From: a virus
Direction: 5' to 3' (one strand)
DNA: 35,331 bases
IMG/VR virus record: IMGVR_UViG_3300020057_000100
Coordinates: 1 to 35,331 of that record
Positions 1 through 35,331 of this stretch are shown in pieces. Positions within the stretch are counted from its first letter, which is position 1, and every line of letters begins with the position of its first letter. Below the pieces are notes generated by a model, which searched no databases, was not told the DNA's origin, and was given only the letters and a program-made list of their open reading frames with translations. A program made the translations under genes and the position numbers.

Positions 1-549
1 GCGCACCGGCACGAGAACGGTGGCGGGTGGGTCGCGGATACGGCGCAAGTCGTCGCGAGTGCCTATGTCGGGTCGGATGCGCGGGTCTTCGGCGATGCGC
101 GGGTCTCGGGGACCGCGTGGGTCTACGGAAAGGCGCTGGTCTACGGGGAAGCGCGGGTCCTCGGGGAAGCGTGGGTCTTCGGGAATGCGCGGGTCTTCGG
201 GAAGGCGCAAGTCTTCGAGAAGGCGCGGGTCTTCGGCGATGCGCGGGTCTTCGGGAAGGCGCGGGTCTTCGAGAAGGCGCAAGTCTTCGAGAAGGCGCGG
301 GTCCTCGGCGATGCGCAAGTCTTCGAGAAGGCGCGGGTCTACGGGAAGGCGTTGGTCTTCGGCGGTGCGCTGGTCCTCGGGGAAGCGCGGGTCTTCGGGA
401 ATGCGCGGGTCCTCGGGGAAGCGCGGGTCCTCGGCGATGCGCTGGTCTCCGGGGACGCGCGGGTCCTCGGCGATGCGTGGGTCCTCGGCGATGCGTGGGT
501 CTCGGGGGACGCGCAGGTCTTCGAGAAGAGCGAAGGAGAGTCCCCATGA
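1..549 (+). CDS. Hexapeptide-repeat (left-handed beta-helix) protein, 5'-truncated
   Basis: This gene enters through the left edge, so its start is missing. Reading frame 1 gives an almost unbroken series of six-residue repeats of the form A-[RWLQ]-V-[FYLS]-G-[DENKT], up to the stop at 547-549. Such repeats normally fold as a left-handed parallel beta-helix, as in LpxA-type acyltransferases, YdcK-like proteins and many uncharacterised phage proteins. No acyltransferase catalytic histidine or other active-site signature is visible, so a structural or binding role is more likely than enzymatic activity, but this is inference. Position 1 corresponds to position 582 of the next gene, and the two share near-identical DNA for over 100 bp, so they are recent tandem duplicates. 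The tail EKSEGESP breaks the repeat. The downstream start codon overlaps this stop (ATGA). The 18-nt periodicity keeps other frames open, but only this frame gives the hexapeptide pattern. Confidence 0.75.
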   Translation, partial: AHRHENGGGWVADTAQVVASAYVGSDARVFGDARVSGTAWVYGKALVYGEARVLGEAWVFGNARVFGKAQVFEKARVFGDARVFGKARVFEKAQVFEKARVLGDAQVFEKARVYGKALVFGGALVLGEARVFGNARVLGEARVLGDALVSGDARVLGDAWVLGDAWVSGDAQVFEKSEGESP

Positions 550-1001
550 GCACCTTTGATTTTGGCGACGGCCCGGTCCCGGCGCACCGGCACGAGAACG
601 GTGGCGGGTGGGTCGCGGATACGGCGCAAGTCGTCGCGAGTGCCTATGTCGGGTCGGATGCGCGGGTCTTCGGCGATGCGCGGGTCTCGGGGACCGCGTG
701 GGTCTACGAAAAGGCGCTGGTCTACGGGGAAGCGCGGGTCCTCGGGGAAGCGTGGGTCTTCGGGAATGCGCGGGTCTACGGGAAGGCGCAAGTCTTCGAG
801 AAGGCGCGGGTCCTCGGCGATGCGCGGGTCTTCGGGAAGGCGCAAGTCTTCGGCGATGCGCGGGTCCTCGGGGAAGCGTGGGTCCTCGAGCATGCGCGGG
901 TCTTCGGCGATGCGCTGGTCTCAGAGACCGCGCGGGTCCTCGGCGATGCGTGGGTCTCGGGGGACGCGCGGGTCTCCGGGACCGCGTGGGTCTTCAGATG
1001 A
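546..1001 (+). CDS. Hexapeptide-repeat (left-handed beta-helix) protein, second copy
   Basis: This 151-residue protein starts MSTFDFGDGPVPAHRHENG. The ATG at 546 overlaps the preceding stop as ATGA, and a good ribosome-binding site (AAGGAGAG) lies just upstream. After a 20-residue head and a transition (about residues 20-35), the rest is roughly 19 hexapeptide turns (A-x-V-x-G-x), predicted to form a left-handed beta-helix. It is a paralogue of the truncated gene before it: the first 100 or so shared bases are nearly identical, after which the order and number of repeat units differ. That pattern fits slippage or unequal recombination between 18-nt units. There are no transmembrane segments or recognisable catalytic residues. 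The function is unknown. A scaffold, a decoy or a polymerising protein are all possible, and nothing in the sequence decides between them. Confidence 0.75.
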   Translation: MSTFDFGDGPVPAHRHENGGGWVADTAQVVASAYVGSDARVFGDARVSGTAWVYEKALVYGEARVLGEAWVFGNARVYGKAQVFEKARVLGDARVFGKAQVFGDARVLGEAWVLEHARVFGDALVSETARVLGDAWVSGDARVSGTAWVFR

Positions 1002-1015
1002 GCATTTCCGGCGGA

Positions 1016-1102
1016 TGTGTGTCGAAATGACACACAATGTGTGTCGAAATGACACACAATGTGTGTCGAAATGACACACAATGTGTGTCGAAATGACACA
1101 CA
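1016..1102. repeat. Palindromic repeat array 1 (4 units of 22 bp)
   Basis: Four head-to-tail copies begin at 1016, 1038, 1060 and 1082. Each is an exact inverted repeat with arms TGTGTGTC and GACACACA around a 5-nt centre GAAAT, and copies are joined by a single A. The 22-bp phase puts neighbouring sites about two helical turns apart, suiting cooperative protein binding. No T-tract follows, so these are unlikely to be terminators. Confidence 0.9.
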
Positions 1103-1190
1103 GACCCCCGTAACCTTCGGCGATTTCACTATTCGCGAAAGGCGAAAATGTCTAAAAAATACATAGGGGTTGTCAGGCATCACACCCCCC
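1103..1190 (+). repeat. 88-bp leader repeat, copy 1
   Basis: This is the first of three almost identical 88-bp segments. It contains a TTCGCGAA palindrome, an AAAGGCG ribosome-binding-like site and a start codon at 1148 followed by codons for SKKYIGVV. In this copy the reading frame runs through the next palindrome array and stops at 1303 after 51 codons, so it is probably a decoy start left by duplication of the 5' end of the gene at 1444. A short peptide cannot be excluded. Confidence 0.85.
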
Positions 1191-1196
1191 GGCGGA

Positions 1197-1239
1197 TGTG
1201 TGTCGAAATGACACACAATGTGTGTCGAAATGACACACA
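1197..1239. repeat. Palindromic repeat array 2 (2 units of 22 bp)
   Basis: Two copies of the TGTGTGTC/GACACACA palindrome, at 1197-1217 and 1219-1239, identical to those in array 1. The unit number therefore differs between the three arrays (4, 2, 3). Confidence 0.9.
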
Positions 1240-1327
1240 GACCCCCGTAACCTTCGGCGATTTCACTATTCGCGAAAGGCGAAAATGTCTAAAAAATACA
1301 TAGGGGTTGTCAGGCATCACACCCCCC
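1240..1327 (+). repeat. 88-bp leader repeat, copy 2
   Basis: By eye this copy is identical to copy 1 (1103-1190). Its start codon is at 1285, and the frame closes soon after, within the next palindrome array. Confidence 0.85.
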
Positions 1328-1333
1328 GGCGGA

Positions 1334-1398
1334 TGTGTGTCGAAATGACACACAATGTGTGTCGAAATGACACACAATGTGTGTCGAAATGACACACA
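1334..1398. repeat. Palindromic repeat array 3 (3 units of 22 bp)
   Basis: Three copies of the palindrome start at 1334, 1356 and 1378. This array lies directly upstream of the functional leader and start codon of the winged-helix gene, which is the natural place for operators. Use as origin iterons is an alternative. Confidence 0.9.
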
Positions 1399-1486
1399 GA
1401 CCCCCGTAACCTTCGGCGATTTCACTATTCGCGAAAGGCGAAAATGCCTAAAAAATACATAGGGGTTGTCAGGCATCACACCCCCC
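1399..1486 (+). repeat. 88-bp leader repeat, copy 3 (contains the functional start codon)
   Basis: The third copy differs from the others by one base, T to C at 1447, changing the second codon from Ser to Pro. The start codon at 1444 opens the 97-codon winged-helix gene. After 1486 the sequence leaves the repeat and continues as unique coding DNA. Confidence 0.85.
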
Positions 1487-1737
1487 GGGGGCTCTTGACA
1501 ACACGTGACATCCGCTCCACCATTCACCCGCCGGATCGACGTGACACGCTCACGGCCCTCCGAACGCTGAGACGGGTAACCGCGATGCGGCTTCATCAGA
1601 TATCCCGGGTGCCGCTTCTGCGAACCCTGCGGGCGCTGGAAGACGCCGAACGACTGGGGTTGGTGCTCGGAAGCTATTCCAGCCGGGGCGAACGGCTGTT
1701 TACCCTCACACAGGAAGGACGGGCCACCGGATGCTAA
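1444..1737 (+). CDS. Small winged-helix-type DNA-binding protein (putative regulator)
   Basis: This 97-residue protein has a basic N-terminus (MPKKYIGVVRHH). Its C-terminal half reads as a winged helix: helices around residues 35-72 (LTALRTLRRV, then PLLRTLRALEDAERLGLV), followed by a beta-wing (SYSSRGERLFTLTQEG). This layout resembles MarR/PadR-like regulators, in which an R-x-[FY]-x-L-T-x-x-G strand ends the wing. It starts inside the third leader repeat, with AAAGG about 5 nt before the ATG. The palindrome arrays just upstream are obvious candidate operators, so autoregulation is a reasonable inference. An internal ATG at 1585 would leave too little of the fold. The next gene overlaps its last seven bases. 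The DNA target and the effector are unknown. Confidence 0.6.
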   Translation: MPKKYIGVVRHHTPRGLLTTRDIRSTIHPPDRRDTLTALRTLRRVTAMRLHQISRVPLLRTLRALEDAERLGLVLGSYSSRGERLFTLTQEGRATGC

Positions 1738-2330
1738 CGCTTTCGGGCAGGTTGGTGCTCCCGGATAACGATGTGGCCCCGAGCCTAGCGGATATCGCCG
1801 TGGGGCTGGGACGCACACCGCGCTTCGGCGGGCAGACCAAGGTATGGTGGAGCGTGCTGCATCACAGTTTTGTCTGCGAGCGGCTGGCGGCGGAGTTCGC
1901 CCCGTGTCGAACGCCGCGTGAACGGCTGGAGCTGCGCCAATACGCGCTCCTGCACGACGCGCACGAAGCGGTGACGGGGGACGTGGTGACGCCATGGAAG
2001 ACCGGGGAAATCCGGGAAGCGCAGGAGGCGCTGGACACCAGAATTTTTCGGGAGGTTGTCCGTCACGACCCCCGGGGGGAGCGCACCCGCGTATGGATGG
2101 GGGAGATCGACCGGCGGGCGCTGGTGGCGGAGAGCTGGGTCGTCGGCCCACCCGGCTTGAATAGGGTGTTGAATGAGACGCCGCTCCCGGGGGATATACA
2201 CGCCGTGCAGCGCGTGATGCAGAGCTTCCCGGAGTGGGGGGATACGCTGGCACCGGAGGGCCGGGCGGAGACGGTGTTCTGCCAGCATGTGCGCGCGCTG
2301 GATGTCCTGCTGGAGACGGTGGGCATATGA
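1731..2330 (+). CDS. HD-domain phosphohydrolase (YfbR-like; nucleotidase candidate)
   Basis: This 199-residue protein has the HD metal-binding pattern: a histidine in SVLHHS (H44/H45), H75-D76 in LLHDAHEA, and E79 after it. A further acidic residue downstream probably completes the site. The N-terminal order (ADIAVGLGRTPRFGG, then the first histidine) is typical of phage YfbR-like 5'-nucleotidases and of the related dATP triphosphohydrolases (DatZ). The expected role is hydrolysis of (deoxy)nucleoside phosphates to reshape the nucleotide pool during infection. Substrate choice cannot be read from the sequence. Its pairing in the same genome with a DUF5664 (MazZ-like) gene at 12017 makes a purine deoxynucleotide worth testing. 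Its start overlaps the upstream gene and its stop overlaps the next start (ATGA). Confidence 0.75.
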   Translation: MLTLSGRLVLPDNDVAPSLADIAVGLGRTPRFGGQTKVWWSVLHHSFVCERLAAEFAPCRTPRERLELRQYALLHDAHEAVTGDVVTPWKTGEIREAQEALDTRIFREVVRHDPRGERTRVWMGEIDRRALVAESWVVGPPGLNRVLNETPLPGDIHAVQRVMQSFPEWGDTLAPEGRAETVFCQHVRALDVLLETVGI

Positions 2331-2542
2331 GCCTGCGACCCTTTCAGCGGGATCATGTCCGGGGGGTGCTGTCCGGGCGGGGCGCGATACCGCGGAAGTC
2401 TCTCGCGGAGATGCACACCTACCTCGCCGCCTGTTGTGAGAGTGGGTTCGCGGCGAACATCCACGCCGACTTGGCGGAGCTGTACGGCGGGACGCGCCCG
2501 GATATGGGCACCCCGTCCTTGGAAGAGGAGGATGTTCTATGA
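2327..2542 (+). CDS. Small hypothetical protein
   Basis: This 71-residue soluble protein starts MSLRPFQRDHVRG and ends with an acidic tail (SLEEEDVL). The ATG overlaps the previous stop as ATGA, which argues for this start over an in-frame ATG further upstream inside the HD gene. It is predicted to be mostly helical. No motif was recognised. It sits in a run of tiny, translationally coupled early genes, a common place for host-takeover proteins. Confidence 0.6.
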   Translation: MSLRPFQRDHVRGVLSGRGAIPRKSLAEMHTYLAACCESGFAANIHADLAELYGGTRPDMGTPSLEEEDVL

Positions 2543-2640
2543 GTGGATTCTGGATCATGGTGGGGCTGTTGGGTCTCGCGCATGGTATCGAGCGCGGCCT
2601 GACGGACCTTGCCCGGGCCATCGTTCGGAGAGGGTCGTGA
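2539..2640 (+). CDS. Very small single-pass membrane protein
   Basis: This 33-residue ORF starts at an ATG overlapping the previous stop (ATGA) and ends where the next gene begins (GTGA). The N-terminal half is hydrophobic (FWIMVGLLGLAHG) and the C-terminal half is basic and amphipathic (ERGLTDLARAIVRRGS), fitting a single membrane-anchored peptide. Tight overlap on both sides supports it as a real gene despite its size. The function is unknown. Confidence 0.5.
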   Translation: MSGFWIMVGLLGLAHGIERGLTDLARAIVRRGS

Positions 2641-2801
2641 ATACGGCGCGATTCGCCTACGCCCTCGTGGACGTGACTACCAAAAATATCGAGGTCTCGT
2701 CCATCCGGGGGACCCGGGGGGAGGTCCGTCGGCTTCTCCCGGACTACCCGGACGGCGCGTTCTCGGTGGAGCGCGTCAAGATTCGCAGTCAGCATGAGTG
2801 A
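2637..2801 (+). CDS. Small hypothetical protein (GTG start)
   Basis: This 54-residue ORF starts with GTG inside a GTGA overlap with the preceding stop. Its sequence alternates short strands and a helix (ARFAYALVDVTTKNIEVSSIRGTRGEVRRLLPDYPDGAFSV is the core, given here by its features only): a strand, turn and strand, then a helix, then a final strand VERVKIRS. This suggests a small alpha/beta fold. No family was recognised. It closes the run of overlapping small genes; about 60 bp separate it from the next start. Confidence 0.55.
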   Translation: MNTARFAYALVDVTTKNIEVSSIRGTRGEVRRLLPDYPDGAFSVERVKIRSQHE

Positions 2802-2861
2802 GTTATTCCACGAACACGAATGAGTTATACCAATCGTACACCAAGAAAGTGGAGGGCGCGT

Positions 2862-3083
2862 ATGTCGGACACAGGGATGGACGGAGTGATCGAGGGGGGC
2901 ATCGTCGGTGAGTTCGGGGGCATCGGAGAACCGCGGGCGATTCCACAGGCGGATGGTGGGTTCGGGGAGGTGGCGGACATCGTCACGCTCGTCTCACGGT
3001 ACTGGTCGAGTCCCGAGAACACCCCGGGCACGGCGCTTCACGCTCTGTTGGCGGACCTGAACGCGCTCCGTGCGTCCCTCTAG
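2862..3083 (+). CDS. Small hypothetical protein
   Basis: This 73-residue protein starts MSDTGMDGVIEGG. The ATG at 2862 was chosen because GGAGGG lies at the right distance; an in-frame ATG at 2820 has no such site. The first half is glycine-rich and low in complexity (GGIVGEFGGIGEP), and the second half is a likely helical segment (EVADIVTLVSRYW, then ALHALLADLNALRASL). No function was recognised. It overlaps the start of the nuclease gene by 14 bases. Confidence 0.5.
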   Translation: MSDTGMDGVIEGGIVGEFGGIGEPRAIPQADGGFGEVADIVTLVSRYWSSPENTPGTALHALLADLNALRASL

Positions 3084-3420
3084 CTGCAAGGCGAAGGGTC
3101 GACGATTTCAGCAGGAACTGGCGGCGGCGATCGTCAGCGCCTGCGGGCTCACCGCCGATGATGTGACCAGTCGGAGCAGTGGCGCGGCGGGGACGGACTT
3201 GCTGTTGTCCCCGGCCGCGCGGGCGGTCTTCCCCTACGCGGTGGAGGCGAAGAACGTCGAGTCGTTGAATGTGTGGGCCGCGTTTACTCAAGCGGCGGCG
3301 AATGGAACGAAGACCCGCCTGACGCCGCTCCTGTGCATCCGGCGGAACAAGCAGGAACCGTTAGTCATCTTGCGGCTACCGGACTTTCTCGCCCTCGTGG
3401 CGGAACGGGGTGTCCTATGA
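3070..3420 (+). CDS. PD-(D/E)XK nuclease, Holliday-junction-resolvase-like
   Basis: This 116-residue protein starts with GTG at 3070. The fold is suggested by K-x-K-G-R-R-F-Q-Q-E-L near the N-terminus, D43 in GTDLLL, the E59-A-K61 dyad in AVEAKN, and a downstream W-x-x-F-x-Q helix. Together these form the catalytic pattern of PD-(D/E)XK enzymes of the archaeal-resolvase/endonuclease class seen in many phages. The likely role is cutting branched or recombining DNA during replication and packaging. The C-terminus (RNKQEPLVILRLPDFLAL) matches the usual closing strand and helix of such small phage nucleases. The family assignment comes from motif reading only. Its stop overlaps the next start (ATGA). 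Confidence 0.65.
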   Translation: MRPSSCKAKGRRFQQELAAAIVSACGLTADDVTSRSSGAAGTDLLLSPAARAVFPYAVEAKNVESLNVWAAFTQAAANGTKTRLTPLLCIRRNKQEPLVILRLPDFLALVAERGVL

Positions 3421-4025
3421 ATGAACAGGTACCGACCAAGTGGGACCTGCGGTTCCTCGCGATGGCGGAGCACGTCGCCCGATGGTCGAAGGACCCCTCG
3501 ACTCAGGTCGGGGCGGTCATCGTGGACGCCAAGCGCCGGGTCCGCTCGTTGGGGTTCAATGGCTTCCCGCGGGGCGTGGAGGACATCGAGGCGCTGTACG
3601 AGAACCGGGAAGAGAAGCTGGCCCGCGTTATCCACGCCGAGATGAACGCCGTTCTCTTCCTGTACGGCCCGGTCCCCGGGGGCGCGACTCTCTACACGTG
3701 GCCCTTTGGCCCCTGTAGCCGATGTGCGGTCCATATGATTCAGGGCGGCATCCGCCGGTACGTGTTCCCTCAGCCGACCGTCGAGGCGTGGACCCGGTGG
3801 GGAGAGGAGCTGTCCCGTACGGCGGAGCTGTTGACGGAGGTCGGGGCGGAGGTGGTCGTCGTGCCGCCGTCACTCTATCCGGGTCCGACGTGGCTACCGA
3901 AGCCGGAGCCGAAGCCGGAGCCGAAGCCGGAGCCGGCGACGATGGGTTTCCCGACGGGCAACGGCAAGCTGTACTGCACCCTGCATCACGACTACCGTAC
4001 CGGGTGCGGATGCCCGCCCCCGTAA
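3417..4025 (+). CDS. Deoxycytidylate deaminase-like enzyme with C-terminal extension
   Basis: This 202-residue protein has the zinc-dependent cytidine/dCMP deaminase signature: H73-A-E75 in IHAEMNA and P-C100-S-R-C103 in the second motif. The segment ARWSKDPSTQVGAVIVD is typical of dCMP deaminases and ComEB-like proteins. Expected reaction: dCMP to dUMP, feeding dTTP synthesis. No thymidylate synthase is visible nearby. Beyond the catalytic core is a linker of three KPEP units (about residues 164-175) and a short Cys/His-rich tail (LYCTLHHDYRTGCGCPPP) that could bind a metal. This tail is not part of the normal enzyme. The ATG overlaps the preceding stop, which fixes the start. The end overlaps the following gene by 16 bases. 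Confidence 0.8.
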   Translation: MNEQVPTKWDLRFLAMAEHVARWSKDPSTQVGAVIVDAKRRVRSLGFNGFPRGVEDIEALYENREEKLARVIHAEMNAVLFLYGPVPGGATLYTWPFGPCSRCAVHMIQGGIRRYVFPQPTVEAWTRWGEELSRTAELLTEVGAEVVVVPPSLYPGPTWLPKPEPKPEPKPEPATMGFPTGNGKLYCTLHHDYRTGCGCPPP

Positions 4026-4336
4026 GTCTCAACCTCGGATTGTTCGAGGAGGTCTACCGCCCGCTGGAGGAGACGGTGGATGAAGCGGCGGCGCGGGAGA
4101 GGTGGGCGCGGTACGCGGACGCACCGACGACGGCGCCGGAGTTCCCGCCGTTAGTCACCCCGACGGAAGCCGAGCTGCGCGGCGCTCTCGCGGACTACGC
4201 GGCGTCCTGTGGTCTGCTTGGCGCCGCGCAAACGGTACGGCGGTATGGGGGCGCGACGGTGTCGACACTGACGGACGAAGGACGGCGGTTCCTGTATTGG
4301 GAACTGACGCAGACCCTGATCGAAGAGGTATTATGA
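4010..4336 (+). CDS. Hypothetical protein
   Basis: This 108-residue protein starts MPAPVSLNLGLFEEVYRP. It overlaps the deaminase tail by 16 bases and has only a weak ribosome-binding site, so translation probably depends on coupling. The predicted content is largely helical (VDEAAARERWARYAD, then TEAELRGALADYAAS). The C-terminal part (TVRRYGGATVSTLTDEGRRFLYWEL) vaguely recalls a winged-helix wing, but the match is too weak to call. The next gene starts at its stop (ATGA). Confidence 0.5.
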   Translation: MPAPVSLNLGLFEEVYRPLEETVDEAAARERWARYADAPTTAPEFPPLVTPTEAELRGALADYAASCGLLGAAQTVRRYGGATVSTLTDEGRRFLYWELTQTLIEEVL

Positions 4337-4782
4337 AACGTACCCGACCGATTGTCGTTCGGGGCAAGCTCTGCTCCACCTGTACCCGGGATAGTTGGGT
4401 TCATCTGGGGGGGAACCGCTGGTTATGCACGGTTTGTTCCGTGGGAAAATCAGCGCGGTGGCGGGTGAAGAAGGGCATCGCCTACGATCTGCTGGCCGGT
4501 GCCCGTCAACGGGCGAGGAAAAGCGGTGTCCCCTGTACGATTCGGTTCGAGGACATCCATATCCCGGCGTTCTGCCCGGCGCTGGGAATCGCGCTGGACC
4601 CCGAGTACGGGACACGGAAGAATAGTTGGACGTCCCCGAGTCTCGATCAGATCATCCCGGGCATGGGGTATGTGGTCGGGAATATCGCGGTCATTTCCCG
4701 GAGGGCGAATACCCTAAAAAATTCCGCGACTTGCGCGGAGCTGGCCGCGGTGCTACAGTACATGCGCGACAGACAACCCTAA
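4333..4782 (+). CDS. HNH-type endonuclease with zinc knuckle
   Basis: This 149-residue protein has four cysteines in two pairs (C14-x2-C17 and C32-x2-C35), which probably form a zinc finger. The C-terminal region SLDQIIPGMGYVVGNIAVISRRANTLKN matches the closing part of phage HNH endonucleases, where the usual form is SLDRIDP.GY..GNV..IS.RAN.LK. The first canonical histidine of the HNH core is not obvious, so either the site is divergent or the protein only binds DNA. Likely roles are DNA processing or a free-standing homing-type nuclease. The ATG overlaps the previous stop. Confidence 0.65.
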   Translation: MKRTRPIVVRGKLCSTCTRDSWVHLGGNRWLCTVCSVGKSARWRVKKGIAYDLLAGARQRARKSGVPCTIRFEDIHIPAFCPALGIALDPEYGTRKNSWTSPSLDQIIPGMGYVVGNIAVISRRANTLKNSATCAELAAVLQYMRDRQP

Positions 4783-4804
4783 CACATCTGGAAGAGGAAC
4801 CCCT

Positions 4805-5242
4805 ATGATTTTTACGATTCAGCTGAACACGGACGACCCGGGCGTCGGCGAGGTATTCGCGAGGTTGGGCCGGGCGTTTTCCCCGGAGACGAAGGGCGTG
4901 TCGAATGTGGCGAAGGTCGTCCGCAAGGCCAATGCCTCGACCGAAGTTCCGGGCGGTGAGCCGGTGGAAGAGGTGGGGACCCCCGCCCCGCTCCTGCCCA
5001 AGCCGGAGGTCGTCGTCACGCCGGTCGTGACGCCGGTCGCGCTCTCCCCGGTACCGGGGGTGACGGAGGGGGAGATGAAGCAGTTGGTGTCCACCTACCA
5101 CGCGCGTTTCGGGCTGGTGCAGTTCAAGGCGCGGCTGGCGGTGGAGGGTGCGAAGCGTGTCAGCGAGCTGACGCCAGACAAGCAGGCTGTGTTTTACGCC
5201 GCTCGGATGGCCGAGTTGGCCGCCCCCGCGCCGGGTCTCTAG
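4805..5242 (+). CDS. Hypothetical protein preceding the exonuclease gene
   Basis: This 145-residue protein starts with a strong GGAAGAGGAA ribosome-binding site. A short N-terminal segment (about residues 1-40) leads to a low-complexity Pro/Val/Glu-rich linker (about 45-85, with VVTPVVTPVALSP). A helical C-terminal domain follows (about 88-140: EGEMKQLVSTYHARFGLVQFKARLAVEGAKRV is within it). The layout, two small parts joined by a flexible linker, resembles accessory subunits, and its stop is followed at once by the ATG of the RecB-like exonuclease. It may act with that enzyme, but this rests on position alone. Confidence 0.55.
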   Translation: MIFTIQLNTDDPGVGEVFARLGRAFSPETKGVSNVAKVVRKANASTEVPGGEPVEEVGTPAPLLPKPEVVVTPVVTPVALSPVPGVTEGEMKQLVSTYHARFGLVQFKARLAVEGAKRVSELTPDKQAVFYAARMAELAAPAPGL

Positions 5243-6430
5243 ATGGCGTCAACACGCGCGCATGCGGCGCTCGGGGCGTCCAGCGCGGACCGCTGGATGA
5301 ATTGCCCGGCGTCGAATCGGTTGTCGGAAGGGATTCCGGGCACCGGGGACACGGACTACAGCCGGGAGGGCACCAGCGCGCACAAGGTGCTGGAGATGGC
5401 CCTGACACGCCACCTTGACGCGGGTACGTGGCTCGACGCCACGATCGAGGGCGTACTCGTGACGGAGAACATGACCGAGGCGGTGCAGGTCTGCGTGGAC
5501 TACGTCCGGGACCTGATAGCCACGCATCCCGGCGCGGTCCTGCATGTGGAGCAGCCGATTTCTCTCGCGGCGCTCAACCCGCCCGCGGATATGTTCGGCA
5601 CGGCGGATATCGTGATCTTCGCCCCGGTCGAGCGGACGCTGTTCGTGGTGGACTACAAGCACGGGCAGGGCTACGCGGTCAAGGCGGTGGGCAATCCGCA
5701 ACTGCGGTACTATGGTCTCGGGTCGCTCATCGCGATCGAGAAGACGGTTGGGACCGGGCGGCTGGACACGATCGAGCTGACGATCGTCCAGCCCCGGGCG
5801 GTACACGGCGACGGGATCATCCGGTCGGAGCACTTGTCCTACCGCGATCTGGCGAATTTCGCGGATGACATTCTGGACGCCGCGCATCGGACGCTGGACC
5901 CCAAGGCGCAGCCGAAGACGGGTTCGCATTGCCGGTGGTGCCGGGCGCAGGCGATCTGCCCGGCGCAGAAGTCCCTCGCGGCGGCGACGGCGCAGATGGA
6001 TTTCTCGGAGGAAACGCCCCCACCGGATGTCGAGACCCTGACGATGGATCAGTTGATCGGCATTTACGACAAGGCGACGATCATCAAGGCGTGGCTCAAG
6101 GCCGTGGAAGATAAGTTGTTCGGGGAGCTGAACGCCGGTCGACCCGTGGCGGGGTACAAGCTGGTGGAGAAGCGGGCGATGCGGAAGTGGGTCGAGAATG
6201 AAACACTGGTACGCGCCCGGTTGGAAGAGGAGGGAATCGCTCCGGCTGACTATCTGGAGACCTCCTTGAAGAGCCCGCCACAGGTCGAGAAGTTCGTGGG
6301 CAAGAAGCCCTTCATGGCCTTGGCGGATGTGGTCGAGAAGAAGTCCAGCGGCGTCCTCCTTGCTCCCTTCGCCGATAGCCGCCCGGCCGCGCCAGTGGGA
6401 GCGCAGAACGAATTCAACGCGGATGACTGA
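5243..6430 (+). CDS. DUF2800 family RecB/Cas4-like exonuclease
   Basis: This 395-residue protein begins with the DUF2800 hallmark SSADRWMNCPAS. The PD-(D/E)XK site is visible as D122 in GTADIV, D137-Y-K139 in VVDYKHG, and the helix N-P-Q-L-R-Y-Y (Q153, Y156-Y157). Cysteines C21, C230, C233 and C239 are arranged like the 4Fe-4S cluster ligands of AddB/Cas4-type nucleases. Expected role: processing of DNA ends for recombination-dependent replication, together with the single-strand-binding protein encoded next. No RecT/Erf-type annealase is seen nearby. The ATG directly follows the previous stop. The C-terminal 150 residues, past the cluster, are helical and end in an acidic tail. Confidence 0.85.
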   Translation: MASTRAHAALGASSADRWMNCPASNRLSEGIPGTGDTDYSREGTSAHKVLEMALTRHLDAGTWLDATIEGVLVTENMTEAVQVCVDYVRDLIATHPGAVLHVEQPISLAALNPPADMFGTADIVIFAPVERTLFVVDYKHGQGYAVKAVGNPQLRYYGLGSLIAIEKTVGTGRLDTIELTIVQPRAVHGDGIIRSEHLSYRDLANFADDILDAAHRTLDPKAQPKTGSHCRWCRAQAICPAQKSLAAATAQMDFSEETPPPDVETLTMDQLIGIYDKATIIKAWLKAVEDKLFGELNAGRPVAGYKLVEKRAMRKWVENETLVRARLEEEGIAPADYLETSLKSPPQVEKFVGKKPFMALADVVEKKSSGVLLAPFADSRPAAPVGAQNEFNADD

Positions 6431-6451
6431 TCTGCGGAAAGACGGAACCGT

Positions 6452-7060
6452 ATGGCGAGCGAGAAGCTGAAGACCCCGGTGGGCGTTCTGAGTTACCCGC
6501 ATCTGTTCGAGCCGGTGGCGGGGGAAGACGGGGGCAAGAAGAAGTATTCGATGGCGCTGGTGCTGGGGGAAGAGGCGCAGGCGACGGTGCTCTTCAGGGA
6601 GTTGAAGGCCGCGGCCAAGGCGCTCGGTGTCGTCAAGTGGGGCGACAAGTTCGAGGCGATGGTGCTGGCGGATCAGCTCCATTGGCCCTTCAAGAAGGAC
6701 AAGGCGGGGAAGTACCCGTCGGTTCCGAATGCGATCGTCATGAATTTCCGGAGCGATACGCCGCCGGGTCTGGTATCCCGCCGCAAGCAGGTCAGCGGAC
6801 CGGACATCGGCAAGCCGACGATCATCACGGAGGCCATGCAGATCACCGGGCAGGAGGATGAGATGTATCCCGGCTGTCTGGTGCAGGTCGTCGTCTCTCC
6901 GTTCGTCTTCGATAAGGGGATGAAGAAGGGAGTCAGCTTCGGGCTGAACAACGTCCAGAAGACTGGCGAGGGCGCGCGCATCGACGGCAAGCGCGCCGCG
7001 ACGGATGACTTCGAGGCGGACCTGACGGAGGCACCCGTGTCGCTGGACGACCTGCTGTAG
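6452..7060 (+). CDS. DUF2815 single-stranded-DNA-binding protein
   Basis: This 202-residue protein matches DUF2815: TPVGVLSYPHLFEP at the start, a K-K-K-Y-S segment, and a C-terminus with an acidic stretch (DDFEADLTEA, then SLDDLL) like that of single-strand-binding proteins that recruit partners. The family is predicted to adopt an OB fold, comparable to T7 gp2.5. It sits 21 bp after the DUF2800 exonuclease, the usual pairing in phage genomes, and precedes the polymerase. Expected role: coating of single strands during replication and recombination. Confidence 0.8.
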   Translation: MASEKLKTPVGVLSYPHLFEPVAGEDGGKKKYSMALVLGEEAQATVLFRELKAAAKALGVVKWGDKFEAMVLADQLHWPFKKDKAGKYPSVPNAIVMNFRSDTPPGLVSRRKQVSGPDIGKPTIITEAMQITGQEDEMYPGCLVQVVVSPFVFDKGMKKGVSFGLNNVQKTGEGARIDGKRAATDDFEADLTEAPVSLDDLL

Positions 7061-7068
7061 TAAATGGA

Positions 7069-7091
7069 GGTATCCCGCATAGCGGGGTATC
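7069..7091. other. Strong hairpin between SSB gene and tRNA
   Basis: A 10-bp stem with two G-T pairs (arm GGTATCCCGC, loop ATA, arm GCGGGGTATC) lies 8 bp after the SSB stop. No T-run follows, so a classic intrinsic terminator is unlikely. It may be a 3'-end stabiliser or an RNA-processing signal ahead of the tRNA. Confidence 0.5.
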
Positions 7092-7128
7092 GCCGGGGTG
7101 AAGTGTAGGCCGTTCCCATGCTTCGTGC

Positions 7129-7201
7129 GCTGGGGTAGCTCAATAGGCGGAGCACCGGTTTCGTAAACCGGAGGTTGCGGGTTCAACCCCCGCCCCCAGC
7201 G
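7129..7201 (+). tRNA. tRNA-Thr (anticodon CGT)
   Basis: The full cloverleaf can be drawn: acceptor GCTGGGG/CCCCAGC, D-stem GCTC/GAGC, anticodon stem CCGGT/ACCGG with loop TTCGTAA, variable loop AGGTT, T-stem GCGGG/CCCGC with loop TTCAACC. The anticodon CGT (7162-7164) reads ACG, a threonine codon common in this GC-rich genome. No CCA is encoded. Only two bases separate the discriminator base (7201) from the ATG of the polymerase gene at 7204, so tRNA 3' processing would trim the polymerase mRNA leader. Confidence 0.92.
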
Positions 7202-7203
7202 TT

Positions 7204-9216
7204 ATGACCATATGTTCGTTAGACTTCGAGACTCGTTCCGCGTTCCCTCTCCGCTCCGGTGGTGTCTACCCCTACGCGGAGCACGAGACGACGGATATCC
7301 TCTGCTTCGCGTGGGCGTTCGATGACGAGGCGCCCGCGCTCTGGCAGCCCGGCGATCCGTTCCCCGCCCGCCTCACGGCGCATATCGGGGCGGGCGGGGA
7401 GATGCGGGCGTGGAACGCGCAATTCGAGCGCGTGCTCTGGCGTGTCGGCGTGCGGAAGTATGATTTCCCGCTCTGTCCGGACGCCCTGTGGCAGGACACC
7501 GCGGCGGAAGCGGCGGCGATGGCCCTGCCCCGGGGGCTCGGGGATTGCGCGGTCGTGCTTGGCGTGTCCTCCCAGAAGGACCGGGATGGCCATGCGCTCA
7601 TGATGCGGATGTGCAAGCCGCGCGCCCCCCGGAAAGGGGAGGACCCCGAGGGGATGTATTGGGCGGACTCCCCGGAATTCCGCGCCCGGCTCGGGGTCTA
7701 CTGCCAAACTGACGTGGTGACCGAACGCACGATCTACCACGCGGTCCGCCGGTTGGACCGGCACGAGCATCGGGTCTTCCGGCTGGATCAGGTGATTAAC
7801 GATCGGGGTATTCGGGTAGACCGGCCCCTGATCGTGGCCGCGCAAACGATCGCGGACCAAGGACTGCGACTCGCCGCGAAGACCCTGTACCGCTTGACGG
7901 GGGGCCGGGTGGAAGGACCGACGAAAGTCGCCGCGATGAAGGAGTGGCTGGCCCGGCAGGGGCTGACGGTCGAGAGTCTCGCGAAGAAGCCGCTGGCGGA
8001 TTTACTGGAGACGGAGCTATCGGATTCCGTGCGCGCGGTCCTGGAAACCCGGGCGGAGACGGCTAAGTCCAGTGTCGCGAAACTCAAGTCCATGCTGGCC
8101 TGCGCGGGCGCGGACGACCGGATGCGCGGACTACTGCTCTACTGCGGCGCGGGCACCGGCCGGTGGTCCGGCCGTCTGGCGCAACCGCATAACTATCCCC
8201 GTCCGACCCTCGACGCGGAACTGTTTATCGACGACGTGCTGCGCGGGGACTACGACGCGCTGGACGTGCTTCATTCCCCGCTGGAAGTCATCAGTTCGAT
8301 GCTGCGCTCCTGTCTGGTGGCGTCGCCCGGTCACCGATTCATCGCGGCGGACTACGCCGGCGTCGAAGCCCGGATCACGAATTGGTTGAGCGGGCAGTGG
8401 GACATCGTGCGGAAGTTCGCCCGGAATGAAGACGTGTACATGTACAACGCGCTGCGGATGGCGGAGATGCAGGGGACGCCACTCCCGGCGGGGGCGGACA
8501 AGAAGACGCACAATTTCGAGCGTCAGGGCGGGAAGGCGGTCGAGCTGGGGGCGGGGTTTCAGATGGGTCCACCCAAGTTCCAGACCACGGCGGACACGAT
8601 GTTCGGCCTGAAGATATCGCTGGAGCAGGCGAAGGAATTCATCAAGTTCTATCGCACCTCGCACCCCGCGGTCGTACAGATGTGGCGCGACATGAATGAC
8701 GCCGCGAAGTCCGCCGTGCGTGAGCCCGGGACCACGCAGTGGGTCGGGGCCGGCGCCAAGATCGCCTTCACGCATCGCGGCGGCTACCTGTGGATGATTC
8801 TGCCGTCGAAACGCCCGCTCTGCTACACCCGGCCCCGGCTGGAGATGCGGGAAGCGCCGTGGAGCACGGAGGAGCGCCCGCAATACGTCGAGTCGGTCGT
8901 CGCATGGGGCGTCGAGAGCACGACGCGCCGGTGGCAGGAATTTCACCTGTACGGCGGGCTGTTGCTGGAGAACGCCGTGCAAGCCGTCGCGCGGGACCTG
9001 ATGGCGGACGGCATGTTGCGGGTGGAAGCCGCCGGGTATCCGGTCGTGCTGACGGTGCATGACGAAGTGCTCGCGGATGTCCCGGAGGGCGTCGGGTCGG
9101 TCGCGGACTTTGAGCGTCTGCTGGTGGAGCTGCCGGCGTGGGCGCGTGGGGAGGAGTCCGGCGTCCCCTGCCCTATTGCGGCGGAGGGTTGGGAGGGACT
9201 ACGTTACCGGAAATGA
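7204..9216 (+). CDS. Family A DNA polymerase with 3'-5' exonuclease
   Basis: This 670-residue replicative polymerase combines a proofreading exonuclease with a Pol I core. Exo I is D7-F-E9 (SLDFETRS), Exo II is AWNAQFE, and Exo III is YCQTDVV. In the polymerase, motif A is D383-Y-A-G-V-E-A-R, motif B is R440-x3-K444-x3-L448-x3-F452, and motif C is H619-D620-E621. The position equivalent to E. coli Phe762 is Leu448, and the Tyr766 equivalent is Phe452. There is no 5'-3' exonuclease domain. The ATG lies two bases after the tRNA, so the leader is very short and has no clear ribosome-binding site outside the tRNA itself. The following ORF begins at or near the stop (ATGA). Confidence 0.95.
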   Translation: MTICSLDFETRSAFPLRSGGVYPYAEHETTDILCFAWAFDDEAPALWQPGDPFPARLTAHIGAGGEMRAWNAQFERVLWRVGVRKYDFPLCPDALWQDTAAEAAAMALPRGLGDCAVVLGVSSQKDRDGHALMMRMCKPRAPRKGEDPEGMYWADSPEFRARLGVYCQTDVVTERTIYHAVRRLDRHEHRVFRLDQVINDRGIRVDRPLIVAAQTIADQGLRLAAKTLYRLTGGRVEGPTKVAAMKEWLARQGLTVESLAKKPLADLLETELSDSVRAVLETRAETAKSSVAKLKSMLACAGADDRMRGLLLYCGAGTGRWSGRLAQPHNYPRPTLDAELFIDDVLRGDYDALDVLHSPLEVISSMLRSCLVASPGHRFIAADYAGVEARITNWLSGQWDIVRKFARNEDVYMYNALRMAEMQGTPLPAGADKKTHNFERQGGKAVELGAGFQMGPPKFQTTADTMFGLKISLEQAKEFIKFYRTSHPAVVQMWRDMNDAAKSAVREPGTTQWVGAGAKIAFTHRGGYLWMILPSKRPLCYTRPRLEMREAPWSTEERPQYVESVVAWGVESTTRRWQEFHLYGGLLLENAVQAVARDLMADGMLRVEAAGYPVVLTVHDEVLADVPEGVGSVADFERLLVELPAWARGEESGVPCPIAAEGWEGLRYRK

Positions 9217-9239
9217 CCGCTCTCAGGAAAGGACGTATC

Positions 9240-9419
9240 ATGGCGAAATCCCGCGGGTTCCCGCTCAAGGCGGCGCTGGCGCAGAAAGCCTTTGAGACCT
9301 GTTGGGCCTCGCTCTCGGATCGCCGCAAGGCGTTGATCCGGGAGAAGGCGGACGAATGGAACTACACCCTGAAGAATGTGCTGGACCGCTGGCCCGCGTA
9401 CCGCGTGGAGGTCAGATGA
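9240..9419 (+). CDS. Small basic hypothetical protein
   Basis: This 59-residue protein starts MAKSRGFPLKAALAQKAF. The ATG at 9240 was chosen because AAAGGA lies about seven bases upstream; an in-frame ATG at 9213 overlaps the polymerase stop (ATGA) and would add nine residues. The protein is mostly helical and rich in lysine and arginine (LSDRRKALIREKADEW). It may bind nucleic acid or the polymerase, but nothing shows this directly. Confidence 0.55.
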   Translation: MAKSRGFPLKAALAQKAFETCWASLSDRRKALIREKADEWNYTLKNVLDRWPAYRVEVR

Positions 9420-9613
9420 GATGGTTGCGGAAGGTCATCGCGCTCTTCTTCGTCCTCGTCATCATCATGCCATGCGAGCTGCTCGCGTTCCTCGTGGATT
9501 GGTCCACGCACTACGAACTGAGCAATATCATGGATCGTCTGGACCTGTGGATGCGGGTTCCCCGCTGGCCGGGGGATAAGGACGACGATCAGTTCCCGCC
9601 GCGCTTCTCATGA
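9416..9613 (+). CDS. Small single-pass membrane protein
   Basis: This 65-residue protein starts with a basic MRWLRK followed by a clear transmembrane helix (about residues 8-28: VIALFFVLVIIMPCELLAFLV). A short polar, acidic tail ends in GDKDDDQFPPRFS. Both ends overlap neighbours by ATGA. The function is unknown. A small membrane protein between polymerase and primase could tether replication or modify the host envelope, but this is speculation. Confidence 0.6.
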   Translation: MRWLRKVIALFFVLVIIMPCELLAFLVDWSTHYELSNIMDRLDLWMRVPRWPGDKDDDQFPPRFS

Positions 9614-12015
9614 CTCCGGCGGAACAGCTCTACACCCTCGGCTATACGCCGTTGGTGTCCGTCATCCCCCCGAGCGCCGCGCTGTCCCCCGGCTCGACGA
9701 TCACCACGAGTCAACTCGGGAAGACCCCCGGTCGCAAGCTCGCGAACGGGACGTGGGCGGGCTATGGCTGGCTCAAGCACGAGACCACGCTGAATGATGT
9801 GAAGCAATGGGCGCAGGATGGCGCGAATCTCGGACTCCTCGCGGCGACATTCCCCGCCGTGGATATCGACTGCATGGATGTGGCGCTCGCCCGGGAGATC
9901 GGACTGCTCGCGCAGCGTATCCTCGGCCCCGCGCCCGTGCGAACCGGGCAGGCGCCGAAGAGCCTGTTGGCCTACCGGCTCACGGGGGACCCCTTCGCCC
10001 GAATGGCGTTGCTGGTATACCCGGAGGGGAAATCGCCGGACCCGAATGTCCGGGCGCCCTGCCACCTGATTGAGGTGCTCGGCGCGGGCCGGCAGTACCT
10101 GATCCATGGCACGCATCCCAGCGGGTCCCCCTATGTCTGGGACCGCCCCCTGCCGCCGGCGGACGAATTGACGGCGCTATCGAAGGAACAGGTCGAGCAT
10201 TTCTTCACCGAAGTCGCCGACCTGCTGGAGCTGTTGCCGGGATGCGTGGTCGAGCGCATCGGGGACGGCGCGCTTCGAGCCGCGCGGACGGGGCCGCAGG
10301 CCGGGCTGGTGGCGCCGTCACTGGAGGCGTTGACGGAGGCGGTGCGTCTGATTCCGAACGACGGGGAGGTCGTCCGGGAGCAGTACATCAAGATCGGCTA
10401 CGCTATCCGCGCCGCGTGGCCGGAGGATGAGGAGGACGCCTATACCATCTTCGCCCGGTGGGCCGGGTCGCATACCGGGAGCGAACGGGTAACGGGGAAT
10501 CCGGAGACGTGGCGGGCGGACTTCCGACGCATGCGACCCCCCTATAGCGTCGGCTATGGCTGGCTGGCGGAGATCGCCCGGCGGTGGGGATATAGCGACG
10601 CTCAATTGGACTTTGAGGCGCTGGACGAGGCGCGGGAGGCCAAGGCGGAGGAGGAAAGCGGGTCCGCGCGACTCTCCGATCAGTGGTGCGCCCATCGGGT
10701 GATCGCGGAGCAGGGGTCCCTCCTGCGCTTTGTGGCGGCGGAAGAGCGGTGGTATGTTTGGAGCGGGGGCCGGTGGGTCCCGGACGCGGTCAACCTCGCG
10801 CAGCACATGGTGGACGGAACGCTCGGTCGGCTCTCCGCGTGGATGGCCCGGCAGGGGTCAACACCGGCGGAGCAGAAGGAGGCGCTGACACAGGCGCGGC
10901 GGCTGGCCTCGGCCTATGCCCGGGACTCCGTCCTGAAGATCGTACAAGCCGATCCCCGAGTGGTGATCCGGCCGGAAGCGTTCGACGCCGACCCGTGGGC
11001 TCTGAATACCCCGGCCGGGGTACTGGACCTGACGACCGGGATGATGCACGCCCACACCGCGGACACGCTCTGCTCGAAGATGACACGCATCGCGCCGGAT
11101 GACACGATGGCCTGTCCGGAGTGGTTGCGCTTCCTCGACGAGGCTACGCTGCATGATGTCGACCTGATGACCTACCTGCAACGCCTCTCCGGGTACTGTC
11201 TTACGGGGGTGGTGACAGAGCAGGTTTTCGCGATGATCTGGGGACCGGGGGGTAACGGCAAGAGCGTTTTCCTGAATACCCTCGCGCATATCCTCGGCAC
11301 CTACGCCCGAACGTCCCCGATGGACACCTTCACCGCCTCGGGGAACGATCGGCACCCAACGGAACTCGCGATGCTGATGGGCGCGCGTATGGTGAGCGCC
11401 AACGAAACACAGGCCGGTCGGCGGTGGGATGAAGCCCGGGTTAAGGGTCTGACGGGCGGGGACGCGGTGACCGCGCGCTTCATGCGTCAGGATTTTTTCA
11501 CGTTCCTGCCAACCTTCAAGCTGATATTCGTCGGGAATCACAAGCCGGAATTGCAGGTCGTCGATCGCGCGATGCAGCGCAGGATTCACGTCGTGCCGTT
11601 CGTGGTGACCCCCCTACGTGTCGATCCGGAGCTATCGGCCAAGCTGCGCGGGGAAGCCCCGGCCATACTGGCGTGGGCGGTGCGGGGTTGCTTGCGGTGG
11701 CAGCGGGAGGGACTGGCCGCGCCGGCGGTAGTGACGGCGGCGACACAGGATTACTTTACCGAACAGGATGCCATCGGGCGCTGGCTGGAGGAGTCCACCC
11801 GGGAAGCCCCGAATCATTTCCATACTAGTGAAGAGCTGTTCGAGAGTTGGCGGGAATGGGCGGGACGGAATGGGGAGTACACCGGAAAGATGCGGGCCTT
11901 CGTGCAGCGTGTCGCCGCCAGGAAAATCCCCCGGTCCAAGGACGCGAAGACGCGGCGGCACGGCTTTGAGGGACTCTCGATTATGAACCTTCATCACTTC
12001 GAGACGGAGAACTAA
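9610..12015 (+). CDS. Primase-polymerase / D5-type SF3 helicase fusion
   Basis: In this 801-residue fusion, the N-terminal third is a bifunctional primase/polymerase (PrimPol) domain with D85-I-D87 in AVDIDC as metal ligands and LIEVLGAGRQYLIHGTHPSG as the following signature. The middle (about 225-330) resembles the helical C-terminal part of primase proteins. From about residue 360 onward is a D5-N-like region (ADPWALNTPAGVLDLTTG, about 455-475) and an SF3 ATPase with Walker A G545-P-G-G-N-G-K551-S. The expected role is priming and unwinding at the replication fork, alongside the Pol A enzyme. The ATG overlaps the preceding stop. Confidence 0.9.
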   Translation: MTPAEQLYTLGYTPLVSVIPPSAALSPGSTITTSQLGKTPGRKLANGTWAGYGWLKHETTLNDVKQWAQDGANLGLLAATFPAVDIDCMDVALAREIGLLAQRILGPAPVRTGQAPKSLLAYRLTGDPFARMALLVYPEGKSPDPNVRAPCHLIEVLGAGRQYLIHGTHPSGSPYVWDRPLPPADELTALSKEQVEHFFTEVADLLELLPGCVVERIGDGALRAARTGPQAGLVAPSLEALTEAVRLIPNDGEVVREQYIKIGYAIRAAWPEDEEDAYTIFARWAGSHTGSERVTGNPETWRADFRRMRPPYSVGYGWLAEIARRWGYSDAQLDFEALDEAREAKAEEESGSARLSDQWCAHRVIAEQGSLLRFVAAEERWYVWSGGRWVPDAVNLAQHMVDGTLGRLSAWMARQGSTPAEQKEALTQARRLASAYARDSVLKIVQADPRVVIRPEAFDADPWALNTPAGVLDLTTGMMHAHTADTLCSKMTRIAPDDTMACPEWLRFLDEATLHDVDLMTYLQRLSGYCLTGVVTEQVFAMIWGPGGNGKSVFLNTLAHILGTYARTSPMDTFTASGNDRHPTELAMLMGARMVSANETQAGRRWDEARVKGLTGGDAVTARFMRQDFFTFLPTFKLIFVGNHKPELQVVDRAMQRRIHVVPFVVTPLRVDPELSAKLRGEAPAILAWAVRGCLRWQREGLAAPAVVTAATQDYFTEQDAIGRWLEESTREAPNHFHTSEELFESWREWAGRNGEYTGKMRAFVQRVAARKIPRSKDAKTRRHGFEGLSIMNLHHFETEN

Positions 12016-12016
12016 C

Positions 12017-12424
12017 GTGACACTCTCCCCGGTTCTTCCCACGGGAGCGCGGGAACGAAAGGACACCCCACTCGTGAGCGGGGTCCTCGATTACTTCCCC
12101 GCCGCGCTGGCGGAAATCGCCCGCGTCTCCAAGGCGGGCAGTGACCAGCACAACCCCGGTCAGCCGCTGCATTGGTCGCGGGGCAAGTCGATGGACCACG
12201 CGGACTGTCTGCTCCGGCATCTGGTGGAACGGGGGACGCTCGACGGCGATGGTCTGCGACATACCGCGAAGGTCGCATGGCGGGCGCTGGCGCTGCTGCA
12301 GATGGAACTGGAAACCGCCGGGGCGTCCGTCGCTCGTGGAGCGTCGGTGCCACAGGTTGATGTGACAACGCCACGGGATACGCCGGGAATTCCGGCGCAA
12401 TTACACCTCTCCGCCGTGTGGTGA
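12017..12424 (+). CDS. DUF5664 / MazZ-like dATP/dGTP diphosphohydrolase
   Basis: This 135-residue protein starts with GTG one base after the helicase stop. Residues 25-100 carry the DUF5664 signature: YFPAALAEIARVSKAG, then Q44-H-N-P-G-Q-P-L-H-W-S-R-G-K-S, D60-H, R67-H and the C-terminal H-T-A-x-x-A-W-R-A-L. Members of this MazG-related family include MazZ, which removes pyrophosphate from dATP and dGTP in phages that replace adenine with 2-aminoadenine. The family also occurs in phages without that modification. No PurZ gene is visible here. The last 35 residues are Val/Thr/Pro-rich and look disordered. Confidence 0.8.
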   Translation: MTLSPVLPTGARERKDTPLVSGVLDYFPAALAEIARVSKAGSDQHNPGQPLHWSRGKSMDHADCLLRHLVERGTLDGDGLRHTAKVAWRALALLQMELETAGASVARGASVPQVDVTTPRDTPGIPAQLHLSAVW

Positions 12425-12428
12425 CAGG

Positions 12429-12445
12429 TGGTACGCGCCTTGCAT
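12429..12445 (+). promoter_or_regulatory. Sigma-54-type promoter candidate
   Basis: TGGTACG-N4-TTGCAT matches the -24/-12 consensus TGGYACG-N4-TTGCW, with GG and GC exactly 12 bp apart. It lies in the short gap after the MazZ-like stop, predicts a start of transcription near 12455, and is followed by AGGGAG and the GTG of the zinc-ribbon gene. No enhancer site was identified. Confidence 0.5.
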
Positions 12446-12479
12446 TCGGATTGGGGGGATACCCCCACAGGGAGAACAT

Positions 12480-12731
12480 GTGACCAGAGCGGATGAGATG
12501 AAGCCGACCCGTCGTTTGGTCGTGGATGGGTTCGGCGCGGAAAGGACGGAGGCGGTGAGTCGTATCGCGCTGGACCCAGAGGAGGAAGAAGTGCACGAGC
12601 TGGATTTCGGGGAGGACCGGGTGAGTCTGATCTGTCCGGAATGCGATCGGCTGCTGGTGGGCTATCGGTCAGATGTGCGTCCTCGGTGCCCGCAGTGCGG
12701 CCGATCTTCAAAGCAATTGGGGCTCATATGA
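12480..12731 (+). CDS. Zinc-ribbon protein (GTG start)
   Basis: This 83-residue protein starts with GTG, with GGGAG at the right distance; the ATG two bases earlier is out of frame and closes at once. The N-terminal half is acidic (DPEEEEVHELDFGED). The C-terminal part carries two CPxC pairs (CPEC, then CPQC) about 18 residues apart, forming a zinc ribbon of the rubredoxin/TFIIS type. Such small phage proteins often touch RNA polymerase or DNA. It is the first gene after the sigma-54-like promoter, and its stop overlaps the next ATG. Confidence 0.6.
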   Translation: MTRADEMKPTRRLVVDGFGAERTEAVSRIALDPEEEEVHELDFGEDRVSLICPECDRLLVGYRSDVRPRCPQCGRSSKQLGLI

Positions 12732-13117
12732 GCGAGCGCTCTCTGTTGGACACCTGCTGGCGCGTCTACGCGATCACGTTGACGCTCCTCGGAACGGCGA
12801 TGTGGGCGACACGGGAGGACCCGCGAGCCCCGCCGGCGGAAACGCTGAACGCCGCTCACCTGCGGCTGCGTCAGTGCGCGACCGGGTTCCTTGGTGCCCG
12901 ACTGCGGCGCCTCGACCGTATCGTCTGGCGGGCGCTCCCGGATTCCGCCATCGCGATCCGGGCGCGGGTGGCGCTTCCGGATACGATCTATCTACATCCG
13001 GCATGGCGGGCGGACGAGTGGACCGTCGCGCATGAGATGCTGCATATCGCGATCGGTCGGCCCGGGCACCCCGACGTTCCGTTCCTTGTCTGTGGCCTCA
13101 TGCGGCCGGAGCGCTAA
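12728..13117 (+). CDS. Membrane-anchored HExxH metallopeptidase-like protein
   Basis: This 129-residue protein has an N-terminal transmembrane helix (about residues 10-27: CWRVYAITLTLLGTAMW). A soluble domain follows, carrying H102-E103-x-x-H106 (VAHEMLHIAIG) and H114 in GRPGHPDVPF as a possible third zinc ligand. This is the zincin active-site layout, compact enough to be a SprT-like or related minimal peptidase. Topology predicts the domain on one face of the inner membrane; the orientation is not clear from charge. Possible roles are cleavage of host envelope proteins or of phage proteins. The ATG overlaps the zinc-ribbon stop. Confidence 0.6.
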   Translation: MSERSLLDTCWRVYAITLTLLGTAMWATREDPRAPPAETLNAAHLRLRQCATGFLGARLRRLDRIVWRALPDSAIAIRARVALPDTIYLHPAWRADEWTVAHEMLHIAIGRPGHPDVPFLVCGLMRPER

Positions 13118-13393
13118 ATGCCCTACCGGGAGAGTCGTCGACTGGTGGGCGTGCAAGCGAAAGCCCACGCGCAGGGGATGCGGGTTGAGAAGATCGTGCT
13201 GATGCCGAACCGGGTCACGCGCTACGCGATCTTCCGGGAGGGCTCGCTGGCGCACGCGCTCTCCGCGGTGTTTTGGAACCGGCTAGTGGACCTCGACGCG
13301 GCCTTGACTCCCGTCCTTGGCCGCGACGATACCCCCGATCCCCAGCGCGGGGATTCCGTACTTCAGGAGTTTCTTCCGGGCTTCGACGTTTAG
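13118..13393 (+). CDS. Hypothetical protein, last gene of the plus block
   Basis: This 91-residue ORF starts immediately after the metallopeptidase stop. The first 65 residues look like a real small alpha/beta protein (VQAKAHAQGMRVEKIVLM, RYAIFREGS, then a helix LAHALSAVFWNRLVDLDAAL). The remaining tail lies antisense to the end of the large minus-strand ejection-type gene, an overlap of 111 bp. The tail (TPDPQRGDSVLQEFLPGFDV) is low in structure. The function is not recognised. Confidence 0.5.
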   Translation: MPYRESRRLVGVQAKAHAQGMRVEKIVLMPNRVTRYAIFREGSLAHALSAVFWNRLVDLDAALTPVLGRDDTPDPQRGDSVLQEFLPGFDV

Positions 13394-16300
13394 CTCAACC
13401 CCGGCGAACCCTCCGCCGCCGTCCTCGACGAGGGGGATATTCAGCCAGCGGAAAATACGCTTGACGGCTTTCGGAACTTCCTGATCGTAGGTGATGGTCG
13501 CCGCCGCGAAGGGCAGGCCAGCCTCCCGCCCCCGATTCTTCCCGCTCACCCACTGGAAGGTGTTCACGCCCTCATCCGCCGCCTGCATCAGCGACGCTCC
13601 CACGGAAAGCTGTACCCACCGGTTATCGTCAACCAACGCGCTCATCGACGGGTCGTCAGCGGCCGCGGAGCCGGCGCGGTGGCGCGCCTGCCCGAGATCG
13701 CTTTGCGCTTCGATCATCAGATAGGTCTCCCCTTGGTCATGCAGCTCTCCCCGGGCGTGGGCCACGGAGCCTCGGTCGCTAAAGTGCGATCCCGACCTCC
13801 CGAGGTTCGTATGGGTTATGATGATTTCCCGGTACGGAGCGTCGTCCTCGACGCGCTGATGGCCCTCATATTCCGTGTCATTGCGGGTCGCGCCGCCGCC
13901 GCCGCCGCCAGTGTCTTCTTCCAATCTCACACGCGCTTCGTCCATAAAGTCATCGGCCACCATCTCCTCCTTCAGGATCAGGTCCGTCGCGCGGGATTGA
14001 TACTCTTCCGCGCGCCGCATCTCCCGTACGATGTCGGTCTTTTCCCTCTCCGTGAGGATGCTCCGTATCGACCGGTTACCCTCCGTCTGTAGAGGAAGTT
14101 GCTGGGGGTCGTCGAACGCGCCCCCCTCATGGAGGACGCGCGTCAGGAGGTCCTCGATAGCGGGCCACCGGTCTTCCTCGCGGAATGTCGTCAACTCGTC
14201 ACGAGTATACGCCTTCCGCAGGTCTTTCGGAAACGCCTCCTCCCACGGGAAGGAGTCCGCGGCTCCCCGCCCTAACGCGGAATCAATAACCGTTCGTACG
14301 CGGTTGAGATTCCCCTCCCGGAGGCCCACATTATCCGTTATCTGCCACTCGGTCTCCTCATTCGCGGTTGACGCGAGGTACTCCGCTTCGCGTCCAACGC
14401 TCTTCTCCGTCACCGGCTGGCCCGCGTGGGTCTGGACTTGGCGGTGTAACTCCGCCGCGGGGTAGTGTTCCTCGAAAATCAGATCGGCCTCTCGCGCGGT
14501 ATACTTCTTCAGCGCGGTCCGGGGGGTTCCCTTGACGAGGTCCGCGAGGTCTCCGTTGTACTCTGGAACCGTGTCGTATAGCGCGCGCAGTTCGGCCTGG
14601 GGAACGTCCGGGTGCTTGCTCAACTGGTCCATCCAGTCTGGCAACGTGAAGGACTTCCCCATCCACTTATTCTCGAAGAGGAGCACGTCGGAGACGCGCG
14701 AGCGAAAGCCACCCCGGAAGGGCTCTTCGACATTGCCCGGCTTCTTGGTTTCCTGAAGCGCCTTGACGCTCGTGACGGCGTCCCCCGCGACGGTGGGTTG
14801 TGGCGCGGGATTCTTCGGGATGATCCGGAAGGTCCCGTCCGCCAGCCGCTGCATCTGCGCCGGGCTCGTTGTCGTCTTCATGAACGCGATGGCCTCTTCG
14901 CGAGTCAGTCCCTCGGCGAGTGACGCGGCCTTGCCGGGCACGCGATCGGGGAACAACGATCCCCGGGTATCCCCGAGTACCTTGCCGAGGGTTTCCCCGA
15001 TCTTCGACAGCGTCGACGACCCGCCCCGTACCGGCGTCTTGTCGAGCAGGACGGCGGATTGCTTGAACTTCGAGCCCTTCAGTTCCGGCTGGGTATACCC
15101 CGTGTAACCCGCCTTCCGCAACGCCCGGCGGAAGGTCGCGTCATCCGCGCCCCGGCCCACCGTATTCGCGGCGATGCCTTCCGCGTCCGCGGTGACATCG
15201 TAGAGCGCCGCCCGCACGGTGGAGGTGTATCGATGCTTGCCTGCGAAGGCGTCCTCAATCCGGCCGGGGGTATCCTCAAGGAAAACGTGGACACCTTTGA
15301 TGCCGCGCGCTCGCTCACGACCGGGGACCGGACCGGTGCCACTCTTCGCCGGATCGAGGACCGAGAGATCGTCCCGGGGGGAGTAGTGCGAAACCTCGAT
15401 GGTCCGCATCTTCGGCGCGTTGGGGAGCCGGACCGCGCCGGACTCACTGCGGAGGCTCGGGCCGGGCGCGGGGGGTGACACCGGGATATCGCCTTGGTAG
15501 ACGCCGTCGACGATATGGCCGATGGCCTGTTCCCCTCGCGCGTGCCCGAGCGCGTTCGCCCTCTTTGGATGGGTGACGTGATCCGAGATATTGATTTCGG
15601 TCGCGCCTGTTTTCGGGTCCGTCCACTTCCCCATCAGCCGGCCGTCGTGTATCGCGGACTGGACATCCGGCCGGCGCAGGTACGCGGAGATTTCTTCCGG
15701 GGACGTGAGCGGGACCGGCGTCGTCAAGGCGGGGTCCGCCACAAAGTAGCCGGTGCCTTTGAACGGTTCACCGGTCGGATGTAGCGTCGCCCCTTCCGGC
15801 TGCTGTAGCGCGGAGACCAGACGCTCATGGTGGAGTTCTTTGACAGCGTCGGTGTAGCGATCCCGAGCGACCTGGTGCATCTCCGGAGAGACGATGTCTT
15901 CTCCCGCCGGGTCGGATATCCGCTCGTCCTCGATGCGCGCCAGTCCCCGGTAGGCGTTATCCACCTCCCGCTCGACCGGGTTCATCTCCTCCCGCAGTTT
16001 CTGGATGGGATGCACCGGCAGGGGCCGATGCGCCAGCGGTCCAATCGCCCGTGCGGGTTCCGCCTGCGCGGCGCGGTCCAGCGCCTTCGCGAAGGCGTCA
16101 TGATAGGGCGTCCGGCCGATCGCGACGGCGCCCCCACGCACGCCCGGAGCCAACCACGCGGTTACACCCTCGATCCCCTTAACCGCCATCGGCCCCAAGA
16201 GGTTACCCGCGATCTCAAACGGCAGGGACTTTTCGTCATATCCCGCGGCCGTTCGCAACCGCGTGTTTAGCGCGTCAGTCAGGGGGAAGGGGTCTCCTAG

Positions 16301-16603
16301 TACGTCGTGTTTCGTTCCTCCGGTGCTGTTCTCCAGCCCCAATGAGGCGAACCGCAGAGCATCCAGCACCAGCGGGGGGATATCCAATAAATTCTGCGCC
16401 ATTCCCGTCGCGAAAGCCGCGCCGGTCTGCCCCAGCGTCGGCGGAGCGACCCCGGGGCCGAACCCGGCCGCTCGCTCCGGCGGGGTGAACGGTTCGGGAC
16501 CCGGAGGGAGATTCAGCGCGTCCCGAAAGGCCCGGATCAGATCATCCGGCGTCCATGCGGGGGGACCCGCGAATCCGTGGCGGGGAGGGCGGGGGCCGGT
16601 CAT
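13283..16603 (-). CDS. Large internal virion / polyvalent-type protein with ART-like segment
   Basis: This 1106-residue protein is the last gene of the structural block. The N-terminus is Pro/Gly-rich, and a hydrophobic helical region follows (about 60-170). Around residues 395-540 lies a segment with H-Y-S (EVSHYSPRDDLSVLDP) and GTGPVPGRERARG, typical of ADP-ribosyltransferase-like domains in phage polyvalent proteins. Near the C-terminus (about 935-1070), SHFSDRG, AHARGELHDQGETYLMIEAQSDLGQARH and the later FQWVSGK resemble another polyvalent-associated domain with the conserved E-x-Q-S-D. Such proteins are packaged and injected to act on the host. The gene starts inside an ATGA overlap with the preceding ejection-type gene. 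The function is inferred from motifs only. Confidence 0.65.
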   Translation of the reverse strand: MTGPRPPRHGFAGPPAWTPDDLIRAFRDALNLPPGPEPFTPPERAAGFGPGVAPPTLGQTGAAFATGMAQNLLDIPPLVLDALRFASLGLENSTGGTKHDVLGDPFPLTDALNTRLRTAAGYDEKSLPFEIAGNLLGPMAVKGIEGVTAWLAPGVRGGAVAIGRTPYHDAFAKALDRAAQAEPARAIGPLAHRPLPVHPIQKLREEMNPVEREVDNAYRGLARIEDERISDPAGEDIVSPEMHQVARDRYTDAVKELHHERLVSALQQPEGATLHPTGEPFKGTGYFVADPALTTPVPLTSPEEISAYLRRPDVQSAIHDGRLMGKWTDPKTGATEINISDHVTHPKRANALGHARGEQAIGHIVDGVYQGDIPVSPPAPGPSLRSESGAVRLPNAPKMRTIEVSHYSPRDDLSVLDPAKSGTGPVPGRERARGIKGVHVFLEDTPGRIEDAFAGKHRYTSTVRAALYDVTADAEGIAANTVGRGADDATFRRALRKAGYTGYTQPELKGSKFKQSAVLLDKTPVRGGSSTLSKIGETLGKVLGDTRGSLFPDRVPGKAASLAEGLTREEAIAFMKTTTSPAQMQRLADGTFRIIPKNPAPQPTVAGDAVTSVKALQETKKPGNVEEPFRGGFRSRVSDVLLFENKWMGKSFTLPDWMDQLSKHPDVPQAELRALYDTVPEYNGDLADLVKGTPRTALKKYTAREADLIFEEHYPAAELHRQVQTHAGQPVTEKSVGREAEYLASTANEETEWQITDNVGLREGNLNRVRTVIDSALGRGAADSFPWEEAFPKDLRKAYTRDELTTFREEDRWPAIEDLLTRVLHEGGAFDDPQQLPLQTEGNRSIRSILTEREKTDIVREMRRAEEYQSRATDLILKEEMVADDFMDEARVRLEEDTGGGGGGATRNDTEYEGHQRVEDDAPYREIIITHTNLGRSGSHFSDRGSVAHARGELHDQGETYLMIEAQSDLGQARHRAGSAAADDPSMSALVDDNRWVQLSVGASLMQAADEGVNTFQWVSGKNRGREAGLPFAAATITYDQEVPKAVKRIFRWLNIPLVEDGGGGFAGVELNVEARKKLLKYGIPALGIGGIVAAKDGSQGRVEVH
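13338..13354. other. Hairpin in the convergent gene overlap
   Basis: ATCCCC and GGGGAT form a 6-bp stem around a 5-nt loop within the antisense overlap of the last plus-strand and last minus-strand genes. It lies where a bidirectional terminator would be expected, but no T-tract follows on either strand, so the role is uncertain. Confidence 0.25.
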
Positions 16604-18576
16604 CGCGGCGCGCGCTGGAGACGGTGGACCTGTTCCCCCGCGCCCGTGCCGAGCAACCGCACACCGGTCGTGCGCGTCACATCCCTCTGGAGCAGGGACC
16701 GTCGCGTCGCCTCAATCTCCGCGAGCACGGCTCGCATCTCCGGCGATCCGGACCGGGCCAGCAGACGCGGTCCCATTTCCGTCGCGATCCGCTCATCCCG
16801 CCCGGCGGTCGCGAGGTTCTTAAAGAACGCCGCGAGACTCGTCGGCATATCGTCACCGTGCCCGAACATTTCCTTCGCCACCGCGGACCGGTTCGCCGTC
16901 TTCGACCCCGCGAGGGACTCGAAGCTCCGGCGGAACATCTGCTCCACGTCCGCCCCGGCGAGGAATTTATCCATCTCCGCCGTCGAGCCGAATAGCGCCC
17001 GGAGGTGTGGCTCAATGGTATCCTTGCCACGCCGCAGACTCTGCCGAAACGCATTCGCTTCCGGGGAGAGAGCCTGCAGTTTGGCGACATAATCGTCCAA
17101 CGCGGCCATGCGGTAGGCGCTTCGGGAGTTCGGCGAGAGCTTCGCGAGGGCCGATGTGATATCACGGGGGTCTTGACGCATCGCCGTGGCGCCCTGCTCG
17201 AACGCCTTCACCATCTCCATCGTGCGCGCGTAACCCCGGTTGACGGCCTTGAAGCCGGGCATCGCCTGCTCCATACCATTCTCCAGCGCCCGCGCGGCGG
17301 TCACCTGCTTGACCGCGAGGTCCTGTCCTCCGGCCGTGGCGAAGTTCGCGGACGCTTTCGACTTCAACTTCTGGAGCACCGCCTGCATGGTCCGGAAGGA
17401 GGTCGACTGTCCCTCGTGGTACGCCATCGACTGATAGACCCCACTGGTGATGGGGTCCGTCAGCGCCTCAAACATCGGCGCGGTCTGGTCGTTCATCGTC
17501 AGCACGTCGTAACTTTTCTCCAGCGGCCGGTAGAGCCGCTCCGCGATCGGGCGCGTTTCCGTCTTGAGAAACGCCTGCGCTTCCTTGACATCGACGAACC
17601 GACTCGCGTCGGGAGCGTTCCGCGGCGCGCCCACCGCGGCGTCCGTCAAGTCCGACGCGAGTCGGGTATCCGCGCCGGCGTTACGGTTCATCAGGAGGTC
17701 CGACGTGCGCTGCCGAACGGCGGGGTTGAAGTTCCCCGCGACATCCAGCGCGGCGGGATTCAGGTCCCCAAGAATCGCCTGTCCCGGACGCACGGCGTTC
17801 GCCGCGGTCATCCGCGCGCCAGCATCCGCCGGGATAACCCGCGACATAGCACCCTGCGCCGACGCCAGCGCGTCCGCCTCCGGGGCGAGAATACGCCGCG
17901 CGCCCCGCCCGAGACCCCCGAGGACGTCCCCCGCGGGCTTTGAGAGCGCGCCCAACACACCACCGGCCGCTCCCCCGACCACGCCGCCGAGCGCGATTTC
18001 CCGAGGTACGTCGGACAGTTCCCCCGCGTTGCCCGCGCCGCTGACCGCGCCCGCGCCCGCCCCATACAATGCGCCGGTTTTGGCGAGCGATCCGATCGTG
18101 GCGGGACCGCCAGCCCCCAGCGTCCCCAACGCCAGCGGAAGTCCCCCGATGATTTCGGAGAGCGCGGCGAGTCCGCCGTGCGCGCTCCGGAAAGCGTTGT
18201 CCGCCCCCCGTTCCGCGTCTCTGGTCGTACGATATCGTTCGCCCGGCGTGGAGCCGTCCCCCGACGCGGGCCGCAGTCGACCACTCCGTCCAGCCCCCGG
18301 GTTCCCTCCCCCGACGGCCGCGTCGACCAGCCCGGACAGTTCATCATTGAACCCGAACGACAGACCCTTGCTCGTCGAGCGGGCGATGCCCTCCCCCACA
18401 CCGGGCTGGATATCCCGCTGGTGGAGTTTCCGCCGCAGCTCCGCCACATCGGGGACCGCGCCCTTGGAGCGTGTCCGCACGAACTCATCGGCCTGCTCCG
18501 GGCTGACGTCATCACCCCGGGCGTGCGACCGGGCATACGCCCGGATAAGGTCCTGCCACAGCTTCTCGTAATCCAT
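16600..18576 (-). CDS. Internal virion / DNA-ejection protein with glycine-rich hydrophobic segments
   Basis: This 658-residue protein has a helical N-terminus (MDYEKLWQDLIRAYARSHARG), then a Gly/Ala-rich hydrophobic central region (about residues 135-215) with repeated GG and GAGAG motifs. Such segments are typical of podovirus ejection proteins that insert into the host membrane. The C-terminal 400 residues are mainly helical with coiled-coil character (AMRQDPRDITSALAKLSP, EMDKFLAGADVEQMFRRSFESLAG). Its start shares one base with the preceding stop (TGATG), and its stop overlaps the next start (ATGA). Likely role: part of the channel or transfer complex released from the capsid. This is inferred from composition and from its place after the tail genes. 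Confidence 0.6.
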   Translation of the reverse strand: MDYEKLWQDLIRAYARSHARGDDVSPEQADEFVRTRSKGAVPDVAELRRKLHQRDIQPGVGEGIARSTSKGLSFGFNDELSGLVDAAVGGGNPGAGRSGRLRPASGDGSTPGERYRTTRDAERGADNAFRSAHGGLAALSEIIGGLPLALGTLGAGGPATIGSLAKTGALYGAGAGAVSGAGNAGELSDVPREIALGGVVGGAAGGVLGALSKPAGDVLGGLGRGARRILAPEADALASAQGAMSRVIPADAGARMTAANAVRPGQAILGDLNPAALDVAGNFNPAVRQRTSDLLMNRNAGADTRLASDLTDAAVGAPRNAPDASRFVDVKEAQAFLKTETRPIAERLYRPLEKSYDVLTMNDQTAPMFEALTDPITSGVYQSMAYHEGQSTSFRTMQAVLQKLKSKASANFATAGGQDLAVKQVTAARALENGMEQAMPGFKAVNRGYARTMEMVKAFEQGATAMRQDPRDITSALAKLSPNSRSAYRMAALDDYVAKLQALSPEANAFRQSLRRGKDTIEPHLRALFGSTAEMDKFLAGADVEQMFRRSFESLAGSKTANRSAVAKEMFGHGDDMPTSLAAFFKNLATAGRDERIATEMGPRLLARSGSPEMRAVLAEIEATRRSLLQRDVTRTTGVRLLGTGAGEQVHRLQRAPR

Positions 18577-19742
18577 CAGGGTCTCAACAATGGGTTTTCC
18601 TCGCCCGTGCCGGGTACATAGCCCGGCGATTCGTCAAACAGTTCTCCCGGATTCGGGAGACCCCGGCGCTTGGCCCGGTTGAGGTACTCCGTGCGTACCA
18701 CTCCCCACCGTTTGTTGAACCACTTGGCGTTCCTTTCCAGCACATCCGCGATTTCCCGCACCAGTCCCTCCGGGATTTTCGGGGAAACGCCACCCGTCGC
18801 GGCGTCGACATATCCCTTCGCCCGATCCTGCAGGTTCGCCAACTCCCGGGCGAGCGTCACTTCCCCTTCCCGGGCCACCGACCCCGGATCGATCGCCTTG
18901 ACGAAGGCCACGATCATCTGATTCCGGGCGACGCCACCTCCCCGGAGCGCGACATCCTTCAGCGCCAAGGCGCGGTTGATCGTCTCCGAGGTATCCCGGA
19001 TGTCCTTGATGCGACGATTCCAGTCGTCCGTGATCTGGTTTTCCTGCGTGGCGAGGTACGTGCGTTCCGCCCGATCCCCAAGCGCCTGCTGGTAGTCCGT
19101 CGGACCTTTCGGCTTGTCCCCGAGCGGCTGACGCCAGACCTCCTTGCCCGTCGTCTTGTCCGTGGCGATGAGTTGCGTTCCGTCCGCGGACTCGTGCGTG
19201 ACGATCTGCGCGGGGTTCGCCCCATCCCGTCCCTGCTGATTGACGGCGTTCGACAGATACCCCGCCAGTGCGTCCGCTTCCTTGGTGAATCCCCCGGTCA
19301 ACAGCTCACTCAGGAGCGAAGTCATCGACTGCAGGTCCGACCGACCGGCGTACTTCTGCTGGAGCGTCCCCAGCCGCGCGCCCCGCTCCCGCTGCTGTAT
19401 AACGGAGTCGAGTCCGAGACCCTGCTGCGTCTGCCCGGAGAAGCTCTCCCGCCCCGCGCGCACTCCGCCCGCCAGTAGCTGCAGGAGTCCCTGCCGGAAG
19501 GGCTGGGGGCCACTGTGCTGCAGGATATTCAGGCCAGCGTCTAAGAGCGCGCGGTTCCCGTAGCCCCGCGCCCGGGCCGGGTCCAGCAGTCCGCCTTCCA
19601 GCGGATCGCCCGAACTGAAGAGCCGCGCGGCGAAGCCGGGGGAGATCGGTCGGTCCTCCCCTGGATGCGTGATTTCCCACGGCACCTTCGGCCGCGGAAG
19701 GATACCGTCCCCGGGATTCCCGAAGCCGAAGGGAGTGGTCAT
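18576..19742 (-). CDS. Internal virion / DNA-ejection protein
   Basis: This 388-residue protein starts MTTPFGFGNPGDGILP. The start at 19742 was chosen because it overlaps the previous stop (ATGA) and has GAAGGG upstream; the longer reading frame upstream is antisense noise inside the neighbouring gene. The middle holds helices (GLLQLLAGGVRAGRE, LQSMTSLLSELLTGG). The C-terminal region (AFVKAIDPGSVAREGEV, ADVLERNAKWFNKRWG) resembles internal virion proteins of podoviruses, in which a DPGSVVREGE-like motif is common. Likely role: a minor head protein injected with the DNA. Confidence 0.6.
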   Translation of the reverse strand: MTTPFGFGNPGDGILPRPKVPWEITHPGEDRPISPGFAARLFSSGDPLEGGLLDPARARGYGNRALLDAGLNILQHSGPQPFRQGLLQLLAGGVRAGRESFSGQTQQGLGLDSVIQQRERGARLGTLQQKYAGRSDLQSMTSLLSELLTGGFTKEADALAGYLSNAVNQQGRDGANPAQIVTHESADGTQLIATDKTTGKEVWRQPLGDKPKGPTDYQQALGDRAERTYLATQENQITDDWNRRIKDIRDTSETINRALALKDVALRGGGVARNQMIVAFVKAIDPGSVAREGEVTLARELANLQDRAKGYVDAATGGVSPKIPEGLVREIADVLERNAKWFNKRWGVVRTEYLNRAKRRGLPNPGELFDESPGYVPGTGEENPLLRP

Positions 19743-20308
19743 CCGCCCTTCTTGCCCCCGGGGAACACGCTGCCGTAGAGACCCGCCGCCGCGGTCGCAC
19801 CGCCCAGTATGTCGCCAAAGGGGTTCCTCGGTAGCTGCTGCGTCTGCGTCCGCGTCTGACCCCCGACCTGCGCGGCGTTGCCGTAGAGCCCCATGAGCTG
19901 TAGGGCGCGCGTCCACTGATCCTGTTGCGTCCCGATATCATACTGGTTGAGTGTCTGGCCCTGCTGACGGTTCACGTCGGCGATCCCCTGCGCCTTGAAG
20001 AGCGCCGAGCGATCCCCGCCGAACGCGCCGGATTTCGTGGCGTAGTCATCCGCCTGCTGCCCGGACGACTGCCGGAGCCGATCGAAGTCGCTCACGATGT
20101 TCGCCCGCCCGGCCGCGTAGTCCGGCGTGCCAAGGTTCGGGCCGAGTTTATCCCCCAGACCCCCTAGCGTGGTACGCCAAAGGTCGATCCATTTCTGGGT
20201 GTTTGCGTCCGGAGCGATGGTCTCTGTGGAGCGGCTGGAACCACCACCGCCGAAAAGCCCACCGAGCGCGCCACCAATGCCGGCGGCGGCGAGGATAGGA
20301 AAGGGCAT
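19739..20308 (-). CDS. Small internal virion / DNA-transfer protein
   Basis: This 189-residue protein starts with a hydrophobic Gly/Ala stretch (MPFPILAAAGIGGALGGLFGGGG). A helical, Gln-rich middle follows (FDRLRQSSGQQADDYATKSG, about 75-135), and the end is a second Gly-rich hydrophobic stretch and a basic tail (GGKKGG). The ribosome-binding site AAGGAG lies seven bases before the ATG. The two hydrophobic ends fit a small ejection protein able to enter a membrane. It is the first of three consecutive ejection-type genes. Confidence 0.6.
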   Translation of the reverse strand: MPFPILAAAGIGGALGGLFGGGGSSRSTETIAPDANTQKWIDLWRTTLGGLGDKLGPNLGTPDYAAGRANIVSDFDRLRQSSGQQADDYATKSGAFGGDRSALFKAQGIADVNRQQGQTLNQYDIGTQQDQWTRALQLMGLYGNAAQVGGQTRTQTQQLPRNPFGDILGGATAAAGLYGSVFPGGKKGG

Positions 20309-20443
20309 AGTATAACTCCTTCGAGTACATCGTGAGAGCTGGAGTCCAGCCCGGTTGGCGCGGTCAGGAGTTCGGTGATGATGTAGGAGGAGGGGGGCCG
20401 GCCAGAACTGGAGGGCGCCACTCCGGATACTCTCCCGGACATC

Positions 20444-20536
20444 CTACGGCCTGTGGGTGCCCCCCGTGTAGACCAGTGCGGCTGTAATATACCCTTCCAG
20501 CCGCTCGAAGTCACCTTCCCAACCCGGGAAGATCAT
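20444..20536 (-). CDS. Very small ORF coupled to its upstream neighbour
   Basis: This 30-codon ORF encodes a peptide starting MIFPGWEGDFERLEGYI. Its ATG overlaps the preceding stop as ATGA, the same junction used by almost every gene pair in the block, which is the main argument for it. There is no other evidence. About 135 bp without a confident gene follow before the next CDS. Confidence 0.35.
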   Translation of the reverse strand: MIFPGWEGDFERLEGYITAALVYTGGTHRP

Positions 20537-20697
20537 GAGGAATAGGGCGGGGAAGTCGGCTCAGAAGCACCCGCCTGTGGCTCCAGCACCGCCCGGAGGG
20601 CTTCTACCGCCTGCGCCGCGAGGATGTGGTCCTGCCGCGGCAGGAGGGCGCGAGCGGCGGACGCATCAAGAATAGCGAGGGCCTGAAGGGGTTCCAT
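20533..20697 (-). CDS. Small helical hypothetical protein
   Basis: This 54-codon ORF starts MEPLQALAILDASAARALL, with AGGAG ten bases before the ATG. It is Ala/Leu-rich and largely helical, with a Pro/Ser tail. It sits 42 bp after the tail-fibre stop. Small helical proteins at this place can be fibre-assembly chaperones or connectors, but nothing here proves it. Confidence 0.5.
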   Translation of the reverse strand: MEPLQALAILDASAARALLPRQDHILAAQAVEALRAVLEPQAGASEPTSPPYSS

Positions 20698-20739
20698 ACG
20701 GGAAAAACTCCTAGTTAGGGTGCGAGAAAGGTCGTGGTG

Positions 20740-22653
20740 TTACTTGCCTATGACGATGAACTGCAGTATATAGGAGGTACCGCTGACAGGGGTTCCTACG
20801 AATCTGAACGTGGCCGCGGTCGCTGTGACCGCGGAAACAACCCAGACCCCCGTGGTCGGAGCGGCGGCATCCCCCCGACAAACGACAATGGCGGGGGCGT
20901 TCGTATACGTACCGTCCTTGAAGGTAAGAATGACGGTAGGAGACGCCGCGATCCCGGAGCCCGCCGGAAGAACCGTGACTCTGCCCCCGCAATCCCGCGC
21001 GACGACGGCGGAGACGGTACGCGTGGCCCCCCACCCGGCGGATAGCACGTAATCTCCCGCGACATGGACGGTTCCAAGAACACCCGAGAACCGCCAGCTA
21101 TCCAACTGCTTCGCGGTCGCATTGACACGTGCGACAAGCGTAGCCGAATCGCTCTTGTAGAAGCTTACCGTTTCAGTCGTACCACAGAATATCTGTATAT
21201 TAGCCTGGAGTGTCCCAGACCCAAACTGCAGGTTATCGCTGGATGTCATCGTAACCACATTGTTGGCAACCCCGGCAGCCGTCTTCATCTTGAACGCGGT
21301 GTTATTCGACATGACGAGTGAGGTCGTCAACGTGAGGATACCCGTCACGTCCAGCGCGCCCCCGGAGGTCACCGTCCCGGAGAATGTCGGACCTGCGAGC
21401 GCGGCCAGCTGAGAAGTGACGGCGTTAATCCTCGCGAATACCCCGGCCGTCGTCGTCCAGATGTCTCCATTAACGGGAGAGGTAGGAGCAGCTCCATGCG
21501 GTGCTCGAAGAGACGCAAGCGCCGTGGTGGCGGCTGGTGTTATAAGCTGTCCGGTGAGAGTGCCACCTGACAATGTTAGCCACCGAGCATCCCCGAGGCT
21601 GTTGAAGTCCGTTATCCCGTACCCCGCAAGCGTGGTCGGCGTGGAAGCCAACTGAGCGAAAGAGTAGTCACTCCCGGCCGCGACGACGGCCCCGGACCTC
21701 CCAAAGACGGAGGAGACAGCTCCTCCGCCGCCCGCCGCCCACGTCAGCGTGCCGGACCCGTCGTTGGCCAACACTCCCGCGGCATGCGCGGCCGGCCATG
21801 CGTAGAGCAGACCCTTGATGTGCGCGTCGCCAAGCAGGTGCAGATCGCGCCAGCGGCCGAAGGACGACGCCGCACCGATATCCTGCAGACCCGGCGTACC
21901 GAATCCGACGGGAAGCAACTGCCCCGACGAGGTTAACTGAACGATGTTCGTTCCGTTAAACAGACCCACCCAGGAGACGCCCGCGCCGCCAACAAAAACG
22001 GAGTTATCACTGTAGAAGGCGAGCAGGTCTATGTCGGCGGAGTTCGCGGCGTTCCTCCCCCGGATGAACGCATTGTTCGGGAGGCTCAGGATACCCGTCG
22101 ACGCCGGATTCACGCCGAGAGCGATCGAGCCCCCGGAGGTCACCGTCCCGGTGAAGACCGGGCTGGCGATATTGGACTTCAGCGCGTCAGCGGCTACCCG
22201 GGCGTTCGTCTCGACAAGGACCGCCGCCGTATCGAAAGCCGTGGTGGCGAGCTGTGTCGTATTCGTTCCCGGAGCGGCCGTAGGGGCGGCGGGAATCCCG
22301 GTGAAGACCGGGCTGGCGATATTGGACTTCAGCGCGTCAGCGGCTACCCGGGCGTTCGTCTCGACAAGGACCGCCGCCGTATCGAAAGCCGTGGTGGCGA
22401 GCTGTGTCGTATTCGTTCCCGGAGCGGCCGTAGGGGCGGCGGGAATCCCGGTGAAGACCGGGCTGGCGATATTGGACTTCAGCGCCAACAGCGCGTCCAT
22501 CGCCAGTTTGGTGTAGTAGTCCAGCACGACTTCCGCCGTGGTCGCCAGCGACACCAGCCGACGCAGGATGCGATCAAGCATCGCGCGGAACTGGCGCTCG
22601 TTCCCCGCGTCGTACTTGTCCTCCGGCGAGGGCAGCCGTTCGTAGGGAATCAT
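20740..22653 (-). CDS. Tail fibre protein with exact internal duplication
   Basis: In this 637-residue protein, the N-terminal 60 residues (MIPYERLPSPEDKYDAGNER onward) probably attach it to the tail, and include a helix ending in LDYYTKLAM. Then come units of the form ALKSNIASPVFTG...APGTNTTQLATTAF, a phrase common to many phage tail fibres. Two are identical over 50 residues, and a third is partial. Further on are GYGITDFNSLGDARWLTLSGGTLTG, typical of fibre shafts, and beta-rich segments to the C-terminus, which probably forms the receptor-binding tip. The ATG overlaps the previous stop (ATGA). Confidence 0.85.
   Translation of the reverse strand: MIPYERLPSPEDKYDAGNERQFRAMLDRILRRLVSLATTAEVVLDYYTKLAMDALLALKSNIASPVFTGIPAAPTAAPGTNTTQLATTAFDTAAVLVETNARVAADALKSNIASPVFTGIPAAPTAAPGTNTTQLATTAFDTAAVLVETNARVAADALKSNIASPVFTGTVTSGGSIALGVNPASTGILSLPNNAFIRGRNAANSADIDLLAFYSDNSVFVGGAGVSWVGLFNGTNIVQLTSSGQLLPVGFGTPGLQDIGAASSFGRWRDLHLLGDAHIKGLLYAWPAAHAAGVLANDGSGTLTWAAGGGGAVSSVFGRSGAVVAAGSDYSFAQLASTPTTLAGYGITDFNSLGDARWLTLSGGTLTGQLITPAATTALASLRAPHGAAPTSPVNGDIWTTTAGVFARINAVTSQLAALAGPTFSGTVTSGGALDVTGILTLTTSLVMSNNTAFKMKTAAGVANNVVTMTSSDNLQFGSGTLQANIQIFCGTTETVSFYKSDSATLVARVNATAKQLDSWRFSGVLGTVHVAGDYVLSAGWGATRTVSAVVARDCGGRVTVLPAGSGIAASPTVILTFKDGTYTNAPAIVVCRGDAAAPTTGVWVVSAVTATAATFRFVGTPVSGTSYILQFIVIGK
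22151..22450. repeat. Exact 150-bp tandem duplication in the tail fibre gene
   Basis: Positions 22151-22300 and 22301-22450 appear identical, and the first 34 or so bases recur again from 22451. The period equals 50 codons, so the frame is kept. Such a perfect repeat implies recent duplication or active homogenisation. Confidence 0.9.
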
Positions 22654-24905
22654 CGCGCCCCCGCCGGCTTCACGTCGAGGCGAGCCGTCCCGAAGCGCCA
22701 GTCCACTTCCTTCGCTTGGTCAATCCGTACCCGTACCGACCGCCCGGAGAATCGCACATCCGTCAGCGCCGCGATCGTGAACGGTCCCTGCAGAGTCTCC
22801 GCCCCGTTAGGGTAGAAACGAGTGTAGAGCGAGAGCCGCGCGTCTCCGCCGGTCTTCTCATCCGGAATAATCTGACTCACGTACATGATCTGGTCCCCGG
22901 ACCCGAGCTGGAGTGGACCACTCTCAATGAACACTGGCAGCGCGGTTGAGCCGTCCGCCGCGAAATGGGTCAGACCCTTCTCGTGCTCGAACAGCTTTCC
23001 CTGCCCCGACGTCGTATGCGGCGCGCCCATCACCGGGAACGCCAATGCGCCGGAGTCCACGCCGCAGGTCCGGATCAGGTTCCCCGTCATCCAGTGATTC
23101 TCCTGCTGGTTCCACTCGACGTACCGGTCGTTCTCCGTGGAAGACCGCGACGGATAATGCCACCGCACCACCCCGAAGCGGGAGTACGTCATACAGGTGA
23201 TCTTCTGCGTCTGGTCGTAGTTCAGATCGGAGAAGATGTAATCGCTCACCTCGCAGGGAACCGGCTGCACATACCCATCATACCGATAGAAGTTCCGGAA
23301 CCCCATCCATACCGCGGTCGTCCCGAGCACCGCCGCCGCTCCCGGGGCGATCAGTCCGCACTTGGACCCGACCTTCTCGAAGGCGTACACCAAGGGCTGG
23401 CCGATGTACCGCGCGGCGTGCAGGTCATCGTCGGTCCAGAGCAGCGTTTCCCCCTTGGCCCGGCGTCCGGCCACGAGGTTGCCCACTCCCTCGACCGACG
23501 CACCGCCCGCTGAATTCGTCAGGAGGTCCGGCGTCCATGTGTCCAGCGTCTCCTGCGACGCCCACTCCACCCGCCGGGCGATCCCACCCGCGCCGAGGGC
23601 GAAGACAAACCGCTCCGGCGTCACCACGATACCAATACAGCCCACCGGGGAGTTCGTCATCGGTAGCGCGATCGTATTCACGTCCTTCGTCCAGTAGTAC
23701 AGCCTCCCGTCGTTCGGCGCGCAACACCCGACGAGGTACTGCCCAAAGGTGTCCAGATGCCACACCGCGGCGCGCACCAGACTCTGCTGCGCGGGGTCAA
23801 AGGAGCTGTAGGGACCCCCCCCGTAGAGCAGGTCCCCGTACTTGCCCGTTCCCACTCCCCCCGTCGTCAGGACCGCGCTGTCCTCCCCGCCCGCGATGAA
23901 CCCCGCCGGCGTGAGGTCGTAGAGCCTCCCGATGGTCTGCGCGTAGAGCTTGGAATTCGTCCCAACCCCGAGCACCTGATTTCCCGCGAAATCCCGCCAC
24001 CCGAGCACCGCGCGCGGGATACCCGTGAGCGTGATCGCCGTGGACGCCGCCGCGCGCGAGGTACTCAACGTCGAGATCGTCCGGGGATTCGGCGCGTTCA
24101 CCAACCGCATCTTGACGCCCATGTGGGTATGCGTCGCGTCCACGAAACTCGCCTGCAACCCCAAAACGTTGCCCACCCACGAGGCGAGCGCCAGCCGATT
24201 CCCACCCCCGACGTCCTCCCGCCAGCAATCCATCTGCGTCAACGAGGTCAACGTCACCCCGAACCGGTACGCCGTGCCCGTGGCGAGACCGGTATCGTTC
24301 GTGAGTCCGTCCGCGGTGGAGAAGGTCTTGGACCGAACCGCGTCCACGGTACCACTCCCGACGACCTTGCAATACAGGAACGAAATCTTCCACGCCACCC
24401 CGCTCACGAAGGCGAGCTGGGGCTGCATCTCATAGGAGTCGGTCCCCGCCGCGTTCGCGAGGTAGATCATCCCGATGATGCTATTGCCGGACGCCGGGAG
24501 TGGCCCGGTCTCGAAGTACGCTTCCTGCCCAACGACCCACGTTCCGAGATCACTCTGATTCGTATACCTAACCTCATTCCCGGTGTTGTCGATATCCGGG
24601 GAAACATTCCCCGCCCCGTCCAGAATGAGTTTCGTCGCCTGGCCCGCGGCCGGCACCCACGTCGAACTCGCGGGGCTGTCAGCGACGTGATTCTCCAAGA
24701 ACGTCCCGAGCGTCCCGGTGAACGTATCCATGAAGATCGACTGCAAGGTCGTCGCCCCCTCGGCGATCAGCTCCGTCCATCCCCCGACGGGACGTATCGC
24801 GCCCTCGAAGCTCCGCACAAGCGAGGCGTTGAACCACCGCCCCTCACTCTGATAGGCGGTCCCGTTCCGGAACAATCCCGGCGGCAACTTCAGGGGCGTC
24901 AGCAT
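22650..24905 (-). CDS. Tail/DNA-stabilisation-type protein with lectin-like insertion
   Basis: This 751-residue protein begins LTPLKLPPGLFRNGTAYQSEGRWFNA, a segment typical of podovirus tail or packaged-DNA-stabilisation (P22 gp10-like) proteins. The second half (about 285-700) is rich in repeated beta strands (GWRDFAGNQVLGVGTNSKLY; FVFALGAGGIARRVEWASQE; EWNQQENHWMTG) and resembles a beta-propeller-like hub. Residues about 58-275 (DTFTGTLGTFLENH at the start) look like a concanavalin/LamG-type carbohydrate-binding domain inserted after the N-terminal part. Expected role: head-tail joining or tail hub, perhaps with glycan binding. Its start overlaps the lysozyme end by seven bases. Confidence 0.65.
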   Translation of the reverse strand: MLTPLKLPPGLFRNGTAYQSEGRWFNASLVRSFEGAIRPVGGWTELIAEGATTLQSIFMDTFTGTLGTFLENHVADSPASSTWVPAAGQATKLILDGAGNVSPDIDNTGNEVRYTNQSDLGTWVVGQEAYFETGPLPASGNSIIGMIYLANAAGTDSYEMQPQLAFVSGVAWKISFLYCKVVGSGTVDAVRSKTFSTADGLTNDTGLATGTAYRFGVTLTSLTQMDCWREDVGGGNRLALASWVGNVLGLQASFVDATHTHMGVKMRLVNAPNPRTISTLSTSRAAASTAITLTGIPRAVLGWRDFAGNQVLGVGTNSKLYAQTIGRLYDLTPAGFIAGGEDSAVLTTGGVGTGKYGDLLYGGGPYSSFDPAQQSLVRAAVWHLDTFGQYLVGCCAPNDGRLYYWTKDVNTIALPMTNSPVGCIGIVVTPERFVFALGAGGIARRVEWASQETLDTWTPDLLTNSAGGASVEGVGNLVAGRRAKGETLLWTDDDLHAARYIGQPLVYAFEKVGSKCGLIAPGAAAVLGTTAVWMGFRNFYRYDGYVQPVPCEVSDYIFSDLNYDQTQKITCMTYSRFGVVRWHYPSRSSTENDRYVEWNQQENHWMTGNLIRTCGVDSGALAFPVMGAPHTTSGQGKLFEHEKGLTHFAADGSTALPVFIESGPLQLGSGDQIMYVSQIIPDEKTGGDARLSLYTRFYPNGAETLQGPFTIAALTDVRFSGRSVRVRIDQAKEVDWRFGTARLDVKPAGAR

Positions 24906-25366
24906 CCGGTTTCAATCCACCGCGCGCCCACCTCCCTGCGGATCACCAGCCCGGGGAGTTGAACCAGTTGACCTTGGACGCGCGCATGACACCACCGCCG
25001 GAACGCCGCGGCCGCCTCTGGCCACCGCTGTTCCCGCAGTCGACGGACGACGGTCGCGTCGTCGAGCGGATCGTACGGATTCTCCCCATCGAGCGCGCCC
25101 CGTCCGATATTGAACACGAGGTCCGTCAGTGCGGCCAACCGATCCGGGCACGCGCCGAGGTCCGGGGCCAGCGCCAGCGCCCCCTCCTCCGCCACCGCGA
25201 GATCGTCCTGTAGCCACAGCTCCGCCTGCGCCACCGTAATCGGGGGCTGCGTCATGTCGGGCACCCGGTGCCCATACCCGATGGTGGGATAGCCAGCGGG
25301 GCAGCGGTAGACACGCAACCGCAGCCCCTCGTACTTCTTGACCAGCGCCACACCCGCCGGGGTCAT
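24899..25366 (-). CDS. Endolysin, GH24 lysozyme
   Basis: This 155-residue lysozyme starts MTPAGVALVKKYEGLRLRVY. The GH24 catalytic pattern E-x8-C-x5-T is present as E13, C22 and T28, followed by IGYGH. The Cys variant is known in R21-type endolysins. It cleaves the glycan backbone of peptidoglycan. No signal-anchor is present at the chosen start, so release depends on a holin, and the next gene upstream is a good candidate. A longer frame upstream exists but lies inside that holin gene; the ATG overlapping its stop (ATGA) is preferred. Helical C-terminal lobe (AFRRWCHARVQGQ) as in the family. Confidence 0.9.
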   Translation of the reverse strand: MTPAGVALVKKYEGLRLRVYRCPAGYPTIGYGHRVPDMTQPPITVAQAELWLQDDLAVAEEGALALAPDLGACPDRLAALTDLVFNIGRGALDGENPYDPLDDATVVRRLREQRWPEAAAAFRRWCHARVQGQLVQLPGLVIRREVGARWIETGC

Positions 25367-25734
25367 GGCGTCTCCGGCGCGTCCTTTCGCCCCGCGATAT
25401 ACCGGGTCACGATCTTGTCGAGCTGCCCGCGCTGCAAGAGAATCGCGCCCACCAGCGCCATCAACCCCGCGTGCCACGGGGCGAGGTCCTTGTGCCAGAG
25501 CCCGATACCCGCCGCGCCGAACAGGAGGAAGGCATAGACCACTTCCCCGGGTGACTGACGTTTGGTGAGCACACGCAACTCCGTCCGGAGTTCCGCGATC
25601 ATCACCTTGATATCCGAGACATCGGACTTGAGTCCTTCCATGTCCCCGTGCATCGCGGTCATCTGCTCTTTCATGTTCAGGACATCCGCCTCCAGCCGGC
25701 CGGAAATGCGCTCTTCACTCGTCGGTGGTGTCAT
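25363..25734 (-). CDS. Holin candidate
   Basis: In this 123-residue protein, residues 1-60 are a charged coiled coil (LEADVLNMKEQMTAMHGDMEGLKSDVSDIK). Two hydrophobic segments follow (about 66-80, VVYAFLLFGAAGIGLW, and 87-101, AGLMALVGAILL), with a basic tail. This layout resembles XhlA-like or other two-helix phage holins. The stop overlaps the lysozyme start, which makes a lysis role likely. It could instead be a lysis-accessory protein. Confidence 0.6.
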   Translation of the reverse strand: MTPPTSEERISGRLEADVLNMKEQMTAMHGDMEGLKSDVSDIKVMIAELRTELRVLTKRQSPGEVVYAFLLFGAAGIGLWHKDLAPWHAGLMALVGAILLQRGQLDKIVTRYIAGRKDAPETP

Positions 25735-25735
25735 C

Positions 25736-26305
25736 TCAGCTCCCCAGAACGTAAATCGGGATTATCACCCTGCCATTGGTAGCGTAAACGGTACGCGTCC
25801 CGGAGAAGGGATACACGGTGATCTCCGGGGGGATCGTTCCCGTGGTATAGACGTAGGTCACATCACCGGCGTCCACCGTGACCTGACACCCGACTACACT
25901 GGTGCCAGACCCCGCAAACCCCAGCGTGTAGGTGAAGTTCCCGATGATGACGACCGGGTGCAGCCATCCCACCGGACGATTAGTGAAATTCAGCGAGAGC
26001 GCCGCCCCGGCGTAGGTCCCCACATTGAACACCCGTCCAATATCCAGGTCCAGCACCACGGCGGACCCCGCGGGTGTCACCGTGACCGGCGTTCCCACAC
26101 TATGTCCCGTGATCGCGTCCAGAGTCAGCCTCCCCGTCATCGTCCCGCCCGTCTTCGGCAGACCGAGATTCGCGACGACGCTGACCGCGTTGAGCGCGGT
26201 GTCGATGCTCTGCAGATCGGTGTTCAGCTTCGTGCCCCATGATCCACTGGACGCCCCGACTTCGGGCTGCACGAACGCATAGTTGGTGGTCGTTGAATCC
26301 GCCAT
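25736..26305 (-). CDS. Short tail-fibre-like protein
   Basis: This 189-residue protein starts [17 protein letters not shown], with GGGGGGA upstream; the longer frame upstream overlaps the adaptor gene and is dismissed. The segment [23 protein letters not shown] followed by [15 protein letters not shown] is a widespread phage fibre motif, in which TMTG-type turns mark the shaft. The remainder is beta-rich ([17 protein letters not shown] and after). Likely a small fibre or head-fibre protein placed just before the lysis genes. Confidence 0.6.
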
Positions 26306-26306
26306 C

Positions 26307-26945
26307 TCAGGTCCCCCCCAGCGCGCTCTTCGGTCGGATGACCGGTGTATTCGCGCCGAACTCCGCGCGATCCCGCGCCAGTCGCACCTGCGCGATGGCC
26401 GGCTGATAGAACATCTCTTTCCACATCTGGATGCGCTCGTCATCCCTCAGGTAGGGCGCGCTATGCAGCGCCGCGCCATACAGGTAGACATCCGGATGAC
26501 TCACCAGCACCCAATTCGACAGGTTCGTCGTCGTCAACGCCGGGATATCCGCGTCGTAGATCAGCGTCCCGGTGTACGCGGTATCCGAATCCGTCGGGGG
26601 AAACCGCAGCTCCGCCCCGATGACACAGGCGTATCGCGGCGGTCCCACCACGATCTGTCCCCGCTTGATCTGCACGCGCTCGTAGGTCGTCAGCTCGACC
26701 GGCCACCGATAGAGCGCCGTCTCCAGTGTCAGACTGACCGGCCGCCCCATATCCAGCGGAAGCGCGATGACCCCGGTGGTCCCGAAGGTGATCGCGATCT
26801 CGGTCCGCATGTTCCGGCCCTGCAGCTCCCGACGCAATTCCGCTTCGACCAGCGCGATCCACGTCGGCACCTTCGCCACGAGATCACCCCGGTTCAGCAG
26901 GTCCCCGACCTCCGTGATGAGGTTAGTGTATGAATCCAGCGCCAT
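26307..26945 (-). CDS. Head-tail adaptor protein (SU10-type)
   Basis: This 212-residue protein starts [19 protein letters not shown] with AAGGAG at the right distance; an upstream extension lies in another gene. The pattern Y-T-x-L-x-x-x-V-x-D-L-L-N-R, then [19 protein letters not shown], is the conserved N-terminus of the phage SU10-type adaptor family. Expected role: a ring under the portal to which tail proteins attach. The C-terminal part ([23 protein letters not shown]) is helical, as in the family. It overlaps the glycosyltransferase end by 23 bases. Confidence 0.75.
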
Positions 26946-27705
26946 CCGGACTCTCCTTGATCCGATCCAGCATGCCCGCCCCCGCCGTGACGATCCGCGT
27001 CTCCCGCTGTTCCAGTTCCCGCACCGCTTCCGCATGCGCGCAGGTAAAGACCATCCGCCCGGCGTGCCCGATGTCCTTGGACAGGTCGTGGTCCACGAGA
27101 ATCAGGAACCCCGCCTCCCGCGCCCGCAGACAAAAGTACACGTCTTCCCCGGTCCACGTCCCCTCGCCGGCGTTGAAATGGCACAGGAACCCCGGATGCG
27201 CCACTTTCGCGAATACCGATGTCTTCATGAGGACGCACCCGAACCCGATCGCCTCCACCGACTGCAGCCCGCCGGACTCCGCGGTCGTGTAGCAGCGCAC
27301 GCCCTGCTGGTCGTCCGTCTTGCTCGGCACCGTCGTGAAGGCCGTGGGCACCACCGGCGACTTCCGCATCGGGTAGTTCGCCCCCACGATATCCGCGTTC
27401 GCCGCGAGCAGCTTGTGCAGCGTATAGGGCGGAAAGATCATGTCGTCGTCGAGCCAGAGTATGTGTGTCGCGCCCCACGCGATCGCTTCCTCCGCGAGCT
27501 GCGTGCGCGCCTTGTCCACATACGTCCCCGGCAGAATCATCAGCGTCATATCGAGGATGCCATCCGCGATCAATGTGCATCCCGCCATCCCGGTCATCTC
27601 CGCGAGCGACTGCGCGGTCTTGTAGTCCATCGACCCGCGCGTCGGCATGCAGACAGCCACCCGAATCGGGGGCGGTCCTTTGGGAGTGACGTGCTCGTCG
27701 GTCAT
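26923..27705 (-). CDS. GT-A fold glycosyltransferase in the head operon
   Basis: This 260-residue protein starts MTDEHVTPKGPP in an ATGA overlap with the preceding stop. It carries the GT-A hallmarks: a Rossmann-like N-terminus (RVAVCMPTRGSM), the D86-D87-D88 metal/nucleotide-sugar motif in LWLDDDMIF, and G187-E188-D189 followed by H215 (IGHAG) as likely catalytic and metal residues. Many family-2 transferases have this order. The sugar and acceptor are unknown. Its place among capsid and adaptor genes suggests glycosylation of a virion protein, though modification of host surface sugars cannot be ruled out. Confidence 0.7.
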   Translation of the reverse strand: MTDEHVTPKGPPPIRVAVCMPTRGSMDYKTAQSLAEMTGMAGCTLIADGILDMTLMILPGTYVDKARTQLAEEAIAWGATHILWLDDDMIFPPYTLHKLLAANADIVGANYPMRKSPVVPTAFTTVPSKTDDQQGVRCYTTAESGGLQSVEAIGFGCVLMKTSVFAKVAHPGFLCHFNAGEGTWTGEDVYFCLRAREAGFLILVDHDLSKDIGHAGRMVFTCAHAEAVRELEQRETRIVTAGAGMLDRIKESPDGAGFIH

Positions 27706-28031
27706 ACGCGCCCCGGTCGGGTCCGGAATATCCTGTTGTCCGGATCGTTGAGAAATTTCCGCCGCTCGGCGGGGTCCAGCATCTTCCCGGTCTTCACCAG
27801 CCGCTCCTGCACGATCTGCATGGGGACCGAGGCCACATGATGCCAGTCTCCCTTCCATGCGCCGGTGCCCCGGAAGCTCTTGCGGTCCTCCTGATTCACC
27901 TCCAGAATCGGCTCGATATCCACGCTCTGGACGATGGTGAATGCGTGTGTCAGCTCATCGAATATGAACGTCTCCCGGGTTCCCGTCAACGGGTCGTAGC
28001 TAAACGGCCGTTCGATCACGGAAACCCCCAT
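27702..28031 (-). CDS. Small conserved virion-type protein
   Basis: This 109-residue protein starts MGVSVIERPFSYDPLTGTR. It is a strand-rich start followed by VDIEPILEVNQEDRK, a GAWKGDWHHVASVPMQIVQ segment and the end LNDPDNRIFRTRPGRV. This arrangement recurs in phage proteins next to capsid genes, with no known function. The start overlaps the upstream gene by 16 bases, and the stop overlaps the transferase start. Confidence 0.55.
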   Translation of the reverse strand: MGVSVIERPFSYDPLTGTRETFIFDELTHAFTIVQSVDIEPILEVNQEDRKSFRGTGAWKGDWHHVASVPMQIVQERLVKTGKMLDPAERRKFLNDPDNRIFRTRPGRV

Positions 28032-28594
28032 GAAAGTGACACCGTCGCGGTCAGGGGATGGAACGTGCGGTCGAGCAGATCATAGGCCGGCCCCACCCCC
28101 ACCCGGACCTCGGGTTTCAGCTTGCTCCAGAAGGACGGCGTCACCGGCGCTTTGGCGAGCACCGTCCCCGCCTCCCCGATGACGACTTTCGCCTCTTCCA
28201 GCGCCCACCGGAGGTTCGCCACCTCACGCTGCCGCAGACGGAGCGTACTCCGTAAATCCATGGTATCCGCCGCCAACAGTCCGATTAGGGAATCCCGCAC
28301 CCGCGCCACGGTGTCACACACCGCGGGCACCGGCACCGCGTCCCGCCATCGCACGACCCGCTGAAGGACCGTATCCCGGCGGACAATCGTCACCTGAAAG
28401 GCGTCGATCTCCAGCCGGAGCGCACGGTTATCCTCCTCCAACCGCTTCGCGTGTAGCGCGACATCCTTCACCTGCTGACTCCACGCCGCCCGCCGCTCTT
28501 TCCAGCGTACCACTCGCTGGGGGGCGACGAGCGAGAGCGTCAAGAGCGCCAACGCCACGCCCCCCACCCACACATACCACTTAACCCGGTTCAT
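28016..28594 (-). CDS. Membrane-anchored coiled-coil protein (i-spanin-like layout)
   Basis: This 192-residue protein starts MNRVKWYVWVGGVALALLTLSL, a clear N-terminal transmembrane helix. A long coiled coil follows (about 30-135, RLEEDNRALRLEIDAF and later heptads), and the C-terminus is beta-rich (VRVGVGPAYDLL, then TVSLSWGFP). A single membrane anchor with a periplasmic coiled coil is the layout of an i-spanin. Unlike classical Rz, it lies beside the capsid gene rather than the lysozyme. The start has AAGGGTGA upstream; a longer frame adds a weak N-terminus. Confidence 0.55.
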   Translation of the reverse strand: MNRVKWYVWVGGVALALLTLSLVAPQRVVRWKERRAAWSQQVKDVALHAKRLEEDNRALRLEIDAFQVTIVRRDTVLQRVVRWRDAVPVPAVCDTVARVRDSLIGLLAADTMDLRSTLRLRQREVANLRWALEEAKVVIGEAGTVLAKAPVTPSFWSKLKPEVRVGVGPAYDLLDRTFHPLTATVSLSWGFP

Positions 28595-28611
28595 TTCACC
28601 CTTTCCAAGGA

Positions 28612-28626
28612 CCCCGCAGAGCGGGG
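28612..28626. terminator. Possible attenuating hairpin after the capsid gene
   Basis: CCCCGC and GCGGGG form a 6-bp stem with a 3-nt loop in the short gap downstream of the capsid gene. A weaker inverted repeat (TGCCGA/TCGGCA) lies beside it. There is no T-run on the minus strand. It could lower read-through after the abundant capsid message. Confidence 0.3.
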
Positions 28627-28663
28627 ATGCCGACATCCATTACCCATCGGCACCCCCGACCCC

Positions 28664-29635
28664 TTACGTGGTCGTCAGGTCGTAGGCCGCACCCAGCGCG
28701 GCTTCCTGCTTGACCTTCAGGCCCCACTCGACCAGCAACAGACGCTTCTCCGCGTCGCCCGTCTTCGCCAGCTTCTCCGTCATGAAGGACCGGAGGAACA
28801 TGAAGTCGACGAACTCGAAGTCGAGGAAGAACGCATCCCGCTCCCGCTGGAAGCGGTTGGCGATGACGGCGATCGTGCCGAAGTCACTGACGTAGAAGTC
28901 CGCGGCCCCGATGATCGTCGCGGTCTTGGCCGCGGTCTGCTGAATCGTCTTCGTCGCGATGCCGGCGAAGCCGGACACGCGCTGCTTGTTCACCGGACCC
29001 ACCATCAGGGTCGAGAAGTTCGCCCCCGCGGCGTAGCCCTGCACCATCACGCTCTTCAGGATGGTCTCGTCGAACGCCCGCAGCACCGATCCATCCGTGC
29101 GCCCCGCCGCGGGGACACCGGACGTCCAGACGGGATTCACGCCGTCCGTGGTGTAGTAGCTGACGTTCGTCTTGATCCATGCCTGCAGCGCCGCGGTGGT
29201 CGACGCGGTCGAGGAGTTGCCGGACGAGCCGCCCTGATTGAAGAGCGCGATGGCCTCCATGTCCCGCTTCAGTTCCTTGCCGCGCTTGGCGATCTGGTAG
29301 CCCATTTCATCCGGGCGCGCGGCCTTGCGAACCGCGTCCAGCGTGCCGGCGGTGATGGCCGTCTTCGCGGAAATCTGCGAATAGTTGCCCGACCGGATGG
29401 TCACCGCCGCGCCGGCGAACGACGTATAGTCGTTGCCCTGAATCTGCGCGTTGGCGGTATCCACGGCCGCGAGTGAATCCGTCTGCCACTCATGCAGCAC
29501 CGCTTCCATCTTGCTCCGACCGGCGTTCGCCATGAACGGCGTATCCGTGGGCGTGATGTTGTAGATCACATCCGTCAGGTTCTCCCGCAGACCCTTGCCG
29601 CCGAACGTCTGAAGGGTATTGGCGATGATAGCCAT
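28664..29635 (-). CDS. Major capsid protein (SU10 / DUF5309 type)
   Basis: This 323-residue protein begins MAIIANTLQTFGGKGLRENLTDVIYNITPTDTPF, matching the start of the DUF5309/SU10-like major capsid proteins, which adopt the HK97 fold. Gly/Ser/Thr-rich loops (GGSSGNSSTASTTAAL, about 135-150) and the end FLRSFMTEKLAKTGDAEKRLLLVEWGL are also typical. GGGAG lies before the ATG. It follows the scaffold gene, as expected, and would form the capsid shell. Confidence 0.9.
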   Translation of the reverse strand: MAIIANTLQTFGGKGLRENLTDVIYNITPTDTPFMANAGRSKMEAVLHEWQTDSLAAVDTANAQIQGNDYTSFAGAAVTIRSGNYSQISAKTAITAGTLDAVRKAARPDEMGYQIAKRGKELKRDMEAIALFNQGGSSGNSSTASTTAALQAWIKTNVSYYTTDGVNPVWTSGVPAAGRTDGSVLRAFDETILKSVMVQGYAAGANFSTLMVGPVNKQRVSGFAGIATKTIQQTAAKTATIIGAADFYVSDFGTIAVIANRFQRERDAFFLDFEFVDFMFLRSFMTEKLAKTGDAEKRLLLVEWGLKVKQEAALGAAYDLTTT

Positions 29636-29670
29636 ACTCGTTACTCCCTTTCCCTACCGTGGCCGCGTGG

Positions 29671-30663
29671 TCAGTCCACGAGACCCAATTTACGAATCGC
29701 GGCTCCCGCGTCCTCCGTGGAGCCCGTCTGCGCGGCCCTCTGCACCGCTTTCACCATGTCCGACGCCACCCGGGGGCGATGAGCATTGGCCGAACCGGGA
29801 CGCAGGACGGGCCGATCGGCCACCTTCTGCGACGCGGGCGGCTTGCCCTTCGTCTCCTTCACCAGCTTGCGATACCGCATCGCGTCCCGCAGGATGACGA
29901 ACAATTCCGGTACGGCCGCGTTCTTCAGATGATCCGCCGTGAGACCCAAGGGCTCCGCGTACCGCAGAATCTCCTGACGCTCCGCCCGCCCGATCGTATC
30001 GTCCTTCCATTCCGGCACCAGCTCCATCAGACGCTGATACCCCTGCCGCGACCGCTCGTCGTTCTCGCGCGCCTGTTCCTCCGCGACCTGCCGATCCGCC
30101 ACCACCCGCGCCTCGGCCAGCTTCACCATCCGGCGCTCATGCACCTGCCAGTCCGTCAGGGCGTGGGAAAAATCCTCGGCACTCGATCGTTTGCGAAGTT
30201 CCGTCCAGTCCGGCTCGTGCGGGGTGATCGACTGAATCGCCTCTTCCAGCGCCTTCAGTTGCTCCGCGTACTTCGCCACCTGTGGACGATACTCCCCGTC
30301 GATCTTCTTGCGTTCCTCCGCCACGGCTTGCGTCTTCTTGGTGTAGTCGGCCTGCCGCAGATAGCCTTTGATGGCCTCGTCTTCGTCCACCTCGGCGCCG
30401 TCCGGGAGCGTGAGCTTGCGCTTGCTCGGCTGGTCGTCGTCGGTGTGATCGGATTCCTCGGGGTCATCCGCCTGCTGGTCGTCTCCCTCCCCCGTCGGCG
30501 TGGGACCGCGATCCCCGCCCTCGGTATCTTCATCCTCATCCCGCTCTTCCGCCGGGACCGTCACGCTGATCCCGCTATCCTGATCGAGCAACCCGGCGAT
30601 CGACTGCGCCGCGCCACCAACGGAGGTGTCCAGTTCGGACGTGTCTCCCGCATCCTGTGCCAT
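29671..30663 (-). CDS. Capsid scaffold protein
   Basis: This 330-residue protein has an acidic, disordered N-terminus (about 30-75, EERDEDEDTEGGDRG and similar). A conserved GAEVDEDEAIKGYLRQADYTKKTQ segment follows, then long charged helices, and the C-terminus is basic and helical. This is the usual pattern of podovirus scaffold proteins next to the capsid gene. It directs procapsid assembly and leaves before packaging. GAAGGGG precedes the ATG. Confidence 0.8.
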   Translation of the reverse strand: MAQDAGDTSELDTSVGGAAQSIAGLLDQDSGISVTVPAEERDEDEDTEGGDRGPTPTGEGDDQQADDPEESDHTDDDQPSKRKLTLPDGAEVDEDEAIKGYLRQADYTKKTQAVAEERKKIDGEYRPQVAKYAEQLKALEEAIQSITPHEPDWTELRKRSSAEDFSHALTDWQVHERRMVKLAEARVVADRQVAEEQARENDERSRQGYQRLMELVPEWKDDTIGRAERQEILRYAEPLGLTADHLKNAAVPELFVILRDAMRYRKLVKETKGKPPASQKVADRPVLRPGSANAHRPRVASDMVKAVQRAAQTGSTEDAGAAIRKLGLVD

Positions 30664-30687
30664 GCTGTCCCCTTCTTCGGGCGAGGT

Positions 30688-30948
30688 CTACGCCGGACGA
30701 CGCGGTCGCGTCATCTCCGCGCGGACGTGTTCACCACTGCTCACAACCGCTTTCAGCTTTTCCATCAGTTTCGCCAGTCCCTTGAGCGTCGCATGCGCGG
30801 TTTCGCGCTGGTTGACGTTCAACGAGCCTTCCCATTCCCGGATAATCGCCTGCCGGGTTTCCTCCACCACCTCCACGAACAGCGGCTCGGCGAGCACCCG
30901 CCCGATCGCCTCCGCCCGCTTGATGACTTCTTCGACGTTCTCCGCCAT
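30688..30948 (-). CDS. Small helical protein between portal and scaffold
   Basis: This 86-residue, mostly helical protein (EEVIKRAEAIGRVLAEPLFVEVVEETRQ, then ATLKGLAKLMEKLKAVV) has a basic tail. Its ATG shares a base with the portal stop (TGATG). Small proteins at this site are often head-assembly accessories. No family was recognised. Confidence 0.6.
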   Translation of the reverse strand: MAENVEEVIKRAEAIGRVLAEPLFVEVVEETRQAIIREWEGSLNVNQRETAHATLKGLAKLMEKLKAVVSSGEHVRAEMTRPRRPA

Positions 30949-33209
30949 CAGGACGACGCGGCGGTCACACGCGCCACTTCCACCTTCGCCGCGGCGTGTA
31001 CCCGGGCCGTATGCACGGCGACATCGGCGTCGGTCTCCTGCTGCTGCAACGCCAGCGCGGACTTCTGCATCATTGCGGACTGCGCCCGCGCGTCACCCAA
31101 CGCGGTCTTCCGGCCCTCAATGAAGTCCTGCATCTGCATCTCATCCAGCCGGGCGGTGTACTTCAGCTCCAGCTCCTTCTCCTTCAGGACGAAGTCCTGA
31201 CGCAGCCGCTCCGTCTCCAACTGCTGCTCAAACAGAAACTTTTGCGTTTCCAGTTGCAGCTTATCCTTCGCGAGCTGCTGATCCCCCTGCTTCAGGGCGA
31301 TCTCGGCCTGCATCATCATCGTCGCCGGGTCCGGCTTCGGCGGAGCCTGCGCGGCCTGCTGCGTCATCGCCGCCGCCTGCTGATCGGAAATCCGGGAGAA
31401 ATACTGCTCCGCGTCGGGATGCCCGGCGGTCTCAATCAACTTGAGGACCGCGCGGGAATACTGCGCGAGATTCACCAGCGGATTACTTGGTCCCAGCGTC
31501 CCCAGCACCTGTTCCTGCTTCAACACGATCTCCTGCAGCGCGGCGATCCGGCGTTCCGCCAACCCGCCGCCGAGCATCAGGTTCACCCGCACGTCGCACT
31601 GATCCACCCAGAGCCGCGGGTCCGTGACGACGAACTTGCCCCGGATACGCTTCACGACCACGTGGTCCTGATGCTCCTTCGCCAGACCGCGCAGTCCCTT
31701 GAAGAGCGGCACCATGATCTGCTCCAGATACAGCCGGGCGATCAGCTCCGTTCGCGCCTGCGCGGCGGACAACGTCGCCGTCACCCCTTCCTTCGTGCTG
31801 GACTGCAGGGCGCCGGCGTTCAGCCCCTGCGACTCCATGTTGTACCCGGTCCGCTCCTCGCGGATGCGCCGGATGTGCTCGATCAGCGGGAACGATTCTT
31901 TCCCCACATACGCATGACTGAACTGGAAGAGCGAGGACGCCGGGTCCCCCGCGACGCGAATCGCCGCGCCGATCTCCGTGTTCAGGATATCGTGCGGGTT
32001 CACGACCCCCTCGCGGTACGCCACCCGGCCATGCAGCGCCAGCCCGAGCGAATCCAGATTTCCCCGCACCAATGCCGTATCCACCCGCTGCAGGTCCATC
32101 GTCAGGTCCGCGTAGGACTGCCCCTCGATGGTATGCGGCTCGGGGTCCGGGCACCAACAGGCCAGCGGTACCTCCCGCACGGCCTCGCCCAGCATCTTTC
32201 CTTCGTGGTCCGCCGGCGTGACGATCGTGTAGGCTTCACCCGCCAGATAGTACCGCCGCAGTTCGGGGATATGATCCCCGTCTTCGTCAATGCGGGCGTA
32301 GACCTCGTAGAACGGCACGAACCACGAGGACTTGTCCGGCGTCTCCGACATCGGCACCAGCGAGGAGGAGGGCGTCCGCTCGATATTCTCCAGATTGGTG
32401 CGCTGCGGGGTGTTCTGCTGCGCGTGCTCCACCAGATCATCGAACTCGAATCCCTGCTCGACCAGCGCGCCGACCGTCGGCGAACGCCGATGGACGATGA
32501 GCTGCGCCGCCCCGCCGTTAAACGCTCGCGCATCCCGGTTCCAGAGCACTTCCTCCGGCGGCACCGCCTCCCACCGCGGGACCTTCTTGGAGGACGCGCG
32601 CGTCACGGAACAGTCGAACACCGGCGTTCCATCCGGCGCGGTATACTCCCGCTCGACGGTGTAACTGACCTCCGCGTCCTGCTCCAGCAACGTCAACTGC
32701 TCCTGTACCAACCCCGTCTGCCGGATCGTCGAGGACTCCGTGACGGTCTCCGCCCACCACTTCACGAACCCCAGCCGCTTCGTCAGCCCGTCTTTCAGCG
32801 AGGCCAGCGTGTTCAGCATGGCGTTCGGACTCGACTCAAACAGATGCGTGACGTAGGCGCTTTCCTGCTCCGCCTGCTCCACCCCCGCCGGGTCATGCGT
32901 CTCGAAATCCACCGCGCGTTCCGAGCCGAAGAAGACCCGCATCAACGACGGGAGCACGGAGAGGATCGTGTCCCGCACCGTCGTCATGACGATCTGTGAC
33001 CGGCCCTCCTCCTCGTTCCCGAACTTGGCGCCCTTGTAATACTGCGCCGCGATCGTCCGCTCCGGAGAAATCTCGTCATCGACGAAGGTCTCCGCGGATT
33101 GGGTCAACATCCGCAGAATACTCTGGAGCGTCTCCGGGGTCATGGGACCGTCCCCGACGTCCGATTCCGTCTTCTCGTCCTCCGTCGCGTCGTTCCGGTC
33201 GTCCGTCAT
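30948..33209 (-). CDS. Portal protein (P22-like)
   Basis: This 753-residue protein has a portal-like core: RTIAAQYYKGAKFGNEEEGRSQIVMTTVRDTI near the N-terminus, VPPEEVLWNRDARAF, and a central segment rich in ARLYLEQIMVPLFKGLRGLA. The last 150 residues (about 600-750) are a long Gln-rich coiled coil (QQLAKDKLQLETQ, QQLETERLRQDF), as in the barrel of P22 gp1. Forms the dodecameric DNA channel at one capsid vertex. The start lies three bases after the previous stop, with GGGGAA upstream. Confidence 0.9.
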   Translation of the reverse strand: MTDDRNDATEDEKTESDVGDGPMTPETLQSILRMLTQSAETFVDDEISPERTIAAQYYKGAKFGNEEEGRSQIVMTTVRDTILSVLPSLMRVFFGSERAVDFETHDPAGVEQAEQESAYVTHLFESSPNAMLNTLASLKDGLTKRLGFVKWWAETVTESSTIRQTGLVQEQLTLLEQDAEVSYTVEREYTAPDGTPVFDCSVTRASSKKVPRWEAVPPEEVLWNRDARAFNGGAAQLIVHRRSPTVGALVEQGFEFDDLVEHAQQNTPQRTNLENIERTPSSSLVPMSETPDKSSWFVPFYEVYARIDEDGDHIPELRRYYLAGEAYTIVTPADHEGKMLGEAVREVPLACWCPDPEPHTIEGQSYADLTMDLQRVDTALVRGNLDSLGLALHGRVAYREGVVNPHDILNTEIGAAIRVAGDPASSLFQFSHAYVGKESFPLIEHIRRIREERTGYNMESQGLNAGALQSSTKEGVTATLSAAQARTELIARLYLEQIMVPLFKGLRGLAKEHQDHVVVKRIRGKFVVTDPRLWVDQCDVRVNLMLGGGLAERRIAALQEIVLKQEQVLGTLGPSNPLVNLAQYSRAVLKLIETAGHPDAEQYFSRISDQQAAAMTQQAAQAPPKPDPATMMMQAEIALKQGDQQLAKDKLQLETQKFLFEQQLETERLRQDFVLKEKELELKYTARLDEMQMQDFIEGRKTALGDARAQSAMMQKSALALQQQETDADVAVHTARVHAAAKVEVARVTAASS

Positions 33210-33212
33210 GGC

Positions 33213-35219
33213 CTAGAGTTCCCCGTAGACGTACTCGTCATAGATGAACTTGTAGTCGTCGCGGGTCCGGATCGCATTGGTGCCGCCCCACGTCGCCGGC
33301 CAGTTGTTGTCGAAGAGCTTGTGCGCGTTCGTTAGGTCCCGGTACCGGACGTCGAACACCTCGATTCGCATCACCCCGTTGACCCACATCCGGTAAATAC
33401 CGTCCGCCGCAGCCCCGGTGTTGATAATCATTTCCTCTTCGATTTCCTGAATCTGACCGCAAAAGAGCGTGCTGTTCCCCGGTTGATTCGCGCTGATGTT
33501 CCGGGAGGAAACCACGCCCTGCTGCCGTAACTGCAACAGAACACGATCCTTGATCCACGTATCCGAGTTCGCCTGTCCCGCGAGTCCGACCCCCGCCACA
33601 CCCAAGAAGGTATGGTTATTCCCCACCGATGGTGATTCCCCCGCCCCGGTAAAGCTCAACTTGACAAACGACGGATGCCACTGAAAATCCGGTCCGTTGA
33701 ACGCGAGCACCCGCGAGCGGTAATACTTCGTCAGTTCCGGCATACCTCCGCCGATAGAAGTCTTCCATCCCTCGATGCTACCGGTGCTTCCCCCGATCGA
33801 ACTATCCAATCCGTTGCGATAGCGCACGAACAATGGACGATTCACACCATTCGGTCGCGTCCCGGTGATCAACGCCTCCGCCTGCGCCGCGGCGAGGGGG
33901 ATACCTGTTCCGTTGATGTCCGGGATGCCGATATTCGAGCCCCCGCTGTTCTTACGGTACACCCCGACACTTCCGACGGGCATCGCGGTCACGGACGAGG
34001 AGGTCAGGTCCTGCTCCCCCACGTAGTTCATCACGTCAAACCCCGCGCCGTACACCGGCTTGTTCTTCCGGAACTGCGGGGGCGGCGGTGGAGGCGGCGG
34101 CGAGGGCGTCACCGTCACCACACCGGTCGTACTGACCCCATCACAGGTGAAGACGATATTCGTCGTTCCGGCGATGCCGGCGGTCACCAGTCCGGTGTAC
34201 CCCGTCTGCACGGAATCCGCGATCGCGGCGTTCCCCGGTATATCAGTCACTGTCCGCCCGGCCACGATACCGTTCGACACGTTCATCGGTGCGAGCGTCA
34301 CGTTCGCGGTCGACCCCGGAGCCAGTGACATCGTCGCGGGCGTCACGGTCATCTGGGTGACACCCAGCACCGTCACCGTCACCACGGCGGTCTTGGTGTC
34401 ACAGGTAAAGGTGATCGTGGTCGTCCCGGCGATACCCGCGGTCACGACCGAGGTGTACCCCGTCTCCACACCATCCGCGATGGCGGCGTTCCCCGGCGTA
34501 TCCGTGACGGTCCGCCCGGCGACGACCTGTCCAGTCGACGTCAACGGCGTCAGGGTGACTTGCGCGGTCTGCCCGACGTTCATCGTGATCGTCGTCGGCG
34601 ACGCGATGAGACTGTTCACCACCGGGGCTGATACGGTCGCCTGCGCCGGTGTGGCGTCCGACACCGAGCCGATCGTGGCTGAAATGGAGACCGTCCCCGC
34701 GGCGACTCCCGTCACCAATCCCCCGGCGGATACCGACGCCACACCGGAACCCGTCGACGCCCATGTCGGCGTCTGCCCGAACATCAGGTTGCCGAACTGA
34801 TCCCGCGCCACGACGTCCAACTGCTGTGTCTGCGCGATCTGCAGCGCCAACGTCGTGACGTCGATCCCGGTCACCCCATCCACGATCTGCAGGGTCGTCA
34901 GCACCGGATTCGCGGGGTTCTGCACGGCGTCGATGACACTCCGCAACGTCTTGTCCACAAGACGCGCGTCCGACAACGCATCGGCGTTCAACTGCGACAC
35001 GCTCCCCAGCGCGTCCAACCACTGTGACGCGATCGTCGCCGCGTCGTAGCCGGTGGCCGCGCTCGCCAGACCCAACGCCGCGACCACCTGTGACCGGGTC
35101 TTGGACAGTACATCCGCGTTCAACTGCGACGTGTCCCGGACCGTGGTTATGTAGCCCGCGAAATAGCCCGCGATGTCCGCCGGGGTCGCCACCCCGGGAT
35201 TCGCCGGGTTAAAGACCAA
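33213..35219 (-). CDS. Ig-like (BIG2) repeat virion protein with polyproline linker
   Basis: This 668-residue protein is predicted from a TTG start at 35219. No ATG or GTG occurs in frame before residue 146, and GAGGTGG lies upstream. N-terminal helical region (about 10-130) leads to three BIG2-type Ig-like units (about 133-200, 201-286, 287-371). The second and third are near duplicates (both contain GNAAIAD and VTAGIAGTT). A run of eight prolines (374-381) follows, and then a beta-rich C-terminal domain (about 390-668) with lectin/jelly-roll character. Ig-like domains on phage heads and tails bind cell surfaces or glycans. Its exact place in the virion is unknown. Confidence 0.65.
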   Translation of the reverse strand: MVFNPANPGVATPADIAGYFAGYITTVRDTSQLNADVLSKTRSQVVAALGLASAATGYDAATIASQWLDALGSVSQLNADALSDARLVDKTLRSVIDAVQNPANPVLTTLQIVDGVTGIDVTTLALQIAQTQQLDVVARDQFGNLMFGQTPTWASTGSGVASVSAGGLVTGVAAGTVSISATIGSVSDATPAQATVSAPVVNSLIASPTTITMNVGQTAQVTLTPLTSTGQVVAGRTVTDTPGNAAIADGVETGYTSVVTAGIAGTTTITFTCDTKTAVVTVTVLGVTQMTVTPATMSLAPGSTANVTLAPMNVSNGIVAGRTVTDIPGNAAIADSVQTGYTGLVTAGIAGTTNIVFTCDGVSTTGVVTVTPSPPPPPPPPQFRKNKPVYGAGFDVMNYVGEQDLTSSSVTAMPVGSVGVYRKNSGGSNIGIPDINGTGIPLAAAQAEALITGTRPNGVNRPLFVRYRNGLDSSIGGSTGSIEGWKTSIGGGMPELTKYYRSRVLAFNGPDFQWHPSFVKLSFTGAGESPSVGNNHTFLGVAGVGLAGQANSDTWIKDRVLLQLRQQGVVSSRNISANQPGNSTLFCGQIQEIEEEMIINTGAAADGIYRMWVNGVMRIEVFDVRYRDLTNAHKLFDNNWPATWGGTNAIRTRDDYKFIYDEYVYGEL

Positions 35220-35331
35220 CGGGCACCACCTCAAACTCCCCTTGGAAGCTGTATATACCCACCGACGCGACCGCACCCTGCGCGACCCGTATACCCGTTC
35301 CCGGGGCGATCCACAGTCCACCGGCGGGGCA
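35209..35331 (-). CDS. C-terminal end of a gene cut by the right edge
   Basis: This is a 40-codon 3' end reading in frame from the edge to TAA at 35211-35209. The peptide (GGLWIAPGTGIRVAQGAVASV, then GIYSFQGEFEVVPVGL) is beta-rich and overlaps the TTG start of the next gene by 11 bases. It may be a small virion or decoration protein. Too little is present to name it. Confidence 0.5.
   Translation of the reverse strand, partial: CPAGGLWIAPGTGIRVAQGAVASVGIYSFQGEFEVVPVGL

Follow-up and report, generated by a model that had tools for sequence, protein, structure and literature searches.

The open reading frame at positions 12017–12424 probably encodes a dNTP pyrophosphohydrolase of the DUF5664 family, which would edit the dNTP pool from a replication operon in a phage with ordinary DNA. 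The window analyzed here is the entire IMG/VR record (G000) and is 35,331 bases in length. The initial annotation had considered that the phage might carry modified-purine (2-aminoadenine, or Z) DNA; sequence comparisons do not support that reading.

The DUF5664 open reading frame and its family

The following features of the window are referred to in the text.

1731–2330, + strand: HD phosphohydrolase of the phage 5′-dNMP phosphatase type (phrog_318), about 10 kb from the DUF5664 gene
3414–4025, + strand: dCMP/cytidine deaminase domain protein, start provisional
5243–6430, + strand: DUF2800 / PD-(D/E)XK exonuclease
6452–7060, + strand: Enc34/Gp2.5-like ssDNA-binding protein
7204–9216, + strand: family A DNA polymerase (PolA) of the canonical phage type, not DpoZ (Pfam and PHROG profiles, DpoZ model, tree)
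9610–12015, + strand: D5-type primase-helicase (PriCT_2, D5_N, DUF5906), directly upstream of the DUF5664 gene
12006–12009, + strand: GGAG, resembling a ribosome-binding site, 7 bases 5′ of the GTG start (read from the sequence)
12017–12424, + strand: DUF5664 (PF18909) protein of 135 aa, phrog_27780 clade (open reading frame, Pfam and PHROG profiles)

The open reading frame starts with GTG and has 135 codons. The stop codon of the upstream primase-helicase is at position 12015, and since only one base separates the two genes they are probably expressed together.

The translated sequence matches PF18909 at 47.1 bits (cut-off 27, E-value = 2.5e-12), which confirms the DUF5664 protein originally annotated at this position. 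PF18909, whose current name is “dATP/dGTP diphosphohydrolase, N-terminal”, is the sole Pfam match at E ≤ 0.1, and the match to phrog_27780 is 165.5 bits. Relatives are encoded in 195 of 205 pattern-matched stretches of IMG/VR. The best 80 of these 195 relatives make up the homologue set and show 55–77% identity to the window protein. The alignment, termed A1, was drawn from 80 homologue rows, i.e. 79 IMG/VR loci and Sphaerotilus phage R1, with L079 excluded on account of an open reading frame broken in frame. Sixty-three rows were left after a 90% identity filter and R1 was then removed; A1 has 63 rows, the window protein and 62 homologues. It displays 22 invariant columns (window included), and PF18909 is the only Pfam family matched at E ≤ 0.001 in all 63 rows. 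The PF18909 score, the IMG/VR relatives and the invariant columns together establish that this is a real gene and not a chance open reading frame.

Profile-profile comparison of the 63-row A1 with 60 canonical DUF5664 rows gives a probability of 91.6% (E-value = 8e-7). The window protein has matches in 34 phage records (E ≤ 0.01). The DUF5664 protein of Arthrobacter phage Wayne matches 793 (E ≤ 0.001; 644 at less than 60% identity and 149 at 60% or more) and the DUF5664 domain of Acinetobacter phage SH-Ab 15497 matches 692 (E ≤ 0.001), both counts being of sequence matches only. At the nucleotide level, no relatives of window positions 8000–20000 are present among phage records. Searches by sequence against solved structures with the window protein, the 63-row profile and the 60-row canonical profile gave nothing meaningful.

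The PHROG label “endolysin; inhibits RNA polymerase” was considered for the window protein and dropped, as the match to phrog_5033 is weak (21 bits). Other DUF5664 proteins also draw this label, and those in OZ196078, PP885686 and NC_021311 are annotated “endolysin” or “endolysin; inhibits RNA polymerase”. This annotation has apparently spread from PHROGs.

The record and its gene order

The record displays no end repeat of 10–299 bases and no match to Terminase_6N, the one terminase family searched for, and therefore probably represents part of a phage genome, in which the portal, major capsid and scaffold genes are at the right. The gene order exonuclease, ssDNA-binding protein, PolA, D5 primase and DUF5664 is also found in L004 and L014. 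An open reading frame on the minus strand at 13283–16603 encodes a protein of 1106 aa with no PHROG match; in L014 a 52%-identical relative of it occupies the corresponding flank of DUF5664.

A beta-solenoid protein of the YdcK type (PF18836), whose N-terminal part is long and repetitive, is encoded at the left end of the record (positions 27–1001). Positions 1008–1491 contain a 22-base unit, in tandem as well as spaced copies, that includes the inverted repeat TGTGTGTC-GAAAT-GACACACA. These units sit inside three partly overlapping copies of a 159-base direct repeat (88%–99% identity to the first). The array directly precedes the early genes and is a possible replication origin or operator array.

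Relation to the assayed Wayne enzyme and to MazZ

The DUF5664 protein of phage Wayne (ALY10775.1; DUF5664-1 of PMC12884076) is, like the window protein, a stand-alone PF18909 domain encoded by a phage. It is an assayed pyrophosphohydrolase that converts dATP, dGTP and dUTP to dNMPs, with a kcat for dATP tenfold that for dGTP (PMC12884076). The two proteins have the G, W, RH, D and H positions in common. However the identity is 28% and they lie in separate clades; in addition the Wayne gene adjoins PurZ, and its product displays a GE...DPEMG..H motif and a C-terminal DDR that differ from the window protein.

The SH-Ab 15497 protein (DUF5664-2) has an N-terminal PF18909 domain, as does the window protein, and is 26% identical to it over this domain. 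Unlike the window protein, it is fused to a DUF550 domain that follows behind, and the gene is located beside purZ and a datZ-like gene.

The DUF5664 proteins of Z phages form two clades, one of which adjoins proteins of canonical-genome Arthrobacter phages, according to PMC12884076. A tree of 37 DUF5664 rows recovers the same two Z groups. The 19 phrog_27780 rows (16 of the 62 A1 homologues, R1, phiL7 and the window protein) are split from both with support of 99/98 and a branch length of 1.66 changes per column; the tree carries a long-branch warning for Phaux and K373. The window protein thus belongs to neither the DUF5664-1 nor the DUF5664-2 clade.

MazZ of cyanophage S-2L (7ody) shares with the window protein a proposed type of reaction, the cleavage of dNTP into dNMP and PPi. 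It differs in family: it is a PF04447 (DUF550) protein with no PF18909 match, and hhalign shows no link to the DUF5664 alignments (0.4% probability against the 63-row A1 and 2.4% against the 60-row DUF5664 alignment). In structure it shows a weak resemblance, limited to the canonical DUF5664 model (VIA Z 4.1, 55 aligned residues, 3.7 Å). The original assignment of the window protein to “the family containing MazZ” is thus inexact as regards S-2L MazZ. What remains of it is the DUF5664-DUF550 fusion in SH-Ab 15497 and the pyrophosphohydrolase activity of the Wayne protein (PMC12884076).

NDT-like domains beside or fused to DUF5664

An NDT-like domain (DUF4406/DUF1937) is detected by HMM in 23 of the 80 homologue loci, with flanks of up to 10 kb and many shorter. 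It was not found in the other 57 within the DNA available, which for many loci is truncated by the end of the contig, and there is none in the window. Eleven of the 23 were scanned with Pfam and all match DUF4406 or DUF1937; the neighbour of DUF5664 in L024, L025, L038 and L176 is DUF1937. L022, L023, L026 and L028 appear to be near-copies of one another, as do L024 and L027.

In all 23 loci the NDT-like domain is on the same strand as DUF5664 and no more than 460 bases away, measured from edge to edge. The two are fused in one stop-free frame in eight loci, four in each order: the NDT-like domain is N-terminal in L009, L010, L031 and L032, and DUF5664 is N-terminal in L044, L056, L060 and L061. 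The motif SxG[AVIC]xxE is retained in 23/23 domains, and its Glu is presumably the NDT nucleophile. A 31-row profile of the NDT-like domains matches the solved structures 7m5h (3.1e-4), 6evs (3.8e-4) and 4jen (0.003); these matches are nucleoside deoxyribosyltransferases and a CMP N-glycosidase. The top match of the profile is an uncharacterised protein, 1t1j (1.2e-10). By these profile matches the DUF4406/DUF1937 domain of the relatives is a predicted member of the NDT superfamily. A six-row profile of DUF4406 found no NDT structure and no link to DmtZ of phage Ghobes.

Closeness to DUF5664 is not peculiar to the NDT-like domain. By edge gap, the NDT-like domain is within 500 bases of DUF5664 in 23/23 loci, the D5 primase in 7/8 and PolA in 0/24; within 1,000 bases the counts are 13/24 for PolA, 0/5 for the ssDNA-binding protein and 0/8 for the exonuclease. 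A RecA-like gene, named by eye, is near DUF5664 in 15 of the 80 loci, e.g. L006, and is within 500 bases in 11 of these. In this comparison NDT-like and HD genes were detected by HMM and the control genes by tblastn. Uniform placement would put 3.9 of the 23 NDT-like domains within 1 kb, measured between midpoints. Since nearness to DUF5664 is common among replication genes, the argument rests on the fusions.

The association extends to canonical DUF5664 genes. An NDT-like domain is present in 10 of 80 canonical loci, for which 2 kb flanks only were taken; eight are within 1 kb by midpoint and none are fused. The Mycobacterium phages Milly and Phaux have an NDT-like neighbour of DUF5664 as well. 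When an L009-type fusion, i.e. the NDT-first order only, was used as a query, none of 657 matching phage records covered 80% of it; the widest cover among the matches listed is 71%, at 33% identity, in Arthrobacter phage BaileyBlu. No report of DUF5664-DUF4406 fusions and no mention of “PF14359” were found in the literature searched, which took in a minority of subscription papers and no bioRxiv preprints. Papers that pair “DUF4406” with “phage” concern other matters, as far as their titles and the beginnings of their abstracts indicate.

An HD gene is present in four of the 80 homologue loci. The last position of the HD frame in L059 is 9851, and a GTG at 9848 could be the start of DUF5664, which would give a 4-base overlap; an ATG some 130 bases inside the frame is an alternative start. 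The HD match of L045 is about 500 bases upstream of DUF5664. Mutual exclusion of HD and NDT-like genes was considered and is not demonstrated: no locus of the 80 has both, where about 1.2 would be expected by chance. In five phrog_27780 loci, including L020, a small MazG-like gene (identified by eye) is located at most 194 bases from DUF5664, and is perhaps a further pool enzyme in this neighbourhood.

Conserved residues and structural models

The conserved core of the window protein extends over approximately residues 6–109 and includes RH67-68, D76-x-D78-G79 and H82. In A1, window included, RH67-68 and D76 are found in 63/63 rows and H82 in 62/63, with D or E at position 78 in 55/63. Canonical DUF5664 members conserve the R, H, D, E and H of RH...GE..D.E.G..H. 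The 80 canonical loci were selected with the pattern G[AE][KQT]KYxxxNW, and invariance of these letters is by construction. The matching R, H, D, [DE] and H are common to A1 and the canonical proteins, whereas the E of GE is absent in the A1 clade. The same position is variable in PHL163, MiniBagel, Phaux and RIO-1, all of them canonical, and in Z phage PMBT28. The canonical K-Y-N is replaced by Q/K-H-other in the phrog_27780 clade, and a few A1-clade members retain the canonical DPET...H form. The clade has its own invariant set, K57-S58-x-D60, E97 and E99, with D63 in 62/63 rows. In the more distant homologues from phiL7 and SIO1 the D76/D78/H82 loop is missing. Given the loss of the GE glutamate, the change at K-Y-N and the missing loop in phiL7 and SIO1, the catalytic residues of the window clade may differ from those of the canonical enzyme.

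The AlphaFold model of the window protein (pLDDT 86.8) gave no PDB match at E ≤ 0.001 or Z ≥ 5 with Foldseek and VIA, and no MazG-fold entry was listed. The model of a canonical DUF5664 protein (pLDDT 93.8) has 2p06 as its best match (Z 7.8, 78 residues, 3.5 Å). This entry (AF0060) is grouped with the all-alpha NTP pyrophosphatases. MazG and HisE entries match the canonical model at Z 3.3–3.8. The fold matches of these models appear too weak to assign the all-alpha NTP pyrophosphatase (MazG/HisE) fold.

These differences would suit a phrog_27780 clade that has lost its dNTPase activity and supplies a structural or regulatory protein of the replication module, e.g. a partner of the primase or polymerase. 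The GE glutamate is gone, the loop is shortened in the most distant members, the branch to the assayed enzyme is long, the clade has a distinct invariant set, and the gene is located beside primase, polymerase or RecA-like genes. However the R, H and D are invariant and the H nearly so, in common with relatives of the active enzyme, and eight loci fuse DUF5664 to an NDT-like nucleotide-enzyme domain in two different orders. Loss of activity is considered unlikely.

Proposed function

The pool-editing reading is based on homology to the assayed Wayne enzyme. By analogy with Wayne, the window gene would encode a small helical enzyme that converts dNTP to dNMP and PPi, probably with a preference for purines, and the dNTP pool would be edited in this manner during replication. 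The fusions and adjacent genes suggest that a second enzyme probably takes over the dNMP product. In the window phage an HD-type phosphatase may convert the dNMP to the nucleoside; in some relatives the NDT-like domain, fused or next door, would convert it to the base and deoxyribose 5-phosphate. For the window phage, the activity of the enzyme, its preferred substrate and any coupling to the HD protein are predictions.

Fusion or adjacency to an NDT-like domain suggests that the relatives, in phages where no PurZ is detected, may degrade dNTPs by way of dNMPs to the base. A comparable two-step logic is seen in DmtZ-DutZ of phage Wayne, which is a pyrophosphohydrolase fused to an NDT-superfamily enzyme acting on dNMPs and which converts dATP mainly to adenine, according to PMC12884076. 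In DmtZ-DutZ, however, the hydrolase is a dUTPase homologue, and Wayne has PurZ0, whereas the phages with DUF5664-NDT proteins have no detectable PurZ.

The purine pool editing proposed in the initial annotation is thus plausible, in view of the Wayne assay (PMC12884076) and of the NDT-like fusions and neighbours in relatives; for the window protein itself the activity is a predicted one.

The substrate could also be of another kind. A house-cleaning enzyme would hydrolyze dUTP or damaged and non-canonical dNTPs and not the normal purine pool. The Wayne DUF5664 protein accepts dUTP too (PMC12884076), the window encodes a dCMP deaminase, and 5-hydroxymethyl-dUMP is a substrate of DNPH1, an NDT-type dNMP N-hydrolase (PMC10483697). 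On balance this seems rather improbable, and pool editing with a probable purine preference is the reading adopted here.

PurZ, the DNA polymerase and the HD protein

The HD-type protein and the family A polymerase that the initial annotation reported in the window are both present, and PurZ is missing from it, as also first stated. A PF00709 (PurZ/PurA) search of the record, which is probably a fragment, was negative. It was also negative in all 80 homologue contigs (44/44 of 37–115 kb and 36/36 of 4–96 kb, many of them fragmentary) and in Sphaerotilus phage R1, which has a homologue of the window gene. The same search was positive in 5/5 Z-phage controls, i.e. S-2L, phiVC8, Wayne, SH-Ab 15497 and Ghobes. 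The absence of PurZ across the homologue contigs is strong evidence but not absolute, since many contigs are fragmentary. In the Z phages fetched, PurZ adjoins the pool enzymes or stands within a few genes of them. No PF04447 (DUF550) match was found in the record, by a search that gave no signal in any control genome either.

The window polymerase scores 16.5 bits on the NCBIfam DpoZ model, against a cut-off of 500. In a PolA tree of 27 rows, from which the polymerase fragments L090 and L091 were excluded, it lies in a 13-row clade (100/100) without any DpoZ, and the nearest row is L101, a contig without PurZ. The DpoZ proteins of phiVC8 and SH-Ab form one pair and those of Wayne and Ghobes another; the latter pair is placed beside the 13-row clade with weak support (69/65). 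The window polymerase is thus outside both DpoZ groups.

The HD protein has phrog_318, a phage 5′-dNMP phosphatase, as its best PHROG match (76.8 bits), compared with 19.5 bits for phrog_7076 (DatZ), on which DatZ of S-2L and SH-Ab score 79 and 224 bits. On the Pfam YfbR-like family it scores 20.8 bits, which is under the cut-off of 25.9. It has an HD-box segment in common with DatZ (6zpa, E-value = 3e-4), and Atu1052 (2gz4) is closer (2e-9). By these profile scores the window HD protein does not appear to be of the DatZ type, and the dNMP phosphatase assignment fits better than a DatZ-like one.

The initial annotation held that a complete genome without PurZ, together with a polymerase outside the DpoZ clade, would refute its reading; the polymerase is indeed outside, while the record is probably not complete. 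That the window gene belongs to a 2-aminoadenine pathway as a MazZ-like enzyme, and that PurZ is in a missing part of the genome, is extremely improbable: DUF5664 does occur in Z phages (fused to DUF550 in SH-Ab 15497, stand-alone in Wayne), HD and PolA genes share the window with it and the record is probably incomplete, but PurZ is found in 0/80 homologue contigs, 44 of them of 37–115 kb, and is near the pool enzymes in the Z phages fetched, PolA is outside DpoZ, the HD protein is unlike DatZ, and the window DUF5664 is outside both Z clades.

Significance

The Z-DNA lead for the window phage is not supported. As no PurZ was detected in 80/80 homologue contigs, many of them fragmentary, and DUF5664 relatives are present in hundreds of phage records, a DUF5664 match, even with an HD protein and PolA nearby, is not diagnostic of 2-aminoadenine.

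A broader possibility, put forward tentatively, is that DUF5664 together with either an NDT-like N-glycosidase or an HD dNMP phosphatase constitutes a widespread module for dismantling purine dNTPs in phages with ordinary DNA. This would be an older kit, which Z phages later recruited on acquiring PurZ, and the window phage would have the version with a stand-alone DUF5664 and an HD protein. If the reading based on the fusions is true, a two-step conversion of dNTP to free base operates in many phages. It might serve pool balance or house-cleaning, starve the host or a rival, or help the phage to evade nucleotide-based defence.
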